Below the pieces are notes generated by a model. That model searched no databases, was not told the DNA's origin, and saw only the letters and a list, made by a program, of their open reading frames with translations. The translations under genes were made by a program, and so were the position numbers. A DNA stretch of 64,000 nt, taken from contig NZ_JASATX010000004.1 of the NCBI RefSeq assembly GCF_029952955.1, positions 124,001-188,000 of the forward strand. The letters are read 5' to 3'. Positions 1 to 64,000 of the stretch are shown here, piece by piece; within the stretch, counting starts at the first letter, position 1, and the number at the start of each line of letters is the position of its first letter. Origin of the DNA: Ruicaihuangia caeni. Its GTDB lineage: Bacteria > Actinomycetota > Actinomycetes > Actinomycetales > Microbacteriaceae.

Positions 1-1
1 G

Positions 2-424
2 ACCGTCGTCACCTACGAAGACGAGGGAGAGATCCGCGGATTCACCGCTAACTCGTTCACTTCGGTGTCACTTGACCCGCCCCTCGTACTCGTGTCTGTC
101 GGAAAGCACGCCCGCGCCGCAGACAGGCTTGCTGGCAAGCCGTTCACGATCAACGTGTTGAGCGACGACCAGATCGCCCACGCGTTCCAATTCAGCGGCA
201 AGCCGCAACTCGACCTCATGCTCGACTGGGAGCGCACTGCGGGCTGCGCTCCCGCGCTCGTCGGCACCGCAGCGTCGTTCCGGTGCATGCCGTGGCAAGT
301 CGTCGAAGCGGGCGACCATGACCTTCATATCGGTCGCCTCACTGCGTTCAGCGCCGACTCGATGCGCAAGCCGCTCGTGTTCCTCGACGGCCAATTCACC
401 CCGGCGCCCGTGCGGGCTGCCTGA
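2..424 (+). CDS. Flavin reductase domain protein, 5' truncated by window edge
   Basis: The reading frame is open from base 2, so the N-terminus lies outside the window; at least 140 residues are present. The segment GFTANSFTSVSLDPPLVLVS is the FMN-binding signature of flavin reductase-like (HpaC/RutF type) proteins. Such enzymes reduce free FMN or FAD with NAD(P)H and hand it to a two-component monooxygenase; this role comes from the family, not from direct evidence here. The partner monooxygenase would be expected upstream, outside the window. It is followed after 24 bases by a Dabb gene, then a cyclase-family hydrolase and an Old Yellow Enzyme gene, all on the same strand, which suggests one catabolic operon. 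Confidence 0.85.
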   Translation, partial: TVVTYEDEGEIRGFTANSFTSVSLDPPLVLVSVGKHARAADRLAGKPFTINVLSDDQIAHAFQFSGKPQLDLMLDWERTAGCAPALVGTAASFRCMPWQVVEAGDHDLHIGRLTAFSADSMRKPLVFLDGQFTPAPVRAA

Positions 425-448
425 ACCCGACCGAAAGGACCCTTACTC

Positions 449-763
449 ATGGCGATTCGTCACGTCTTTCTCTGGAACGTCACTCCCGACGCCGATCCGG
501 TGTTCGTCCTGAACCGGCTCAATGAACTCCCCGACACGATTCCCGGCGCACTGTCGTGGACGAGTGGTGCGCATCAGGGCGAGGAGGGGAACTCTGGGGC
601 GCTGTGGCAATACGCGCTGGTCGCCGACTACCCCTCGATGGAGGCGCTCGAGGCGTACTCAGACCACCCCTTCCACCAGCAGGTGGTCGAAGAGCTGCTG
701 CCGTTCTTTGCCGATCGGGCCGTCTGCGACTTCGCGCTCGGCGAAGCGGAGGCGAGCAACTGA
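449..763 (+). CDS. Dabb (stress-responsive A/B barrel) domain protein
   Basis: A 104-residue protein starting IRHVFLWNVTPDADP and ending with a VCDFALGEAE strand, which is the typical single Dabb domain (dimeric alpha/beta barrel, ferredoxin-like fold). A good ribosome site, GAAAGGA, lies at 433-439. Dabb proteins are small dimeric proteins, some of them cyclases or decarboxylases in aromatic or polyketide pathways; the substrate cannot be read here. The stop codon overlaps the start of the next gene (TGATG), so translation of the two is probably coupled. Domain call is firm, function open. Confidence 0.8.
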   Translation: MAIRHVFLWNVTPDADPVFVLNRLNELPDTIPGALSWTSGAHQGEEGNSGALWQYALVADYPSMEALEAYSDHPFHQQVVEELLPFFADRAVCDFALGEAEASN

Positions 764-1695
764 TGGGCGACACAGGAATCCGCACCGGAAAGGCTCCGAA
801 GTCGGAATGGGGCCCGGACGACGAGCACGGCGCGACAAACCGCATCACGCCTGAGAGCCGTGCCTCGATCATGGCCCGGATCGACGGGCACCGCGTGTAC
901 GACCTCAGTGTCGACTACTTCGTCGGCATGCCGAGTTTCCAGGCTGCAGGTGACCCGGCTTACCAGATATGGATGTCACACACTCCGAGAGGCACCGTCG
1001 TCGACAACCTTAACGGCGTCGGCGATCAGATCAACCGCGCATGCGGGTATTCAGGTGATGTCATCCTCATGTACACGCACACCGGGACGCACATCGACGC
1101 GTTGAACCACTTCGCGTACGGTCGCGAGACGTACAACGGCTTCGACGCTGATGCACACCTCGGTAGCCGCTCATGGGAGCGCGCCGGCAGTGAGCAGATC
1201 CTTCCGCTGATCGCCCGAGGCATCCTCATCGACATCGCGGCTCACAAAGGCGTCGAGGTTCTCGCGCCCTCTTACGGAATCACCGCGGAAGACCTTGAAG
1301 AGTGTCTCGCGGCGCAGGGCACAGTCATCCGCCCCGGCGACATCGTTCTCGTTCGGACTGGACGCATGCAGTACTGGCCAGACGGGTCACGCGTCTTCGG
1401 TGACAGCCCGGGCCTCACGGTTGAGGCGGCCGCATGGATCACCGATCATAAGGTGGTGGCCGTCGGGGCCGACAACGAAGCGGTAGAACGCACCCCTTCG
1501 TTCGATGACGAGAACTGGCTGCCAGGCCATTGTCACTTCTTGATCGACCATGGCGTTCCGCAGATGGAGTGCGTGTTCCTCGAAGACCTTTCGAGAGACA
1601 AGGTGTACGAGTTCGCCTTCATCGGTGCGCCCATAAGACTGCGTGGGGCGACCGGCTCGCCCATCCGGCCGTTGGCGTTTCCGCTGGCGGAGTGA
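763..1695 (+). CDS. Cyclase family protein (kynurenine formamidase-like metal hydrolase)
   Basis: A 310-residue protein with the HTGTHIDALNHF metal-binding motif near residue 105, the hallmark of the cyclase family (PF04199), which includes bacterial arylformamidase and isatin hydrolase. A further metal or catalytic His region, LPGHCHFLIDHG, lies near residue 255. The length is usual for the larger members annotated as cyclase family protein in catabolic clusters. The ATG at 763 overlaps the preceding stop codon; the upstream open frame has no better start. Likely reaction: hydrolysis of an amide or lactam, or ring opening, of an aromatic or heterocyclic intermediate. This fits a pathway shared with the adjoining flavin reductase and ene-reductase. 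Confidence 0.8.
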   Translation: MGDTGIRTGKAPKSEWGPDDEHGATNRITPESRASIMARIDGHRVYDLSVDYFVGMPSFQAAGDPAYQIWMSHTPRGTVVDNLNGVGDQINRACGYSGDVILMYTHTGTHIDALNHFAYGRETYNGFDADAHLGSRSWERAGSEQILPLIARGILIDIAAHKGVEVLAPSYGITAEDLEECLAAQGTVIRPGDIVLVRTGRMQYWPDGSRVFGDSPGLTVEAAAWITDHKVVAVGADNEAVERTPSFDDENWLPGHCHFLIDHGVPQMECVFLEDLSRDKVYEFAFIGAPIRLRGATGSPIRPLAFPLAE

Positions 1696-1751
1696 CGTCG
1701 CACGTGGTTGACAAGGCCTCGCTCTCGCTCTCCTCTGGGCGGCAGCGCTCG

Positions 1752-2864
1752 ATGGAGAGCGAGAGCCCTGTGACCTCACCAGCGGTAGAAGTCGAATCGC
1801 TGATGTGGCAGCCCGCACAGTTTGGTTCGATCCGGTTACGCAATCGTCTCGTCATGGCGCCCCTGACCAGAACCCGTGCCAACGACGACGGTGCCGTGAC
1901 CGAACTGATCGCGGAGTACTACCGGCAGCGTGCGACCGCGGGGCTGATTGTCTCTGAGGGCACGTGGCCGACCCTGCAGGGTAAGTCATACCTGGGGCAA
2001 CCCGGAATTGCCGATACCGCCCACGTCGACGCGTGGCGACAAGTCACCGGGGCGGTGCATAGCGCGGGCGGCTCGATCGTGTTGCAGCTCATGCACGGTG
2101 GTCGCGTCGCTCACCCCGCGATCACCAGACGGGAGGTGGTCGCGCCAAGTGCGGTGAGGCCCCCGGGTCACGTGAGAACGGCGTCTGGCAAACAGCGCTT
2201 CCCCGTGCCTGAAGCCATGACCCGCGCAGCGATCGCGGAGTTGCCGTTGATGTACGCGAAGTCAGCCAGACGAGCGATCTCGGCCGGGTTCGATGGCGTG
2301 GAGCTCCACGCGGCGAACGGCTATCTCTTGCACCAGTTCCTTGCGGCGAACACCAATCTCCGTGGCGACGAGTACGGCTTGGAGGCAGGCGGTGGCCGTC
2401 GCGTGGTCACGGAAGTCGCGCAGGCGGTCGTCGATGAGGTCGGCGCTGATCGTGTCGGCATCCGTCTGTCTCCCGGGAACAACGTGCAGGGCATCGACGA
2501 GGACTACCAGACGGCCGCGGACGGATGCCGAAGCCTCGCACTCGACTTACGCCCCCTCGGGCTCGCCTACATCAGCCTCGTCTGGGCGCGGCCCGGTGAC
2601 TCGCTCTCCCGCGACATCGGATCGGCCGCGCAGACTTCCATCGTTGTCAACACGGGGCCCGCGACCGCTACAACTCGGGAGGAGGCCCGCGCGGTTCTCG
2701 ACAGCGGCGCGGCAGACGCCGTCGCGGTGGGACGGGCATTCATCGCGAACCCCGACCTCGCGCGTCGATGGGCGGAGGGGAGGGTCGAGAACCATCCCGA
2801 TCAAGCGACCTTCTACGTCGGTGGGCCGCGCGGTTACACCGACTATGGTGTGCTGCCCGGATAG
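1752..2864 (+). CDS. Old Yellow Enzyme family NADH:flavin oxidoreductase (alkene reductase)
   Basis: FMN-dependent TIM-barrel oxidoreductase, 370 residues with this start. Visible hallmarks are RLRNRLVMAPLTRTRA near the N-terminus, LQLMHGGRVAHP, the substrate-binding pair in GVELHAANGYLLHQFL (His and Asn), and the C-terminal AVAVGRAFIANPDLARR flavin-phosphate loop. The family reduces activated C=C bonds or nitro groups with NAD(P)H. Start choice is uncertain: a GTG at 1692 overlaps the previous stop and could be translationally coupled, and an ATG at 1803 directly precedes the conserved barrel; 1752 is the intermediate ATG. It ends the catabolic operon begun at the left edge; the next genes are on the other strand. 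Confidence 0.85.
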   Translation: MESESPVTSPAVEVESLMWQPAQFGSIRLRNRLVMAPLTRTRANDDGAVTELIAEYYRQRATAGLIVSEGTWPTLQGKSYLGQPGIADTAHVDAWRQVTGAVHSAGGSIVLQLMHGGRVAHPAITRREVVAPSAVRPPGHVRTASGKQRFPVPEAMTRAAIAELPLMYAKSARRAISAGFDGVELHAANGYLLHQFLAANTNLRGDEYGLEAGGGRRVVTEVAQAVVDEVGADRVGIRLSPGNNVQGIDEDYQTAADGCRSLALDLRPLGLAYISLVWARPGDSLSRDIGSAAQTSIVVNTGPATATTREEARAVLDSGAADAVAVGRAFIANPDLARRWAEGRVENHPDQATFYVGGPRGYTDYGVLPG

Positions 2865-2974
2865 AGCGAGCATTCGATGTCTCAGCGCCGGTAGGTCTCC
2901 TAGCGAGCGGTGCCAGGAACGATGGGTGCCCCGCAGCGCCTGCTGTGCGTGACGTGTTCTGGCCTCGTTCGCTG

Positions 2975-3259
2975 TCAGTGGCCGAAGCTCTGCCAGCGGC
3001 CGGGCCCCGGCACGATAGGGGTGCGCATGGCGCGTTGGGCGCGCTGCCAGCGGCTGCTCTCGGCATCCGGCTGCTCGTGGTGCGCGTGCAACTCGCGAAC
3101 GGCCTGCTCGAGCACAGCGTGCGCGGCGGCGAGTTCCTCGGGCGTGGGCGATCCGCCGACGAGGCGCAGGTCGAGCTCGGGCGCAGACGGGGCGATGCCG
3201 GCATCCGCCGCGCTCGCCCCGTTGCCGGCCCCGGCCTCAGCACGCTCCGCAGTCGTCAC
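2975..3259 (-). CDS. accE: Acyl-CoA carboxylase epsilon subunit
   Basis: A 94-residue protein with an Ala/Gly-rich N-terminus, the central [15 protein letters not shown] segment and the C-terminal [13 protein letters not shown] plus [11 protein letters not shown] block. These are diagnostic of the small AccE/PccE epsilon subunit found only in actinobacterial acyl-CoA carboxylases. It stabilises or activates the beta-alpha complex that carboxylates acetyl- or propionyl-CoA. The start codon overlaps the stop of the beta-subunit gene by four bases, so the two are co-translated. About 110 bases of non-coding DNA separate its stop from the converging catabolic operon. Confidence 0.92.
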
Positions 3260-4938
3260 AGCGGGATGTTTCCGTGCTTCTTCGCGGGCAGCGCCGCGCG
3301 CTTGGTCTTCAGCGCGCGAAGCGCCTTGATGACCGCGACGCGCGTGGCAGCGGGTTCGATCACTCCGTCAAGCTCGCCTCGCTCGGCAGCGAGGAACGGG
3401 CTCGCGACGTTGTAGGTGTATTCGTTCGCCAGCCGTGTGCGCACTGCAGCGACGTCGTCGCCGTTCGCCTCCGCCTCGCGGATCTCATTGCGGTACAGGA
3501 TGTTCACCGCGCCCTGTCCGCCCATCACCGCGATCTCGGCGGTCGGCCAGGCCAGGTTGATGTCGGCGCCCAGCTGCTTCGATCCCATGACGATGTACGC
3601 GCCGCCGTAGGCCTTGCGGGTGATCACGGTCACCAGAGGCACGGTCGCTTCCGCGTAGGCATAGAGCAGCTTCGCTCCGCGGCGGATGACGCCCGTCCAC
3701 TCCTGGTCGGTGCCCGGCAGGTAGCCCGGCACGTCGACGAGCGTGAGGATCGGGATCGAGAACGCGTCGCAGAAGCGCACGAAGCGGGATGCCTTCTCGC
3801 CGGCGTCGATGTTCAGCGTGCCGGCCATCGAGCTCGGCTGGTTCGCGATGATGCCGACGGTGCGGCCCTCGACGCGGCCGAAGCCGATCACGATGTTCGG
3901 GGCGAAGAGCGGCTGCACCTCGAGGAACGAACCCTCGTCGATCACGTGCTCGATGATCGAGATGACGTCGTAGGGCTGGTTCGGCGAGTCGGGGATGACC
4001 GCGTTGAGCTTGCGGTCGGCATCCGTGATCTCGAGTTCGGCCTCGGAGTGATACACGGGCGCGTCCGCCATGTTGTTGTCGGGCAGGTAGCTGATGAGGG
4101 TGCGCGCGTAGTCGAGGGCGTCGTCCTCGTCGCTGGCAAGGTAGTGCGAGACGCCGGAGGTCTTGTTGTGGGTGAGCGCCCCGCCGAGCTCCTCCATGCC
4201 GACGTCCTCGCCGGTGACGGTCTTGATCACGTCGGGACCGGTGACGAACATCTGGCTGGTCTTGTCGACCATGATCACGAAGTCGGTGAGCGCGGGCGAG
4301 TACACCGCGCCGCCTGCTGCAGGTCCGCAGACGATCGAGATCTGGGGGATCACACCGGATGCCTGGGTGTTGCGCCGGAAGATCTCGCCGTACTTGCCCA
4401 GGGCGACCACGCCCTCCTGAATGCGGGCGCCACCCGAGTCGAGGATGCCGATGATCGGCACGCCCGTCTTCAGGGCGAGGTCCATGACCTTGATGATCTT
4501 CTCGCCAGCGACCTCACCGAGCGAACCGCCGAAGATCGTGAAGTCCTGCGAGTACACGGCGACCTGACGTCCGTGGATGGTGCCGAGCCCGGTGACCACC
4601 GCGTCGCCGTAGGGGCGCTTGCTCTCCATGCCGAAGGCGTGGGTGCGGTGCCGCACGAACTCATCGAGCTCGACGAACGAACCGTGGTCGAGCAGTTGCT
4701 CGATGCGCTCCCGGGCGGTCTTCTTGCCCTTCGCGTGCTGCTTGGCGGTGGCCGCCTCGCCGCTCGCGGTGACAGCCTCGTGGTAGCGCCGCTTGAGGTC
4801 GGCGATCTTGCCCGCGGTCGTCGTCAAATCGGGGGCGGCGGGGCCTCCAGCGGGCTCCGCAGGCTGGGCTGCTGAGGCGGTCGCTGCTGAGTCGGTCGAT
4901 GCTGAGTCGGCTGCTGGTGTGGCGGTGTCGGCGGTCAC
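3256..4938 (-). CDS. accD: Acyl-CoA (propionyl/acetyl-CoA) carboxylase beta subunit
   Basis: Carboxyltransferase subunit of 560 residues with two crotonase-like halves. Seen are [18 protein letters not shown] near the N-terminus, [12 protein letters not shown] and [17 protein letters not shown] in the first half, and [21 protein letters not shown] and [16 protein letters not shown] in the second. It moves a carboxyl group from biotin to acyl-CoA for malonyl- or methylmalonyl-CoA supply, and so feeds fatty-acid and lipid synthesis in the cytoplasm. The start is taken as GTG at 4938; a GTG at 4947 with GGTAGA just ahead is an alternative. The N-terminal 35 residues are Ala/Ser/Thr-rich and probably disordered. 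No biotin carboxylase gene is present in the window. Confidence 0.93.
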
Positions 4939-5185
4939 GCAGTTCACTCTACCTACGAGGAATACGCCGACCCTGTTGTCGAGAGGGCACAAGATCGGCG
5001 TCGCCGATTCGTCGGCGCCGAAGCGGTGGCCGCGTCACATGCCGCAACAGGACGTCGCTTTCCGACACGAACGGATGCCGCGCGCCACCCGCTGTCTAGG
5101 CTTGCCGCGCGTCGATCAGCACCTCGCCGCACGGGGACCGGCTCACGTCCGGCGCCTCTCAGCACGTCGATCAGGAGACTCACCC

Positions 5186-6055
5186 ATGCGCATCGGGATC
5201 TCGCCCTTCGGTCACACCCGCGACGGTTCCTTCGCGGTCGCGGACGCCGCCGTCGAAGGCGGCATCGACACGTTCTGGCTCGGAGAGGGTCTGCTCGAGA
5301 TGGAGCAGTTCCCACGCTGGTCCGGGGGCATGGAGCCTCTCACCTGGCTCGCGTTCCTCGCCGGGCGATACCCCGGCGTTCGTGTCGGCCTGGGCGCCAG
5401 CGTGCTGCCGCTGCGTGATGTGCAATGGCTGGCGAAGCAGTCGTCGACGCTCGACAACCTCACCGGTGGCAACCACGTGCTCGCGGTGGCACCGGGATTC
5501 TGGAGGCACGAGTTCGAGTACCGAGGCGTCGACTTCGACCGGCGCGGGGCGATCTTCGGTGAGCTGCTCGACGGGCTCATCGCCGCGTTCGCCGGTGACG
5601 AGTACTCCTCGGAGCATCTTCGGCTCGCGCCGGGGCACAGGCTCTCGCCTCGCCCGCTCGACGGCGTGCGCCCGCAACTCTGGCTCGCCGGTGCTGCAGG
5701 CACCCAGCGCAAGGCGCTCGCCCGAGGCCTCCCGTTCCAAGCGCGCGCGGCGACGCCTGCCGAGCTGGCCCCGACGGTCGAGGGCTGGAAGGCGCGGGGC
5801 GGCGGGGTGTTCGGGCTTCGCATCGCAGTCGAGCTCGCCGAGCTCCCGCAGCACGCCGCGCATCTCTCCGGCAGCAAGATCGTTGGACCGGCGCAGTACA
5901 TCGCCGATCAGCTCCGCGCCTACGCGCGGATCGGCGTCGACGACGTCTCCCTCATTCCCGGCAACGACGACGAGTCGTCGCTGCGCACCACGCGCGCTCT
6001 CGTGAATGAGGTGCTGCCCGCGCTCGGCGAGCTGCTCGCACGCGACGCGGCGTGA
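5186..6055 (+). CDS. LLM class flavin-dependent oxidoreductase
   Basis: Luciferase-like monooxygenase fold (TIM barrel), 289 residues. The start MRIGISPFGH is preceded by an AGGAG ribosome site at 5173-5177. The segments GGIDTFWLGEG, YPGVRVGLGASVLPLRD and NHVLAVAPGFWRHEFEYRGVDFDRR match the bacterial luciferase/F420-dependent reductase superfamily, and LWLAGAAGTQRKA is the usual phosphate-binding strand. Whether FMN or coenzyme F420 is the cofactor cannot be decided by eye. It is transcribed toward a reverse operon that carries two further LLM genes; a strong hairpin at 6064-6110 separates them. Possible roles are oxidation of a small organic compound or an F420-dependent reduction. Confidence 0.82.
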   Translation: MRIGISPFGHTRDGSFAVADAAVEGGIDTFWLGEGLLEMEQFPRWSGGMEPLTWLAFLAGRYPGVRVGLGASVLPLRDVQWLAKQSSTLDNLTGGNHVLAVAPGFWRHEFEYRGVDFDRRGAIFGELLDGLIAAFAGDEYSSEHLRLAPGHRLSPRPLDGVRPQLWLAGAAGTQRKALARGLPFQARAATPAELAPTVEGWKARGGGVFGLRIAVELAELPQHAAHLSGSKIVGPAQYIADQLRAYARIGVDDVSLIPGNDDESSLRTTRALVNEVLPALGELLARDAA

Positions 6056-6063
6056 ACCACGAA

Positions 6064-6110
6064 GCCCCGTCACCGTGCACCGAATGGTGCGACGGTGACG
6101 GGGCGTTCTT
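6064..6110. terminator. Bidirectional hairpin terminator between convergent LLM genes
   Basis: A 13-bp perfect inverted repeat (GCCCCGTCACCGT at 6064-6076 and its complement at 6092-6104) is extended inward by a GCACC/GGTGC pair with one bulged base and a short GAAT loop, and is followed by GTTCTT. It lies 8 bases after the stop of the forward gene and about 90 bases after the stop of the reverse operon, so it can end transcription from both sides. Confidence 0.8.
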
Positions 6111-6200
6111 GTCAGTCGAGGCGTTGCAGCGGAGCGCCGTTGAGCGCGCCGACTTCCTCGGCGGCGGCGTTCGGGGAGGCCGAGTGCCGTCTCGGCGGAC

Positions 6201-7157
6201 TCAGCGCGCAGACGTGACGTCAGCAGCGGCGGCGAGCAGCGCACGGCGAGCCCAATCGACCCGCGCCCCGACCCCGTCGGCGGAATCCGCGCGCACCGCG
6301 ATCTCGTTGGCACCGATTCCTGCCGCGAGCTGTGCAGCGCGATTGGGATCGTCGCCCGGTACGACGATTTCCTTGGCGATCGATCCGGGCACGAGCCGGC
6401 TCGCGACACGATTGCCCTCCGCGACCGCAATGCTGCGCAATTCCGCCACCGCGTCGGCGTCGAGCCCCCACGCGCGGTGCGACTCCTGGCTGCTGTTCAC
6501 CACGGCATACGCGGTCTGTTCGCGCGCATCACCCGTGTGGTCGACGAGCGGGGCCCATATGACAGCTGGCTCGGCATCACGTGCACGAGCGGCATCCCGA
6601 ACCGTGCCGACGGCCGCTGATAGTTCACGCGCCGGCAACGCCCAGAGCAGAGCGGCATCGGCCACCGCTCCGGCGGCGCGCAGCACGCCCCGTCCACGCC
6701 CGGCGACGATCACCCGTGGCGCAGAGGTGAACGGCACTGAGAGATGCCGCTTGCTCGGCTCGTGAAGGGGCGCGCCGGATGCCGCCGCACGCATGCCGCG
6801 CACGAGGTCGGCGATCGCGGGGCCCGCGCCGCCGCGACTGATGCCTGCGGCATCCGTGATCTCGCTCCCGCCGGCCCCGAGCCCGAGCATGGCCCGGCCA
6901 TCGCTTGCTTCGTGAAGCGTCGCCAGCGCTGAGATCGTGTGGAACCGGTGGCGCATGAAGGGGTTCGTCACTAGCGGCCCGACCGCGATGCGCCGGGTGG
7001 CCCGGGCGACTTCGAGGGCCATCATCCAGGTGTCTCGCCACCAGAATGCGTCGGGCAGGCCGATCCAGGTCGCGCCCGCGTCTTCGGCCGCGAGTGCGAT
7101 CTGCACCGCGTCGTCGAGCGCGGGGTTGTCGACGTGGAGGATGACGCCGATCGTCAT
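6201..7157 (-). CDS. LLM class flavin-dependent oxidoreductase (last gene of NitT operon)
   Basis: Luciferase-like protein of 318 residues. Recognisable features are the N-terminal strand MTIGVILHVDNP, GATWIGLPDAFWWRDTW, the loop RRIAVGPLVTNPFMRHRFHT, and GRAMLGLGAGGSE, all typical of F420/FMN-dependent LLM proteins of the methylene-H4MPT-reductase-like branch. A later APRVIVAGRGRGVLRAAG strand matches the usual nucleotide-binding part. It is 25 bases downstream of another LLM gene and closes a seven-gene reverse operon with an ABC importer and an amidohydrolase, so it probably acts on the imported compound. The substrate is unknown. Confidence 0.82.
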   Translation of the reverse strand: MTIGVILHVDNPALDDAVQIALAAEDAGATWIGLPDAFWWRDTWMMALEVARATRRIAVGPLVTNPFMRHRFHTISALATLHEASDGRAMLGLGAGGSEITDAAGISRGGAGPAIADLVRGMRAAASGAPLHEPSKRHLSVPFTSAPRVIVAGRGRGVLRAAGAVADAALLWALPARELSAAVGTVRDAARARDAEPAVIWAPLVDHTGDAREQTAYAVVNSSQESHRAWGLDADAVAELRSIAVAEGNRVASRLVPGSIAKEIVVPGDDPNRAAQLAAGIGANEIAVRADSADGVGARVDWARRALLAAAADVTSAR

Positions 7158-7182
7158 GCGGTTTCCTTTCCGGTTCGCCGCT

Positions 7183-8175
7183 TCAGCGGTGCAGCCGACG
7201 GTTCATGACCTCGAATGCTGAGGCGCTGTGCTCCACGACCCTGAGCGGGTCGGCGGTGGTGAAGGTGAGACCGATGGTCGAGGGCGCGAAGCGCTCGACG
7301 CGAGCGGCCAGTTCGCCGCCGATGCGGTCAGGGGTGCCCGAGATGACGAGGTCATCGAAGATCTCGTCGGTCATGAGTCGCTGCGCCGCGGTCGCGTCGC
7401 CCTCGAGGAGGGCTTCGGCGGCTGCGCGCACAGCGACGCGCTCAAGCCCGAGCGCGTCGAGGGTGTGGTCGGGGGAGTCCGCGAGCGGCATGATCATTCG
7501 CGGGCGGAGCGCCTCGGCATCCGCTTCACCGAAGACGCCGGTGCTGTAGACACCGAGCGGTATCGTCCGCACCGAGTGCGCCCACGCGATCGTCTGACCG
7601 AGCGCTGAGCGGGGTATGCCGCCGAGAAACACCCCATCGGCCTCGCGTGAGGCCAGCTCCTGAAACCGTCGACTGCGCGAGCCGATGTGCACCTGCAGTC
7701 CAGGCCGTGTGAAGGCTCCTGGCGGAGGGTCGTACCCCTCAGTCGACTCGCCCCGCGACACCGCCCGGATGAGGCGGAGCGCCTCTCGCACGGCGGCGAG
7801 CGGACGCGACCGTTCGACGCCGGCCGGACCGAGCGCGACATGTCCGCCAGGGCCGAGGCCCAGCAGCATCCGCCCGTTCGAGAGTTCATCGATGGTCATC
7901 GCCTCGATCGCGGTGGTCATGGGATGCCGCAGGTACGGGTTCGTGACCGCGATGCCGAGACGGATGCGCGACGTCAGCCGCGCTGCGGCGGCGAGCACCG
8001 CGAACGGGTCGCGAGCGGGTCCCTCGTCGCCGATCCAGAACTCGTCGATGCCGAGCGCTTCGGCCGCAACGATGGCGTCGACGAGCGCGGGCGCCGGGGC
8101 GCTGGGGAAGACCCAGACGCCCCGGCGGGGTGAGGTGCGACCGGATGAAGCAGCATCCGCTGTGCTGGGCGCCAT
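7183..8175 (-). CDS. LLM class flavin-dependent oxidoreductase
   Basis: Luciferase-like oxidoreductase of about 330 residues, clearly related in layout to its downstream neighbour: GIDEFWIGDEG, SRIRLGIAVTNPYLRHP, NGRMLLGLGPGGHVALG and a FTRPGLQVHIGSRSRR strand. The start is set at the ATG at 8175, which leaves four bases after the preceding gene; ATGs at 8199 and 8196 would overlap that gene by up to 20 bases and add only MMRFPSDV. The presence of two LLM proteins in one operon suggests either sequential steps or a heteromer, as in bacterial luciferase itself. Substrate and cofactor (FMN or F420) are open. Confidence 0.82.
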   Translation of the reverse strand: MAPSTADAASSGRTSPRRGVWVFPSAPAPALVDAIVAAEALGIDEFWIGDEGPARDPFAVLAAAARLTSRIRLGIAVTNPYLRHPMTTAIEAMTIDELSNGRMLLGLGPGGHVALGPAGVERSRPLAAVREALRLIRAVSRGESTEGYDPPPGAFTRPGLQVHIGSRSRRFQELASREADGVFLGGIPRSALGQTIAWAHSVRTIPLGVYSTGVFGEADAEALRPRMIMPLADSPDHTLDALGLERVAVRAAAEALLEGDATAAQRLMTDEIFDDLVISGTPDRIGGELAARVERFAPSTIGLTFTTADPLRVVEHSASAFEVMNRRLHR

Positions 8176-8179
8176 CACG

Positions 8180-8839
8180 TCACTCGGGAACCGCATCATG
8201 CGCGTGAGCCGTGGGAATCACGGTGCGCAGCCCGAGACCGGTCGCGACGCGGTTGGTGTACGAGAAGTACGCCGAGAGGTTGTTCGCCGCCACGATGTCG
8301 CGATCGCTCAGGCCGGCACTGCGCAGGCGCTCGATGTCGCGCTCGCGGATGCTCCCCGGTGCGAGCGTCAGCTTCGACGTGTATGCGATGAGCGCGTCGA
8401 GGCGCGCGTCGCCCGTGTCGGGGTCGGCGTGCTGGGCGACGAGACGCTCACGAGCCTCGTGGCCGAGCCCGAGCTCGCCGAGCTTGACCTCCAGCCCCGA
8501 TGAGCAGTGCGGCGTCTCGTTCAGCCGTGACGTGACGAACGCGATCACACGCCACTCGAGCTCATCGAGCTCGCCGCGAACGGCGTCGACCACCTTGTAC
8601 AGCCGCAGCCGCTCGAGCACGAGCTCGGGGATGAGGCTGCCGAGCTGCGTGTACTCCGTGGGCTCGCCGAGCTTCGCCGCCTGCCAGTCGTACGCCTGCT
8701 TCAGCGTGCCGGAGGCGGATGCCGGGGGCACCACGTCGACCCAGGCGTCGATATAGCGGCCACTGCGAGCGGTCGTGGCCGGCTCGTTCGCCTCGGCGCG
8801 CGGCGTGCCCGCGTGCACGGTTCCTGCCGGGGCGCTCAC
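8180..8839 (-). CDS. CMD/AhpD-like (carboxymuconolactone decarboxylase family) protein
   Basis: A 219-residue, largely helical protein with the AhpD-like core PELVLERLRLYKVVDAVRGELDELEW, followed by VTSRLNETPHCSSGLEVKL and a C-terminal DIVAANNLSAYFSYTNRVATGLGL segment typical of peroxidase-related or CMD-domain enzymes. The place where AhpD carries the redox pair CxxC plus a His reads CSSG here, so only one Cys remains. Classical alkylhydroperoxidase activity is therefore doubtful. CMD-like proteins are often encoded beside LLM oxidoreductases and ABC importers, as here. Its start overlaps the SBP gene stop by four bases. Confidence 0.78.
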   Translation of the reverse strand: MSAPAGTVHAGTPRAEANEPATTARSGRYIDAWVDVVPPASASGTLKQAYDWQAAKLGEPTEYTQLGSLIPELVLERLRLYKVVDAVRGELDELEWRVIAFVTSRLNETPHCSSGLEVKLGELGLGHEARERLVAQHADPDTGDARLDALIAYTSKLTLAPGSIRERDIERLRSAGLSDRDIVAANNLSAYFSYTNRVATGLGLRTVIPTAHAHDAVPE

Positions 8840-10005
8840 AGGGCGATCTCCGGGTCGAGGAACTCATTGGTGACGAAGTCCTCCGCGGTGAGTCCTGGCG
8901 CGACCTTCTGTCCGCGTTCGCTGAGGAGCGGTGCGACGACCTTGATGTACTCGTTCAAGCGGTCGAGGTCGAAGCTGCCGAACACGCCGTCTGGGCTGTT
9001 CGCCACGATGCCCTCTTCGACAGCGATGGTCGACGACCAATCGACGATGCCCGGGGTCAGCTCCCAGCCGGAGCCGTCGAGCTGGTCGACTACATCCAGC
9101 AGCACCTGGTTGGTGGGCGCCGGGTCGTGGGCGTAGTCGACCGCAGCCTGTTGGAACAGCGGTACGAGCTTCTCGAGGCAGGGTCGTTGGGCCTCGAGCT
9201 GGTCGGCACGGATGCTGACCTGGCTCGTGTAGGCGTCGTACTCATCGCCGACGCTCACGTACTTCACGGGCTTTCCCCACGCGGGAACGTCGTGCTCGTA
9301 CTTGTAGACCTCGCTGGTGAGCAGGCCCTGCTGCAGCACCTTGCCCTCTTCGAGCACGAATCGGGCGGGGTCTCCCTTGTAGGAGGCGTCGATCTGCGCA
9401 GGGTCGAGCAGGTCGAGGCTGGTCAGCACGTCGAGGTAGGGCGCACCCTCCCACGCGAGCACGGTCTCGCCCGACTCCTTCACCTCGGTGAGGTTCTTGA
9501 AGTCCCACTCGTCGTCGCCCCAGAAGAAGACGAGCGGCGTTTTCACCGCGTAGGTGAACACCGACACCGTCGGGAAATCCTGCGAGGCGCCGATTGAGTC
9601 GTCGGTGGTGGTGATGCCGAACGTGATGGAGTCGTCGGAGTAGAGCTGCGCGAGCGGCAGTTGACCGCCGGTCGCCGGCCCGCCGGCGCGGATTTCGAGA
9701 TCGATGCCCGTGCTTCCGAGCGGTCCGGTGTAGGTGTACTTCTCAGCATCCACTTCGCCGGCGTCGCCGATGAGCTGGTAGGTCCAGCCGTGGTCCGCTT
9801 GTGGCCACCAGTTCCACTGGATGCTGACGGTCGATGGGCAGACGTCGGCGAGCGGTGTGGTGTAGCGCGCGGCGGCGCTGCCCTCGATGACCGCGTTCTG
9901 CTCGGGCGCCGAGGCTCCGCTGTCGGTCTCGGTGGCGCACGCGGCGAGTGAGGCGGTGAGCGCGGCTGCGGTCAGCACAGCCGCCGCGGTGGTTCGTTTC
10001 TTCAT
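8836..10005 (-). CDS. ABC transporter substrate-binding lipoprotein (NitT/TauT, NMT1/THI5-like)
   Basis: Secreted lipoprotein of 389 residues. The start MKKRTT is preceded by AAGGA seven bases away; a hydrophobic stretch then leads to the lipobox LAAC with Cys at residue 23. The mature part (QWNWWPQADHGWTYQLIGDAG, GGQLPLAQLYSDDSITFGITTTDD) has the layout of NMT1/THI5-type periplasmic binding proteins that serve the NitD/NitC-type ABC systems encoded upstream. It probably binds a small planar or sulfonate-type compound outside the membrane. About 140 non-coding bases lie between it and the amidohydrolase gene; the downstream CMD gene overlaps it by four bases. Confidence 0.85.
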   Translation of the reverse strand: MKKRTTAAAVLTAAALTASLAACATETDSGASAPEQNAVIEGSAAARYTTPLADVCPSTVSIQWNWWPQADHGWTYQLIGDAGEVDAEKYTYTGPLGSTGIDLEIRAGGPATGGQLPLAQLYSDDSITFGITTTDDSIGASQDFPTVSVFTYAVKTPLVFFWGDDEWDFKNLTEVKESGETVLAWEGAPYLDVLTSLDLLDPAQIDASYKGDPARFVLEEGKVLQQGLLTSEVYKYEHDVPAWGKPVKYVSVGDEYDAYTSQVSIRADQLEAQRPCLEKLVPLFQQAAVDYAHDPAPTNQVLLDVVDQLDGSGWELTPGIVDWSSTIAVEEGIVANSPDGVFGSFDLDRLNEYIKVVAPLLSERGQKVAPGLTAEDFVTNEFLDPEIAL

Positions 10006-10144
10006 GGGAATCCTTGTCAATCAGAGAGGTCGTTCAGGTCGTCGGTCGTGGAGCACGGCTGCGCGGGATGCCGGCGACCGCCGCGCCGCTCGTTCGACCG
10101 CAGCAGGCTGCTGTGCTCGGTCTGTCGTTGGCGGGGTGCCGCGG

Positions 10145-11521
10145 TCAGCGGCCGGCTGTCGGCATTCGGTCGGTGGCCGTCACCGGTCGCCGGTTCCGGC
10201 GGTGCCCACCGTGCTCGCCTGCCAGGCGGCGCGTGCCGCCGGACGGGTCGAGGGGCGCCTGCCATTCGGTGACGGCCGTGCGCGACACGACGCGGCCCCG
10301 CCGGAACACGATGCGCTCGGCCGGAGCCCGGCCGATGAGGTCGGCGAGCGAGGTGGCACGCACCGCGACGAGATCGGCGTCGGACCCCGGGACGAGATCG
10401 ACGGGCGGCGCCCCGACCACCGCGCGGGCAGCGTCGGTGATCGCGCTCAGCGCCGTGTGCAATGGGCGGTGGCCCGCGGTGACGAGCAGTGACGCGGTCT
10501 CGAGCGGGTCGGCTCTTCCAACCGGGTTGAACGGATCTGCGATGTTGTCGGCGCCCGCCGCGACGGTCACTGCGGCGTCGCCGAGCGAGTCGAGCGCCGT
10601 GATCCCGCGCGGGTGCCTCGCGGTGCCCGACACGGCCGCGCGGCCCTGAAGGTAGAGGTTCGACTGCGGAAGGGTCACCACCCCGACGCCGCTTGCGGCC
10701 AGTCGGCGTGCGACGTCTCGCTGCACCGCAGGCGTTTGTGATGCGAGGCTCACGATGTGGCCGACGGTGATCGGGTGGTCGAAGCGCTCGGCGAGCTCGG
10801 TCACGAGCGGCAGGAGGAACACACCCGGGTCGGTCGTCTCGTCGATGTGCAGATCGAGCGGGAGCCCTGCGTCACGGGCAAGGGCCGCAAGGCGCGCCAG
10901 CGCGGCGGGCGGGTCGACGTCGAGACTGGGAGCGCCGCCGACGCCGTCGACGCCGAGTTCGATCGCGCCATGCAGCGCGCGCGTGTGGGCGACGGCATCC
11001 GACCCGCTCGTCGGAAGCGCATGGCCCGCGATGACCTGCAGTTCGACGAGCCCGCTGAACTGCTCGCGCAGGGCGAGCAACGCACGCACTGCCGCGAGGC
11101 CGGTGTCGGCTGCCGTATCGACGTGAGTGCGCAGCACTGTGACCCCGCTCGCGAGCGCTCGCCGCAGCGTCGACTCCGCTCGACGGTAGACGTCGTCTTC
11201 GGTGAGCAGCGGACGCTCTCGCAGCCAGGCTGCGATCGCACCATCGAGATCTCCGGTGGGGTTCGGAGCCCGATCGATGGTGAGCGTCTTATCGAGGTGA
11301 GTGTGCGGTTCGACGAAGGAGGGCAGCACGATGAAGCCGCTCAGATCGTGCAGTTCGGTGCCGTCGAGCCGCTCGGCAGCATCGTCGATCGCCGTGCGCG
11401 AGTGCGACAACGAGCCCGGCGCGCCCACCTCGTCGATGACCCCGTCGACGACGCCGATGTCGATCGCTTCGCCATCGATCGTGCGCGCCCCCAGCAGGAG
11501 CGCGCGGCCGGGTGCGCTCAT
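10145..11521 (-). CDS. Amidohydrolase family protein (cytosine deaminase/CodA-like)
   Basis: Metal-dependent TIM-barrel hydrolase, 458 residues. The metal site is PSFVEPHTHLDKTLT (His73 and His75), followed by TVLRTHVDT, LDLHIDETTDPG and VGHIVSLA, then AGADNIADPFNP, where an Asp completes the centre. This pattern is that of the CodA/AtzC branch (cytosine deaminase, N-isopropylammelide hydrolase) rather than dihydroorotase. Predicted reaction is hydrolytic deamination or amide cleavage of a nitrogen heterocycle. The start (ATG at 11521) overlaps the permease stop by four bases. The C-terminal 25 residues are Arg/Gly-rich and look disordered. Co-transcription with an importer supports a catabolic role. 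Confidence 0.87.
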   Translation of the reverse strand: MSAPGRALLLGARTIDGEAIDIGVVDGVIDEVGAPGSLSHSRTAIDDAAERLDGTELHDLSGFIVLPSFVEPHTHLDKTLTIDRAPNPTGDLDGAIAAWLRERPLLTEDDVYRRAESTLRRALASGVTVLRTHVDTAADTGLAAVRALLALREQFSGLVELQVIAGHALPTSGSDAVAHTRALHGAIELGVDGVGGAPSLDVDPPAALARLAALARDAGLPLDLHIDETTDPGVFLLPLVTELAERFDHPITVGHIVSLASQTPAVQRDVARRLAASGVGVVTLPQSNLYLQGRAAVSGTARHPRGITALDSLGDAAVTVAAGADNIADPFNPVGRADPLETASLLVTAGHRPLHTALSAITDAARAVVGAPPVDLVPGSDADLVAVRATSLADLIGRAPAERIVFRRGRVVSRTAVTEWQAPLDPSGGTRRLAGEHGGHRRNRRPVTATDRMPTAGR

Positions 11522-12351
11522 TGCGACGTCCTCGCCGACTCGTGCCATGAGCCGATCAGCAGCCGGGTGATGAGACCGAAGCCCCAGAACACCAGCAGCC
11601 CGAAGGCAGAGGTGATGAAGACGCCGGCGAAGAGCTGTTCAGGCATGAGCCGCTGCGTGTAGCCGTCGAGCAGACGGCCGATGCCGGCCTGCCCCTGCCT
11701 GAAGAAGAAGTCGCCGACGATCGCGCCAGTGACCGACATGCCGGCCGAGGTGCGCCAGCCCGTCGTCATCGCGGGGAGCGCCCCGGGGAGCAGCAGCTTC
11801 GTGACGGTGTGCCAGCGCCCGGCGCGGCGAAGCCTGAACAGGTCGCGGTGATCGCGTTCGGCCGATTGCAGGCCGAAGAGCGTGCTGGTGATGATCGGGA
11901 ACAGCGCGATGAGCACGCAGACGAGCACTCGGCTGCCGAACCCGTAACCGAACCAGAACCCGATGAGGGGCACGAGCGCGAGCACGGGAATGGTCTGGAG
12001 CACGACCGCCCAGGGGTAGATCGACTGCTCCACCCAGACCGCCTGACTCATCACCAGCGCGAGCACGGTGCCGATCACTATCGACAGCACGAGGCCGACG
12101 AGCGCGACCTGCGCGGTCGCGAGCAGCCCGTCGATGATCTCACCGCGGTTCCGGGGGTCGAGCAGCCCGACCGCGACCACCTGCCCCGGCGGTGGCAGCA
12201 GGAAGCGCTTGTGCTGTTCGAGCCCATACGTGCTGAACAGCCACCAGAGCGTCACGACCGCTGCGAAGACGATGAACGGCGCCGCGATGCGCCGAACGCG
12301 CTTCGCGGGAGCGTCGGCGGTTCGCCTCACGCGGCTCAGCGGCGCGCTCAT
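11518..12351 (-). CDS. ABC transporter permease (SsuC/TauC/NitB type)
   Basis: Inner-membrane permease, 277 residues, with six predicted membrane segments (for example FIVFAAVVTLWWLFSTYG, LVLSIVIGTVLALVM, VLVCVLIALFPIITSTLFG). The coupling-helix motif is seen at RAGRWHTVTKLLLPGALPAMTTGWR. The N-terminus after the start is Arg-rich and cytoplasmic. It overlaps the ATPase gene upstream and the amidohydrolase gene downstream by four bases each, so one operon is clear. Substrate follows the binding protein and is not known. Confidence 0.88.
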   Translation of the reverse strand: MSAPLSRVRRTADAPAKRVRRIAAPFIVFAAVVTLWWLFSTYGLEQHKRFLLPPPGQVVAVGLLDPRNRGEIIDGLLATAQVALVGLVLSIVIGTVLALVMSQAVWVEQSIYPWAVVLQTIPVLALVPLIGFWFGYGFGSRVLVCVLIALFPIITSTLFGLQSAERDHRDLFRLRRAGRWHTVTKLLLPGALPAMTTGWRTSAGMSVTGAIVGDFFFRQGQAGIGRLLDGYTQRLMPEQLFAGVFITSAFGLLVFWGFGLITRLLIGSWHESARTSQ

Positions 12352-13196
12352 GAGTGCGCTCGCAAGGCTTCGGAGACCTCGGAGGCGACCCGGGAGAAGG
12401 CGGCGTCGAAGCGCAGGGCGGGCGAACGGTCGTGGTCGAACGGAACCTCGAGCTCGGCGACGATCCTGCCGGGTCTGGCCGACATGACGAGCACACGCGT
12501 GCTCAAGTACACGGCCTCCGCGATCGAGTGCGTGACGAAGAGCCCGGCGAAGCGTTCACGCGCGAAGATGGCGAGGAGCTCGTCGTTGAGCCGTTCACGG
12601 CTGATCTCATCGAGCGCGCCGAACGGTTCGTCGAACAGGAACACCCCCGGGCGGAGCGTGAGGGCCCGCGCGATCGATACCCGCATCCGCATGCCGCCCG
12701 AGAGAGCGAGGGGCCGGTGCTGTTCGAACCCGGCGAGCCCGGTCAACGCGATCGCGTCGGCGGCGAGCGCCCGCCGGGTCGCGCGGTCGATGCCTTCGAG
12801 TTCGGCCAGCAGTTCGACATTGCGCTGCACCGTGCGCCAGGGCAGCAGGCTCGCGTCTTGGAAGATGTAGCCGACTTCGCCGTTGACCTCGACGCTCCCG
12901 CTCGACACGGTGTCGAGCCCTGAGGCGAGCCGGAGCAACGTTGACTTTCCGCAGCCCGAGGGCCCCACGAGGGAGACGAACTCGCCCGGTGCGACGGCGA
13001 AGCTCGTGGACGACAGCGCTTCCGTGCCGCCTCGATACGTCTTCGCTGCCTTTCGGAAGCGAATGCCCTCTGCGGTGGGCTCTTCGAACGGCTGCACGTG
13101 TGGCGGACGGCCCGGCTGCGCGCTGTGGTCGGCCGAGGCGTGCGCGGCCGACGTCGGCGCGATGCGCTCCTCGCGCTGCGTGTCGATGACCGGCAT
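12348..13196 (-). CDS. ABC transporter ATP-binding protein (SsuB/TauB/NitD type), first gene of operon
   Basis: ATPase of 282 residues with Walker A GPSGCGKST, signature ALSGGMRMRVSIARAL and Walker B GVFLFDEPFGALD, followed by the His switch FVTHSIAEAVYLSTRV. This is the nitrate/sulfonate/taurine importer type. The first 50 residues are an extra Pro/Ala/His-rich stretch before the usual FRKAAKTY start. A strong ribosome site, AGAGGGGGAAG, sits just upstream on the reverse strand. It opens the seven-gene operon running to 6201. A possible -10 box TACCGT lies within the 264-base upstream gap. Confidence 0.88.
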   Translation of the reverse strand: MPVIDTQREERIAPTSAAHASADHSAQPGRPPHVQPFEEPTAEGIRFRKAAKTYRGGTEALSSTSFAVAPGEFVSLVGPSGCGKSTLLRLASGLDTVSSGSVEVNGEVGYIFQDASLLPWRTVQRNVELLAELEGIDRATRRALAADAIALTGLAGFEQHRPLALSGGMRMRVSIARALTLRPGVFLFDEPFGALDEISRERLNDELLAIFARERFAGLFVTHSIAEAVYLSTRVLVMSARPGRIVAELEVPFDHDRSPALRFDAAFSRVASEVSEALRAHS

Positions 13197-13439
13197 GCTG
13201 CTTCCCCCTCTGCGTCGTTCGTCGGCCCCGAAATGCCGCTGCGCTCACGCCTGCCGCATGGCCCCGTCAGGACGAGGCATCGCGGCGGCGAGTGTTGCGC
13301 GGCGCGCTCTGGCCGACTTCGAAACGGTGTCGTGGCGGCAACGGTAGACGCGACGGGCGGCGCTGCGGCGCCAGGTTTCGCCATGTGACCGCGTGTGCCG
13401 TCGTATGACGTTCTGCTTCGCTGGATGACACGATGTCGT

Positions 13440-13453
13440 GGCGCGATCGCGCC
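13440..13453 (-). terminator. Short palindrome just after ppm1, possible terminator
   Basis: A perfect 14-base palindrome, GGCGCGATCGCGCC, lies 7 bases after the stop of the mannosyltransferase gene on the reverse strand. It could fold as a 5-bp stem with a GATC loop. No T-run follows, so it is a weak candidate terminator or a protein-binding site. The rest of the 264-base gap up to the ABC operon shows no gene; it carries the ribosome site and probable promoter of that operon. Confidence 0.35.
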
Positions 13454-13460
13454 GGAGTCC

Positions 13461-14312
13461 CTACGCTCGTGTGGTTCGGCGGAAGCGCTTCAGAAGCCCC
13501 CACCACGTGACACGGAGCATCGCTTCGACGACGATCGCCGAGCTCATCTTCGACCGGCCCTGTGTTCGCTCGACGAACGTGATGGGCACCTCGTCGATGC
13601 CGATGCCGGCTTCCTGCGCCCTGCGTGCCAGGTCGACCTGGAAGCAGTAGCCGCGCGACACGACACGATCGAGGGGCAGGCGGCGCAGGGCACCAGCGCG
13701 CCAGACACGGTAACCCGCCGTGGTGTCGCGCACCGGCAGGCCGAGCATCGCCCGCGCATAGCTGTTGCCGGCACGGCTCAGCCACTCGCGGTGCCTCGGC
13801 CAATGAGCGATCGTGCCGCCGGCCACCCAACGCGATCCGATGACGAGCCCCGGCGTGTCGACCGCCTGGGCGGGGGCTGCGGTGTGGCGCCCGGCTGCGG
13901 GCAGCGCATCGTCGAGGCCCGCTCCTCCGGTCGAGCCGGTCTCGCTCGCCTGATCGGACGAGGCGACAGGACCCAACCGCTCGAGCATCGCAGGCAGAGC
14001 GGATGCCGGATGCGAGCCGTCGGCATCCATCTGCACGATCACGTCGTAGTCGCGATCGAGGGCCCACGCGAAGCCGTCGAGGTAGGCGCCGCCGAGTCCT
14101 GTCTTGCTCGATCGGTGCAGCACGTTCACTCGCGGATCGCGCTCGGCCAGCGCATCGGCGAGCGCGCCGGTTCCATCCGGACTGGAGTCGTCGACGACCA
14201 GCACATCGGCGTCCGGCTGCTGCTGCAGCAGGAGTGCGATCACGCGCTCGAGGCTGTCCGCCTCGTTGTACGTCGGCGTGATCACGAGCAGGCGCGCGCC
14301 GACTGAAGCCAC
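13461..14312 (-). CDS. ppm1: Polyprenol monophosphomannose synthase (GT2, DPM1-like)
   Basis: GT2 glycosyltransferase of about 283 residues. It has VITPTYNEADSLERVI, VLVVDDSSPDGTG, RSSKTGLGGAYLDGFAWAL and the catalytic DADGSHP (the DXD motif), plus GSRWVAGGTI and RSKMSSAIVVEA near the end. This is the DPM1/Ppm1 family that makes polyprenyl-phosphate-mannose from GDP-mannose for lipoglycan and protein mannosylation. An acidic low-complexity insert of about 40 residues (SSDQASETGSTGG onward) interrupts the domain in the middle and is unusual. Start set at GTG 14312, six bases after a CACAAT box, so probably leaderless; GTG 14318 is the alternative. Confidence 0.9.
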   Translation of the reverse strand: MASVGARLLVITPTYNEADSLERVIALLLQQQPDADVLVVDDSSPDGTGALADALAERDPRVNVLHRSSKTGLGGAYLDGFAWALDRDYDVIVQMDADGSHPASALPAMLERLGPVASSDQASETGSTGGAGLDDALPAAGRHTAAPAQAVDTPGLVIGSRWVAGGTIAHWPRHREWLSRAGNSYARAMLGLPVRDTTAGYRVWRAGALRRLPLDRVVSRGYCFQVDLARRAQEAGIGIDEVPITFVERTQGRSKMSSAIVVEAMLRVTWWGLLKRFRRTTRA

Positions 14313-14318
14313 CGGCAC

Positions 14319-14324
14319 ATTGTG
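14319..14324 (-). promoter_or_regulatory. -10 box of ppm1, leaderless arrangement
   Basis: On the reverse strand CACAAT is followed by six bases and then the GTG at 14312. With the usual 6-7 base distance from -10 to transcription start, the mRNA would begin at the start codon. The forward gene at 31041 has the same CACAAT-6-GTG layout. Confidence 0.5.
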
Positions 14325-14396
14325 CCAGCCCTCGCGCTATTCCGCCCGTGCAGGAGGTCCGTCGCAAGGCGCCGCCGCGATGGACTCGCACCGCGT

Positions 14397-14402
14397 TAGC
14401 CT
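14397..14402 (+). promoter_or_regulatory. -10 box of birA, leaderless arrangement
   Basis: TAGCCT is followed by GGGCGC and the ATG at 14409, with no Shine-Dalgarno sequence. No recognisable -35 box is seen. The divergent ppm1 start lies about 95 bases away, so the two promoters share one short intergenic region. Confidence 0.6.
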
Positions 14403-14408
14403 GGGCGC

Positions 14409-15272
14409 ATGCAGTTCTCCAGGTCGAGGCAGCGATTCCCGCAGCTGCGCGTCGTCGACTCGTCACCCTCGACGAACGACGAACTGCGCGGTTCGAAAGT
14501 GCCCGACTTCAGCATCGTGGTCACCGATCACCAGACCGCGGGCCGCGGCCGCCTCGGCCGCAGCTGGATCTCGCCCGCGGGACAGACGCTCGCGGTCTCA
14601 GTGCTGCTCCGCCCGCGCGACGGTGCAGGCCGGCCGGTCGCCCTCGATCACATCGGCTGGCTGCCGCTGCTGGCCGGTCTCGCGATGGCCGAAGCGGTCG
14701 AGGCGACGCTGCAAGCGCACGGATCGGCAGCTCGCGTCGGGCTGAAGTGGCCGAACGACGTGCAGATCGCCGGGCTGAAGGCGAGCGGCATCCTTTCGGA
14801 GCTCGACCGCGATGCCGTCGTCGTCGGTGCCGGCCTGAATGTCGCCATTCCCGCGGAATCGTTGCCCACGCCTGTCTCGACATCGCTCGCGCTTCACCTG
14901 GGCCGCGCAACGGGCAGCGGTGCGGGCCGCGTCAGCTCTGCGGCATCCAGCGACGCAGGCCCCAGTGCGTTCGGACCCAGCACTGCGGAACTCTGCGACA
15001 TCGCGCTCCTCGCCTTCCTCGAGCGATTCGAGGAGCTGTACCGGCGGTACTGCGCCCACGGTGGCGACGCGGATGCCGCCGGCCTGCGCGCCGAGGTCAC
15101 TGAAGCCTGCACGACGGTCGGCGAGCCAGTGCTCGTGCACCTTCCCGGTGACCAGCGCCTGCGGGGCACGGCCGAGGGCATCGACCACTCGGGTCGGCTG
15201 CTGGTGCGCGCCGAGGACGGTGTCGAGCACGCTGTCGCCGCCGGTGACATCACGCACCTGCGGTATGAATGA
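14409..15272 (+). CDS. birA: Biotin-[acetyl-CoA-carboxylase] ligase
   Basis: Biotin protein ligase of 287 residues without an N-terminal DNA-binding domain (class I). Seen are the substrate loop DHQTAGRGRLGRSW, the lysine motif GLKWPNDV and the ILSE and GAGLNV segments, with an SH3-like C-terminal domain (VHLPGDQRLRGTAEGIDHSG). It attaches biotin to the carboxyl-carrier domain of acyl-CoA carboxylases, which links it functionally to the accD/accE genes about 10 kb to the left. An Ser/Ala/Gly-rich insert (near residues 165-200) lengthens the protein. The gene is probably leaderless and overlaps or abuts the next gene. Confidence 0.93.
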   Translation: MQFSRSRQRFPQLRVVDSSPSTNDELRGSKVPDFSIVVTDHQTAGRGRLGRSWISPAGQTLAVSVLLRPRDGAGRPVALDHIGWLPLLAGLAMAEAVEATLQAHGSAARVGLKWPNDVQIAGLKASGILSELDRDAVVVGAGLNVAIPAESLPTPVSTSLALHLGRATGSGAGRVSSAASSDAGPSAFGPSTAELCDIALLAFLERFEELYRRYCAHGGDADAAGLRAEVTEACTTVGEPVLVHLPGDQRLRGTAEGIDHSGRLLVRAEDGVEHAVAAGDITHLRYE

Positions 15273-15276
15273 GGGC

Positions 15277-15819
15277 ATGTCGCAGCAGCCCGTGACCCGA
15301 GAGCCGGAGGTCGTCATCGCCCGGCTCAGGCCGCACGCGCGGGCGATGTTCTGGCCGACCATCGCACTGATCGCGATCTGCGCCGCAACCGGATACTTCA
15401 TCGGGAAGTTCCCGGAGCCGTGGTCGCCGTGGATCGTGCTGGCCGGCGCGGCCCTGCTGGCCGTCCTGCTCTGGGTGCTGCCGTACTTCGCCTGGCTCGC
15501 CAGGTACTACACCATCACCACGCGCAGGATCGTGCTGCGCAGCGGGTTCCTGGTGCGAGTGCGCCAAGAACTTCTTCACGGCCGCGGCTATGACGTGACC
15601 GTGAGGAAGAACGGCCTGCAGACGCTGTTCCGCACCGGAGACGTGCTGATCAACACAGGGCTCGAGCATCCGACCGTGTTGCGCGATGTGCCCGACGCCG
15701 ATCTCGTGCAGGCCGCACTGCACGATCTGGTGGAGCAAGGGCAGACGATGATGGCCGGGATCCGTCAGCGCGAGCAGGCTCGGCCCCATGACGAGACGAC
15801 CGTCTGGGGCAGTCGATAG
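15277..15819 (+). CDS. Membrane protein with bacterial PH domain (bPH2/DUF304)
   Basis: A 180-residue protein with two membrane helices (MFWPTIALIAICAATGYFIG and WIVLAGAALLAVLLWVLPYF) followed by the PH-like segment YYTITTRRIVLRSGFLVRVRQELL. This is the usual layout of the YdbS/DUF304-type PH-domain membrane proteins. The function is not established; in actinobacteria the gene often sits beside birA and purK. ATG 15277 is chosen; ATG 15265, overlapping the birA stop, is an alternative and neither has a well-placed ribosome site. Translation coupled to birA is likely. Confidence 0.82.
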   Translation: MSQQPVTREPEVVIARLRPHARAMFWPTIALIAICAATGYFIGKFPEPWSPWIVLAGAALLAVLLWVLPYFAWLARYYTITTRRIVLRSGFLVRVRQELLHGRGYDVTVRKNGLQTLFRTGDVLINTGLEHPTVLRDVPDADLVQAALHDLVEQGQTMMAGIRQREQARPHDETTVWGSR

Positions 15820-15908
15820 GTCGTCGGGCCGCGCTGCGCAAGCCGGCAACCGCGACGCCCTATCGTGAACGCTCTGCGTCGCCTGCGTGTCGCTTCGGCG
15901 AAAAGGGG

Positions 15909-15937
15909 TGACGCGGGCGCTTCGCCGCCGCTAGTGT
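15909..15937 (+). promoter_or_regulatory. Promoter of UDP-glucose dehydrogenase gene, leaderless
   Basis: TGACGC at 15909-15914, a 17-base spacer and TAGTGT at 15932-15937 form a standard -35/-10 pair; GCAGAC then leads to the GTG at 15944. The transcript would start at the initiation codon. Confidence 0.6.
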
Positions 15938-15943
15938 GCAGAC

Positions 15944-17239
15944 GTGCGGATCTCGGTCATCGGCTGTGGATACCTGGGGGCCGTCCACGCCGCCAGCATG
16001 GCGAAACTGGGCCACGACGTCGTCGGCATCGACGTCGATCCGGCGCGGGTCGAGACCCTCGCCCGAGGAATCGCGCCCTTCTTCGAACCAGGGCTGAGCG
16101 AGCTGCTCGTCGAAGCCCGGGACCGCTTGCGCTTCAGCGTCGATATGGGCGCGGTGCGGGATGCCGACCTGCACTTCATCGCGGTCGGGACGCCCCAGCA
16201 ACCCGATAGCAACGCGGCAGACCTCCGCTATGTCGAAGCCGCGATCGACGGCCTGCTTCCGCACCTCAGCGCCGGTGACCTGGTCGTGGGCAAATCGACC
16301 GTTCCCGTCGGCACCGCCGCGCGTCTCGCCGAACGCGTCGCAACGACTGGCGCAAGGCTCGCGTGGAACCCCGAGTTCCTGCGCGAAGGGTTCGCCATCA
16401 ACGACACGCTGAGCCCCGATCGCCTCGTGTACGGCATCGCCCCCGGTGATGTAGCGGCGGTCACAGTGCTCGACGAGGTCTATGCGGGCGCGATCAAGGC
16501 CGGCACCCCCCGCATCGTCACCGACTACGCCACCGCTGAACTCGTCAAGGTCGCCGCGAACGCATTTCTCGCCACCAAGATCTCATTCATCAACGCCATG
16601 GCAGAGATCGCCGAGGCGACTGGCGCCGACGTGACTCAACTCGCGGATGCGATCGGTCACGACCCCCGCATCGGCCGCCGCTTCCTGAACGCGGGGCTCG
16701 GGTTCGGAGGGGGATGCCTGCCCAAAGACATCCGCGGCTTCATGGCCCGCGCCGAAGAGCTCGGCGTCGACCAGGCGCTCAGCTTCTTGAGCGAGGTCGA
16801 CGCCATCAACCTCAGACGCCGCAGCCGGATGGTCGACCTGACGCGCGAGTCGGTCGGAGGGTCGCTCGAGGGCAAGAACATCGCGGTCTTCGGCCTCGCC
16901 TTCAAGCCCGACTCCGATGACGTGCGCGACTCTCCCGCGCTCGATGTCGCCATGCATCTGCTCGACGAGGGCGCGCACGTCGTCGCCACGGACCCGAAGG
17001 CGATCGAGACTGCCCGATCGAAGTGCCCCGGGCTCGACTATGCGCCGGATGCCGCGACCGCCGCCCGTGACGCAGACGCGATCGTCGTGGTCACCGAGTG
17101 GGCGCAGTACAAGACGCTCGACCCGCACGGCCTTGCACCGCTGGTCGCGGCGAGAGTGATCATCGACGGCCGCAATTGCCTCGACCCCGCGGTCTGGCGG
17201 GCCGCCGGATGGCACTATCGCGCCCTCGGGCGCCCCTAG
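15944..17239 (+). CDS. ugd: UDP-glucose 6-dehydrogenase
   Basis: A 431-residue NAD-dependent nucleotide-sugar dehydrogenase. The Rossmann motif VIGCGYLGAVHAASMAKLGHD opens the protein. ELVKVAANAFLATKISFINAMAE carries the Lys/Asn pair, and GLGFGGGCLPKDIRGF holds the catalytic Cys. The C-terminal domain includes LAFKPDSDDVRDSPALDVA. This pattern fits Ugd (UDP-glucose to UDP-glucuronate) rather than the WecC/WbpA branch seen at 37234-38523. It would supply glucuronic acid for surface glycans. It is an isolated envelope gene between birA and purK. Confidence 0.9.
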   Translation: MRISVIGCGYLGAVHAASMAKLGHDVVGIDVDPARVETLARGIAPFFEPGLSELLVEARDRLRFSVDMGAVRDADLHFIAVGTPQQPDSNAADLRYVEAAIDGLLPHLSAGDLVVGKSTVPVGTAARLAERVATTGARLAWNPEFLREGFAINDTLSPDRLVYGIAPGDVAAVTVLDEVYAGAIKAGTPRIVTDYATAELVKVAANAFLATKISFINAMAEIAEATGADVTQLADAIGHDPRIGRRFLNAGLGFGGGCLPKDIRGFMARAEELGVDQALSFLSEVDAINLRRRSRMVDLTRESVGGSLEGKNIAVFGLAFKPDSDDVRDSPALDVAMHLLDEGAHVVATDPKAIETARSKCPGLDYAPDAATAARDADAIVVVTEWAQYKTLDPHGLAPLVAARVIIDGRNCLDPAVWRAAGWHYRALGRP

Positions 17240-17299
17240 GCAGTGCGCGCATCCTCCGACTTCCACTTCTCTCCGGGTGTCCGCGCCAGTCCCTCGATT

Positions 17300-17323
17300 G
17301 CGCGCCACGAGGAGGTGGCGCGC
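17300..17323 (+). terminator. Hairpin after ugd
   Basis: A perfect 9-bp inverted repeat, GCGCGCCAC at 17300-17308 and its complement at 17315-17323, with a GAGGAG loop, lies 60 bases after the ugd stop. It has no T-run, so it may be an intrinsic terminator of the G+C-rich actinobacterial type or another structural element. The remaining 138 bases up to purK contain a TAGGGC box at 17387-17392 that could be the purK -10. Confidence 0.5.
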
Positions 17324-17461
17324 TCACGAGCAATTGGCGCGGATGCCGTTGGCAGCGTCGCCAGTGGGCATGAAGTGAAGCGTGCCTAGGGCAGAATGGA
17401 TCGGGCCGCGATTCGAGCGAACGCCGCCCGAGACCACAACCCACAATCCAGCGGGAGCGAC

Positions 17462-18694
17462 ATGACCTTGAAAGTCGGCGTGATCGGTGGCGGGCAGCTC
17501 GCGCGCATGATGATCCCCGCGGCCATCAACCTCGGCCTCGACATCCGCGTGCTCGCCGAGACTGAGGGCATGTCGGCGGCGCTCGCAGCATCGGAGGTCG
17601 GCGACTACCGCGACCTCGACACCGTGCTCGCCTTCGCCGAGACGGTCGACGTGGTCACCTTCGATCACGAGCACGTGCCGCAGCCGGTGCTGCGCGCCCT
17701 CGTGGAGCGCGGCGTCGAGGTGCACCCGGGTCCCGACGCCCTGCAGTGCGCGCAGGACAAGATCGACATGCGCGCGCGGCTCACCGAACTGGGGCTGCCG
17801 GTTCCCGCGTGGGCCGCGGTCGAGACTGAAGACGAGTTGCAGCAGTTCATCGACGCGCACGGCGGCGCAGCCGTCGTGAAGACCGCGCGTGGCGGGTACG
17901 ACGGCAAGGGCGTGCGCGTCGTGCGCGCGGCTCACGAGGCGACCGACTGGTTCACCGCCCTCGCCGAAGATGCTCGAGGCGGGGCACTGCTCGCCGAGGA
18001 GCTCGTCGATTTCAGCCGCGAGCTCGCGCAGCTCGTGGCCCGCCGCCCGAGCGGCGACATCGCCGCGTGGCCGGTGGTCGAGACCCTGCAGCGAGACGGT
18101 GTGTGCGTCGAGGTCATCGCGCCGGCCCCGGCATTCGCACCCGCCGCCGATGAGCACACGGATGCCGGCGTCTCCACGGTCGAGGCGAGTGGGACCGCCG
18201 CGGCCCGGCACGGCCGCCACCTCGCGTCCCCCGCATCGGCCGACCTCGTCGAGCGCGCCGAGCAGCTCGGCCGTGCGATCGCCGAGGGGCTCGGTGTCAC
18301 CGGGGTGCTCGCGGTCGAGATCTTCGAGGCGCGCGACGGGCGCCTGCTGGTGAACGAGCTGGCGATGCGCCCGCACAACTCGGGGCACTTCTCCATCGAC
18401 GGCTCGACCACGAGCCAGTTCGAGCAGCACCTGCGCGCGGTGCTCGACCTGCCGCTCGGAGACACCTCGCCGTTCGCTCCATGGAGCGTCATGGTGAACA
18501 TCCTCGGCGGCCCGCAAGACGGCCCCCTCGACAGCCGGTACGGCGCGGCGCTCGCAGCCGAGCCGACCGCGAAGATCCATAACTACGGCAAAGACCCGCG
18601 ACCCGGGCGCAAAGTCGGGCACGTCACGGTCACGGGCGATCGCCTCGACGACGTGCTCCAGCGGGCGCGCGCCGCCGCCGCTCACTTCGCCTGA
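17462..18694 (+). CDS. purK: 5-(carboxyamino)imidazole ribonucleotide synthase
   Basis: ATP-grasp enzyme of 410 residues. [13 protein letters not shown] opens the protein; [16 protein letters not shown] is the ATP-binding loop; [20 protein letters not shown] and [11 protein letters not shown] form the catalytic core, all typical PurK. It converts AIR, ATP and bicarbonate to N5-CAIR in de novo purine synthesis. The start at ATG 17462 has a GGGAG ribosome site; an upstream ATG at 17396 lacks one. A segment rich in Ala (residues about 220-255) enlarges the lid region. It is followed after 10 bases by purE, the next step of the pathway. Confidence 0.94.
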
Positions 18695-18704
18695 GGTGCC
18701 TACC

Positions 18705-19418
18705 ATGGACCACGTGTCGCAACCGTCGCAGCCGCAATCGCAGCAGGCCCAGCACCACCTCTCGCACGAGCCGGAGCACCTTCCCGTGCAGCCTGGACCG
18801 CACCACACTCCCGCGGGCGAGCCAAACGTCGGCGGCCCGCTGGTCGCGATCATCATGGGCTCCGACTCCGACTGGCCGGTGATGCAGCAGGCCTCGGCAG
18901 TGCTCGCTGAGTTCGGCATCGCCCACGAGGTCGAGGTCGTCTCGGCGCACCGCACGCCCCGCAAGATGATCGAGTTCGGCGCTCGAGCAGCCGACCGCGG
19001 CATCCGTGTCATCATCGCGGGCGCCGGGGGAGCGGCTCATCTCCCCGGAATGGTCGCCTCCGTCACGACGCTGCCGGTGATCGGAGTACCGGTGCCGCTC
19101 GCGAAGCTCGACGGCCTCGACTCGCTGCTCTCGATCGTGCAGATGCCGGCCGGCATCCCGGTCGCGACCGTCTCGATCGGCGGCGCGCGCAACGCCGGAC
19201 TGCTGGCGGCTCGCATGCTGGGAACGACGGATGCCGCACTCCAGCAGCGCCTCGCCGACCACGCCGCCGAACTCGAGCACCTGGTGGCCGAGAAGAACGC
19301 GGCGCTGCAGCAGACGCTGACCGGCTCGCCGGCCGCCTCTGCTCAGGCTGTCACCACTGCTCAGCCTGTCACCACCGCTCAGCCCACCACCGCCACCGAG
19401 CGCGCACAGGACCAGTGA
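18705..19418 (+). CDS. purE: N5-CAIR mutase with unusual N- and C-terminal extensions
   Basis: The catalytic core is plain: [16 protein letters not shown] from residue 47, [25 protein letters not shown] and [19 protein letters not shown]. It belongs to the class I PurE family that isomerises N5-CAIR to CAIR. PurE proteins are usually about 160-170 residues; this one has 237. About 45 extra residues at the N-terminus are rich in Gln, His and Pro, and about 40 at the C-terminus include a [14 protein letters not shown] repeat. GAGG at 18693-18696, eight bases before the ATG at 18705, supports this start. Probably co-transcribed with purK and with the LCP gene that follows. Confidence 0.92.
19341..19391 (+). 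repeat. 18-bp tandem repeat in the 3' end of purE
   Basis: The 18-base unit GCTCAGSCTGTCACCACY occurs twice in full (19341-19358 and 19359-19376) and once partly, coding [17 protein letters not shown]. Being a multiple of three it can change length without breaking the frame. Confidence 0.8.
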
Positions 19419-19428
19419 CCCGCGGACA

Positions 19429-20808
19429 GTGACCCCGCACACCACGCACGCCCCACCGGCAGCGACGCCGTTCGACGGTGCCGCGACCTTCGGCACGCCG
19501 CTTCGTCAGCCCGATACCGGTTCGCCCCGCATCATGACCGGACGCGCGTGGTGGCTGGTCGTCCTCAACCTGGTGATCCCCGGCTCGGCGCAGGTGCTCG
19601 CCGGCAACCGTCGGCTCGGGCGCTTCGGCCTGGGCGCCACGCTCCTGCTGTGGACCCTCCTCGTCATTGCGCTGGTGCTGTGGTTCGCCGCTCGCGCATT
19701 CCTGCTCACGATGGCGACGAACATCATCGTGCTCTGGGCCGTGCAGTTGCTCGCGCTCGCCTACGCAGTGCTCTGGCTGGTGCTGACGGTCGACGCGCTC
19801 AGGCTCGCGCGCATCGTGCGCGCCGCACCGGGTGCCCGACCGTTGATCGCCGGCTTCACTGTGCTCTCACTGCTGGTCACTGTGGGCGGTGCGGCGTACC
19901 TCGGGTACCTCACCGGCGTCGGCCGTGACGCGATCGCCAGCCTCTTCGGTGACGGTCACATCGCCGAGCCCGTCGACGGCCGCTACAACATCATGCTGCT
20001 CGGCGGTGACGCTGGACCCGACCGGCTTGGGCTGCGGCCCGACAGCATCTCACTCGTGAGCGTCGACGCCGAGACCGGTGCGAGCACCCTGATCGGCATC
20101 CCGCGCAACCTCTACAACGCACCGTTCTCCGACGATTCACCCCTGTGGGGCCCGTTCCCGACGGGGTACGACTGCGGCGACGACTGCCTCATCAGCTACC
20201 TGTACATGTACGGCGAGGAGCACCCCGACCTGTACCCAGACGCTGCTGACCGCGGGAGCACCCCGGGGGTCGAAGCCATGCGCGACGCAGTCGAAGGGGT
20301 CACCGGGCTCACAGTGCAGTACGCGGTGCTCATCGACATGCAGGGCTTCGCGCAATTGGTCGACGCGCTCGGCGGGGTCACCATCGACGTCGCCACTCCG
20401 CTGCAGTTGGGCGTGAACGGGCAGCCCGCCATCGGCGTCATCGAGGCCGGGCGGCAGCACATGGACGGTGCCACCGCGCTCTGGTACGCGCGCAGCCGCT
20501 ACAACACCACCGACTTCGACCGCATGGAGCGGCAGCGGCAGGTGCAGGAGGCGATCCTCGCGCAGGCCGACCCCGCCAACGTGCTGAGCAAGTTCCAGGC
20601 GGTCGCGTCAGCGGGTGTGCAGGTGGTGAAGACCGACATCCCCCAGCCCATGCTGGGTCGCTTCGTCGAACTGGCGCAGAAGTCGCGTGAGCAACCGGTG
20701 ACCGAGCTCGACCTCGTGCCGCCGACGATCGACAATGTGATGCCCGACTTCGACGTCGCGCATTCGCTCGTGGCGGATGCCGTGGCGCCCCGCGAGCAGG
20801 AGCAGTAG
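19429..20808 (+). CDS. LCP (LytR-CpsA-Psr) family cell-wall glycopolymer ligase
   Basis: A 459-residue membrane protein with four predicted helices in the first 165 residues and an extracellular LCP domain after it. LCP hallmarks are YNIMLLGGDAGPDR, RPDSISLVSVD, IGIPRNLYN (the Arg that binds the lipid pyrophosphate), DMQGFAQLVDALGGV and HMDGATALWYARSRY, which is followed by the DFDRMERQRQVQEAIL block. Such enzymes transfer lipid-linked polysaccharides to peptidoglycan. That matches the large polysaccharide locus 1 kb downstream. The start is GTG 19429; an internal ATG at 19534 is possible. Multi-helix N-termini are more common in actinobacterial members than the single helix of Bacillus LytR. 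Confidence 0.9.
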   Translation: MTPHTTHAPPAATPFDGAATFGTPLRQPDTGSPRIMTGRAWWLVVLNLVIPGSAQVLAGNRRLGRFGLGATLLLWTLLVIALVLWFAARAFLLTMATNIIVLWAVQLLALAYAVLWLVLTVDALRLARIVRAAPGARPLIAGFTVLSLLVTVGGAAYLGYLTGVGRDAIASLFGDGHIAEPVDGRYNIMLLGGDAGPDRLGLRPDSISLVSVDAETGASTLIGIPRNLYNAPFSDDSPLWGPFPTGYDCGDDCLISYLYMYGEEHPDLYPDAADRGSTPGVEAMRDAVEGVTGLTVQYAVLIDMQGFAQLVDALGGVTIDVATPLQLGVNGQPAIGVIEAGRQHMDGATALWYARSRYNTTDFDRMERQRQVQEAILAQADPANVLSKFQAVASAGVQVVKTDIPQPMLGRFVELAQKSREQPVTELDLVPPTIDNVMPDFDVAHSLVADAVAPREQEQ

Positions 20809-20885
20809 CCGTCGCAGCAGGTCGACCGGCGCTGCGCGAGCTGCGCTTCGTCCCGACTCGCTGCGCTTCGCCTCGCGGCCGCGCG

Positions 20886-21647
20886 TCAGCGCGCGATGAG
20901 CTGCGGAATGAGCTCGCCGAGGAACTCCGCGGTGTCTTCCCAGCCGCTCACCTCGTGGCAGCGCACCCCCATCGCCTTGACGGGGTAGTCGTTGCCGTCG
21001 GGGTCGAGCCGGTCACCCACGAAGAGCATCTCGTCGAGCGGGATGCCGGTCACGTCTGAGAGCCGCTGCATCCCGTAGGCCTTGTCGATGCCCTTGCGCG
21101 TGATGTCGACCGAGGTCGATCCGCCCGAGCGCACTTCTAGGTCGGGGAGCAGTTCAGCGACTGCGGCGCGCAGGGCGTTCTTCTTCTCGCCCGTCGGGTC
21201 CCATGCGGCCTTCGCGTCGACGGGAGCGGACTGGCCGAGCGCGGAGAACGTGATCTGCGAGCCGCGGTCCTCGAGAATCGGACCCCACGTCTCGGTCTCC
21301 CAGTAGCCGAGCCGGCGAGCCTCTTCCTCGACCGCGTCGAGTGCTCGCTGCTTCTCGTCGTCGGTGAGGTGCTCGGCGTAGACCGCCGACCAGCCGTACT
21401 CGCCGTGCCTGAAGTACTGGGTGCCGCAGGTGGGCATCAGGTGCAGTCGTGCGAGCGCCTCGTCGTCGAGCTGCGGCAGCCGATCGACCACCTGCTTGCG
21501 GAACTGCTCGAACTGCCCGCCGGAGATCACGCAGACCTCGGTGGTCTGCAGCAGTTCACCCAGGCGGTGGGCGATCTCGTCGGGCAGCGGCGACTTCGAT
21601 GGCGCGAGCGTGTCGTCGAGATCGAAGGCGATCAGTTCGAATGGCAT
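20886..21647 (-). CDS. HAD-superfamily (IIB) hydrolase, phosphomannomutase/phosphatase-like
   Basis: A 253-residue HAD protein with motif I FDLDDTLAPSKSP, motif II VCVISGGQ, a Lys in the DITRKGIDKAYG segment, and motif IV FVGDRLDPDGNDYPV. The C2B cap and the GIDKAYG segment place it with the Cof/PMM-like IIB group. The likely reaction is hydrolysis of a sugar phosphate or a phosphomannomutase-like step; the exact substrate is not visible. The ATG at 21647 lies 8 bases after a TACCAT box at 21656-21661 on the reverse strand, giving an almost leaderless message. It stands alone between the LCP gene and the rhamnose genes. Confidence 0.8.
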   Translation of the reverse strand: MPFELIAFDLDDTLAPSKSPLPDEIAHRLGELLQTTEVCVISGGQFEQFRKQVVDRLPQLDDEALARLHLMPTCGTQYFRHGEYGWSAVYAEHLTDDEKQRALDAVEEEARRLGYWETETWGPILEDRGSQITFSALGQSAPVDAKAAWDPTGEKKNALRAAVAELLPDLEVRSGGSTSVDITRKGIDKAYGMQRLSDVTGIPLDEMLFVGDRLDPDGNDYPVKAMGVRCHEVSGWEDTAEFLGELIPQLIAR

Positions 21648-21771
21648 GGCCCTCAATGGTACCGGGGCACCCTCGGAACCGGCGATGAGTCGGGTCTGGC
21701 GGCGGAGTGAACGGCGGATGCCGCGGCCCAGAAGCGACTAGCCCGGAAGCGACCGGCCCAGCAGCGACGTG

Positions 21772-22950
21772 CTAGAGGTCGGCGTGAAGCTGCCACACCT
21801 TCTCGGCCGAGTCGCGCCAGCTGAATGCCCTGGCGCGGTCGGATGCGAGCACCGAGAGGCGTGCCGCGAGCTCTCCATCGCTGAGCGCTTCGCCGATGGC
21901 GATGGCGAGGCGCTCGGGGTAGTTGCGGCGGTCGTCGCGAGCAACCGCGAGGCCGGCGCCCGCCGCCACCTCCAGGTGTGCGGGGGCATCCGAGTACACC
22001 GTCACAGCGCCGAACGAGAGCGCCTCCATGAGTGGCAGGCCGATGCCGTCGTCGACCGTCGGCGCTACGTAGACCGTCGCCCGGTCGAGCGCGACGGCGA
22101 GTTCCTGGTCGGTCAGCCTGCCGTAGACGCGCACGCGCGACGAGTCGAGGCCAAGCGATGCGGTGTGCTGCTCGATCGCCTCACGCGCGGCATCCGAGGC
22201 GCCGGTGATGACCAGCGGAACGTCAGGAGCCGCACCGGTCGCCATCGACGTGATGAGATCGCCGAGTCCGCGCGCCAGATTGAGGCTGCCCGTCGTCAGC
22301 AGGTATCGCTCGGGCAGGTCGAGCGCCGCCGCGCGCGCGTCGGCGTCGATGGGCACTCGCAGCTTCGAGCTGACGGCCGCGCTGATCACCCGCACCCGTT
22401 CACCCACGTCGACGAAGTGCGACAGCTGCTCGGCAGTGCTGTGCGTGGGCACCACGATCGCGTCGGCGTGCTTGGCCGCGCGCTTGATCATGGCCCGCTG
22501 CCACGCGACCTCGGCGGTCGACATCGTGGCCGGGTTGGTGAAGGCGGCGGCGCTGTGGATCGTCACCGCAGATTGCCGGCCGCGCGCCTCGAGCCGGTCG
22601 CTGGCCTGCAGCGGGGCGAGCAGGCTCGTCGAGTGCAGCATGCCGCTGAGCCCGCCGGTGTCTGCAAGCAGGCGGCGAGCGCCGTTCGGCACCAGCTGCT
22701 CGAACTTGCCGCCCGCGACCCACAGTGTCTGGAGCGCGCGTCGGCTCATGCGCAACCGCACGAGCGATTCGAGACCGGGCAGCACCTTCTCGATCGCCTT
22801 GATCTCGGAGTCGTGGGCGGCCGACACGATGCCCACCACACCGCATCCGGCCGGGGCGGTCTCGATCAGGGCCCGTGCGAGCTCTTCCGAGTACCTGCCG
22901 ATGCTTCCGGGCAGGCGCATGTCGTCGAGCACGACGCGCAGCGTGATCAT
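21772..22950 (-). CDS. Glycosyltransferase family 4 (rhamnose operon)
   Basis: GT4-type enzyme, 392 residues. The N-terminal half carries MRLPGSIGRYSEELARAL. The C-terminal Rossmann domain has RYLLTTGSLNLARGLGDLI, VPLVITGASDAA, RVRVYGRLTDQELAVALDRA and the nucleotide-sugar-binding APTVDDGIGLPLMEALSFG, close to the classical EX7E motif (GIGLPLMEA). It is the third gene of a reverse operon with rfbB and rfbD, ten bases after rfbD, so it may be a rhamnosyltransferase or act on a rhamnose-bearing acceptor. ATG 22950 has a GAGGG ribosome site. Confidence 0.85.
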   Translation of the reverse strand: MITLRVVLDDMRLPGSIGRYSEELARALIETAPAGCGVVGIVSAAHDSEIKAIEKVLPGLESLVRLRMSRRALQTLWVAGGKFEQLVPNGARRLLADTGGLSGMLHSTSLLAPLQASDRLEARGRQSAVTIHSAAAFTNPATMSTAEVAWQRAMIKRAAKHADAIVVPTHSTAEQLSHFVDVGERVRVISAAVSSKLRVPIDADARAAALDLPERYLLTTGSLNLARGLGDLITSMATGAAPDVPLVITGASDAAREAIEQHTASLGLDSSRVRVYGRLTDQELAVALDRATVYVAPTVDDGIGLPLMEALSFGAVTVYSDAPAHLEVAAGAGLAVARDDRRNYPERLAIAIGEALSDGELAARLSVLASDRARAFSWRDSAEKVWQLHADL

Positions 22951-22960
22951 GATGCGACCC

Positions 22961-23845
22961 TCATTGCGCGGTGCTGTCTCCCGATGAGATGGCTCCGGTC
23001 GAGACGGCTTCGAAGAGGGCTTCGCGCCAGTCTCGCATCGGGGGCACGCCCGCCCGCGCCCAGCCGTCATGCCCGAGCACCGAGTACGCGGGTCTCGGGG
23101 CCGGACGCACGAAGCTCGCCGAATCCGTCGGCTCGACTCGCGCCGGGTCGAGCCCGGCCTCCCCGAAGACGGCGCGAGCGAACTCGTACCAGCTCGCCTG
23201 CCCGCTGTTGGTGCCGTGGTAGACCGCGGCGGGCGCGTCGGCGTCGATGAGGGCCACGAGCTGCTTCGCGAGATCCATGGTCCAGGTGGGCTGGCCGACC
23301 TGGTCGGTCACGACCGAGACGGTGGGGCGGGATGCCGCCAGCTTCAGCATCGTTGCGGGGAAGTTGCCGCCGTGCTCGCCGTACAGCCACGCGGTGCGCA
23401 CGATGAAGGCGCCCGCCGGGTGCGCCTCGAGCGCGAGACGCTCGCCCTCGGCCTTGGTACGGCCGTACGCGCTCACGGGATTGCGCAGGGTGTCTTCGGC
23501 ATAGGGAGTGGACGCGGTGCCGTCGAACACGTAGTCGGTCGACACCTGCAGGAGGCGAGCCCCAGCCTCTGCCGCGACGATCGCCAGGTGCCGGGCGCCG
23601 GTCGCGTTGACCGCGTATGCGCGATCCTCGTCGGCCTCGGCGTCGTCGACCCTCGTGTACGCCGCAGCGTTGATGATGGCGTCACCCGAGCCGATACCGG
23701 TCTCGCGCACCGCGGCCCGCACGGAGGCGAGATCGGTGACGTCGAGCTCTGCGCGGCCGAGGCCCACGGCATCCCGGCCCTCGAGCACCGTCATGAGGTC
23801 GTGCCCGAGCATGCCGCCCGCGCCCGCGACCAGAATCCGCGTCAT
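22961..23845 (-). CDS. rfbD: dTDP-4-dehydrorhamnose reductase
   Basis: SDR-family reductase of 294 residues: VAGAGGMLGHDLMTVL nucleotide motif, INAAAYTRVDDAEAD, VSTDYVFDG and the YGRTKAEGE catalytic Tyr-Lys pair, with the C-terminal RPAYSVL segment typical of RmlD. It reduces dTDP-4-keto-L-rhamnose to dTDP-L-rhamnose, the last step of the pathway. It starts two bases after the rfbB stop. All four rhamnose genes are in the window (rfbB, rfbC, rfbA, rfbD). Confidence 0.94.
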   Translation of the reverse strand: MTRILVAGAGGMLGHDLMTVLEGRDAVGLGRAELDVTDLASVRAAVRETGIGSGDAIINAAAYTRVDDAEADEDRAYAVNATGARHLAIVAAEAGARLLQVSTDYVFDGTASTPYAEDTLRNPVSAYGRTKAEGERLALEAHPAGAFIVRTAWLYGEHGGNFPATMLKLAASRPTVSVVTDQVGQPTWTMDLAKQLVALIDADAPAAVYHGTNSGQASWYEFARAVFGEAGLDPARVEPTDSASFVRPAPRPAYSVLGHDGWARAGVPPMRDWREALFEAVSTGAISSGDSTAQ

Positions 23846-23847
23846 GG

Positions 23848-25633
<1,786 letters not shown>

Positions 25634-25659
25634 CGTTCGCCGCGTATTCGTGCGTCGAC

Positions 25660-25679
25660 TCTGGCGCCACCGCGCCAGA
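25660..25679. terminator. Hairpin after rfbC
   Basis: TCTGGCGC at 25660-25667 and its exact complement at 25672-25679 with a CACC loop, 26 bases after the rfbC stop and followed by CCCCC. No T-run. It probably helps end rfbC transcription; a second, larger hairpin follows at once. Confidence 0.55.
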
Positions 25680-25691
25680 CCCCCAGCTCTC

Positions 25692-25749
25692 GCGAGGGTT
25701 TGCTGCATCCGCGCGCGTTGCAACCCAGCGGTCTGCAGCGAACCCTCGC
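25692..25749. repeat. Large inverted repeat, REP-like or bidirectional terminator
   Basis: Two 16-base arms (25692-25707 and 25734-25749) are complementary except for one G-T pair and enclose a 26-base loop. The element lies between the convergent rfbC and wbbL-like genes. The arms are too long for a typical terminator and have no T-tract, so a palindromic repeat or a mobile-element remnant is possible. No second copy was seen in the window. Confidence 0.6.
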
Positions 25750-25833
25750 ACCAACGCGCGCGACCGCGGTCGAGCGGCAGGTGACGCGCCAGCAGATGCC
25801 GAGAGGCAGGTGACCGGCCGAGCGAGGGGCGCC

Positions 25834-26775
25834 TCAGTCAGCAGCGGCCGCCCGGGCCCGCCGCTTCGCGATTTGCGAGCGCACCCACAACCCCACGCGC
25901 AACGCGGCGCGCACCGGCCACAGCAACGCGCCGGGGTAGCGCCGCGCGAGGAATCGCGCTGCGCTGCGGTGATGCGCGTCGATCATCGCGGCCGACTCGC
26001 CGCTCGTCGAATGAGCGCCGGTGTGCAGCACGCGCGCCTGGGGCGCATACACGTTCCGATACCCCGCCTTGCCGATCCGGTACCCCAGATCCACGTCTTC
26101 GAAGTACATGAAGTAGCCGTCGTCGAAGCCGCCGATCGAGTCGAACACCGACCGTCGCACGAGCACGCAGGCGCCCGAGAGCCATCCGGCATCCCGCTGC
26201 GCGCTATCGGCGTCGGGCGCGTCGAGATAGGCACGGCTCCATCTGTTGCCGGGCCACACGTTCACGAAGAGTGCATGGCCGACCCCGTTCCGCAGTGACG
26301 GGATGCGCCTCGCAGACGGATAGATCGTGCCGTCCTCGTTCAGGATCGCCGGGCCCACCGCACCGATCGAGGGATCGGTGTCGCCCACTTCGACTAGCGC
26401 ATCAATCGCTCCCGGCTCCAACAGCACATCGGGGTTGCTGATGAGCATCCACTCGACGCTCCCGGGCAGCTCGGTCACGGCACGATTGATCGCACCGCCG
26501 TACCCGGGATTCGCGGGGATCGACAGATACCGAGCACCGGATGCCGCGGCCAGTTGCTCGGTGGCGTTCACGTGCGCGGGGCTCGGTGCCGTCGCGGCGA
26601 CGACAGCACCCCGTCCGTCGCTCCAGGTCGGCCGGTTGTCGGCGATGACGACTTCCACCGGCTTCGCGGTGGCCGCCCGAACAGTGGGGAGAAAACGGGC
26701 CAGTTCCTCTTCCGACCGGTATCCGACGGTGATCACGCCGAGGCGCGGAGGCGGGGTCGAGGAGGAAGCGGTCAT
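25834..26775 (-). CDS. GT2 rhamnosyltransferase, WbbL-like
   Basis: GT2 glycosyltransferase, 313 residues: GVITVGYRSEEELARFLPTV, VVIADNRP, IPANPGYGGAINRAV, MLISNPDVLLEPG (DXD equivalent) and SGACVLVRRSVFDSIGGFDDGYFMYFEDVDLGYRI (ED catalytic pair). The pattern matches WbbL-type transferases, which in actinobacteria attach rhamnose to GlcNAc-diphospho-decaprenol. A location beside the rfb genes supports rhamnose as donor. The C-terminal 30 residues are basic and could bind the membrane. TAGGAT at 26787-26792 on the reverse strand is a probable -10, 11 bases before the ATG. Confidence 0.85.
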   Translation of the reverse strand: MTASSSTPPPRLGVITVGYRSEEELARFLPTVRAATAKPVEVVIADNRPTWSDGRGAVVAATAPSPAHVNATEQLAAASGARYLSIPANPGYGGAINRAVTELPGSVEWMLISNPDVLLEPGAIDALVEVGDTDPSIGAVGPAILNEDGTIYPSARRIPSLRNGVGHALFVNVWPGNRWSRAYLDAPDADSAQRDAGWLSGACVLVRRSVFDSIGGFDDGYFMYFEDVDLGYRIGKAGYRNVYAPQARVLHTGAHSTSGESAAMIDAHHRSAARFLARRYPGALLWPVRAALRVGLWVRSQIAKRRARAAAAD

Positions 26776-26876
26776 GGGCGGCTCTCATCCTACTGTCGGC
26801 GTCTGCGCCCCGGACTGGGGCCGCGCCGGATGCTGCTGACCGCTCCGACTGTGGCAGGGGTCCAGCCGGCGCTCGG

Positions 26877-26882
26877 TACGCT
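26877..26882 (+). promoter_or_regulatory. Probable -10 box of the Wzm/Wzt exporter genes
   Basis: TACGCT about 48 bases before the ATG at 26930; no convincing -35 element. It faces away from the WbbL-like gene. Confidence 0.4.
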
Positions 26883-26929
26883 ATTGAGGGTCTGCGGCCA
26901 GAACCCGGCCGACCACCGAACGAGGCCCG

Positions 26930-27766
26930 ATGTCTTACCTGAGAACAGTGCTCGATTCACGCGAGCTGCTGATGTACCTCACCCTCCGTGAGGTGAAGGG
27001 CAAGTACAAGCGCACCCTGCTCGGCCAGCTCTGGTCGCTCGCGAATCCGCTCGCGATGATGGTCGTCTACACCTTCATCTTCGCTTTCATCTTCCGAGTT
27101 CAGCCCGACCCGGGCGATCCGAGCGGGCTCAATGTCTTCGCCCTCTGGTTGCTCTGCGGGCTGTTGCCCTGGCTGTTCTTCGCCAAGGTGGTGAGCGGCG
27201 GCGTCGACTCGCTGGTGAGCAACGCTGGGCTCATTCAGAAGGTGTACTTCCCGCGCGTCGTGCTGCCGCTGTCGCTGGTGACGGCATCCGGGTACAACTG
27301 GCTCTTCGAGATGGCCGTGCTCGTCATCGCCCTGATGATCGTCGGCGCCTGGGTGCTGCCGTGGTTGCCTCTCGTGCTGCTGATGATGCTGCTGCTCGCC
27401 GTCTTCGCGGCCGGCGTCTCACTGCTCGTCGCCGTGGCGAATGTGTACTTCCGCGACACCGAGCACCTGCTGAGCATCGTGCTGCAGCTTTGGATGTACC
27501 TGACGCCGATCATCTACCCGCTCTCGCTCGTCCGGAACCTCTCCAACGATGTCGGCGGCCTGCTCGGGACTCCGATCACCCTGCTCGACATCTTCCGGCT
27601 GAACCCCATGGAGCGGTTCGTGGCCGTGTTCCGGCAACTGCTCTACGACAACCGCTGGCCCGATCTCGGTGACCTCACCTTCTGCATCGTGAGCGCTCTG
27701 CTCGCGCTCGCGCTGGGTTTCTGGGTGTTCGCACGCAAGGAGAAGGGATTCGCCGAAGCGCTATGA
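26930..27766 (+). CDS. wzm: Polysaccharide ABC exporter permease (Wzm/TagG type)
   Basis: ABC-2 type permease of 278 residues with six membrane segments. The N-terminal amphipathic part SRELLMYLTLREVKGKYKRTLLGQLW and the AVANVYFRDTEHLLSIVLQLWMY segment are characteristic of exporters of O-antigen, teichoic acid or galactan. It moves lipid-linked polysaccharide across the membrane. It overlaps the ATPase gene by four bases (ATGA). Confidence 0.92.
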   Translation: MSYLRTVLDSRELLMYLTLREVKGKYKRTLLGQLWSLANPLAMMVVYTFIFAFIFRVQPDPGDPSGLNVFALWLLCGLLPWLFFAKVVSGGVDSLVSNAGLIQKVYFPRVVLPLSLVTASGYNWLFEMAVLVIALMIVGAWVLPWLPLVLLMMLLLAVFAAGVSLLVAVANVYFRDTEHLLSIVLQLWMYLTPIIYPLSLVRNLSNDVGGLLGTPITLLDIFRLNPMERFVAVFRQLLYDNRWPDLGDLTFCIVSALLALALGFWVFARKEKGFAEAL

Positions 27767-28503
27767 ACGCCGTCGAGATCGATCAGGTCAGCAAGAGCTT
27801 CCGGCTGTACCACGAGCGCAATCAGACGCTGAAGTCAGCGATCATGCGCCGCCGCCGTTCGGTGCACGAAGACTTCTGGGCGTTGAAGGACGTGAGCTTC
27901 GACGTGCCGGAGGGCTCGACGTTCGCGTTGATCGGCAGCAACGGCTCCGGCAAGTCCACGCTGCTGAAGTGCCTCGCGAAGATCTACTGGCCCACCTCTG
28001 GCAGCATCCGCTACAACGGGCGCATGGCCGCGATGCTCGAGGTCGGCTCAGGCTTCCACCACGAACTCTCCGGTCGCGAGAACATCTACCTCAACGGCTC
28101 GATCCTCGGGATGTCGAAGAAGGAGATCGACCGCAAGTACGACCAGATCGTCGACTTCTCAGGCGTCGAGCAGTTCATCGACCAGCCGGTGAAGAACTAC
28201 TCGTCGGGCATGTACGTGCGTCTGGGCTTCTCGATCGCGATCAGCGTCGAACCCGACATCCTGGTGGTCGACGAGGTGTTGGCCGTCGGCGATGCCGAGT
28301 TCCAGGAGAAGTGCCTGCAGAAGTTCCGCGACTTCCGCGATGAGGGGCGCACCGTCATCCTGGTGAGCCACTCCATGGAAGCCGTGCGCGACATGTGCGA
28401 CCACGCCGCCTGGCTCAACAAGGGCCACTTGATGACGGTGGGCGACGTCGATTCGACGATCGAGGCGTATCTCGGCGGCAAGGGCGCGCACGGCGCCGCT
28501 TGA
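27763..28503 (+). CDS. wzt: Polysaccharide ABC exporter ATPase (Wzt/TagH type)
   Basis: A 246-residue ATPase: EIDQVSKSFRLYHERNQTLK, Walker A IGSNGSGKST, signature NYSSGMYVRLGF, Walker B ILVVDEVLAVGDAEF and the HSMEAVRDMC switch. The YSSGM form of the signature is typical of Wzt/RfbE/TagH. The protein ends right after the nucleotide-binding domain and has no C-terminal carbohydrate-binding domain, so it probably does not select a terminal modification of the chain. Partner of the permease directly upstream. Confidence 0.93.
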   Translation: MNAVEIDQVSKSFRLYHERNQTLKSAIMRRRRSVHEDFWALKDVSFDVPEGSTFALIGSNGSGKSTLLKCLAKIYWPTSGSIRYNGRMAAMLEVGSGFHHELSGRENIYLNGSILGMSKKEIDRKYDQIVDFSGVEQFIDQPVKNYSSGMYVRLGFSIAISVEPDILVVDEVLAVGDAEFQEKCLQKFRDFRDEGRTVILVSHSMEAVRDMCDHAAWLNKGHLMTVGDVDSTIEAYLGGKGAHGAA

Positions 28504-28515
28504 AAATCCCCTGAC

Positions 28516-28521
28516 TAGACT
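28516..28521 (+). promoter_or_regulatory. Probable -10 box of rfbA
   Basis: TAGACT, 92 bases before the rfbA ATG in the 109-base gap after the exporter genes. The start itself has a strong GGGGGAAG ribosome site, so this gene is led conventionally. Confidence 0.4.
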
Positions 28522-28612
28522 GTGCCGAGCGTTGCGTCAGTAGCCGACACGCTTCCCGCAGGGGAAGAGCTCCGCCGGCGGCCACGCAGACTCGATCACT
28601 GAACGGGGGAAG

Positions 28613-29482
28613 ATGCGCGGGATCATTCTGGCCGGCGGCTCCGGCACCCGGCTGTGGCCCATCACCAAGGGCATTTCGAAGCAGCTCATGCCGATTTATG
28701 ACAAGCCGATGGTGTACTACCCCTTGTCGACCCTGATGATGGCGGGGATCAACGAGATCCTGATCATCACCACCCCGGAGTACAACGAGCAGTTCCGCGC
28801 CCTCTTCGGCGACGGTTCTCATCTCGGCATCCGCATCGAGTACGCGGAGCAGCCGTCTCCCGACGGTCTCGCCCAGGCGTTCATCATCGGTCAGGAGTTC
28901 ATCGGCGACGACAGCGTGGCGCTCGTGCTCGGCGACAACATCTTCCACGGGGTCGGACTGGGCTCGAACCTGCGCAAGCACACCGACATCGATGGTGCGC
29001 TCATCTTCGCCTATCACGTGTCGAACCCCACGGCGTATGGCGTGGTCGAGTTCGACGATGAGATGCGTGCGCTCTCGATCGAGGAGAAGCCGCAGCGCCC
29101 CAAGAGCAACTACGCGGTGCCCGGCCTGTACTTCTACGACAACCAGGTGATCGAGATCGCGAAGTCGATCACGCCGAGCGCCCGCGGCGAACTCGAGATC
29201 TCCGATGTCAACCAGCGCTACCTCGAGGCGGGCAAGCTCAAGGTGCAGGTGCTCGACCGAGGCGTGGCCTGGCTCGACACCGGCACGTTCGAGTCGATGA
29301 TGCAGGCCGGCGAGTACGTGAGGGTCATCGAGGACCGGCAGGGCTTCAAAGTCGGCTGCATCGAGGAGATCGCCTGGCGTGCAGGGTGGATCGACGACGC
29401 GCAGCTCGAGAAGCTGGCCGAACCGCTGCTCAAGAGCGGCTACGGGCAGTACATCACCACGCTGCTGAGGCGCGAGCGGTGA
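28613..29482 (+). CDS. rfbA: Glucose-1-phosphate thymidylyltransferase
   Basis: Nucleotidyltransferase of 289 residues: [68 protein letters not shown] and [19 protein letters not shown]. This is the RmlA short type. It makes dTDP-glucose for the rhamnose pathway completed by rfbB, rfbC and rfbD nearby. Its stop overlaps the GTG of the acyltransferase gene that follows. Confidence 0.95.
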
Positions 29483-30996
29483 CGGTCGCCTCCGCCACGT
29501 CGTCGGAGGCGACTCGCAAGACCGTCAGCATCGGCCAGGCGCTCAACGGCTCGAACAACTCGCTGGGACTGCTCCGTCTCGTCATGGCCGCACTGGTCAT
29601 CGTCGACCACGCGTTCCCACTCGGAGGATTCGAGGGAGACCTCTTCCGACGATTCACCCAGGGGCAGGTGTCACTCGGAGGCCTCGCCGTCGCGGGGTTC
29701 TTCGCGATCAGCGGCTACTTGATCACGAAGAGCGGCATGTCGGGCGACGTCGTGCAGTTCATGTGGCGCCGCTCGCTCCGGATCTTCCCCGCCTACTGGC
29801 TCGTGCTGCTGGTGACCGCCTTCATCGCTGCGCCGATCGTGTGGGTCTCGAACGGTGACAACCTCGCCGATCTGTCGGTGGCCGCGTTGCTGGCCTATCT
29901 CGCCGCCAACTGGACCCTGAACATCGGTTCATTCGGCATCGGCGACCTGCTGGCGGGCACAACGCCCTACGGGGAGCTCACCGGCGGAAGCGTCTTCAAC
30001 GGCTCGATCTGGACCCTGATCTACGAGTGGAACTGCTACCTGCTCGTCGCCGTGCTTGTCGCGTTCGGATTGATGCGATGGGTGCGGGTCGCCGCGCCCG
30101 CGCTCGCCGTCGGCTTCCTCATCTTGATCGTCGCGGCGGCGGTCGACGCGCAGGCGATCGCGACGCTGCTACCGCTGCTCGCCGACCCGTACTCGCGCAC
30201 CCTCGGCTTCACGTTCCTTGTCGGGGCCGTGCTGGCCGCCTACTCCCGAGAGGTGCCCTTCGACGACAGGCTCGGCATCCTGGCCGGCATCGTGCTCATC
30301 GGATCGTTGCGACTCGGCGGCTTCTCGACGATCGGCACGATCGCCGGTGCATACTTCGTGCTCTACCTCGCCGCGCGGCTGCCGCGGGCGCTCCAGCGCG
30401 TCGGCAAGGTGAACGACTACTCGTACGGCGTGTACATCTACGGGTTCGTCGTGCAGCAACTCCTCGCGCACTTCGGCGCGCAACGGCTCGGTCTTGTTCC
30501 CTATATCGGTCTCGCACTCGTGCTCTCACTCGGCTGCGCCTGGGTGAGCTGGCACCTCGTGGAGAAGCGCGCCATGCGTGCGAAGTCTTGGGGACCGGGC
30601 CGAGGAGCGCGGTACTGGCTCGACAGGATGCCGCGCCGCAGCCGGCATCGCCAGTCCGACGACCGGGGGGCGGGAGCCGTCGCTCCGCACGGCGCTGCCA
30701 TCGACACCGGCACTCTCCGCGACGCCACCATCGACAGCGCCATCATCGATGACGCCCTCATCGACGCTGCTCGCATCGACTCCGACCTGGCCGACCCCGT
30801 GGAAGCGGCGCTCACACCTCCGGTGCTGACCGAAGAACCGCCGCAGTCGCCCGTCGATGCTCCGGCGGTCTCCGCACGACCCTCTGCGCCTCCGACCAGT
30901 TTGGCCGCGGCTCCGGTGCTCGCAGGCGCGACCGATGACACCGTGGTCAGCCTGCCTGAGGAATCGGACGAGACCAGGCAGCTCACCAAGCCCTGA
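29479..30996 (+). CDS. Acyltransferase family 3 membrane protein with pentapeptide-like tail
   Basis: A 505-residue protein. Residues about 20-375 are an acyltransferase-3 (OafA/OatA-like) domain with roughly ten helices: [22 protein letters not shown] (family His), [26 protein letters not shown] and [15 protein letters not shown]. Such proteins O-acetylate sugars or peptidoglycan using acyl-CoA. After a basic linker, a 130-residue tail follows with no membrane segment. It contains [20 protein letters not shown] and continues [14 protein letters not shown], a five-residue rhythm like pentapeptide repeats, then Pro/Ala-rich sequence. Start is GTG 29479 overlapping the rfbA stop. Confidence 0.85.
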
Positions 30997-31028
30997 CCGG
31001 CACTCAGGAACAGAATCGCCCACCCTGT

Positions 31029-31034
31029 CACAAT
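31029..31034 (+). promoter_or_regulatory. -10 box of GT2 gene, leaderless arrangement
   Basis: CACAAT followed by GTGGGA and GTG 31041. The same CACAAT-6-GTG spacing occurs at ppm1. GTGs at 31035 and 31047 are alternatives. Confidence 0.45.
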
Positions 31035-31040
31035 GTGGGA

Positions 31041-31964
31041 GTGACGGTGACCGACTCGACCGGCCCGGCTGTTCAGCCGCGGAGCCTGGTGATCCAGCAA
31101 GTCCTCTACCGAAACGATGCCGACGGGCTCATTCGAGCCGCCGAGGCCCTGGCGAACAGCGTGAAGTGGGCGCGCGAAGACGGCGTCATCGGCGACTGGA
31201 CGTTGGCCCTCGGCGATTGCTCGCCGCAGCCTGCACTGACCGGTTCCGAGGTCGACGGCATCCGATCTCATGTCGAGCAAGCGGGCGGCACGCTCACGGT
31301 CGAGTTCTTCGATGAGAACCTCGGCCACGGCGGTGGTCACAACCGACTGGCGAAGTCGACGACAGGAGACCTGCTGCTCGTGCTCAACCCCGACTCGATG
31401 CTCGGCGCCGACAGCGTCGGCGCGCTCGCGCGCACTGTGGCAGGCGATATCGCCCTCGCCGACGGTCGGCAGATCCCGTTCGAGCACCCCAAGGAGTACG
31501 ACCCGAGAAGCTTCGACACCTCATGGGCCTCCGGGGCGTGCTCGATGCTGCAGCGCCAGGCGTTCGACCAGGTGGGCGGCTTCGATCACGAGACGTTCTT
31601 CATGTACTGCGATGACGTCGACCTCTCGTGGCGCCTGCGGCTCGCCGGGCATCGCGTGGTTCACGAGCCCGCCGCTCGGGTCTTCCATGACAAGAGACTC
31701 TCCACGGCGGGCGATATGCAAGCGAGCGACACCGAGCGCTACTACTCGGCAGAGGCAGCCGTGCTCCTGCCGTTCAAGTACTCGCGTCCCGACATCGCGC
31801 GATCGATACTCAAGCAGTTCGAGGCCGAGGGCTCCGACGTCGCGCGTCGCGTCGTCGCCGAGGTCGCGCGGCGGGAACGCGAAGGCACGATGCCTGCGCC
31901 GCTCGATGCCGAACACCGCATCGCCACCTTCGTCGACGGCAATTACTCGCCGAACCGATTCTGA
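31041..31964 (+). CDS. Glycosyltransferase family 2
   Basis: A 307-residue GT2 enzyme. The N-terminal fold reads VIQQVLYRNDADGLIRAAEAL, and ENLGHGGGHNRLAKST, LLLVLNPDSML (DXD equivalent) and SGACSMLQRQAFDQVGGFDHETFFMYCDDVDLSWRL follow. It resembles the rhamnosyl/galactofuranosyl transferase group. First of three glycosyltransferase genes closely spaced on the forward strand (31041-35588). Acceptor and donor sugars cannot be read from the sequence. Confidence 0.85.
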   Translation: MTVTDSTGPAVQPRSLVIQQVLYRNDADGLIRAAEALANSVKWAREDGVIGDWTLALGDCSPQPALTGSEVDGIRSHVEQAGGTLTVEFFDENLGHGGGHNRLAKSTTGDLLLVLNPDSMLGADSVGALARTVAGDIALADGRQIPFEHPKEYDPRSFDTSWASGACSMLQRQAFDQVGGFDHETFFMYCDDVDLSWRLRLAGHRVVHEPAARVFHDKRLSTAGDMQASDTERYYSAEAAVLLPFKYSRPDIARSILKQFEAEGSDVARRVVAEVARREREGTMPAPLDAEHRIATFVDGNYSPNRF

Positions 31965-31987
31965 CGATCTCGAGGGAAGCAGCCGAA

Positions 31988-33103
31988 ATGACAGACTCCA
32001 CCGTCATCGACACCCCCGTCGACCCGCCCGAATCCAATTTCGTCGCGATGCTCGACCTGATGATCGCGCGCGAGCACGTCGATCCTGAGTTCGCGCGACG
32101 TCTCAGCGCCGTTCGCGAGTACATCGGAGCGCCGGACGAATCGTCGCCGTTCCTCACAGTCGTCGTTCGAACGCAGGGAAAGCGCCTGGAATCCCTGAAG
32201 GATGCGCTTCTCTGCCTCTCAGCGCAGACCGATCAGGACTTCGAGGTCGTGCTCGTCGCGCACAACGCGCTGCCGGAGGGCCTCGAGGGAGTCGGGAGCA
32301 TCCTGGAGCGTCAGCCGGATGGATTCCGCGAACGGGTGCGCCTCATCGAAGTGTCCGGGGGCACTCGCTCGCGCCCGCTCAATGTGGGTGTCGAAGCCGC
32401 GAACGGCCGGTACATCGCGTTCTACGACGATGACGATCTGCTCTTCGCGCACTGGGTCGAGGAGTTCCACACCGCGGCTCGCAAGCACGAGGGCCGTCTG
32501 CTGCGATCGACGGTCGCGAACCAGTCGGTCGAGCCGGAGGTGTGGTCCGGCGGTCAGGCGGGCTTCAGGTCCACGTCGTGGCCGAGGGCCGAGCATGCCC
32601 AGCACTTCGACCAGCTGAAGCACATGCTCGTGAACCACTCGCCGTTCATGACCTTCGCGTTCCCGGCCACGTTGTTCACGCGGTACGGCATGCGGTTCGA
32701 TGAGGATCTCGAAGTCGCCGAGGACTGGGACATGGTGCTGCGCGGGTCGTTGACCGCCGGTGTCACCGAGATCGCGTCCCTCACCGCTACCTACCGGCGC
32801 TGGAGCGGCGGCGAGTCGTCGTACACCGCGCACACGCGCGAGCGCTGGTTGGCGTCTGAACAGCGCGTCATCGACAAGATCGAGCACGCGGTGTTCATGC
32901 TGCCTCCTGGCTCCATGAACGCGATTCGCGAGATGGTGCTCTACAACGAGGCGTTGGAAGGCTTCCGCTTCCTCTTCGCGGGGAACCAGTTGCGCCGGTC
33001 GGTGCGCTGGATGTGGCGCATCGTCGGCCCGGCTGTGCACTACGCGGCCACGGCACGGAATAGACTGCGCCGGATGCTGGGAAGGACAAGACGGCGTGGC
33101 TGA
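31988..33103 (+). CDS. Glycosyltransferase family 2
   Basis: A 371-residue GT2 protein. An N-terminal helical stretch of about 55 residues precedes the catalytic domain with FLTVVVRTQGKRLESLKDAL, DFEVVLVAHNAL, RSRPLNVGVEAANGRYIAFYDDDDLLF (DXD in FYDDDD) and EDLEVAEDWDMVLRG. The C-terminus RMLGRTRRRG is strongly basic and may touch the membrane. A GAGGGAAG ribosome site precedes the ATG. Its end overlaps the start of the next glycosyltransferase gene by eight bases. Confidence 0.85.
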   Translation: MTDSTVIDTPVDPPESNFVAMLDLMIAREHVDPEFARRLSAVREYIGAPDESSPFLTVVVRTQGKRLESLKDALLCLSAQTDQDFEVVLVAHNALPEGLEGVGSILERQPDGFRERVRLIEVSGGTRSRPLNVGVEAANGRYIAFYDDDDLLFAHWVEEFHTAARKHEGRLLRSTVANQSVEPEVWSGGQAGFRSTSWPRAEHAQHFDQLKHMLVNHSPFMTFAFPATLFTRYGMRFDEDLEVAEDWDMVLRGSLTAGVTEIASLTATYRRWSGGESSYTAHTRERWLASEQRVIDKIEHAVFMLPPGSMNAIREMVLYNEALEGFRFLFAGNQLRRSVRWMWRIVGPAVHYAATARNRLRRMLGRTRRRG

Positions 33104-35588
33104 CGCCGGGGTCGAGGCACCGCTCGTATCCGTAGTACTGGTCAATTTCCGCGGCGCCGACGACACCATCGAGGCTGTGCGTCACCTCGCCGAGGTCGAC
33201 TGGCCCGCGAGCAGCCTCGAGATCGTCGTGGTCGAGAACGGTTCGGGCGATGACAGCGCAGCACGCCTTCGCACCGAATTGCCCGGTGTGACGCTGGTCG
33301 AGTCGCCCGACAACCTCGGCTTCGCGGGCGGCTGCAACCTCGGGGTGAAGGCCAGCCGGGGCGAGTTCGTGGCGTTCCTCAACAGCGATGCCAAGCCCGA
33401 CCCGAAGTGGGTGTCGGCTGCGGTCGAGGCCTTCAGAGCGGATGCCGGCATCGCCGCCGTCGCGAGCCGCGTCCTCGATTGGAACGGCGAGACCGTCGAC
33501 TACGTCGGTTCGGCGCTGACCTGGTTCGGCAAGGGATACAAGCCGTTCGTGGGCGACGCGGCATCCGGTGTCGGGCTCGATGCCAAAGACGTGCTGTTCG
33601 GCACTGGTTCGGCGATGTTCGTGCGACGTGACGCCTATCTCGAGCTCGGCGGGTTCGACGAACGCTTCTTCATGTTCTATGAAGACGTCGACTTCGGCTG
33701 GCGTCTGAACCTGAGTGGCCGCCGCTTCCGCTACGAACCGTCGTCGATCGCGTACCACCGGCACCACGCCGCGGCCGACAAGTTCGGCAGTCACAGGGAG
33801 CGCTACTTCCTGGAGCGCAACGCGTTGTTCGCGCTCTACAAGAACCTCGAGCAGCAGACGCTCGACGCGATCCTGCCAGCAGCGCTGTCGCTGGCGATCC
33901 GCCGCTCTGTCGCCGAAGCGGGACTCGACTCGACGTCGTACGACTACCGAAGTGCCGCGCATGACGAGCGGGAGCGGCAGGAACCGGTATCCCGAGAGGT
34001 CGTCGCGACCGTCTACGCGATCGACCAGTTCGTCGAGCAATTGCCTGGCCTGACGCGCGACCGCGATGCGATTCAAGCGTCACGGCGCATCTCGGACCGA
34101 GCCGTCTGGTCGCTCTTCGGTCGCGTCGACGCCGTCGCCGCCGATGACAAGTCGTATCTGGCGGGATATCGCAGCCTCGTCGAGGCGTTCCCGGTGCTCG
34201 AGCCGGCCCCGCAGCGCACGGTGCTGATCATCACCGGCGACCCGATCGGCGTGAAGATGGCAGGCCCGGCGATCCGCGCCTGGAACATGGCCGCCGCCCT
34301 CGCTGAGCGCGGGCACGCGGTGACCTTGATCACGCTCGCCCGACTCGAAACGGGTGTCTCCGCCCCCTTCGAGCTCAAGCATGTTCGCGCGGGCGACAAC
34401 AGGGCGTTCGAGCCGCTCGAGCAGTGGGCCGACATCGTGGTCTTCCAGGGTCACGCGATGGCCGCGTTCGACGCACTGCAGCACACGTCGAAGATCGTCG
34501 TGGCCGACATCTACGATCCCATGCACCTGGAACAGCTGGAGCAGGGGAGGGAACTGCCGGCGGCCACCTGGGACAAGCAGGTCGCCGACGCCACCCGGGT
34601 GCTGAATCAGCAGTTGGCGAAGGCAGACTTCTTCCTCTGCGCCTCCGACCGTCAACGTCTCTTCTACCTGGGGCAGCTCTCGGCGCTCGGCCGGATCAAC
34701 CCAGCGAACTACCATGACGATCCCGATCTCGAGCGGCTGATCGCCCTCGCCCCGTTCGGGCTCGACAGCACAGCGCCTCGGCACGAGCGACAGGTGCTCA
34801 AGGGTGTGCTGCCCGGCATCGGCGAGCAGGACAAGGTGCTGCTGTGGGGCGGCGGGCTGTACAACTGGTTCGATCCCAAGTCGCTGATTCGCGCGGTGGC
34901 CGCCCTCGCTGAACGCCGCGACGGGGTTCGCCTCTTCTTCCAGGGCACCAAGCATCCGCATCCGGGGGTTCCCGAGATGGCGATCGTGCGCGAGTCCCGC
35001 GCGCTCGCCGCAGAACTCGGGGTGCTCGATCGCGCCGTGTTCTTCAACGACTCGTGGGTCGACTTCGCCGACCGGCAGAACTACCTGACCGAAGCGGATG
35101 CCGGTGTCAGCACCCACTTCGCGCACGTCGAGACGACGTTCTCATTCCGCACCCGCATCCTCGACTACCTGTGGGCGGAACTCCCCATGGTGGTCACCGA
35201 CGGCGATTCGTTCGCAGACCTCGTGCGCAGTGAGGAACTCGGCGTCGTGGTGCCTGCTGACGATGTCGGCGCGCTCACCGAGGCCTTGGAACGCATCCTC
35301 TTCGATGACGAACTGATCGCCCGCAGCCGCGAGAACATCCGTCGAGTGCGTGAGCGCTTCTTCTGGAGCAACACCCTCGAGCCGCTCGTGCGGTTCGTCG
35401 CCGATCCGCGGCGCGCGCCCGATCTCGTCGAGCAGCGGATGGCCGCCGGCGAGGCACCGACCGAGCGCCGCCGCACCAAGAAGGCTTACGGGCTCGCTCA
35501 CAATGTCTCGCTGGCGATGCACCACTTGCGGCACGGGGGGCCGAGGGTCGTCGTGCGCAAGGTGCTGGCTCGGCTCAGGTCGCGATGA
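33096..35588 (+). CDS. Bifunctional GT2-GT4 glycosyltransferase
   Basis: An 830-residue protein with two glycosyltransferase units. Residues 1-270 form a GT2 domain: VSVVLVNFRGADDTIEAV, VVENGSGDDSAARL, SPDNLGFAGGCNLGVKASRGE, FLNSDAKP and FGTGSAMFVRRDAYLELGGFDERFFMFYEDVDFGWRL. Residues about 365-790 form a GT4-like domain: VLIITGDPIGVKMAGPAIRAWNMA, LLWGGGLYNWFDPKSLIRAV, FNDSWVDFADRQNYLTEADAG and EELGVVVPADDVGALTEAL. The two may add successive sugars, as in other fused transferases of capsule loci. GTG start overlapping the previous gene. A basic tail ends the protein. Confidence 0.87.
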   Translation: MADAGVEAPLVSVVLVNFRGADDTIEAVRHLAEVDWPASSLEIVVVENGSGDDSAARLRTELPGVTLVESPDNLGFAGGCNLGVKASRGEFVAFLNSDAKPDPKWVSAAVEAFRADAGIAAVASRVLDWNGETVDYVGSALTWFGKGYKPFVGDAASGVGLDAKDVLFGTGSAMFVRRDAYLELGGFDERFFMFYEDVDFGWRLNLSGRRFRYEPSSIAYHRHHAAADKFGSHRERYFLERNALFALYKNLEQQTLDAILPAALSLAIRRSVAEAGLDSTSYDYRSAAHDERERQEPVSREVVATVYAIDQFVEQLPGLTRDRDAIQASRRISDRAVWSLFGRVDAVAADDKSYLAGYRSLVEAFPVLEPAPQRTVLIITGDPIGVKMAGPAIRAWNMAAALAERGHAVTLITLARLETGVSAPFELKHVRAGDNRAFEPLEQWADIVVFQGHAMAAFDALQHTSKIVVADIYDPMHLEQLEQGRELPAATWDKQVADATRVLNQQLAKADFFLCASDRQRLFYLGQLSALGRINPANYHDDPDLERLIALAPFGLDSTAPRHERQVLKGVLPGIGEQDKVLLWGGGLYNWFDPKSLIRAVAALAERRDGVRLFFQGTKHPHPGVPEMAIVRESRALAAELGVLDRAVFFNDSWVDFADRQNYLTEADAGVSTHFAHVETTFSFRTRILDYLWAELPMVVTDGDSFADLVRSEELGVVVPADDVGALTEALERILFDDELIARSRENIRRVRERFFWSNTLEPLVRFVADPRRAPDLVEQRMAAGEAPTERRRTKKAYGLAHNVSLAMHHLRHGGPRVVVRKVLARLRSR

Positions 35589-35660
35589 TCGACCGCTCGA
35601 GGGCTCGGCTGCAAGGGCTCGCGAGCCTCGGTGCACAGCGGCCCCAGCGAGCGCTGCCGA

Positions 35661-35666
35661 TAGGAT
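35661..35666 (+). promoter_or_regulatory. Probable -10 box of the DUF2142 gene
   Basis: TAGGAT nine bases before ATG 35676, giving a leader of about two bases. A GAGG that could serve as ribosome site lies in the same gap. Confidence 0.45.
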
Positions 35667-35675
35667 GACGAGGCC

Positions 35676-37250
35676 ATGCCTAGCGACGTCGAGCCGCCGA
35701 TCCCTGCCGTGACCGAGAAGCCCGCCGCTCGGCGACCGCGATTCCGAGTGCTGTGGCTCGCCCCACTGCTCGCGGTCATCGCAATGACAGCGTGGGTGTT
35801 CGCCTCTCCGGTGGGCTCGAGCCCCGACGACGACTTCCATCTGGTCAGCATCTGGTGCGCCGACGGGGGAGAGGACTGCGCACCGGGGCAGCAGGAGAAC
35901 ACGCGCGTCGTACCCGAGCCGCTCGTCGACTCGGCCTGCTACATGGCGGAGCCCGCCGAGAGCGCCGCGTGTCAGGAGCCGTTCGACAGCGGCGCCATGA
36001 CTGAGACCAAGCGCGGCGATTTCGCCGGGGCGTACCCTCCGGTCTACTACGGCTTCATGAGCCTGTTCGCCGGCGACGACCTCGTCGCCTCAGTGCTTCT
36101 CATGCGCTTCGTCAACGTGCTGCTCTTCGTCGGGCTCAGCACCGCGCTCTTCGCTCTGCTGCCTGCCGTGCGTCGGCCCACTCTGCTGTGGACTTGGCTG
36201 ATCACCACGGTGCCGCTGGGACTCTTCCTGCTGTCGTCGAACAATCCCAGCGCGTGGGCCATCATGGGCGTCGGCACCTCATGGCTGGCGTTGCTCGGCT
36301 GGTATGAGACCGCAGGCGTACGGCGCGTGCTGCTCGGGGTGCTGTTCGGCATCACCACGTTCATGGCGGCCGGCGCACGAGCGGATGCCGCGGTCTACGT
36401 CGGTGTCGGCATCGCAGCGGTCACAGTGCTGACTTTCAGACCGAGAGTCTCCTACCTGCTGAAGTCGCTACTGCCGCTGGCCGCGATAGCGGTGTGCGTG
36501 GCCTTTTTCTTCGCTGCACGTCAGTCGTCAGCCGGGTTCAACGGCTTCTCGGGCGCCGTGGCCAACTCGCCAGCGCGCGATCTCACAGAAGCGCCGCCGG
36601 GCATCGGCGATGTAGTGAGCCAGATCGTCACGAACCTGACGCACCTCCCTGGTCTCTGGGCGGGAGTCTTCGGCTACTGGGGTCTCGGCTGGCTCGACAC
36701 CTTCATGCCTGCAGGCGTGCTGTTCGCCGCGGTCGGCGTCTTCGTCGCGGTGATCTTCACCGGTGCTCGGCAGCTCGACTGGCGCAAGGCGATCGCAGCA
36801 GCGGGCGTGCTGTTCACGCTCGTGCTCGTGCCGATCTACGTGCTCGCGCAAGGCGGCCATATGGTGGGGCAGCAGGTGCAGCCACGCTATGTGCTGCCTC
36901 TCATCGTGCTCCTCGCCGGGATCATGCTGCTGCCGACATCGCCAAGACCGATCGGCTTCACTCGCGTGCAGCGCATCGTGCTCGGACTCGCGCTCGTCTA
37001 CGCGGTCGCGATCGCCCTGCACACGAACATCCGCCGCTATGTGACCGGATCGGATGTCGGCGGAGCGAACCTCAACGCCGACATCGAGTGGTGGTGGAGC
37101 TTCGGTCCGTCACCGATGGCCTGGTTCGCGATCGGCGTGCTCGCCTGGGCGGGCGCAGTGTGGGTACTGCTGCGCGAACTGAGTGTCGGCCGGCAACTCC
37201 GCGACTTCGCTGCGGGGCCGCAGCCGGTGCTCATCAGCCCCGGCCGATGA
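35676..37250 (+). CDS. DUF2142 family polytopic membrane protein
   Basis: A 524-residue integral membrane protein with about eleven hydrophobic helices. After helix one comes a long extracellular loop with FASPVGSSPDDDFHLVSIWCAD and several Cys residues, then DFAGAYPPVYYGFMSLFAGDD. That loop is the hallmark of DUF2142 proteins, which resemble GT-C type glycosyltransferases using lipid-phosphate sugars. It may be a GT-C enzyme that decorates the surface glycan outside the cell; this is inference from topology. Its 3' end overlaps the convergent dehydrogenase gene by 17 bases. Confidence 0.8.
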   Translation: MPSDVEPPIPAVTEKPAARRPRFRVLWLAPLLAVIAMTAWVFASPVGSSPDDDFHLVSIWCADGGEDCAPGQQENTRVVPEPLVDSACYMAEPAESAACQEPFDSGAMTETKRGDFAGAYPPVYYGFMSLFAGDDLVASVLLMRFVNVLLFVGLSTALFALLPAVRRPTLLWTWLITTVPLGLFLLSSNNPSAWAIMGVGTSWLALLGWYETAGVRRVLLGVLFGITTFMAAGARADAAVYVGVGIAAVTVLTFRPRVSYLLKSLLPLAAIAVCVAFFFAARQSSAGFNGFSGAVANSPARDLTEAPPGIGDVVSQIVTNLTHLPGLWAGVFGYWGLGWLDTFMPAGVLFAAVGVFVAVIFTGARQLDWRKAIAAAGVLFTLVLVPIYVLAQGGHMVGQQVQPRYVLPLIVLLAGIMLLPTSPRPIGFTRVQRIVLGLALVYAVAIALHTNIRRYVTGSDVGGANLNADIEWWWSFGPSPMAWFAIGVLAWAGAVWVLLRELSVGRQLRDFAAGPQPVLISPGR

Positions 37251-38523
37251 CCCGGTAGGCGACACCCGGCCAATCCTCGGCGCTGCTCACGCGGCGTCCG
37301 TCGATGAACGTACGGATGCCGGGCAACTGCCCTGCGGAAAGCTGCCGGTACTCGGCGTGGTCGGCCTGCACCACGGCAGCGTCCACCGGCTCGCCGAGGC
37401 GGTACGGCTCGAATCCCAGCGCCTCCAGCTCCGCGTCCGAGTACAGCGGGTCGTGCACGAGGGCGGTGGCGCCGCGCCGCTTGAGAGCCTCAACGGCGCC
37501 GAAGACGCCGGAGAAGGCCGTCTCCTTGACGCCGCCCCGGTAGGCGGCGCCGAGCACCACGATGCGCTGGCCAGCGAGGTCGCCGTGAGCGCCCTCAAGC
37601 ATCCCGATCGTGTAATCGGGCATATCGGCATTCGCCTGACGTGCTGCTCGTACGACGGTCGCCTCGGGGTCGTTCCAGAGGTACAGGCGCGGGTAGACGG
37701 GGATGCAGTGCCCGCCGACAGCGATGCCCGGCTGGTGGATGTGGCTGTAGGGCTGCGAGTTCGAGGCTTCGATGACCTTGTAGATGTCGATGCCGTTCTT
37801 CGCGGCGTAGAGCGCGAACTGGTTCGCCAGCCCGATGTTCACGTCGCGGTACGTCGTCTCGGCGAGTTTCGCGAGCTCTGATGCCTCAGCGCTGCCGAGA
37901 TCCCACACGCCGTTGGGGCGCGGCAGGTCGTCGCGCTCGTCGAAGTCGAGCACTGCCTCGTAGAACTCGATCGCGCGGCGCGCGCCTTCGTCGCTCAGGC
38001 CGCCCACGAGTTTCGGGTACTTGCGCAGGTCGGCGAACACGCGCCCGGTGAGCACCCGCTCGGGTGAGAACACGAGGTGGAAGTCCTCGCCCTCCTTGAG
38101 GCCGCTGATGTCTTCGAGCATGGGCTTCCACCGGGTGCGCGTGGTGCCGACCGGGAGAGTCGTCTCGTAGCTGACGAGGGTGCCTGGAGTGAGGTGCTCA
38201 GCGAGCGAGCGAGTCGCGGCATCCATCCAGCCGAAGTCGGGTTTCGCGTCCTGGTCGACGAACAGCGGCACGACGAGCACGATCGCGTCCGCGCCGGGCA
38301 CGGCGTCGGCGTAGTCGGTGGTGGCACGCAGCTTGCCCGCCGGCACGAGCTCGCTCAGCAGTTCCTGCAAGCGGCCCTCCCCCGGGAAGGGTTCGCGCCC
38401 CGCGTTGATGGATTCGACAGTGACGGGATTCACATCGACGCCAACGACGTCGTGTCCCTTCGATGCGAACTGCACGGCCAAGGGGAGGCCGATCTTGCCG
38501 AGGGCGATGACAGCGATCTTCAC
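37234..38523 (-). CDS. Nucleotide-sugar dehydrogenase, WbpA/WecC-like (UDP-HexNAc 6-dehydrogenase)
   Basis: A 429-residue NAD-dependent dehydrogenase: VIALGKIGLPLAVQFASKGHDVVGVDVN, SYETTLPVGTTRTRWKP, FSPERVLTGRVFADL, ELAKLAETTYRDVNIGLANQFALYA and PGIAVGGHCIPVYP with the catalytic Cys. This layout is the UDP-GlcNAc/UDP-ManNAc dehydrogenase branch, distinct from the Ugd at 15944. It would supply the UDP-HexNAc-uronate that the WbpB/WbpE/WbpD-like enzymes at 47805-50463 need. GTG start with an AGAAGGA ribosome site; TAGAAT at 38569-38574 is a likely -10. Confidence 0.87.
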   Translation of the reverse strand: MKIAVIALGKIGLPLAVQFASKGHDVVGVDVNPVTVESINAGREPFPGEGRLQELLSELVPAGKLRATTDYADAVPGADAIVLVVPLFVDQDAKPDFGWMDAATRSLAEHLTPGTLVSYETTLPVGTTRTRWKPMLEDISGLKEGEDFHLVFSPERVLTGRVFADLRKYPKLVGGLSDEGARRAIEFYEAVLDFDERDDLPRPNGVWDLGSAEASELAKLAETTYRDVNIGLANQFALYAAKNGIDIYKVIEASNSQPYSHIHQPGIAVGGHCIPVYPRLYLWNDPEATVVRAARQANADMPDYTIGMLEGAHGDLAGQRIVVLGAAYRGGVKETAFSGVFGAVEALKRRGATALVHDPLYSDAELEALGFEPYRLGEPVDAAVVQADHAEYRQLSAGQLPGIRTFIDGRRVSSAEDWPGVAYRVIGRG

Positions 38524-38568
38524 GAAGCGTTCCTTCTCATCAGCGACGTACCGAACGGCACCCCCGCG

Positions 38569-38574
38569 ATTCTA
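38569..38574 (-). promoter_or_regulatory. Probable -10 box of the WbpA-like gene
   Basis: TAGAAT on the reverse strand, 45 bases upstream of GTG 38523 in the 148-base divergent gap. CACAAT at 38633-38638 may serve the forward GT4 gene. Confidence 0.45.
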
Positions 38575-38671
38575 CGTTGCGCCTGCGCGCGGGGCGGCGA
38601 GAGGCCGCTCAGGTTGCGTCCCCCGCGTGCGGCACAATTGAGGCGGGAGTTCACAACAACGAGAGGGAGCC

Positions 38672-39922
38672 GTGACGCGGAAGTTGCATGGAAAGCGACT
38701 TGCGTTGGTCAGCCGCATCTTCATGCCTGAGCCGGCTGCGGCGTCATATCGGCTCGCAGCGCTCGCGGTGGCTCTAAGCGACTCGGGAGCTCGCGTTCGC
38801 GTCGTCACGACGCGGGCGCCGCGCGGGTTCGCTGATGATCGGTTCGCCCTGCAGGGCGTTCAGATCGACAGAGCGCCCGTGTTGCGTGATCGCACCGGTT
38901 ACGTGCGGGGCTATCTCCAATACATGAGTTTCGACCTGCCCGCGCTGCTGCGCATCCTGCTCGCGACGCGGCCAGACTTCATCGTGGTCGAGCCACCCCC
39001 GACCACCGGGTGCATCGTGCGCGTCGCAGCGCGGATCAAGCGCACTCGATACGCGTACTTCGCAGCCGACATCTGGTCGGATGCCGTGCTGGCGACGACC
39101 GCGCCGCGCGCTGTGGCGCGTATGGTTCGCGCTCTCGAACGCTGGGCTGTTGAAGGCGCCGACATCGTGCTTTCGACATCGGACGAAAGCACGGAGCGCC
39201 TGAAGGAACTGTTTCCGAGTGTGCGCGTCGTGACCGTAGGGAATGGGATCGACACCGGCGTCTTCGTGCCAGAGGGAGAAGTGCGCAGCGACGGCGACGG
39301 CCCGTACTTCCTCTATGCCGGCACGGCCTCGGAAGTGCATGGAGCTGCCGTCTTCATCAAAGCGTTCCAGCAGGTGCTGGCGCACCGGCCCGAAGCAAGG
39401 TTGGTGTTCATCGGTCACGGTGCCGACTATGACGAGCTTCGCGCGGCGGCGGAGAAGCTGCCTGACGGCGCCGTCCGATTCTATGAGCGTCTCTCTCCCG
39501 AAGAGCTCGGGCCGTGGATCAGGGGTGCCGTCGCGACGCTGGCGAGCGTTCACCCCGACCATTACCACCGGGCGTTCCCCACGAAAATGTATGCTTCAGT
39601 CGCCTGCGGCACCCCCGTCATCTACTCGGGAATCGGACCGGGGCGACAGTTCGCCACCCAGAATCGCCTGGGATGGGGAGTCGACTATGATTCAAGCCGG
39701 GTCGCAGAAGCAATGCGAGCGGCGCTCGAACGCACCGTTGACGCGCAGGAGCGCACCCGCATCGCCGAGTGGGCGCGCCGCCATGTCTCGCTTGACGCAG
39801 TAGGCAGACGCGCTGTCGACGCTGTCGCCGCCCGGATCGCCGACGGAACCGCGCGCAGCGCGCGAGCCTTGCGCAAGCAGGCGGCGGGAGAGGAACCAGG
39901 ATCGCGTGCCGCGCAACGCTGA
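38672..39922 (+). CDS. Glycosyltransferase family 4 (WbuB-like)
   Basis: A 416-residue GT4 enzyme. The N-terminal domain has RLALVSRIFMPEPAAASYRLAALAVAL and FIVVEPPPTTGCIVRVAARI followed by YAYFAADIWSDA; the C-terminal domain has VVTVGNGIDTGVF, FLYAGTASEVHGAAVFIKAF, RLVFIGHGAD and FPTKMYASVACGTPVIYSG. This resembles WbuB-type GlcNAc/FucNAc transferases. GTG start with a GAGAGGGAG ribosome site. First gene of a tight forward run to 43933; the next gene overlaps it. Confidence 0.85.
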   Translation: MTRKLHGKRLALVSRIFMPEPAAASYRLAALAVALSDSGARVRVVTTRAPRGFADDRFALQGVQIDRAPVLRDRTGYVRGYLQYMSFDLPALLRILLATRPDFIVVEPPPTTGCIVRVAARIKRTRYAYFAADIWSDAVLATTAPRAVARMVRALERWAVEGADIVLSTSDESTERLKELFPSVRVVTVGNGIDTGVFVPEGEVRSDGDGPYFLYAGTASEVHGAAVFIKAFQQVLAHRPEARLVFIGHGADYDELRAAAEKLPDGAVRFYERLSPEELGPWIRGAVATLASVHPDHYHRAFPTKMYASVACGTPVIYSGIGPGRQFATQNRLGWGVDYDSSRVAEAMRAALERTVDAQERTRIAEWARRHVSLDAVGRRAVDAVAARIADGTARSARALRKQAAGEEPGSRAAQR

Positions 39923-41105
39923 CCCATCGCAACACCGTGCCGAGATTCTTTGCATCTCTCTATCCCCCATCCGGAGTGACGCTCGGGTGCTTCGCCAGCT
40001 CGAGGCGCTCAAGCAGCACGGCAGCGTGACCACTGTCGGGTTCGGCGCAGCCCCTGACGGAGTTGCACAGCACATCGAAGTGCCTGCCGACTTGAAGACA
40101 TTGCCACAGACGTTCTCGGGAGTTCTCAACCTGGCACTGCGGCGGATGAGAGCCTCGGAACTCGCAGCGCCGGCCGTCCGGTTCGCACTGGCTGCCCTCG
40201 AAGGTCGTCGGTTCGACCTGGTCGTCGCCAATGAGGCGCGCGTGCTGGGTCTTGCGCACGCCGTGTCTCGGGGAGCACCGGTTTGGGCCGATATGCACGA
40301 GTGGGCGCCGGAGGAGAGGACGCAGATCCTCTCCTGGAAACTTCTGGTGGCGCCGTTCATCTCCCACTTGTGCGACCGGTACCTCCCTCGATCGAAAGCC
40401 GTGACGGCCGTGTGCGGGTCGATCGCCGACCTCTACCGCTCCTACTTCGGCGTCGAGACCTCGGTTGTCCGAAATGCTGGCCCCTACCTGGACCTCACGC
40501 CGAGCGAGTCGAATCCTGATCGAGTGAGGCTGGTGCACAGCGGTGCCGCTATCAGGGGTCGCGGGCTCGAGGCGATGATCGAGGTCGTCGAGACCCTCGA
40601 TGCCCGATACACGCTCGATCTCTACCTCATGCCTGGCGGCGATGGTGGCGCATATCTCGACGAACTCCGCAGACGGGCGGAAGGTTCCGCGCGCATCGTG
40701 TTCCACGAGCCCGTCACACCTGCGGAACTGCCTCGGGAGCTGAACAAGTACGACGTGGGCATCTTCTGGATCCCGCCTACCAATACCAACGCGAAGCTCA
40801 CCCTTCCGAATAAGTTCTTCGACTATGTGCAGGCCCGGCTGGCGATCGCAGTGGGGCCGAGCCCCGAGATGGCTGCGCTCGTCCGCGAGTACTCGCTCGG
40901 GGTCGTGAGTTCGAGTTGGGATGTGCGGTCGTATCGTGAGTCGCTGCTCGAACTCGACGGTCCGGGCATCGAGTCCGCGAAGCGCGCTGCCCACGCCGCC
41001 GCGTCGCAACTGAGCTCAGCGACCGATGCGCGGCACATGAGCGAAGTGATCACCGCGCTGCTGGCCGCATCGCGAGAGGCGGCAGGGGTGACGGATGCCG
41101 AGTGA
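39906..41105 (+). CDS. Glycosyltransferase family 4, paralogue of the one at 46585
   Basis: A 399-residue GT4-like protein: ILCISLSPIRSDARVLRQLEAL, VTTVGFGAAPDG, VWADMHEWAPEERTQ, RVRLVHSGAAIRGRGLEAMI, YTLDLYLMPGG and TLPNKFFDYVQARLAIAVGPSPEMA. The last segment, and the overall order of motifs, are shared with the protein at 46585-47733. Start is GTG 39906, overlapping the previous gene by 17 bases. Donor sugar unknown; because a paralogue accompanies the acetamidino genes, both may handle related amino-uronic acids. Confidence 0.83.
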   Translation: MPRNADPSQHRAEILCISLSPIRSDARVLRQLEALKQHGSVTTVGFGAAPDGVAQHIEVPADLKTLPQTFSGVLNLALRRMRASELAAPAVRFALAALEGRRFDLVVANEARVLGLAHAVSRGAPVWADMHEWAPEERTQILSWKLLVAPFISHLCDRYLPRSKAVTAVCGSIADLYRSYFGVETSVVRNAGPYLDLTPSESNPDRVRLVHSGAAIRGRGLEAMIEVVETLDARYTLDLYLMPGGDGGAYLDELRRRAEGSARIVFHEPVTPAELPRELNKYDVGIFWIPPTNTNAKLTLPNKFFDYVQARLAIAVGPSPEMAALVREYSLGVVSSSWDVRSYRESLLELDGPGIESAKRAAHAAASQLSSATDARHMSEVITALLAASREAAGVTDAE

Positions 41106-41778
41106 GCCCTTCGCCTCGTCGACGTGGGTGGTCATCCCCATGTACAACGAGGCGACCATGATCCGAACGGTCGTCGAGGATGTGCGTCGTCATTTCCCGA
41201 ACGTCGTGTGTGTCGACGACGGCTCGTCCGACACCTCGCCCGAAGAAGCCTTGGCGGCAGGCGCGGTGGTCGTGCGGCATCCGATCAACCTGGGTCAGGG
41301 CGCGAGTCTGCAGACCGGCATCGAGTATGCTCTTTCAGACCCGGCCATGAGCGCGCTGGTGACGTTCGACGCCGACGGGCAGCACCAGGTGGCGGATGCC
41401 GTGGAGATGGTCGAGCGGCTTCACCGCGACGGCCTCGACATCGTGATCGGTTCGCGGTTCATCGACGACAGGACGAACGTTGGCGCGGCCAAGCGCGCGG
41501 TACTCAAGACCGCAGCAGCGTATTCACGATTCACCAGCGGTATGGCTCTGACCGATGCCCACAACGGCCTCCGTGTCCTGGGCCGCGATCTTGCGGGGCG
41601 TGTCAAGCTGCGTCAGAACAGGATGGCGCACGCCTCGGAACTCATCGACACGGTCGGGTCGCTCGGTGTGAAGTGGGCGGAGCATCCCACGCATATCGTG
41701 TACACCGAGTACTCACGATCGAAGGGTCAATCGTTGCTGAACTCAGTCAATATCCTCGTCGACCTGTTTTTCCGGTGA
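41095..41778 (+). CDS. Glycosyltransferase family 2 (DPM1/DPG-synthase-like)
   Basis: A 227-residue GT2 protein: WVVIPMYNEATMIRTVVEDV, VVCVDDGSSDTSPEEAL, RHPINLGQGASLQTGIEYAL, VTFDADGQHQVADAV (DXD) and IVIGSRFIDDRTNVGAAKR. Proteins of this form transfer a sugar to a polyprenyl phosphate (as in DPM1 and GtrB). In many loci they pair with a small DUF2304 membrane protein, which follows here with a one-base overlap. It overlaps the preceding GT4 gene by 11 bases. It may charge undecaprenyl phosphate with a sugar for the flippase and GT-C proteins of the locus. Confidence 0.86.
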   Translation: MPSEPFASSTWVVIPMYNEATMIRTVVEDVRRHFPNVVCVDDGSSDTSPEEALAAGAVVVRHPINLGQGASLQTGIEYALSDPAMSALVTFDADGQHQVADAVEMVERLHRDGLDIVIGSRFIDDRTNVGAAKRAVLKTAAAYSRFTSGMALTDAHNGLRVLGRDLAGRVKLRQNRMAHASELIDTVGSLGVKWAEHPTHIVYTEYSRSKGQSLLNSVNILVDLFFR

Positions 41779-42155
41779 TGTTCATGCAGATCGTCTTTCA
41801 GATCGTCGCCATCATCGTCATCGTCGCCGCCGCGATCTTCACGCTCCGAGGCGGCGGCGCCCGGCATCAGGCGCTCCGTCGCATCTTCATGGTGTTCTTC
41901 ATCGCCGCCGCGGCATCTTCCGTCGCGTTCCCTGGCATCTGGACCTGGATGGCGAAGCTCGTGGGCGTCGGTCGGGGTGCCGACCTGCTGCTGTACATGC
42001 TGGTGCTGACCTTCCTCGGCTTCGTTGCGACCACGTACCGGCGCTTTCGGTCGTTGGAGCGGGATGTGACCGAACTTGCGCGCCATCTCGCCCTTGCGGA
42101 GGCCGGCGCGGGACAGGCCCGCGACAAGCCCGCCGGCGATACGGAGCCGTCCTGA
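41778..42155 (+). CDS. DUF2304 family small membrane protein
   Basis: A 125-residue protein with three helices (IVFQIVAIIVIVAAAIFTL; RRIFMVFFIAAAASSVAFPG; LLLYMLVLTFLGFVATTYR) followed by a coiled RFRSLERDVTELARHLALAEA tail. DUF2304 proteins usually follow DPM1-like GT2 genes and are thought to be membrane partners or flippase helpers. The start overlaps the GT2 stop by one base (TGATG) and the stop overlaps the next ATG in the same manner, so the three genes are translationally coupled. Confidence 0.85.
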   Translation: MFMQIVFQIVAIIVIVAAAIFTLRGGGARHQALRRIFMVFFIAAAASSVAFPGIWTWMAKLVGVGRGADLLLYMLVLTFLGFVATTYRRFRSLERDVTELARHLALAEAGAGQARDKPAGDTEPS

Positions 42156-43933
42156 TGCGGCAGGTCTTCGGCGTCTACAGTGATTTCCTTGGCGTACTGC
42201 CGTCGAACGCGCGGCGTTTCGTCGCACTCTTCTCGGTGCTGCAAGCGGCGCTCGCTCTCCTCGACGCGCTCGCACTCGGACTGCTTGCGCTCACGATCGC
42301 GCCGCTCAGCACGGGTCAGCCGGTGGTTCTCCCGCTCATCGGTGAGCTCGACGATGCCGGCGCGCTCGTCGCGGTCGCCGCGGTGTGCGCGCTGATCATC
42401 GCGAAGGGCCTGCTGTCGGTGCTGCTGCTCCGCTGGGCGACTCAGAGATTCGCCCGGTATGAGCTCGAGATCGGCACCCGCTTGTTCCGCGCATTCATGG
42501 CTGCGCCTTGGCTCGTGCGCCTGCGGAAGAACTCATCCGATATCGTCCGCTTGGCGGACTCGAGCGTCAACGCGGCCGTGATGAGTTTTCTGCTCCCTGG
42601 GTCGACCATCCTCGGTGAGATCGCGAGCCTTGTCGCAATCCTCTTGGTGCTGGTCATCGCGCAGCCTGCCATCGCCCTGGTGACGCTGTTGTACCTCGGG
42701 GCGATCGGAGCTGTCCTGTACTTCTGGATCGCCCGGCATGCGCGAACCGCGGGCCGTGTGAATCTTCAATTCACCCTGCAGTCCGGGCGGTTCATCACCG
42801 AAATGGTCGGTGCAATGAAGGAGATCACCCTCAGGAACAAGAATGGCGAGGTCGTCGACGTCGTGCGTCGAAGCCGCGAGCACAGTACGAGGGCCCGCGC
42901 CAACGTGTACTTCTTGGGGCAGGTGCCTCGTTTCGTGCTCGAGTCGGCCATTGTGGGGGGCTTCGTGCTGGTGGGCGCGGTTGGATTCACGCTTGGCGGT
43001 GCCGGCGACGCGATCACTGCGGTAGCCCTGTTCGGTCTCGCGGGATTCAGGATGGCACCCTCGATCATCAGGCTGCAGTCCGTGCTGTCTCAGATGATCT
43101 CCGCCGTGCCTCATCCGGTCGCCGTGACCGATGAGATCCGCACCGCCGAGGAGGCATCAGCGGGGCGCGAGGCAGCGGAAGGAGCGCCGTTCCCGACGAA
43201 CCCGAGGAAACTTGAATTGTCGGAGGTCGTATTCAAGTACTCCTCCGATGCGCGCCCAGCAGTCGATTCCGTGAGCCTGACGATACCGTTCGGAACCACT
43301 GCGGCGGTCGTCGGTCAATCGGGCTCGGGCAAGTCCACGCTGGTAGACCTCATTCTTGGATTGATCGACCCGACCGGTGGAACAATCACTGTGGACGGCG
43401 CGTCGACGGCGTCGCTGACTCAATCGTGGCGCGAGCGGGTGGCCTATGTGCCGCAAGAGGTAGCGCTGTTCGATGGCACCGTTGCAGAGAACGTCGCGCT
43501 CAGTTGGTCGGGGGAGTTCGATCGCGACCGTGTTCGCGCCGCGCTACGACGTGCGCAACTGCTCGACACCGTGGAGAGCCGGGAAGGTGGAATCGATGCG
43601 CGGGTCGGAGAGCGCGGGCTCGCGCTTTCGGGCGGCCAGCGCCAGCGTCTCGGAATCGCTCGCGCACTCTACGCCGAACCGCTTGTGCTCGTACTCGATG
43701 AGGCGACGAGTGCGTTGGACACCAAAACAGAGGCAGCGGTCATGGAATCGATCCGCGACCTGCGCGGCGACGTCACCCTGGTGATCGTGGCGCACCGACT
43801 CGCAACGGTGAAGGACGCTGATCAGGTGTTCTACCTGAAAGATGGTCGGGTTGCTGGTTCGGGTCGGTTCTCAGAGGTCGTCGCGACGGTGCCGGAGTTT
43901 GCGCAACAGGCAGCGCTCGCGGGCCTTGTCTGA
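42155..43933 (+). CDS. ABC transporter, fused permease-ATPase (MsbA/PglK-like flippase candidate)
   Basis: A 592-residue exporter half-transporter: about six helices in residues 1-310, then a nucleotide-binding domain with Walker A VGQSGSGKST, the Q-loop VAYVPQEVALFDGTVAENV, signature LALSGGQRQRLGIARAL, Walker B LVLVLDEATSALD and the His switch IVAHRLATV. Homodimers of this type flip lipid-linked oligosaccharides (PglK) or export lipids and peptides. A position at the end of a glycosyltransferase operon supports a lipid-linked sugar substrate. It gives the locus a second export route beside Wzm/Wzt. Confidence 0.87.
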   Translation: MRQVFGVYSDFLGVLPSNARRFVALFSVLQAALALLDALALGLLALTIAPLSTGQPVVLPLIGELDDAGALVAVAAVCALIIAKGLLSVLLLRWATQRFARYELEIGTRLFRAFMAAPWLVRLRKNSSDIVRLADSSVNAAVMSFLLPGSTILGEIASLVAILLVLVIAQPAIALVTLLYLGAIGAVLYFWIARHARTAGRVNLQFTLQSGRFITEMVGAMKEITLRNKNGEVVDVVRRSREHSTRARANVYFLGQVPRFVLESAIVGGFVLVGAVGFTLGGAGDAITAVALFGLAGFRMAPSIIRLQSVLSQMISAVPHPVAVTDEIRTAEEASAGREAAEGAPFPTNPRKLELSEVVFKYSSDARPAVDSVSLTIPFGTTAAVVGQSGSGKSTLVDLILGLIDPTGGTITVDGASTASLTQSWRERVAYVPQEVALFDGTVAENVALSWSGEFDRDRVRAALRRAQLLDTVESREGGIDARVGERGLALSGGQRQRLGIARALYAEPLVLVLDEATSALDTKTEAAVMESIRDLRGDVTLVIVAHRLATVKDADQVFYLKDGRVAGSGRFSEVVATVPEFAQQAALAGLV

Positions 43934-43969
43934 GACGACTGCCCGGCATTCTCCCGGATTCAGGAGTGA

Positions 43970-43975
43970 TATCTT
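43970..43975 (+). promoter_or_regulatory. Possible -10 box of the amidotransferase operon
   Basis: TATCTT in the 115-base gap between the flippase-like gene and the amidotransferase gene, about 74 bases before the ATG at 44049. No clear -35 box. The gap suggests a separate transcription unit. Confidence 0.35.
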
Positions 43976-44048
43976 GGAGCGCTGCGGCTGTGAGGCATGC
44001 GCGTCGAAATGCGGGCTGCGGCCCGGACTCACCGCTGGAGGATCCTGA

Positions 44049-45194
44049 ATGACTGCTGCCCGAGAGTACCGCATGTGCACGCGGACGGTCATGGACACGA
44101 CCGACCCCGACATCACCTTCGACTCCGAAGGGGTCTCGTCGCACGCGCTCCGATACGATCGCGAGTTCGCAGCCATCGTCGACGCTGCTACCAAGGGCGA
44201 ACGCCTCGGTGAACTGCAGAAGATCGTCGCGGAGATCAAGAAGGCCGGTGAGGGCAAGCCCTACGACTGCATTGTCGGGGTGAGCGGCGGCGTCGACAGC
44301 ACATACCTCATCCTTCAGGCCGTCAAGCTCGGCCTCAGACCCCTCGCCGTGCACTTCGACAGCGGCTGGAACTCCGAGCTCGCCGTCGGCAACATCAAGA
44401 ACATCGTCGATCGCCTCGGCCTCGACCTGTACACCGATGTGGTCGATTGGCGCGAAATGCGCGACCTTCAGCTCTCCTTCTTCAAGGCGTCGGTGCCGAA
44501 TTGCGATATCCCGACCGACCACGCGTTCTCGCGCGTGGCATTCCAGCAGGCTGAGAAGTACGGGATCAAGTACATCCTCGGAGGCAGCAACCTCGCGAGC
44601 GAGTCGGTACTGCCGCAGGCGTGGGGTTACAACGCATCCGATGCCAGGCACCTGAAAGCCATCCAGCGAAAGTTTGGCAGCGTGAAGCTCAAGACGTATC
44701 CGACGCTCGGGCTGTTCAAGCGACACATCTGGTATGAAGCGATTCGCGGCATCAAGACCGTCAAGATGCTGAACTACCTTCCGTACAATTATGTCGAGGC
44801 CAAGGCGCAGATCACTGAGGAGCTCGGGTGGCGCGACTACGGCGGCAAGCACTACGAGTCGGTCTTCACCCGTTACTTCCAGGGCTACTACCTTCCGATG
44901 AAGTTCGGATTCGACAAGCGGCTCGCCCACTACTCCTCGCTCATACTGTCGGGTCAGATGACCCGCGAAGAGGCGCTCGAGCTGCTCAAGCAGCCCAACT
45001 ATCCGGAGGCGCTTCGGAAGCAGGATCACGAGTTCATCGCCAAGAAGCTCGGTGTCTCCACCTCAGAGCTCGAGGAGATATACGCCCGCCCGATCGCTGA
45101 TCACATGTCCTATCCGAACTCCAAGTGGGCGTGGGATCAGACCCTGAAGCTCGCGCGCCTCGCGGCGAGACTCGTCAAGAGGTTCCGTCGTTGA
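44049..45194 (+). CDS. N-acetyl sugar amidotransferase (WbpG/PseA family)
   Basis: A 381-residue PP-loop ATPase: CIVGVSGGVDSTYLI is the ATP pyrophosphatase loop, and YILGGSNLASESVLP, KMLNYLPYNYVEAKAQIT and GWRDYGGKHYESVFTRYFQGYYLP are hallmarks of the family. It uses ATP and ammonia to turn an N-acetyl group into an acetamidino group on a nucleotide sugar, with ammonia from the HisH2/HisF2 pair encoded next. The family usually begins with CxxC and a second GVCxxC pair; here the text is MCTRTVMD and EGVSSHA, so three of four Cys are lost. A strong GGAGG ribosome site precedes ATG 44049. Base composition is lower in G+C than neighbours. Confidence 0.9.
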   Translation: MTAAREYRMCTRTVMDTTDPDITFDSEGVSSHALRYDREFAAIVDAATKGERLGELQKIVAEIKKAGEGKPYDCIVGVSGGVDSTYLILQAVKLGLRPLAVHFDSGWNSELAVGNIKNIVDRLGLDLYTDVVDWREMRDLQLSFFKASVPNCDIPTDHAFSRVAFQQAEKYGIKYILGGSNLASESVLPQAWGYNASDARHLKAIQRKFGSVKLKTYPTLGLFKRHIWYEAIRGIKTVKMLNYLPYNYVEAKAQITEELGWRDYGGKHYESVFTRYFQGYYLPMKFGFDKRLAHYSSLILSGQMTREEALELLKQPNYPEALRKQDHEFIAKKLGVSTSELEEIYARPIADHMSYPNSKWAWDQTLKLARLAARLVKRFRR

Positions 45195-45796
45195 CGGTCT
45201 CCATAGTCGACTACGGGCTGGGGAATCTCGGCTCCGTGTTCAACATGCTGAGGCGCATCGGCGAGGACGCACGCATCGTCTCCGAGCCTTCGGAACTAGC
45301 CGCGAGCGAGCGACTACTGCTCCCGGGCGTGGGCGCTTTCGATGTGGGCGTCGATCGACTGGAACGCACCGGGTTCGCAGATGGAGTACGCGAGTTCGCA
45401 GCGTCCGGCAAACCCTTGCTGGGCATCTGCCTCGGGATGCAACTGCTCTTCGAACGGAGTGAGGAGGGTGGCGCCCGCGGGCTCGGGCTCATGGCCGGCG
45501 GCAGCCGCCGGTTCGCCGCTGGTCCGTCGCTGCGGATCCCTCACATGGGCTGGAACTCGATCATTCCAGTCAGAGAAGATCCGCTGCTCAAGGGAGTCGA
45601 GGACGACAACCGTTTCTACTTCGTTCACAGCTACCACGTGGTGCCGGACGACCCGGCCCACGTGCTGGCAGAGAGCGACTACGGTGGTCGCTTCGTCGCA
45701 ATGGTCCGCCACGATAACGTCGCGGGAGCGCAGTTCCACCCGGAGAAGAGCCATGCATTCGGCATGACGGTCCTCAGAAATTTCGCCCAGCAATGA
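45191..45796 (+). CDS. hisH2: Glutamine amidotransferase, HisH2-type (acetamidino pathway)
   Basis: Class I glutaminase of 201 residues: SIVDYGLGNLGSVFNML, PGVGAFDVG, LLGICLGMQLLFERSEEGG with the nucleophile Cys, IPHMGWNSI, and GAQFHPEKSH with the catalytic His and Glu. All three catalytic residues are present, so glutamine hydrolysis should work. Context, not sequence alone, assigns it to the sugar amidotransferase (as in wbpG-hisH2-hisF2) rather than to histidine synthesis; no other his gene is near. The start is TTG 45191 overlapping the previous stop; it ends overlapping the hisF2 start. Confidence 0.88.
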   Translation: MTVSIVDYGLGNLGSVFNMLRRIGEDARIVSEPSELAASERLLLPGVGAFDVGVDRLERTGFADGVREFAASGKPLLGICLGMQLLFERSEEGGARGLGLMAGGSRRFAAGPSLRIPHMGWNSIIPVREDPLLKGVEDDNRFYFVHSYHVVPDDPAHVLAESDYGGRFVAMVRHDNVAGAQFHPEKSHAFGMTVLRNFAQQ

Positions 45797-46557
45797 GCGT
45801 GTTCCCACGAGTGATCCCTGTGCTCCTCGTCAGCGAGGGCTACCTGGTCAAGCCGGTCAAGTTCTCCGGCGAGCGTTACATCGGCGACCCGATCAACGCC
45901 GTCCGCATCTTCAACGAGAAGCAGGTCGACGAGCTCGTCGTGCTCGACATCGACGCCGCAGTGAAGGGCACGGATCCCGATCACAGGCTGATCGAGGAGA
46001 TCGCCAGCGAGGCGTTCATGCCTGTGGCGTACGGGGGAGGTGTGCGCACATCGGAGCAAGCAAGGCGCATCACTGGCATCGGGATCGAGAAGATCGTGCT
46101 GAACACCGCTGCGTTCGAGACGCCCGCGCTCGTCACCGAGATCGCTGAGCTGCTCGGGTCGTCGAGCACTGTAGTCAGCATCGACGCCAAACGCCGTATC
46201 ACCGGCGGGTACGAGACCTACAGCCGGCGCGCATCGAGAAAGACGGGGCTGAGCCCAGTCGACGCCGCGAAGCGGGCTGTCGAGCTCGGGGCCGGCGAAC
46301 TGATCGTGTCTTCGATCGATCGCGAGAGCACGTTCAGCGGTTATGACCTCAAGCTCGTGGCGAGCGTCGCCGAGGCTGTGGAGGTTCCGGTCATCGCCCT
46401 GGGCGGCGCCTCGGGCCTCAATGACTTCGCGGCGGCGCTGCAGGCGGGCGCGTCCGCCGTCGCTGCTGGAAGCCTGTTCGTGTTGAACGGGAAGCACCGA
46501 GCGGTGCTCATCACGTATCCGGGCCAGGCCGAGATCCGGTCGCTCCGGCCGAGCTGA
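45793..46557 (+). CDS. hisF2: HisF2/AglZ-type ammonia-channel protein of acetamidino modification
   Basis: A 254-residue TIM barrel: PVLLVSEGYLVKPVKFSGE, GDPINAVRIFNEKQVDELVVLDID, VAYGGGVRTSEQARR, VSIDAKRRITGGYETYSRR and GGASGLNDFAAALQAGASAV. True HisF has an Asp in the first strand (IPCLDV); here it reads IPVLLV, so the first catalytic Asp is replaced by Leu, while the second (SIDAKR) is kept. This fits the acetamidino-modification subgroup, which is thought to pass ammonia to the amidotransferase rather than make imidazole glycerol phosphate. Four-base overlap with hisH2. Confidence 0.9.
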   Translation: MSVFPRVIPVLLVSEGYLVKPVKFSGERYIGDPINAVRIFNEKQVDELVVLDIDAAVKGTDPDHRLIEEIASEAFMPVAYGGGVRTSEQARRITGIGIEKIVLNTAAFETPALVTEIAELLGSSSTVVSIDAKRRITGGYETYSRRASRKTGLSPVDAAKRAVELGAGELIVSSIDRESTFSGYDLKLVASVAEAVEVPVIALGGASGLNDFAAALQAGASAVAAGSLFVLNGKHRAVLITYPGQAEIRSLRPS

Positions 46558-46584
46558 ATCGCACATCTCCGATAAGGAAGACGC

Positions 46585-47733
46585 ATGACTGACCCCTCCC
46601 GGCCGAGAGTCCTTGTACTGACGTTCACGCCGATCGCGCGAGAGCCCCGAGCCCTCAAGCAGATCCGCCGCTTCGCGAAGGACTACGACGTCACGACAGC
46701 GGGATTCGGCGAGGCTCCCGACCCCGACCTTCCTCACATCGAGTTGGAGTCGTCGCCCAAGGTCCGAGGATTGCAGTCCGTGCGAGGCGCGTATCTGCTG
46801 ATGCTGCTGCTGCGGCTCTACCGGCTGCTGTACTGGACGAACCCTCGGAACACCAGTGCATTCGAGAGGCTCCGCGGAATCGACTGGGATGTGATCGTCG
46901 CGCACGATGTGCAGACCGTGCCGCTCGCAACTCGTCTCGCGCCCAACCGGGGTGTCATCGTGGATCTGCACGAGTATGCGCCGCGACAGAATGAGCACTC
47001 AGTCGCGTGGCGCCTCCTGATCGGCCCCTACTTCCGCTGGATCCTGCGCAAGCATGTGTCTCATGCTGCGTCGGTCACGACAGTCAGCCAGGGCATTGTG
47101 GAAGAGTACCGGCGCGAGTTCGGACTCGAGACTGAACTGGTGGCGAACGCGACTCCGTTCCACGATTTCTCCGTTGGCGAGGTCGGCAGTCCCATACGAC
47201 TCGTGCACAGCGGAATCCCGGCGCCGGCGCGGAAGCTCGAGGTGATGATCGACGCGGTGAAGGAGACATCGACGGACGTCATCCTCGATCTCTACCTCAT
47301 CAAGGACGGATCCGAGTACTACGAGCAGTTGAAGCAGCGTGCGGCGGGCAGTCACCGCATCCGGTTCGTGGAGCCCGTGCCGTATTCCGAGCTGCTGCCG
47401 ACACTCAATACGTACGACGTCGGGCTGAGCGTGATCGCCCCCACAACGTTCAACCTGGCGTGGTGCCTGCCGAACAAGTTCTTCGACTTCATTCAGGCGC
47501 GCCTGGGTGTGATCATCGGACCGTCGCCGGAAATGATGCGTTTCGTCGATGAGCACGACATCGGCGCCGTCACCCGCGACTTCTCGGCCGACGCGCTGCG
47601 CGAAGTGCTCGATTCCCTCACACCCGAGAAGGTGTCCACGTGGAAGAACGCGTCGCACCATCATGCTCGCGAGCTCTCAAGCGAGAAGCAGGTCGAGATC
47701 TGGGCGGCTGAACTTGCGCGCGTCCTCGGGTGA
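46585..47733 (+). CDS. Glycosyltransferase family 4, paralogue of the one at 39906
   Basis: A 382-residue GT4-like enzyme: VLVLTFTPIAREPRALKQIRRF, VTTAGFGEAPD, VIVDLHEYAPRQNE, IRLVHSGIPAPARKLEVMI, ILDLYLIKDGSEYYEQL, FVEPVPYSELL and LPNKFFDFIQARLGVIIGPSPEMM. Motif order and spacing match the protein at 39906-41105 throughout, so the two arose by duplication. AAGGAAG at 46574-46580 is its ribosome site. It is last in the amidotransferase-HisH2-HisF2 unit and may transfer the modified uronic acid. Confidence 0.85.
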   Translation: MTDPSRPRVLVLTFTPIAREPRALKQIRRFAKDYDVTTAGFGEAPDPDLPHIELESSPKVRGLQSVRGAYLLMLLLRLYRLLYWTNPRNTSAFERLRGIDWDVIVAHDVQTVPLATRLAPNRGVIVDLHEYAPRQNEHSVAWRLLIGPYFRWILRKHVSHAASVTTVSQGIVEEYRREFGLETELVANATPFHDFSVGEVGSPIRLVHSGIPAPARKLEVMIDAVKETSTDVILDLYLIKDGSEYYEQLKQRAAGSHRIRFVEPVPYSELLPTLNTYDVGLSVIAPTTFNLAWCLPNKFFDFIQARLGVIIGPSPEMMRFVDEHDIGAVTRDFSADALREVLDSLTPEKVSTWKNASHHHARELSSEKQVEIWAAELARVLG

Positions 47734-47764
47734 GCCCACGAAGCACGCCCCCTCGAGCGGGGTG

Positions 47765-47818
47765 ACCGCCTCAGCGTCTCGCGACGTCGAGTCTTCCGTA
47801 GGGTTCAGACGAGGCGGT
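47765..47818. terminator. Inverted repeat between convergent units
   Basis: ACCGCCTC at 47765-47772 pairs with GAGGCGGT at 47811-47818, and after a three-base bulge GTCT pairs with AGAC. The element spans the end of the reverse WbpB-like gene and the 71-base gap after the GT4 gene. The loop is long (about 27 bases), so a terminator role is only possible. Confidence 0.35.
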
Positions 47819-48788
47819 GCGTGAGACCGTCGGCAATCAGCTTCTCGGCTATGTTCACAACCTCTGCGCCTTCCGCGAGGGTGACGATGCGAGATGTGTC
47901 GCCGGTTGCCACGGCGTCGCGGAAGGCTTCGTGCTCGGACCGAAGAGGCTCCTTCTTGTTCAGGGCATACCGTATGACGTCACCTTCGCTGACACCCCGG
48001 AAGGCCGAGATTCCGGGCCAGCTGAGCTGCTCCACGCCGTTGGCGTAATAGGTCAGATCCGCAGTGAGCGTGTCTGCGACAAGAGAGCCTTTCTCACCGG
48101 TGACGATGGTGGTGCGCTCCTTGAACGGAGTCAGCCAGTTGACGGTGTGCGACGCGATGGTGCCGTCGCTCAGAGTTCCGATCGCGATGACCATGTCTTC
48201 GTGGGGACGCCCGCTGCGGTGCGTCGTGCGAGCGTTGACCGACACATATGACTGTTGGCTCACCCACGCGGTGAGGTCGATGTCGTGCGTGGCGAGGTCC
48301 TTGATGACTCCGACATCGGCGATGCGGCCAGGGAAAGGACCCTGCCGCCGAGTGGCGATCTGGTAGATCTCGCCGAGCACGCCGTCCTGCAGGCGGCTTC
48401 GCATCGACTGGAGGGCCGGGTTGAACCGCTCGATGTGCCCTACCCCGCCAATCAGCCCCGCGGCGTTGAAGAGTTCCACGAGCTCTCGCGAAGCTTCTGC
48501 TGTGTGCGCCACCGGCTTCTCGATGAGCGCGTGCACGCCGCGTTCGGCGAGCATGCGCCCCATATCCAGGTGGTACACGGTCGGCGTTGCGATGACGCAG
48601 TAGTCCACCGTGTCGAGAAAAGCATCCAGGTCTTTGGTGACGGGTTTGCCCTCGACCGTCGGATCGACACCGTCTGCCGGGTCGTACACGCCGACGAAGT
48701 CGACGCCCTCCAGCGAGTTGAGCACTCGGCAGTGGTTGCGGCCCATCATGCCCAGCCCGAGCACTCCGGCCTTGAGCGCAGCGGTCAC
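47805..48788 (-). CDS. Gfo/Idh/MocA oxidoreductase, WbpB-like (UDP-GlcNAcA 3-dehydrogenase)
   Basis: A 327-residue protein: GVLGLGMMGRNHCRVLNSL is the Rossmann motif, ALIEKPVAHTAEASREL holds the EKP catalytic Lys, and IERFNPALQSMRSRL and DVGVIKDLATHDIDLTAW match the C-terminal oxidoreductase domain. In the Pseudomonas pathway WbpB oxidises C-3 of UDP-GlcNAc-uronate to a 3-keto sugar, with the hydride recycled by 2-oxoglutarate, and hands it to the WbpE aminotransferase. The gene order here (wbpD-like, wbpE-like, wbpB-like) supports this. Four-base overlap with the aminotransferase gene. Confidence 0.86.
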   Translation of the reverse strand: MTAALKAGVLGLGMMGRNHCRVLNSLEGVDFVGVYDPADGVDPTVEGKPVTKDLDAFLDTVDYCVIATPTVYHLDMGRMLAERGVHALIEKPVAHTAEASRELVELFNAAGLIGGVGHIERFNPALQSMRSRLQDGVLGEIYQIATRRQGPFPGRIADVGVIKDLATHDIDLTAWVSQQSYVSVNARTTHRSGRPHEDMVIAIGTLSDGTIASHTVNWLTPFKERTTIVTGEKGSLVADTLTADLTYYANGVEQLSWPGISAFRGVSEGDVIRYALNKKEPLRSEHEAFRDAVATGDTSRIVTLAEGAEVVNIAEKLIADGLTHRLV

Positions 48789-49861
48789 GCGCCCGCTCCT
48801 GCCACCGCGTTCACGGCCTCCACGACGGCATCGCGCTCGGCGTCTGTCATGGAGGGATACACAGGGAGCGACAGTACCTGCGCCGCAGCCTCCTCGGTCA
48901 CCGGCAGGTCAGCCTTCTCGGCGAAAGAGGGCAGTCGGTGGATCGGCGTCGGGTAGTAGACGCCAGAGCCGACGCCCCGCTTGGCCAGCTCCTCGGCGAA
49001 ACGGTCTCTGTCGTGGTCCACTACGCGGATCGTGTACTGGTGGTAGACGTGCACCGCGCCTTCGGCCGTGGGCGGAACGATCACACCCTCGAGATGCTGA
49101 TCGAAGTACGCCGCGTTCGCCTGCCGACGTGCAGTCCAGCCGGCGAGCTTCTTCAACTGCTCTCTCCCGATGGCTGCGTGGATGTCGGTCATCCGCGTAT
49201 TGAAGCCGACCACTTCATTGGCGTAGCGGCGCTCCATGCCCTGGTTGCGGAGCACTCGGGCAGCGCGCGCCAGCTCGCTGGAACCGGTCGTGATCATTCC
49301 GCCTTCGCCCGAGGTCATGTTCTTCGTCGGGTAGAACGAGAATGAGGCGGCCAGGCCCCAAGCGCCCACCGGCATTCCGTTGACCGAAGCGGCATGCGCC
49401 TGCGCGGCGTCTTCGTAGAGTTGCAGGCCGTGCTTGTCAGCGATCTCTGCCAGAGTCACCAGGTCGGCAGGGTGGCCGTAGAGATGCACCGGCATCACGG
49501 CTTTGGTGCGGCGCGTGATGGCGGCTTCGACAGCTGCAGGATCGATCGAGAAGTGTTTCGGCTCGATGTCGACGAACACCGGCTTCGCGCCTGCGAGCGC
49601 CACGGCGTTCGCGGTCGCAGCGAAGCTGAACGAGGGAACGATCACCTCATCGCCTGCGCCCACGCCACCAGCGAGGAACGCCATGTGAAGTGCCGACGTG
49701 CCGGAGTTGACGGCCACTGATTCGCGTCCGGCGACGATCTCGGCGAACTCGGTCTCGAACGCGGCGACTTCGGGGCCTTGAGCCAGCATGCCGGAGCGCA
49801 TGACGCGATCGACCGCGGCCCGCTCCTCCTCGCCGATCTCGGGCCGTGCTGCTGGAATCAT
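48785..49861 (-). CDS. DegT/DnrJ/EryC1 sugar aminotransferase, WbpE-like
   Basis: PLP enzyme of 358 residues: PAARPEIGEEERAAVDRVM, NSGTSALHMAFLAGGVG, DEVIVPSFSFAATANAV, YEDAAQAHAASVNG and FSFYPTKNMTSGEGGMI, where the Lys binds PLP. It transfers an amino group to the 3-keto uronate made by the WbpB-like partner, forming UDP-GlcNAc(3NH2)A. It shares one base with the stop of the acetyltransferase gene upstream and overlaps the WbpB-like gene downstream, which makes a compact three-gene operon. Confidence 0.9.
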   Translation of the reverse strand: MIPAARPEIGEEERAAVDRVMRSGMLAQGPEVAAFETEFAEIVAGRESVAVNSGTSALHMAFLAGGVGAGDEVIVPSFSFAATANAVALAGAKPVFVDIEPKHFSIDPAAVEAAITRRTKAVMPVHLYGHPADLVTLAEIADKHGLQLYEDAAQAHAASVNGMPVGAWGLAASFSFYPTKNMTSGEGGMITTGSSELARAARVLRNQGMERRYANEVVGFNTRMTDIHAAIGREQLKKLAGWTARRQANAAYFDQHLEGVIVPPTAEGAVHVYHQYTIRVVDHDRDRFAEELAKRGVGSGVYYPTPIHRLPSFAEKADLPVTEEAAAQVLSLPVYPSMTDAERDAVVEAVNAVAGAGA

Positions 49862-50463
49862 CAGTTCTCCACTTCGATGAGCGTGTTCTCGTCTGTCTGG
49901 CGGTACCGATCACCGCTGACCGGACAGATCCAGTCGATGTCGCCGTCACGTCGGAGGGGCTCTCCCGTCTTGCCCACCCAGCCGACGCGCCTGGCCGGGC
50001 TGCCGACCACGAGAGCGAAATCTGGAACGTCTTTCACGACGACGGATCCCGACCCGACGAGCGCCCACCGTCCGATGGTCACCGGCGCGACGCACGTGGC
50101 ACTCGCGCCGATCGACGCTCCTTCGCGGATGTGAACTCCGACCGGGTGCCAGTCATCGGCAGATTTCGGGGAGCCGTCGGCGTTGATTGCGCGCGGGAAG
50201 TGGTCGTTAGTCAGTACGACGGCGGGCCCGATGAAGACTCCGTGCTCGAGGCGAGCGGGCTCGTACACGAGCGCATAGTTCTGAATCTTGCAGTTGTCGC
50301 CGACATCGACTCCTGGCCCGATGTAGGCACCGCGGCCCACGATGCAGTTCTCGCCGAGGGACGCGTTCTCACGGACCTGTGCGTAGTGCCAGACACGCGA
50401 CGATGCGGCGATGCGGGCCGAAGCGGCGACGTCAGCGGTCGCATGGATATTGCTCGAGGACAA
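49861..50463 (-). CDS. Left-handed beta-helix N-acetyltransferase, WbpD-like
   Basis: A 200-residue hexapeptide-repeat enzyme: IHATADVAASARIAASSRVW, VRENASLGENCIVGRGAYIG, GVDVGDNCKIQNYALVYEPA, then FIGPAVVLTNDHFPRA and GASIGASATCVAPVTIGRWALVG. The family (WbpD/WlbB) acetylates the 3-amino group of UDP-GlcNAc3N-uronate with acetyl-CoA. The start is TTG 50463, preceded by GGAG at a distance of seven bases; no ATG or GTG fits the conserved N-terminus. The C-terminal segment DIDWICPVSGDRYR is a short extension. First gene of the operon. Confidence 0.87.
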   Translation of the reverse strand: MSSSNIHATADVAASARIAASSRVWHYAQVRENASLGENCIVGRGAYIGPGVDVGDNCKIQNYALVYEPARLEHGVFIGPAVVLTNDHFPRAINADGSPKSADDWHPVGVHIREGASIGASATCVAPVTIGRWALVGSGSVVVKDVPDFALVVGSPARRVGWVGKTGEPLRRDGDIDWICPVSGDRYRQTDENTLIEVEN

Positions 50464-50484
50464 GCAGGCTCCTAGTCGCGTTAA

Positions 50485-50503
50485 TGAGGGATCAGCGCCC
50501 TCA
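50485..50503 (-). promoter_or_regulatory. Dyad at the start of the wbpD-like operon
   Basis: TGAGGG (50485-50490) and CCCTCA (50498-50503) form a 6-bp dyad directly downstream of the TAGGAT box, around the expected transcription start. It could be an operator or a leader hairpin. Confidence 0.35.
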
Positions 50504-50509
50504 ATCCTA
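50504..50509 (-). promoter_or_regulatory. Probable -10 box of the wbpD-like operon
   Basis: TAGGAT on the reverse strand, 40 bases before TTG 50463. The leader of about 33 bases carries a TGAGGG/CCCTCA dyad and the GGAG ribosome site. Confidence 0.45.
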
Positions 50510-50581
50510 CGACCGGACCGATTGGGCCGGCTTTGATCCGGAATCGCCCGATCTAGCAGAGGGATTCGAAGGGAAATCACG

Positions 50582-50587
50582 TACCCT
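50582..50587 (+). promoter_or_regulatory. Probable -10 box of the LGFP-protein gene
   Basis: TACCCT, 25 bases before ATG 50613. Transcription would start near 50594-50595, leaving a short leader with the GGGGGG ribosome site. A GTG at 50595 could alternatively serve as a leaderless start adding six residues. Confidence 0.5.
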
Positions 50588-50612
50588 GATTTTCGTGTTC
50601 GGGGGGCTGTTG

Positions 50613-53189
50613 ATGAAGCGGGGACGACGGAAAGCACAACGAGTGCCCATTGCGCGGTCGCTCGCCGCGATCACAGCTGCGCTCGCACTCGGCGTGGGGT
50701 TGGTCGTCGGTGCGCCGGGCGCGCATGACTCGGCCGAAGCCGCGAACGCTGCTGACTTCGACGCCGGGTACATCATCAGCGACGCGAACTTCTACGACGA
50801 CGATGCCATGACGCAGGCTGAGATCCAGGCGTTTCTCGAGGCGAACACGGGTACCTGCCGCAACAGCAATTGTCTGCCAGTGCTCCGGGTCGACACTTTC
50901 GACCGCGCGGCGAACAACCCCTGCAAGGCGTATCGCGGCGCTCCGGGCGAGAGCGCAGCAGCGGTGATCTTCAAAGTGCAGCAGGCATGCAATATCAGTG
51001 CCAAGGTGATCCTCGTCACCCTGCACAAAGAGCAAGGACTCATCGGAAAGACAGCGCCGACCGACCTTGAGCTCCGCAAAGCGATGGGCTATGGCTGCCC
51101 AGACACCGCCTCGTGTGATTCGCGGTACTACGGGTTCTACAACCAGGTGTACAACGCCGCCTGGCAGTTCGGCTGGTATCGCATCGGCTACAGCACACCC
51201 GGCAGCAGTTTCTACGGCAAGTACCCGCTGGGTCAGATCAGCCAGATCCTCTATCACCCGTACAACAATTGCGGCACGTCTGGCGTTCGAGTTCAGAACT
51301 TCGCCACGGCAGCTCTGTACCACTACACGCCGTACCAACCGAATGCAGCGGCGCTCGCCAACCTCTACGGGGTGGGTGACACCTGTTCGTCCTACGGCAA
51401 TCGGAACTTCTGGCGCATGTACACGGACTGGTTCGGAAGCCCAGTCGCGGTGGACGGTACAGACGCCGTAGCCAAGGCGTTCGCTGACGCCGGCGGACCA
51501 GGCGGAGTACTCGGCGCGGTCACGGTCCCGGAGAACTGCGACCTCGGCGACTCAACCTGCTTTCAACGACATGTGAACGGCACCATCTATTGGACGGTCG
51601 AGTCCGGGGCTTGGCCGGTCGTCGGCGACTATGTGTCGATCTATGAGGCTGCCGGCGGAGTGTCTGGCCCCATGGGGCCCCCGATTGCAGCAGCAGTCAC
51701 GGTGGCTTCGACGCCCAATGGTCCGGGAGCGGGTCAGCAGTTCAAGTACGGCACCATCTACTCGTCCGCCGCGGGCGCCTACGCCGTGTGGGGCGGCATA
51801 CGGACCAAGTGGTGGAGCCTCAACGGAAATCAGGGAGAACTGGGATGGCCGACCAGTTCGCGGGCCTGCCTTGGCGCGCACTGTTGGCAGAACTTCCAAG
51901 CCGGGATCGCCTTCGAATCGCAAGCGGTGGTGAAGGGCGGATATCTCTCGTTGTACTCCTCCCTCGGAGGACCTCGCGGCTCGCTCGGTCCTGCGACCAG
52001 CGACTACGTTGACGTGCCTGACTCTGGAAACGGCGTCGGCGGCGGCCAGCAGTTCGTCAACGGCACGGTGTACAGCAGCGCTGCCGGAACGTATCCGGTG
52101 CTTGAGCCCGTGCGGACTCACTACTGGCGTGCGGGGAGCAACCAGGGCGTATTCGGCTGGCCGACTGCGGCTCAGCAGTGTGTCAACGGTCGTTGCTGGC
52201 AGCCGTTCGCCGGCGGGATCGTCGTGTCGGACGGGATCACGCTGAACAAGGCGTACTCCGACGTGTTCATCGCCACAGGTTCCGCCTCGGGGACCCTCGG
52301 GATGCCGACGAGTGCCTTTGTCGAGGTGCCGTCGACGCCGAACGGGCCTGGTTCGGGCCAGCAGTTCGAGCGCGGGACGATCTACTCGAGTGCTGCGGGC
52401 ACGTTCCCTGTGTGGGGTGTGGTTCGCGCCGAGTGGTGGCGAACCGGTGGGAACATGGGCGCGCTGGGCTGGCCTGTGGCGAACCCGGTGTGCTCCGGCG
52501 GTGTGTGCAGTCAGGAGTTCCAGAACGGGGTGGTGGTGCAGACCTCAGCCACCACGGCGGTCGTCACGCTGAGGGTTCATAGCAGCTACAGCGCTACGCA
52601 CTCGGCCTTCAAAGCCGAGCTCGGGATGCCGACGAGTGCCTTTGTCGAGGTGCCGTCGACGCCGAACGGGCCTGGTTCGGGCCAGCAGTTCGAGCGCGGG
52701 ACGATCTACTCGAGTGCTGCGGGCACGTTCCCTGTGTGGGGTGTGGTTCGCGCCGAGTGGTGGCGAACCGGTGGGAACATGGGTGGGCTGGGCTGGCCTG
52801 TGGCGAACCCGGTGTGCTCCGGCGGTGTGTGCAGTCAGGAGTTCCAGAACGGGGTGGTGACGCAGACCTCAGCCACCACGGCGGTCGTCGCTCCGCCCGT
52901 CCATCCTGACTACGCCGCGACCTATGCAGCGCACTCAGCCGAACTCGGTGCTGCAACCAGCGCATTCGTCCGCGTGGAAACGCCGAACGGCCCAGGGGGA
53001 GGGCAGCAGTTCCAGCGCGGCACCATCTATTCCAGCGCAGCCGGCACCTACGCGGTGTGGGGGGAAGTGCGCTCGTACTGGTGGAGTGCCGGTGGAAACA
53101 TGGGCTCCTTCGGGTGGCCGACCGCGGATCCCTCCTGCTCCGGCGGTCTCTGCACTCAGTCATTCCAGGGTGGAACAATCACCAGGTGA
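50613..53189 (+). CDS. Secreted LGFP-repeat cell-wall protein
   Basis: An 858-residue exported protein. A basic start (MKRGRRKAQRVP) and hydrophobic core (AAITAALALGVGLVVGAPGA) form a signal peptide. Residues about 45-285 are a Cys-containing domain with SDANFYDDDAMTQAEIQAFL and KVILVTLHKEQGLI, which I cannot place firmly; KEQGL resembles the Glu region of lysozyme-like domains. The remainder is LGFP repeats of about 54 residues: PNGPGSGQQFERGTIYSSAA, then WGVVRAEWWRTGGNMGALGWP. Such repeats bind the actinobacterial cell wall. Two 90-residue blocks are nearly identical at DNA level. The stop overlaps the next start. Confidence 0.87.
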   Translation: MKRGRRKAQRVPIARSLAAITAALALGVGLVVGAPGAHDSAEAANAADFDAGYIISDANFYDDDAMTQAEIQAFLEANTGTCRNSNCLPVLRVDTFDRAANNPCKAYRGAPGESAAAVIFKVQQACNISAKVILVTLHKEQGLIGKTAPTDLELRKAMGYGCPDTASCDSRYYGFYNQVYNAAWQFGWYRIGYSTPGSSFYGKYPLGQISQILYHPYNNCGTSGVRVQNFATAALYHYTPYQPNAAALANLYGVGDTCSSYGNRNFWRMYTDWFGSPVAVDGTDAVAKAFADAGGPGGVLGAVTVPENCDLGDSTCFQRHVNGTIYWTVESGAWPVVGDYVSIYEAAGGVSGPMGPPIAAAVTVASTPNGPGAGQQFKYGTIYSSAAGAYAVWGGIRTKWWSLNGNQGELGWPTSSRACLGAHCWQNFQAGIAFESQAVVKGGYLSLYSSLGGPRGSLGPATSDYVDVPDSGNGVGGGQQFVNGTVYSSAAGTYPVLEPVRTHYWRAGSNQGVFGWPTAAQQCVNGRCWQPFAGGIVVSDGITLNKAYSDVFIATGSASGTLGMPTSAFVEVPSTPNGPGSGQQFERGTIYSSAAGTFPVWGVVRAEWWRTGGNMGALGWPVANPVCSGGVCSQEFQNGVVVQTSATTAVVTLRVHSSYSATHSAFKAELGMPTSAFVEVPSTPNGPGSGQQFERGTIYSSAAGTFPVWGVVRAEWWRTGGNMGGLGWPVANPVCSGGVCSQEFQNGVVTQTSATTAVVAPPVHPDYAATYAAHSAELGAATSAFVRVETPNGPGGGQQFQRGTIYSSAAGTYAVWGEVRSYWWSAGGNMGSFGWPTADPSCSGGLCTQSFQGGTITR
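52296..52889 (+). repeat. 324-bp tandem duplication within the LGFP gene
   Basis: The 270 bases 52296-52565 recur at 52620-52889. By eye I find four mismatches (GCGCG against GTGGG, and GTGGTG against GTGACG), so identity is about 98%. The unit including the spacer is 324 bases, or 108 residues, equal to two LGFP repeats, and the frame is kept. Confidence 0.92.
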
Positions 53190-55252
53190 CTTCCAGCACC
53201 GCTGCGCCGCAGGTAGCGGCGAGTTCCAGCGCGCCGATCAAGCGCGCGCCGTTCCGCACAGACATCCAAGGTCTTCGTGCGGTGGCCGTGCTGCTCGTGC
53301 TGGTCTTCCACACCGGAGTGCTGGGACTCGAGGGCGGGTATGTCGGTGTCGACGTGTTCTTCGTCATCTCGGGCTTCTTGATCACCAACCACCTGCTCAG
53401 CTCGTTGGCGAGGGACGGACGGCTGGACTTCGGCCTGTTCTACGCGAGGCGGGTCAGGCGCATTCTCCCGGCATCCTTCGTCGTCCTGGTGCTCACCCTG
53501 GTCGCCTCGGCGGTCTTCATGCCGCCGGCCCTGCGTCCTTCGACCCTGATCGACGCCGTCTGGACCGCCTTCTATGTTCCGAACCTCGCGTTCGCGGTCG
53601 AGGGCACGGAATATCTCGCGGAGACCGCCCCGTCGCCTTACCAGCACTACTGGTCGCTCGGCGTCGAAGAGCAGTTCTACTTGTTCTGGCCGCTGGTGTT
53701 ATTCGTCGTCTGGCTGATCGCTCGAAAGTCGCGTCGAGCGACTGCGGCGATCGTGGCCGTGCTCATGCTCATCTCTTTCGCTGTCGGGTGGTGGCTCACG
53801 TACCGTTCGCAGCCTTGGGCGTTCTTCAGTCTTCCCACCAGGGCCTGGGAACTCGGAGCCGGCGCTGTCATCGCGATCGGCGGCCCGGCGCTTGCAGAGC
53901 GGATTCATCCTGTAATTCGGGCCATCCTGGCTTGGGCTGGACTCGCCGCGATCTTCACGGCCGCTCTTCTCTTCGACGCCACAACGGCGTTTCCTGGTGT
54001 GGCTGCGCTGGTGCCGGTGCTCGGCACCGCGGCGGTGATCTTCCTGCTCCAGGTCGAGACCCCGTATTCTCCCGGGCGTCTCCTTAGCCTGCGGCCGGTG
54101 ATGTGGGTCGGTGCGATCTCCTACTCCTTGTACCTGGTGCATTGGCCGCTGCAGGTCATCCCCGCGGCCGCGGCCGGCCGCCCGCTGGACCCTGTCTGGC
54201 CGATCCTGCTCGCGCTGATCGCCGTGCCGCTCGCTTGGCTGTTGTACGAGTTCGTCGAGAACCCTGTTCGTCGCAACCGGTGGCTCAGCGCACTTCGTCC
54301 GCGCTGGAATCTGGCGATGGCGCTCGGGGCCTCTGGTGCTTCGGCAGCGCTGGCGATCACTGCGATCGGCCTCGCGGGCACGGTTCCCAGCGACTCCGGG
54401 CGACAGGGCGACGCCTCGGTCACCGTCGCGGACTCCGGGGAGCCCCGATTCACCGACTTCGTGCCCAGCAACCTCGAGCCCTCGCTCGCGGAGGTTTCGG
54501 ACGACATTCCGAGGATCTACCCCGACGGTTGCCACCTGGACGTCTCGCAGACCGGTGTGCAACGGTGTTCGTACGGCGATACCGACTCCGACACCGTGGT
54601 CGCGCTCTTCGGTGATTCGCACGCCGCGCAGTGGTTCCCCGCGCTCGAGCGCCTTGCGATCGAGCACTCGTTCCGGCTCGACAGCTACACGAAGTCGTCC
54701 TGCCCCTCGGTGGAAGTTCCCATCACGACGAGGGGCGTGCCCTACTCGGAGTGCGAGACCTGGCGGAACGCCGTGATCCAGCACCTGAATGCCGAGCCGC
54801 CACAACTCGTCGTGCTCTCCAACATGGCCAACCAGCCCGACCAGCCCGACGGTGGTCTCACGCCGACAAGATGGTCCGACGGCGTCCGCTTGGTCGTCGA
54901 CCGTCTTGCGCTCAGCGAGGTCCTCGTGATCAGTGACACCCCGAATGTCGGCGCCACTCCCGCGATCTGCCTTTCGGCTCACCTCGACGACGCGCGCGCC
55001 TGCGATGTCGACCCGAAGACTGCGCTCGACCGGGAGTGGATCACCGCCGAAGCGGATGCGGCCGAATCGGCAGGCGCCACGGTGGTGGCCCTTGACGACC
55101 GGCTCTGCGCCCCGAATGCCTGCGGAATGATCGTGGGCACCACCCTGCTCTACCGGGACGCCCATCACCTGACCGCGACCGCGGCGGCGCAACTCGCGGA
55201 GCCGCTCTGGGCCCACCTCCGTCGGCTCCTTGGATGGCCGTCCTTAGACTGA
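53186..55252 (+). CDS. OafA/OatA-like acyltransferase with SGNH domain
   Basis: A 688-residue protein. The N-terminal acyltransferase-3 domain (residues about 20-390) has RTDIQGLRAVAVLLVLVFH with the family Arg and His, VGVDVFFVISGFLITNHLL, FYARRVRRILPA and HYWSLGVEEQFYLFWPL. The extracellular C-terminal SGNH domain has VVALFGDSHAAQWFPAL (Ser) and a DAHHLT motif (Asp and His). Such two-domain proteins O-acetylate surface polysaccharide or peptidoglycan. GTG 53186 overlaps the stop of the LGFP gene, so the two are co-expressed. The first 20 residues are Ser/Ala-rich. Confidence 0.9.
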   Translation: MTSSTAAPQVAASSSAPIKRAPFRTDIQGLRAVAVLLVLVFHTGVLGLEGGYVGVDVFFVISGFLITNHLLSSLARDGRLDFGLFYARRVRRILPASFVVLVLTLVASAVFMPPALRPSTLIDAVWTAFYVPNLAFAVEGTEYLAETAPSPYQHYWSLGVEEQFYLFWPLVLFVVWLIARKSRRATAAIVAVLMLISFAVGWWLTYRSQPWAFFSLPTRAWELGAGAVIAIGGPALAERIHPVIRAILAWAGLAAIFTAALLFDATTAFPGVAALVPVLGTAAVIFLLQVETPYSPGRLLSLRPVMWVGAISYSLYLVHWPLQVIPAAAAGRPLDPVWPILLALIAVPLAWLLYEFVENPVRRNRWLSALRPRWNLAMALGASGASAALAITAIGLAGTVPSDSGRQGDASVTVADSGEPRFTDFVPSNLEPSLAEVSDDIPRIYPDGCHLDVSQTGVQRCSYGDTDSDTVVALFGDSHAAQWFPALERLAIEHSFRLDSYTKSSCPSVEVPITTRGVPYSECETWRNAVIQHLNAEPPQLVVLSNMANQPDQPDGGLTPTRWSDGVRLVVDRLALSEVLVISDTPNVGATPAICLSAHLDDARACDVDPKTALDREWITAEADAAESAGATVVALDDRLCAPNACGMIVGTTLLYRDAHHLTATAAAQLAEPLWAHLRRLLGWPSLD
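55245..55250 (+). promoter_or_regulatory. -10 box of galE, leaderless arrangement
   Basis: TAGACT followed by GAAGCC and GTG 55257. The box overlaps the last codons of the preceding acyltransferase gene. The next gene's start (56227) carries the same GAAGCCGTG. Confidence 0.55.
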
Positions 55253-55256
55253 AGCC

Positions 55257-56222
55257 GTGAGAGTCCTCGTCACCGGCGGTGCCGGCTATATCGGTGCGCA
55301 TGTCGTGAGGCTTCTCGCGCAGCGCGGCGACACGCCGATCGTCGTCGACGATCTCAGCACAGGCGACCGCGACCGCGTAGGAGGCGCTGAGTTTCACGAA
55401 CTCGACCTCACTGCGAGCGATGCGAATCAGCGACTCGAAGCGCTCCTGCGCGATGCTCGCGTCGACGGGGTCGTGCACTTCGCAGCGAAGAAGCAGGTGG
55501 GCGAGTCGGTCGAGCGGCCACTGTGGTACTTCGAGCAGAACGTGGGCGGCCTGGTCAACCTGCTGCGAGCTGTTGAGACGGTAGGAGTCGAGCGCTTCGT
55601 GTTCTCGTCGTCGGCCTCGGTGTACGGCCACGCCGACGACGCCCTGGTGTCTGAAGCCTCGCCGACCCGGCCGGTCAATCCCTACGGTCAGACGAAGCTC
55701 GCGGGGGAGTGGCTGGTCGGCGATGTCGCCGCTGCGGGCGCCCTTCGTGGCGCGAGCCTGCGCTACTTCAACGTCGCCGGCGCAGGGTGGCCTGATCTCG
55801 GCGACACGGCGGTGCTGAACCTCGTTCCGATGGTGATCGAGCGCATCGAGGCGGGCGAGTCGCCGCGCATCTTCGGCGACGACTATCCGACAGCCGATGG
55901 CACGTGCGTGCGCGACTACGTGCATGTGCTCGACCTCGCTGAGGCCCACCTCGCGGTGCTCGACGCGCTTGCCGATGGTCCGGCCCGGCATGAGGTGTTC
56001 AACATCGGCACGGGGCTCGGCTCATCTGTGCGCGTCATCGTCGATCAGGTGTTGCGCGAAGCCGGGTCGACCCTCGAGCCCGAGGTGCTGGCGCGTCGCG
56101 CAGGCGATCCGCCCGCACTGGTGGCGGACGCGTCGCGCATCGAGCAGCGCATCGGCTGGCGGGCCCAGCGCGGCGTCGCAGAGATCGTCGCCTCGGCGTG
56201 GTCGGCGCACCGCTACCGTTGA
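55257..56222 (+). CDS. galE: UDP-glucose 4-epimerase
   Basis: Extended SDR epimerase of 321 residues: RVLVTGGAGYIGAHVVRLL, HFAAKKQVGESVERP, FVFSSSASVYG, NPYGQTKLAGEW (Tyr-Lys pair) and RYFNVAGAGWPDLGD, plus TCVRDYVHVLDLAEAHL. This is the GalE type that interconverts UDP-Glc and UDP-Gal (possibly also the HexNAc forms) for glycan synthesis. Leaderless GTG start. The family is usually a little longer, about 330-340 residues, but all key motifs are present. Confidence 0.92.
   Translation: MRVLVTGGAGYIGAHVVRLLAQRGDTPIVVDDLSTGDRDRVGGAEFHELDLTASDANQRLEALLRDARVDGVVHFAAKKQVGESVERPLWYFEQNVGGLVNLLRAVETVGVERFVFSSSASVYGHADDALVSEASPTRPVNPYGQTKLAGEWLVGDVAAAGALRGASLRYFNVAGAGWPDLGDTAVLNLVPMVIERIEAGESPRIFGDDYPTADGTCVRDYVHVLDLAEAHLAVLDALADGPARHEVFNIGTGLGSSVRVIVDQVLREAGSTLEPEVLARRAGDPPALVADASRIEQRIGWRAQRGVAEIVASAWSAHRYR
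56214..56219 (+). promoter_or_regulatory. -10 box of GT2 gene, leaderless arrangement
   Basis: TACCGT followed by TGAAGCC and GTG 56227. As with galE, the box lies within the last codons of the preceding gene. Confidence 0.55.
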
Positions 56223-56226
56223 AGCC

Positions 56227-57240
56227 GTGCCCTACTCCGTCTCCGTCGCGCTGTGCACCTACAACGGCGAACGATACGTCGATGAGCAGGTGCGCAGCAT
56301 CCTCTCGCAGAGCCGGCTCCCTGACGAGGTAGTCGTCGCAGACGACGGTTCGACCGATCAGACCCTCGCCATCATCCGTGTCGCCTTTGAAGGGTCGAGC
56401 GTGCGCCTGGTCGTGCTCGAGCCCGAGGAGTCGCCGCTCGGGGTCACCGCCAACTTCGAACGCGCCGTGCGTGCCTGCTCGGGCGATCTGATCGCCCTCT
56501 GTGACCAGGACGACGTCTGGCACTTCGACCGCCTCGATCGCGCGCTGCGCGAATTCGACCAGTCGCCCCGGCTGCTGCTGCAGCACAGTGATGCCAGACT
56601 GACGGATGCCGACGGCCGGCCCCTCGGCGTCACGCTCTTCGAAGGGCTCAGCATCTCGCCCGCCGAGCTGGAGCTCATCGGCCACGGCCGTGCTTTCGAC
56701 GCCTACCTGCGACGGAACCTCGCCACCGGTGCAACGGTGGTGTTCCGGCGCTCCTTGCTCGAAGCGGCCTTGCCCTTTCCCCGTGAGTGGGTGCATGACG
56801 AGTGGCTCGCGATCATGGCCGCGGCGATCGGCACGACGCAGGCGCTCGAAGCGCAGCTGATCGACTACCGCCAGCACGGCAGCAACCAGATCGGCGTGCA
56901 GAAGCCGACGCTGCGCTACAAGATCGGCCGGATGCTGGAACCCCGCGCCGATCGCTATCAGCGCCTTGCCGAGCGCTCCGCCGTGCTGCGGTCGCGCCTC
57001 GAAGCGCTCTCTGCGGCTGGTGCCGGTGCTCGTGCCGGTGCCGGTGCGTCCTCTGTCGACGAGCGTGTGCTGCGCCTGGCGCGCCAGAAGGCTTCGTTCG
57101 AGGCGGCTCGTGCCCACTATCCTCGCGCCCGCCTTTTGCGCCTCGGGCCGGTGCTGCGTCAGTGGCGGCGTGGCTCGTATCGCGTGCTCTCGAGCCAGGG
57201 CGACCTCGACATCGCTCGCGACGTGCTGCAACCCGCCTGA
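56227..57240 (+). CDS. Glycosyltransferase family 2 (rhamnosyltransferase-like)
   Basis: A 337-residue GT2 enzyme: SVALCTYNGERYVDEQVRSIL, VVADDGSTDQTLAII, NFERAVRACSGDLIALCDQDDVW (QDD catalytic motif) and DEWLAIMAAAIG followed by LIDYRQHGSNQIG. This pattern is that of bacterial rhamnosyl/glycosyl transferases acting on capsule or O-antigen. A short in-frame GGTGCC hexamer tract codes for an AGARAGAGA linker near residue 265. Leaderless GTG start just after galE. Confidence 0.87.
   Translation: MPYSVSVALCTYNGERYVDEQVRSILSQSRLPDEVVVADDGSTDQTLAIIRVAFEGSSVRLVVLEPEESPLGVTANFERAVRACSGDLIALCDQDDVWHFDRLDRALREFDQSPRLLLQHSDARLTDADGRPLGVTLFEGLSISPAELELIGHGRAFDAYLRRNLATGATVVFRRSLLEAALPFPREWVHDEWLAIMAAAIGTTQALEAQLIDYRQHGSNQIGVQKPTLRYKIGRMLEPRADRYQRLAERSAVLRSRLEALSAAGAGARAGAGASSVDERVLRLARQKASFEAARAHYPRARLLRLGPVLRQWRRGSYRVLSSQGDLDIARDVLQPA
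57019..57048 (+). repeat. GGTGCC hexamer tract inside GT2 gene
   Basis: Five near-copies of a GGTGCC hexamer in a row, encoding alternating Ala-Gly/Arg. Length change by slippage would keep the frame. Confidence 0.7.
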
Positions 57241-57378
57241 GATCGAGCCCGGCGAGGCGTCGACACGTGACATTGTCCGCGCGAGCCTCCTCCACATGCA
57301 GACCCTTGCGAGAGCTATCCGGAGTTTGCGCGGCAATCGCCCACGCGACGATGGAACGGCCTAGCCTTTCTCGATCAC

Positions 57379-57642
57379 ATGACTGACAATCGAAGGGTGA
57401 TCACCGTGACCGAGCCTCAAGTCTGGGTGCTGATCGGCGTGTTCGCCGCCGGTCTGCTCGGCATGCTCACGCTGCTCTCGACGATGTTCGTCAAGCTCGT
57501 TCAGTCCGGTTTCGACAGTCTCCGCTCCGAACTCCGCTCTGAGATCACGGGGCTGAGCGAAACGATGAACCGCCGCTTCGACTACCTGGATCGCGACGTC
57601 CAGGCGCTGACACGCCGCGTCTTCGGCGACCCCGACCAGTAG
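57379..57642 (+). CDS. Small membrane protein with C-terminal coiled coil
   Basis: An 87-residue protein of unknown function. Residues 13-40 form one membrane helix (VWVLIGVFAAGLLGMLTLLSTMF); the rest, SLRSELRSEITGLSETMNRR and DYLDRDVQALTRR, is a heptad-patterned coiled coil on the other side. Similar short helix-plus-coiled-coil proteins are common in actinobacteria without a known role. TAGCCT at 57362-57367 lies 11 bases before the ATG and may be its -10, giving a very short leader. The 138 bases before it show no gene. It faces the convergent polymerase gene, only 8 bases away. Confidence 0.7.
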   Translation: MTDNRRVITVTEPQVWVLIGVFAAGLLGMLTLLSTMFVKLVQSGFDSLRSELRSEITGLSETMNRRFDYLDRDVQALTRRVFGDPDQ

Positions 57643-57650
57643 GCGAACGC

Positions 57651-58946
57651 CTACGTCAGCGGGTCTTGCTCGAGGGGCCGCTGGAACGCGTTCCGCCAAC
57701 TGAGCCGTTGCGAGGCCTTCACGCAGCAGACGACGAACACCAGCCATCCGAACTCGTACAGGATGCTGCTCTCCGCCAATGCCGAGGTCATGAGCGCGGC
57801 GAGCACGACCGCCGGCCAGGTGTAGACCACGCTTCGCTGGCGGGCGCCGAGCAGCCACGAACGCGCGAACGCGAGCGCCAGCATCCCGACGAAGGCGGCG
57901 ATCCCCACGAGCCCGAGCTGGAACCAGACGTCGAGGTAGGCGTTGGCCGCTGACGTGAGCGTCTGCCGGCTCACCGTGTTGAACAGTGAGAACGGCGAGA
58001 TGCCGGCATCCCACTGGCCGATCCAGCCCCACCCCTCGAGAGGGTGGAGCGGCACGAGCGCCCACACCTGTTGCCACAGCCTCAGCCGCAGATTCAGATC
58101 GCCGGTCGCGTTCAACGCTGTGACGATAGGGGACCGCAGCATCCACACCGCCAGGGCGATCAGAGCGGCGGCCCCGAGGATGGCGAGTTGCCAGAAGGTG
58201 CGCTGCGCCGGCTTCAGCCGACGCACCCCATAGAGCACTGCGGTGGCCGTGATTGCGACGGCGGCAGTGCCGAACGACACGGGCGAGCGAGCCAGCAGCA
58301 GCGTCAAGCCGGCCGCAGCGAGCGACCCGACCGCGAGCCCGCGCGAGATGGACTGCGTGCGCCATTCGATGGTGAAGGTGATGCCGGCGATCACGGCGAG
58401 CAGACCGACCTCGTGGTGGCTGCCCACGATGCCCTGAATCGGTCCGCCGCGCGCGATGTGTCCCCTGATGTCAAGAAACGCGATGGGCACATCGATCAGC
58501 AGCCCGCTGAGCACTTCGAGGGCGAGCGAGAGGCCGAGCGTCGCTCTGAGCACATCTCCGGCCGCGCGGATGATCTGGATCGTGTCGCGTGTCAACGCCA
58601 CCATGAGGCCGAGTGCGGTGAACGCCAGCAGATAGGCCACACCGCCGAGCGTTTCCTGCCGGTACTGACTCCAGAACACGGAGAGGGTCGCCCAGCCGAG
58701 GAAGACGAGCATCGAGATCGGCACGACGGCGAGCCACTCGACTGTGGCACGCCGAGCGATCAGCGATCCGGCGCACAGCGGCACGAGCGTCACGAGCATC
58801 GCGATCAGCCCGGCCTCGCCGATCATCCGCTCCAGCGCGAATGCGAACACCCCGAGCCCCAGCGCGGTCGTCGTCAAGGCCGCAGCCAGCCGCGCATCGC
58901 CGAAGAACGCCTTCAGCGAGCTGCGGATCGAAGCGTGGCGGCTCAT
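57651..58946 (-). CDS. O-antigen ligase/polymerase family membrane protein (Wzy/WaaL-like)
   Basis: A 431-residue membrane protein with about eleven helices. The family signature is the extracellular loop between later helices, here NLRLRLWQQVWALVPLHPLEGWGW followed by NAYLDVWFQLGLVGIAAFVG. Such proteins polymerise or ligate lipid-linked oligosaccharides. The neighbour at 59046-60428 is a clear paralogue with the same motifs (HPVVGWGWTGYW, NAWLDVWLQLGFIG). ATG 58946 lies seven bases after a TAGCGT box, so it is probably leaderless; GTG 58955 is the alternative start. Confidence 0.85.
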   Translation of the reverse strand: MSRHASIRSSLKAFFGDARLAAALTTTALGLGVFAFALERMIGEAGLIAMLVTLVPLCAGSLIARRATVEWLAVVPISMLVFLGWATLSVFWSQYRQETLGGVAYLLAFTALGLMVALTRDTIQIIRAAGDVLRATLGLSLALEVLSGLLIDVPIAFLDIRGHIARGGPIQGIVGSHHEVGLLAVIAGITFTIEWRTQSISRGLAVGSLAAAGLTLLLARSPVSFGTAAVAITATAVLYGVRRLKPAQRTFWQLAILGAAALIALAVWMLRSPIVTALNATGDLNLRLRLWQQVWALVPLHPLEGWGWIGQWDAGISPFSLFNTVSRQTLTSAANAYLDVWFQLGLVGIAAFVGMLALAFARSWLLGARQRSVVYTWPAVVLAALMTSALAESSILYEFGWLVFVVCCVKASQRLSWRNAFQRPLEQDPLT

Positions 58947-58953
58947 CGGCACC

Positions 58954-58959
58954 ACGCTA
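58954..58959 (-). promoter_or_regulatory. -10 box of first polymerase-like gene, leaderless
   Basis: TAGCGT on the reverse strand followed by seven bases and ATG 58946. It falls in the 99-base gap after the second polymerase-like gene, so the two can be transcribed independently. Confidence 0.55.
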
Positions 58960-59045
58960 CCTGTGAGTGCGCCTGCCGACCGTGCGCCGAGCGGTGTGCC
59001 CGGCGCGCAGAAGGCTGGGGCGATCGAGCGGCATCACGGCCGCCA

Positions 59046-60428
59046 TCAGCGCAACTCGGGATCCCTGAACTCGCGCGCGCTCAGACCGATCGCGAGCATG
59101 GCGAACACGACCCACCACCCCTCGACGAGCAAGTGGCTCTCCGACACCGATTGCACCACCAGGAACACCACCACCAGCAGCGGCAGCAGCGTCTCGGGCT
59201 TGAACGGGCGGGGGTCGGTCAGCGAGCGCCGCGGCCGACTCGTCGCGGCCAGCCAGGCCCGCATGAACACGCGAGCGACGAGCATCGCGAAGACGAGCAC
59301 GCCGATGAACCCCAGTTGCAGCCACACGTCGAGCCACGCATTGTGCGCGTGCAGTTGCTCGACCCCGTTCACGACGACGAGACCGTCGAACGGCTCGGTC
59401 CACGGCATCCAATACCCGGTCCAGCCCCACCCGACCACCGGATGCTGGGCCGCCAGGCCCACGACGGTCTCCCAGATGCCGGTGCGGCCGGTCAGGGTCG
59501 AGTCCTTGCCGAACAACTCGAGCGCCGGCTCGGCGAAGAAGGCGATCACGGCGATCACGATCCCTGCCGCTCCCAGCATCACGCGAGTCAGGATGCCGCG
59601 GGCACGCCTCGTGCTCGTGCGCCGGGTGGCGAGAGCGAGCACCAAGGCCACCGCCGTGGCGAGCAGTGCCACGATCACTCCTGCCGAACGGGTGAGCGCC
59701 ACGATCGTGAGCGCGAGCAGCGCCCATGCTCCGTGCCAGACGCGCACGTGTCGGTCGCGCCACCACTGCAGGCCGAACGCGATGAGAGCGATGGCCGCCG
59801 CGGTGCCCAGCATGGTGGAGTTGCCGAGCACGCCCTGGATCTTGCCGTCGACGAACAGCACGTTCCTCGACCACATCTCGAGCTTCAGCAGATCGTCGGG
59901 CGACTTGTCCATCCAGACGGGCCCGATCGGATGCCGGATGAACCAGGCCACGACGAGCTCGAACACGATCGAGAGCCCAAGCAGCCACCGTGACATCAAC
60001 GCAAGCGCATCGAGCATCTGACTGCGCGTCAGAAGGGTTGCCAGCGGCATGGCGGCCACTACGGCGGCGACCAGCAGCGATAGCCCCAGCAGCGTCTCGA
60101 GTCGGTAGTGCGACCAGATGAGGCTGAGTGCGGCGAGGATCAACCAGAGCCGCAGCGAATACGGCACGGCGCCCCACGGGACGCGGCGCCGCTCGCGCAC
60201 GAGCCAGACGATCGCCGTGAGCAGACCGGCGATGACGATCGCGCCCCACGCCCACCAGCCAAGGCCGTTGCGAAGAGCCGGACCGCCGACGCCCGTGAAC
60301 AGCAGGGCGGCACCGAGCATGACTCGCCCGTCGCGCAGCGGAGGGAGCCGGATGCCGCGGCCATCGGCCAGCCGCACGGGCTCAACCGGCCGCGGCGCGA
60401 CGTGCGCGGCATCCGCTCGTTCCCTCAT
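59046..60428 (-). CDS. O-antigen ligase/polymerase family membrane protein (Wzy/WaaL-like)
   Basis: A 460-residue polytopic membrane protein with about eleven helices; ERRRVPWGAVPYSLRLWLILAALSLIWSHYRLETLLG, TGRTGIWETVVGLAAQHPVVGWGWTGYW and HAHNAWLDVWLQLGFIGVLV carry the Wzy_C-type signature. Role as for its paralogue: polymerisation or ligation of a lipid-linked glycan outside the membrane. The N-terminal 30 residues are cytoplasmic and Arg-rich. The ATG at 60428 lies six bases after TACGCT on the reverse strand and has no ribosome site. Confidence 0.86.
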   Translation of the reverse strand: MRERADAAHVAPRPVEPVRLADGRGIRLPPLRDGRVMLGAALLFTGVGGPALRNGLGWWAWGAIVIAGLLTAIVWLVRERRRVPWGAVPYSLRLWLILAALSLIWSHYRLETLLGLSLLVAAVVAAMPLATLLTRSQMLDALALMSRWLLGLSIVFELVVAWFIRHPIGPVWMDKSPDDLLKLEMWSRNVLFVDGKIQGVLGNSTMLGTAAAIALIAFGLQWWRDRHVRVWHGAWALLALTIVALTRSAGVIVALLATAVALVLALATRRTSTRRARGILTRVMLGAAGIVIAVIAFFAEPALELFGKDSTLTGRTGIWETVVGLAAQHPVVGWGWTGYWMPWTEPFDGLVVVNGVEQLHAHNAWLDVWLQLGFIGVLVFAMLVARVFMRAWLAATSRPRRSLTDPRPFKPETLLPLLVVVFLVVQSVSESHLLVEGWWVVFAMLAIGLSAREFRDPELR

Positions 60429-60434
60429 GATTCG

Positions 60435-60440
60435 AGCGTA
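60435..60440 (-). promoter_or_regulatory. -10 box of second polymerase-like gene, leaderless
   Basis: TACGCT on the reverse strand, then CGAATC and ATG 60428. It sits in the 37-base gap after the ROK regulator gene. Confidence 0.6.
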
Positions 60441-60465
60441 CTGGGGTGCCTCGACGACGTGGGTT

Positions 60466-61650
60466 CTACAGCTGCGCGAGCAACCACGCGTCGACGTGCT
60501 GCATGGCGGCGAGTACGCCTCCGATCACCACTGCGTCAGTGCCGAGCGCACTCGGCAGCACGCGCGTCGGCATGTCGAGTTCAGCCAGGATGCTGCGTGT
60601 CGCCGGCGCAGTCAGCAGTCCACGGCCGATGCCGCCACCGACGACAATCGCATCCGGGTCAGCGAAGAGCGCGATCTGTTGCAGCACGGTGCGCAGCGTG
60701 CTCGCCGCCCATTCGAGAACCGCGGTTGCGTGCTCGTCGCCGCTGAGCGCGGCGGTGAACAACTCGGCGCCCGTGAAGACGCGGCGCGCACCTCCCCGCA
60801 ACTGGTACTGACGCACGAGGCCGTCGGCAACGAGTGACTCTCCGAGTGTCGTTCCAATCGAGCTGTACTTCGCTGGAAGCGCTGCCGGCCATCGCATGAG
60901 TCGCCCGAGTCGTCCGTGAGCACCCGTCACGAGTCTTCGGTCGATCGTCATGCCGGCACCGACGCCGATACCTACTTCCACCACGACCAGCAGTTCAGCG
61001 TCAGGGCAGGTCCCTCGCTCGCTGTTCTCTGCGAGTGCCGAGAGATGGTTGTCTTGCCGCACGTCGAAGCGGCAGCCGAATTCGCTCTCGAGCGCGGACC
61101 GCAGCGGTGTGCCCGACCAGCGGTGCGCGAGCCATGGCTGCACGAGAGAACCGGTGTCGTCGACCACCGATGGCACTCCAACGCCCGCGGCGACGAGGGG
61201 TCGGCCGTGGGCGTGCACCGTCAGGAGGTCACGGAGCACGTTCTGCAGTCCACCGCTCAGGTCTCCGTGCAGCTCGACGGTCGGCAATTGCGCCGTAGCG
61301 ACTGTGACACCTGTCAGCGAAGTCATCGCGACTCGCGTGGTCTCGCTTCCCACATCGACTCCCGCGAGCAGCGCACGCTCATCGCGGAAGCGGAACCGGA
61401 CAGTGGGTCGCCCTCTGCGTTGGGGCGACTCGGATTCACCGGAGGGTGCCACGAGGTCGAGCGCCGACAGCTCATCGACCAGGCGGTGCACCGATTGCAC
61501 AGCGAGCCCGGTCTCTGTCGCGAGCTCCGCTCGTGACCACGCGGTTCCCTGCCGGAGGGCGCCGAGCAGCTGCAGCAGGTTGTTCCGTCGCAACGAGCTG
61601 GCGTTGATCGTGCCATCGGCCAGGATCGCGTTCGGCTGCAGCGGACTCAT
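60466..61650 (-). CDS. ROK family transcriptional regulator
   Basis: A 394-residue regulator. An N-terminal winged helix (NLLQLLGALRQGTAWSRAELATETGLAVQSVHRLVDEL) is followed by a ROK sugar-kinase-like domain (LLAGVDVGSETTRVAMTS, VAAGVGVPSVVDDTG, VVEVGIGVGAGMTIDRRL, VVGGGIGRGLLT). The zinc motif CxCGxxGCxE of most ROK proteins is absent and the GExGH segment reads GRLGRLMRW, so the ligand may not be a usual sugar. It is divergent from the ABC importer at 61866 and probably controls it through the dyad at 61742-61776. GGGGTGGG precedes the ATG. Confidence 0.88.
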   Translation of the reverse strand: MSPLQPNAILADGTINASSLRRNNLLQLLGALRQGTAWSRAELATETGLAVQSVHRLVDELSALDLVAPSGESESPQRRGRPTVRFRFRDERALLAGVDVGSETTRVAMTSLTGVTVATAQLPTVELHGDLSGGLQNVLRDLLTVHAHGRPLVAAGVGVPSVVDDTGSLVQPWLAHRWSGTPLRSALESEFGCRFDVRQDNHLSALAENSERGTCPDAELLVVVEVGIGVGAGMTIDRRLVTGAHGRLGRLMRWPAALPAKYSSIGTTLGESLVADGLVRQYQLRGGARRVFTGAELFTAALSGDEHATAVLEWAASTLRTVLQQIALFADPDAIVVGGGIGRGLLTAPATRSILAELDMPTRVLPSALGTDAVVIGGVLAAMQHVDAWLLAQL

Positions 61651-61741
61651 CCCACCCCGTTCTCGTCACGTCGGCGATCCGGCAACCGGGCTCGTCGCTG
61701 AGCATCCAGATGCGCCAACTAGTTCACACTCAAAGATTAAT

Positions 61742-61776
61742 GACTCAACGGTAGACCATTCCGTCCGTTTTGAGTC
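61742..61776. promoter_or_regulatory. Dyad operator candidate between ROK gene and ABC importer
   Basis: GACTCAACGG at 61742-61751 is complementary to CCGTTTTGAGTC at 61765-61776 apart from two extra T bases in the right arm. The element lies in the A+T-richer 215-base divergent region, just upstream of the importer promoter. ROK regulators usually bind such inverted repeats. Confidence 0.45.
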
Positions 61777-61780
61777 GGGT

Positions 61781-61809
61781 TTCAAGGTGTTGTAGTTTTC
61801 TCCTACGCT
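61781..61809 (+). promoter_or_regulatory. Promoter of the amino-acid ABC importer
   Basis: TTCAAG at 61781-61786, a 17-base spacer and TACGCT at 61804-61809. The leader of about 50 bases ends in an AGAAGGA ribosome site before ATG 61866. Confidence 0.55.
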
Positions 61810-61865
61810 GTGAATAAATAGGGCTCCTCGATGGGGAGGCCCGCCCAAACAGAAGGACACGACTC

Positions 61866-62747
61866 ATGCGTGCGTTCCACAACGCGAGCAAGGCGGCGCT
61901 TGTCGTCGCTGCTGCGGCACTTGTTCTCACCGGTTGCGCCACCGACGCGGGAGGCGGTGACTCGAGCGAGCGGCCCGACGGCGTTCCGGCCGCCGGCGAG
62001 AGCCGCCACATCGACGAGATCCTCGAGCGCGGCACCATCCGCGTCGGTGTTCTCGCCGAGTTTCCCTGGCTCGTGCTCGACAAGGAGGGCACCGACAACT
62101 ACCGCGGTCCGTCCTGGACCCTCGCGAACCACTACGCGGATGCGCTCGGTGTCGAGCTCGAAGTGGTTCCCGTCTCGAACGACACCAAGGTGCCGCTCGT
62201 GCAGCAGGGCGGCGTCGATATCACGATCGGCCCGCTCAACGAGACCGACGAGCGCCGCAAGGTGATCGACTTCGTGACCTACTCGCAGTCGTCGGCGTGC
62301 CTCTACGGGCTCAAGACGAACCCCCGTGTCGCCGCGGTCGAGACCGTCGCCGACCTCGAGGCGGCGAGCGAGATGAACATCGCCTACTACGTCGGGCAGC
62401 CGTTCGGCCCGTGGCTCGCAGAGGACTTCCCGAACGCCGAGATCCGTTCGGTGCAGGGATCGGGCAGTGACGCTCCGATCGAGGAACTGCTCTCGGGCCG
62501 TGCCGACCTCGTGCCGGCGGATGCTGCAAAGGCGCCCAAGCTCGCAGGCGAGTACGGCGACATCGTGAGCGTGCCCCGCAACTGCGCCGAGTCGAACCTC
62601 ATGCCGACTCCCGTAGGCCACGGCGTGTCGAAGGACGACCCCGTGTTCCGCGATTTCCTCACCGCGATCGCCGAGGAGCACGCCGACGAGGTGCGTCAGG
62701 TCGAACTCGACCTGGTCGCCGAGTTCATGAGTGCCCTCGACAGCTGA
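61866..62747 (+). CDS. ABC transporter substrate-binding lipoprotein (polar amino acid, SBP family 3)
   Basis: A 293-residue lipoprotein. The signal ends in VLTGC with Cys at residue 24. The mature part has ILERGTIRVGVLAEFPWLVL, WTLANHYADALGVELEVVPV, GGVDITIGPLNETDERRKVIDF and FMSALDS at the end, matching family 3 solute-binding proteins for polar amino acids or related cations. It binds substrate outside the membrane for the two permeases encoded downstream. The ligand is not readable; regulation by a ROK protein is unusual for amino-acid uptake and may point to an amino-sugar or opine-like compound. Confidence 0.88.
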   Translation: MRAFHNASKAALVVAAAALVLTGCATDAGGGDSSERPDGVPAAGESRHIDEILERGTIRVGVLAEFPWLVLDKEGTDNYRGPSWTLANHYADALGVELEVVPVSNDTKVPLVQQGGVDITIGPLNETDERRKVIDFVTYSQSSACLYGLKTNPRVAAVETVADLEAASEMNIAYYVGQPFGPWLAEDFPNAEIRSVQGSGSDAPIEELLSGRADLVPADAAKAPKLAGEYGDIVSVPRNCAESNLMPTPVGHGVSKDDPVFRDFLTAIAEEHADEVRQVELDLVAEFMSALDS

Positions 62748-62781
62748 CGCTCCGTCGGAATAACCGGTACCGCTTCACGTC

Positions 62782-63441
62782 ATGTTCGACGTCTTCTTCG
62801 ACTACCGCGGCCTCTTCATCGAAGGGCTGCTCGTCACCCTTCAGCTGAACGCCATCGTGGTCGTGCTCAGTGTGGCGGGCGGCGCCCTCATCGGCGTCGC
62901 CCGCCACTACGGCGGCAAGATCGTGCGGGTGGTGCTCGGCATCCCGGTCGACATCCTGCGTTCGATTCCGCTGCTGGTCGTGCTGATCTGGGTGTTCTTC
63001 GCGTCACCCATGGTGTTCGGCACGCGCTACATCGACCCGTTCGTCGCCGCGGTGATCGGCCTCAGCCTCACGCAGGGCGCCTACATCTCCGAGATCGTGC
63101 GCGGCGGCCTCGCCTCGGTGCGCTCGACCCAGACGCGTGCGGGTCTCGCCCTCGGCATGACTCGCACCCAGGTCGTGACGCGTGTCGTCGCGCCCCAGGC
63201 GCTCATCCGGATGCTGCCGCCCATCGGCTCACAAGTGGCGATCGGCATCAAAGACTCGACGCTCGCCAGCGTGATCGCTGTGCCGGAGCTGTTCCGTCAA
63301 TCGCAGATCGTGATCGGTGACTCCATGCAGCCGTTCGTCGTGCTCACCACGCTCATGGTCTTCTACTTCGTGCTCGTCATGATCGTGGTGCGGCTCATCG
63401 ACATGCTCTATACCCGCGTCGCGGCGAGGGGAGCCTCATGA
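62782..63441 (+). CDS. ABC transporter permease (HisM/GlnP type)
   Basis: A 219-residue permease of the polar amino-acid uptake family with five or six helices: LFIEGLLVTLQLNAIVVVLSV, VDILRSIPLLVVLIWVFF, and the coupling motif QTRAGLALGMTRTQVVTRVVAPQALIRMLPPIG, ending in QVAIGIKDSTLASVIAVPELFR. The start MFDVFFDYRGLF follows the lipoprotein gene by 34 bases. It overlaps the second permease gene by four bases, so the pair forms a heterodimeric channel. Confidence 0.9.
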   Translation: MFDVFFDYRGLFIEGLLVTLQLNAIVVVLSVAGGALIGVARHYGGKIVRVVLGIPVDILRSIPLLVVLIWVFFASPMVFGTRYIDPFVAAVIGLSLTQGAYISEIVRGGLASVRSTQTRAGLALGMTRTQVVTRVVAPQALIRMLPPIGSQVAIGIKDSTLASVIAVPELFRQSQIVIGDSMQPFVVLTTLMVFYFVLVMIVVRLIDMLYTRVAARGAS

Positions 63442-64000
63442 TCGCCCGCACAGTCGGCTTCGAGTGGGATGCCTTCGGCTCGAGCTTCGCCCCATTGCTC
63501 GAGGGCGCGGTGATGACCGTCGTCTTGACGGTGGTCGTCATGCTGCTCAGCGTGCCGATCGGCGTGGGGCTCGCCCTGCTCCGGCTCAGCCGGCACAAGG
63601 TGGTGCGAGCGATCGCGACCGGGTGGGTCGAGGTCTGGCGCGCGACGCCCGTGCTGCTGCAGCTGTTCTGGGTGTTCTACGTGCTGCCCGCGCTCACCGG
63701 CATCACGCTTTCGCCCTTCTTGGTCGCGATCGTCGCGTTCACCGGACACGTCTCTGCATTCCTCTCCGAGACGTTCCGCGCCGGCATCGCCTCGATCCGA
63801 CCGCAGCAGCGGCAGGCGGCGCTCTCGCTCGGTATGACACCGGCGCAGTCATTCATCGTCGTCGTCGGCCCCCAGGCCTGGTGGCGAATTCTGCCCGCGT
63901 TCGCGAATACCTGGGTGTCGTTGTTCAAGGACACAGCGCTGGTGTCAACGATCGCGGTCGCCGACATCTCCTACATCGGCCTGCAATTGCGTCAGGAGAC
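63438..64000 (+). CDS. ABC transporter permease (HisQ/GlnP type), 3' truncated by window edge
   Basis: Open from ATG 63438 to the window end without a stop, at least 187 residues. It has LLEGAVMTVVLTVVVMLLSVPIGVGLALL, WVEVWRATPVLLQLFWVFYVLPAL and the coupling motif QQRQAALSLGMTPAQSFIVVVGPQAWWRILPAF, then FKDTALVSTIAVADISY. It is the second permease of the amino-acid importer. The ATPase is expected just beyond the window. Confidence 0.88.
   Translation, partial: MIARTVGFEWDAFGSSFAPLLEGAVMTVVLTVVVMLLSVPIGVGLALLRLSRHKVVRAIATGWVEVWRATPVLLQLFWVFYVLPALTGITLSPFLVAIVAFTGHVSAFLSETFRAGIASIRPQQRQAALSLGMTPAQSFIVVVGPQAWWRILPAFANTWVSLFKDTALVSTIAVADISYIGLQLRQE

Follow-up and report, generated by a model that had tools for sequence, protein, structure and literature searches.

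A gene cassette of Microbacteriaceae, as carried by Ruicaihuangia caeni, probably directs synthesis of UDP-GlcNAc3NAcA, i.e., of a diamino-uronic acid left in its gluco configuration, with amidination by a WbuX-type enzyme and export as part of a surface glycan. What is new is the joining, within one such cassette, of an acetamidino module to a core of the type found at Utr, the teichuronic-acid locus of Streptomyces. Diamino-uronic acids as such are already known from actinobacteria. The initial annotation knew of no actinobacterial polymer of this kind, a view that does not hold for diacetamido uronic acid, given its report from Streptomyces (PMC13274773). For the acetamidino form, no actinobacterial precedent was found in the portion of the literature covered, with subscription journals mostly outside its scope.

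The window, that is, the whole stretch of DNA analysed, spans 64,000 nt (positions 124,001 to 188,000 of NZ_JASATX010000004.1) and belongs to an assembly (GCF_029952955.1) of 2.67 Mb in 10 contigs that is 98.7% complete. Coordinates below are window positions.

Genes of the cassette and their predicted roles

Two units face one another: WbuX-HisH2-HisF2 (44049–46557, + strand) and an operon of N-acetyltransferase, aminotransferase and Gfo/Idh genes (50463–47805, − strand). The former is as initially annotated, in coordinates as well as families. Its first gene (44049–45194, +) encodes a WbuX/WbpG-type N-acetyl sugar amidotransferase, with 283 bits against TIGR03573 (cut-off 203.2) and a retained PP-loop, SGGVDS. 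On alignment the N-terminal CxxC/CxxC is seen to be degraded to CTRT/SSHA, and this loss of cysteine pairs counts against the proposed function. The TTG start of the following HisH2-type glutaminase gene (45191–45796, +; TIGR01855, 229 bits versus a cut-off of 105.4) overlaps the WbuX stop. Then comes a HisF2/AglZ-type partner (45793–46557, +), scoring 330.2 bits (cut-off 310) with NF038364, 'AglZ/HisF2 family acetamidino modification protein', and separate from the canonical HisF, encoded elsewhere in the genome (C1:815193, 346.8 bits). A GT4 glycosyltransferase gene (46585–47733, +; Pfam, with its best-hit label in five of the seven Microbacteriaceae-type loci considered below) closes the unit. 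The predicted function of the module is conversion of N-acetyl to acetamidino: HisH2 would free ammonia from glutamine, HisF2 would relay that ammonia to WbuX, and WbuX, with ATP, would convert one acetamido group into a positively charged acetamidino group.

The opposing operon stands as annotated in its genes, coordinates and organization, but not in its WbpB label. Its Gfo/Idh/MocA dehydrogenase (47805–48788, −) has as its best NCBIfam model NF040723, UDP-GlcNAc 3-dehydrogenase (4e-55, 187.5 bits, a cut-off of 450 not being reached). Among solved structures it matches 7bvj, which we take to be GnnA (just as we take 3q2i/3q2k to be WlbA), at 86 bits versus 24.8 bits for the WbpB structure 3o9z; the WbpB structure 3oa2 is absent from the best 60 of its 66 PDB matches. 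The WbpB of a Polaromonas locus, by comparison, reaches 560 bits with 3oa2 while matching no NCBIfam model at 1e-10. On sequence, that is, the enzyme is outside the WbpB family of the Pseudomonas Wbp pathway and resembles UDP-GlcNAc 3-dehydrogenases, a predicted UtrB-like UDP-GlcNAc(A) 3-dehydrogenase. Its predicted structure (five sequences) has a mean pLDDT of 53.

The aminotransferase of the DegT/DnrJ/EryC1/StrS PLP family (48785–49861, −; PF01041, 423 bits) matches WbpE (3nu7) at 245 bits and other DegT enzymes at up to 298 (7b0d, the best). The hexapeptide enzyme (49861–50463, −) is of the WlbB/WbpD N-acetyltransferase type, with PF00132 present and 154 bits against 3mqg, presumably Bordetella WlbB, the runner-up reaching 88; its start is TTG, with an in-frame GTG upstream at 50637. 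The 6-dehydrogenase is encoded apart from these, at 37234–38523 (−; PF03721/PF00984/PF03720, GGHC motif). The initial annotation placed this gene correctly, but its WbpA label fails: against the TviB UDP-GlcNAc 6-dehydrogenase model the enzyme reaches 98 bits, where the WbpA-type enzyme of Polaromonas reaches 559; it is 32–33% identical to three proteobacterial enzymes, and by sequence comparison is in a clade, UGD1 (UtrD-like), separate from the WbpA/TviB subfamily of the Pseudomonas pathway.

As predicted from these assignments, UDP-GlcNAc would be oxidised at C6 by the 37234 gene product, yielding a uronic acid, and at C3 by the Gfo enzyme, in either order. DegT would then aminate C3 and the hexapeptide enzyme would N-acetylate the new amine, giving UDP-GlcNAc3NAcA, with GlcNAc3NAmA or its 2-isomer, zwitterionic sugars, as the candidate products of WbuX. 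Assembly and export of a surface oligosaccharide or polymer could fall to conserved GT4 enzymes (38672–39922, +, Pfam, best-hit label in 6/7 loci; and 39906–41105, +, Pfam, 46–61% in 6/7 loci) together with an MsbA/PglK-type ABC protein (42155–43933, +; 46–56% in 5/7 loci), a possible lipid-linked oligosaccharide flippase for which the NCBIfam MsbA and PglK models both score under cut-off. The sequences show the gene content, its conservation and co-occurrence, and the lack of the epimerase, whereas every catalytic step, the site of amidination, and the polymer with its mode of attachment are predictions. An LCP-family protein is also encoded within the window, and wall-teichoic acid gene families, including TagF/TarIJ, are lacking among the 50 of its ORFs compared with Pfam.

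Conservation of the cassette and the target of amidination

Among 396 genomes of the phylum, the Gfo clade (at least 279 bits, the next genome at 183) is present in 20 and the UGD1 clade (at least 469 bits, the next at 246) in 16, with both in 15 (p 4.5e-22, kinship of genomes ignored). All 15 pairs share one contig, lying 15 bp to 16 kb apart. In Microbacterium sp. CBA3102, 11 genes have the same order and orientation as in the window, and Mycetocola miduiensis carries WbuX-HisH2-HisF2-UGD1-Hexapep-DegT-Gfo as seven co-directional genes (10001–16806 of its locus). As the same arrangement is found again in other species, it is beyond chance.

Of 517 confirmed stretches, the best 80 supplied the 79 WbuX loci, and for that reason further actinobacterial WbuX may exist. 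In the tree, the sister group of the cassette's WbuX is a clade from Proteobacteria. In all seven Microbacteriaceae-type loci a UGD1 72–84% identical lies no more than 10 kb from WbuX (in one case as a 130-aa fragment where the locus ends). Within that distance are also DegT in 5/7, Gfo in 4/7 and the hexapeptide enzyme in 4/7; two further genomes have Gfo more distantly on the same contig, such that the Gfo clade is found in 6/7 genomes, and it is absent from the MAG of locus L014. That locus, labelled Mesorhizobium, clusters with Microbacteriaceae in the tree, and the contig is probably misplaced; the epimerase result for its whole genome was left out of the evidence. HisH2/HisF2 accompany WbuX in 6/7 loci, with none within 10 kb in L017. 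Against the main reading, neither WbuX nor HisF2 has a match in 20 core stretches (L140–L159), some of them short (L149, 7 kb; L157, 11.5 kb; L158, 13.8 kb).

From a different perspective, the diamino-uronic acid might remain diacetylated, with WbuX amidinating instead another acetamido sugar of the polymer, e.g., GlcNAc or GalNAc. This is unlikely, though of the alternatives it survives best. WbuX scores over cut-off in eight genomes of the phylum, of which only the window's adds the Gfo or UGD1 clade, and WbuX per se is thus not tied to the core. DegT and hexapeptide matches occur together, furthermore, at only 29 of the 79 WbuX loci (from the best 80 of 517 stretches), or 25 of 49 among those of at least 20 kb. 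Against this other-sugar target, however, are the co-directional run of Mycetocola, where the four core enzymes all stand together with the module, and the proximity of UGD1 to WbuX in every Microbacteriaceae-type locus. Two specific targets, moreover, are unlikely and were rejected: nonulosonic acids (Pse/Leg), as the window's genome is without NeuB (PF03102, 0/1), and FucNAc, as the known FucNAc route requires an Epimerase_2 enzyme, which this genome is without.

Configuration and identity of the sugar

Epimerase_2 (PF02350, WbpI/WecB) has zero matches in the whole assembly in a profile search whose control was positive in 11 of 14 known genomes. The WbpI-type UDP-HexNAc 2-epimerase of the Pseudomonas pathway, initially reported as missing, is thus absent genome-wide by this profile. 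Of the 15 two-clade genomes, 10 have Epimerase_2, each with a copy no more than 12 kb from the core, and five, including the window's, lack it genome-wide. Since the Epimerase_2 of relatives adjoins the core, absence here is a natural variant. At the WbuX loci (34 of 79 covered by this search), Epimerase_2 is present in Microbacteriaceae-type loci L011, L015 and L017, and elsewhere in the genome for L013. By species, Homoserinimonas sp. OAct 916 is epimerase-plus; in Mycetocola miduiensis and Microbacterium sp. CBA3102, both of which carry the cassette, Epimerase_2 was not found. Given this absence, along with the S. antibioticus cluster, which is without the 2-epimerase gene utrH and makes GlcNAc3NAcA (PMC13274773), the earlier prediction of a gluco product, GlcNAc(3NAc)A or its acetamidino form, is well supported.

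A 2-epimerase of a different fold could nonetheless yield the manno form, as in Pseudomonas, the search having been with PF02350 alone and the genome being 98.7% complete. That is improbable in light of the ten relatives with Epimerase_2 at the core and of the gluco form made by S. antibioticus without utrH. Still less probable is a galacto form, made via the nearby GalE UDP-glucose 4-epimerase (55257–56222, +) or another SDR. The Bordetella SDRs wbmF/G/H, thought to make 2,3-diacetamido-L-galacturonic acid (PMC2279256), are a precedent, and a related GalE (58%) lies no more than 10 kb from the core in L142, from a genome of the same family. The window's GalE, however, is an ordinary one over cut-off (TIGR01179, 328.9 bits versus 262.3), a possible co-sugar supplier outside the conserved cassette, with GalE matches at only 3/7 WbuX loci (best 40%). 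It is equally improbable that the product is neutral UDP-GlcNAc3NAc, the 37234 dehydrogenase making a separate uronic acid. The best 3-dehydrogenase model does act on UDP-GlcNAc, and two Streptomyces plasmid loci (of seven matches, those examined) combine Gfo and DegT with a hexapeptide-like domain but show no match to UGD1 over 21 kb, so that this set can serve other products. Nevertheless, the UGD1 and Gfo clades co-occur, as near as 15 bp, and what Streptomyces makes is a uronic acid (PMC13274773).

Keeping to the gluco uronic acid, a broader picture, with chances somewhat short of even, may tentatively be drawn. Microbacteriaceae would make a wall or surface glycopolymer of zwitterionic 2-acetamido-3-acetamidino-2,3-dideoxy-glucuronic acid, combining a WbuX module that Proteobacteria also have with a native Utr-type core. 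Gain or loss of the 2-epimerase would toggle gluco and manno serotypes, and genomes with two WbuX (Cryobacterium, an uncultured species) would amidinate two residues. To our knowledge, this sugar is not known from any actinobacterium. Its prediction links a sugar of actinobacteria to a relative proved by NMR, namely the umbrella-toxin receptor of Streptomyces, reassigns the probable working enzymes, and points to a natural plus/minus series for both 2-epimerase and amidination module that includes sequenced isolates (Mycetocola miduiensis, Microbacterium sp. CBA3102 and Cryobacterium sp. BB307). Gain or loss of one or three genes could shift receptor charge or configuration, potentially a simple escape from phages or competitor toxins.

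Comparison with known systems

Pseudomonas aeruginosa combines a diamino-uronic acid pathway, WbpABEDI, with the acetamidino module WbpG/HisH2/HisF2. The overall chemistry predicted for the window is alike, as had been proposed and as family assignments support, with a module of the same kind. Equating the window's enzymes with the Wbp set, as had also been proposed, is not supported: the Gfo/Idh and UGD subfamilies differ from those of the Pseudomonas pathway, which comprises five enzymes (PMC10622841), and WbpI is lacking. WbuX of Bordetella trematum and Achromobacter is 63% identical to that of the window, in the sister clade, whereas those loci carry a WbpI-type epimerase and a hexapeptide enzyme only 41–43% alike. 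The nearest equivalog models for Gfo, UGD1 and HisF2 are archaeal or AglZ-named. In Methanococcus maripaludis (MMP0350/MMP1081) a single glycan, there N-linked to protein, contains GlcNAc3NAcA as well as an acetamidino sugar, the latter being a manno acid carrying threonine (PMC2952790).

Among the closest systems is also the Utr locus of S. griseus and S. antibioticus, with polymer NMR for both, showing GlcNAc3NAcA in the latter; the assignments of utrA, utrB, utrD, utrJ and utrH are predictions, and the deletions named are of utrC and utrG (PMC13274773). The window's core enzymes are likely orthologous to those of Utr, as judged via four genomes of one genus plus an L27 anchor. Against those genomes, identities are 55–58% for Gfo, 59–62% for DegT, 65–71% for UGD1 and, in three of the four, 60–61% for the hexapeptide enzyme. 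Ribosomal protein L27, which anchors the published locus (PMC13274773), flanks the core in three of the four, outside the first 20-kb stretches, and was not found near the core of the fourth (G497) in about 60 kb searched. Locus and window share aminotransferase, oxidase, UDP-sugar dehydrogenase and N-acetyltransferase, and in both the 2-epimerase is optional, with a gluco product (predicted for the window) when it is absent. The window's glycosyltransferases, by contrast, match at only 26–29% in the Utr-like stretches of these four genomes, and to the Utr-type core the window adds its WbuX-HisH2-HisF2 module.

Facing gene units and the identity of their enzymes

The acetamidino-diamino-uronic acid pathway proposed in the initial annotation is sound in outline, and the gene positions given there hold. 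Within this 64-kb window of an actinobacterial genome (2.67 Mb, 98.7% complete), a plus-strand unit consists of WbuX (44049-45194), HisH2 (45191-45796), HisF2 (45793-46557), and a GT4 glycosyltransferase (46585-47733), and is faced by a minus-strand unit consisting of a hexapeptide N-acetyltransferase (50463-49861), a DegT aminotransferase (49861-48785), and a Gfo/Idh/MocA dehydrogenase, or Gfo (48788-47805). WbuX and HisF2 score above the curated thresholds for acetamidino-module families (283 vs. a cut-off of 203.2 bits and 330.2 vs. a cut-off of 310 bits, respectively). As a canonical HisF is encoded elsewhere in the genome, HisF2 is likely to be a dedicated copy. No NeuB was found in the assembly.

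Two labels have to be replaced. The ‘WbpB-like’ Gfo protein is not WbpB, scoring 24.8 bits against WbpB 3o9z. Its best NCBIfam model is instead that of archaeal UDP-GlcNAc 3-dehydrogenase (187.5 bits, i.e., below the model's cut-off of 450), and among solved structures 7bvj (GnnA) comes closest, at 86 bits. The WbpB of a Polaromonas WbuX locus, by comparison, reaches 560 bits to 3oa2 and has no NCBIfam match at 1e-10. The ‘WbpA-like’ dehydrogenase (37234-38523) falls in a separate clade, here UGD1, with the TviB-type model giving 98 bits vs. 559 for the Polaromonas enzyme; it shares 73-84% identity with six full-length copies of the Microbacteriaceae type, but 32-33% with the three proteobacterial enzymes aligned. 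The DegT enzyme is ‘WbpE-like’ to the extent that WbpE is among its solved relatives (245 bits), but WbpE is not the nearest of these (best 298). The N-acetyltransferase is indeed of the WbpD/WlbB kind (154 bits to 3mqg, presumably WlbB).

Also found within the window are an LCP-family protein (19429-20808), rhamnose-pathway family genes, and Wzy-like proteins. Two adjoining ORFs possess O-antigen-ligase (Wzy_C) domains (57651-58955 and 59046-60428), the second overlapping a further ORF (58957-60255). A large ORF (50379-53189) that matches the LGFP repeat six times, possibly a wall-binding protein, directly adjoins the N-acetyltransferase gene. A second UDP-sugar dehydrogenase (15944-17239) is of the UDP-glucose dehydrogenase type, its best equivalog models being TuaD and AglM, both below cut-off.

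Distribution of the core and of the acetamidino module

Gfo, DegT, hexapeptide, and UGD1 enzymes can be described as a core, and WbuX-HisH2-HisF2 as a module. A draw of 396 genomes from the phylum was searched with Gfo and UGD1 profiles, yielding the Gfo clade in 20 genomes at ≥279 bits (next genome 183) and the UGD1 clade in 16 at ≥469 bits (next genome 246). Both clades occur in 15 genomes (p = 4.5e-22 vs. independence, uncorrected for relatedness of genomes), in all 15 on one contig and separated by 15 bp to 16 kb. In G617, the remaining UGD1 genome, a lower-scoring Gfo relative (147.5 bits) lies approximately 4 kb from UGD1. Neither WbuX nor HisF2 was found in 20 core stretches from 19 genomes other than the window's, and of eight phylum genomes with WbuX over cut-off, only the window's possesses the core clades. 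The module therefore appears to have been added to an actinobacterial core that predates it.

A WbuX profile scan of named genomes gave 79 loci, from the best 80 of 517 confirmed stretches. Microbacteriaceae, or sequences that cluster with this family, account for seven of those listed: a Leucobacter MAG, Microbacterium sp. CBA3102, Cryobacterium sp. BB307, a contig labelled Mesorhizobium, an uncultured Microbacteriaceae, Homoserinimonas sp. OAct 916, and Mycetocola miduiensis. All seven have UGD1 at most 10 kb from WbuX (the Homoserinimonas copy being a fragment at the locus edge), and the Gfo clade is present in six of the seven genomes. The Microbacterium locus retains 11 genes in the window's order and orientation, excepting a DUF2304 glycosyltransferase that is placed elsewhere, with 1.5 kb lacking a match between the two units. 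In M. miduiensis, WbuX, HisH2, HisF2, UGD1, N-acetyltransferase, DegT, and Gfo are co-directional within 6.8 kb.

The Mesorhizobium-labelled contig (JAHBYX010000019.1), carrying a Microbacteriaceae-type locus, is probably misplaced in its bin. Two WbuX copies are seen in Cryobacterium (locus L013, 10001-11125 and 14239-15375) and in the uncultured Microbacteriaceae (L015, 1488-2558 and 10001-11080), each stretch with one HisH2/HisF2 pair and a GT4 type present twice, so that two residues might be amidinated.

A tree of 32 WbuX rows recovers the Microbacteriaceae-type group as one clade (100/99), and the next larger clade (96/92) adds a proteobacterial one (Bordetella trematum, Achromobacter, Thauera, Rhizobium, and others). 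The module probably has passed between the phyla by transfer, in one direction or the other. Inside the Microbacteriaceae-type group, a clade comprising eight rows, the window's among them (97/95), has lost the N-terminal cysteine pairs and kept the PP-loop; within the first 40 residues of the latter, as in its nearest relatives, CxxC/CxxC has become CTRT...SSHA. Homoserinimonas and Mycetocola retain the cysteines; the tree shows a single loss.

The absent 2-epimerase and the proposed pathway

That no WbpI-type epimerase is present was borne out by a genome-wide search for Epimerase_2, which found none in the assembly. Among the 15 both-clade genomes, ten carry Epimerase_2, each having a copy at most 12 kb from the core by coordinates (nearest 24 bp), and five, the window's included, have none genome-wide; among the seven Microbacteriaceae-type WbuX loci, three have a 2-epimerase (L011, L015, L017). 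Absence here therefore looks more like a natural polymorphism, of which it would be one state, than like an assembly gap. Given that absence, the expected sugar is, as initially proposed, GlcNAc3NAcA along with its acetamidino form.

UDP-GlcNAc3NAcA would be formed from UDP-GlcNAc by oxidation at C6 and at C3, amination, and acetylation. The oxidations may come in either order, as the family nearest to Gfo acts on UDP-GlcNAc itself and as two Streptomyces plasmid loci (L160 and L161) combine Gfo and DegT with a hexapeptide-like domain, 21 kb of each showing no UGD1 match. Ammonia from HisH2 would then pass through HisF2 to WbuX, presumably converting an N-acetyl to an acetamidino group at a position likewise predicted, which together with the carboxylate would make for a zwitterionic residue. 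Conserved GT4 enzymes and an ABC protein of the MsbA/PglK type point to lipid-linked assembly followed by flipping, the anchor of the product being putative.

In those plasmid loci (L160, 7377-11014; L161, 7366-11005), DegT and Gfo adjoin a ‘phosphopantetheine-binding protein’ with a hexapeptide acetyltransferase-like domain (42%), and a dioxygenase, an FAD oxidoreductase, and a NUDIX hydrolase are present as well, possibly representing a cluster for a small molecule whose 3-amino sugar is N-acylated from a carrier.

Comparison with the Streptomyces teichuronic acid locus

The claim that no such actinobacterial polymer had been described may hold for the acetamidino addition, for which the literature listings searched, mostly outside subscription journals, gave no precedent, but does not hold for the diamino-uronic part, which is established actinobacterial biology. 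Four core genomes (7-9 Mb) are of one genus, and in three of the four approximately 9 to 19 kb separate Gfo from ribosomal protein L27; L21/L27 serve in PMC13274773 as anchors for placing the Utr (teichuronic acid) locus of Streptomyces. One core stretch, L145, reads aminotransferase, oxidase, gap, UDP-sugar dehydrogenase, and 2-epimerase, which fits utrA, B, C, D, and H if letters follow gene order. From this anchor and gene order the genus is inferred to be Streptomyces; Streptomyces plasmids carry Gfo relatives at 52-56%.

The roles of Utr nucleotide-sugar enzymes are predictions in that source. As described there, S. griseus, which possesses the utrH epimerase gene, makes ManNAc3NAcA with GlcNAc3NAcA at the reducing end, and S. 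antibioticus, its cluster without utrE, utrF, and utrH, makes a GlcNAc3NAcA homopolymer (PMC13274773). Diamino-uronic acids therefore are already known in actinobacteria, with absence of the 2-epimerase gene accompanying a gluco product, as is expected here.
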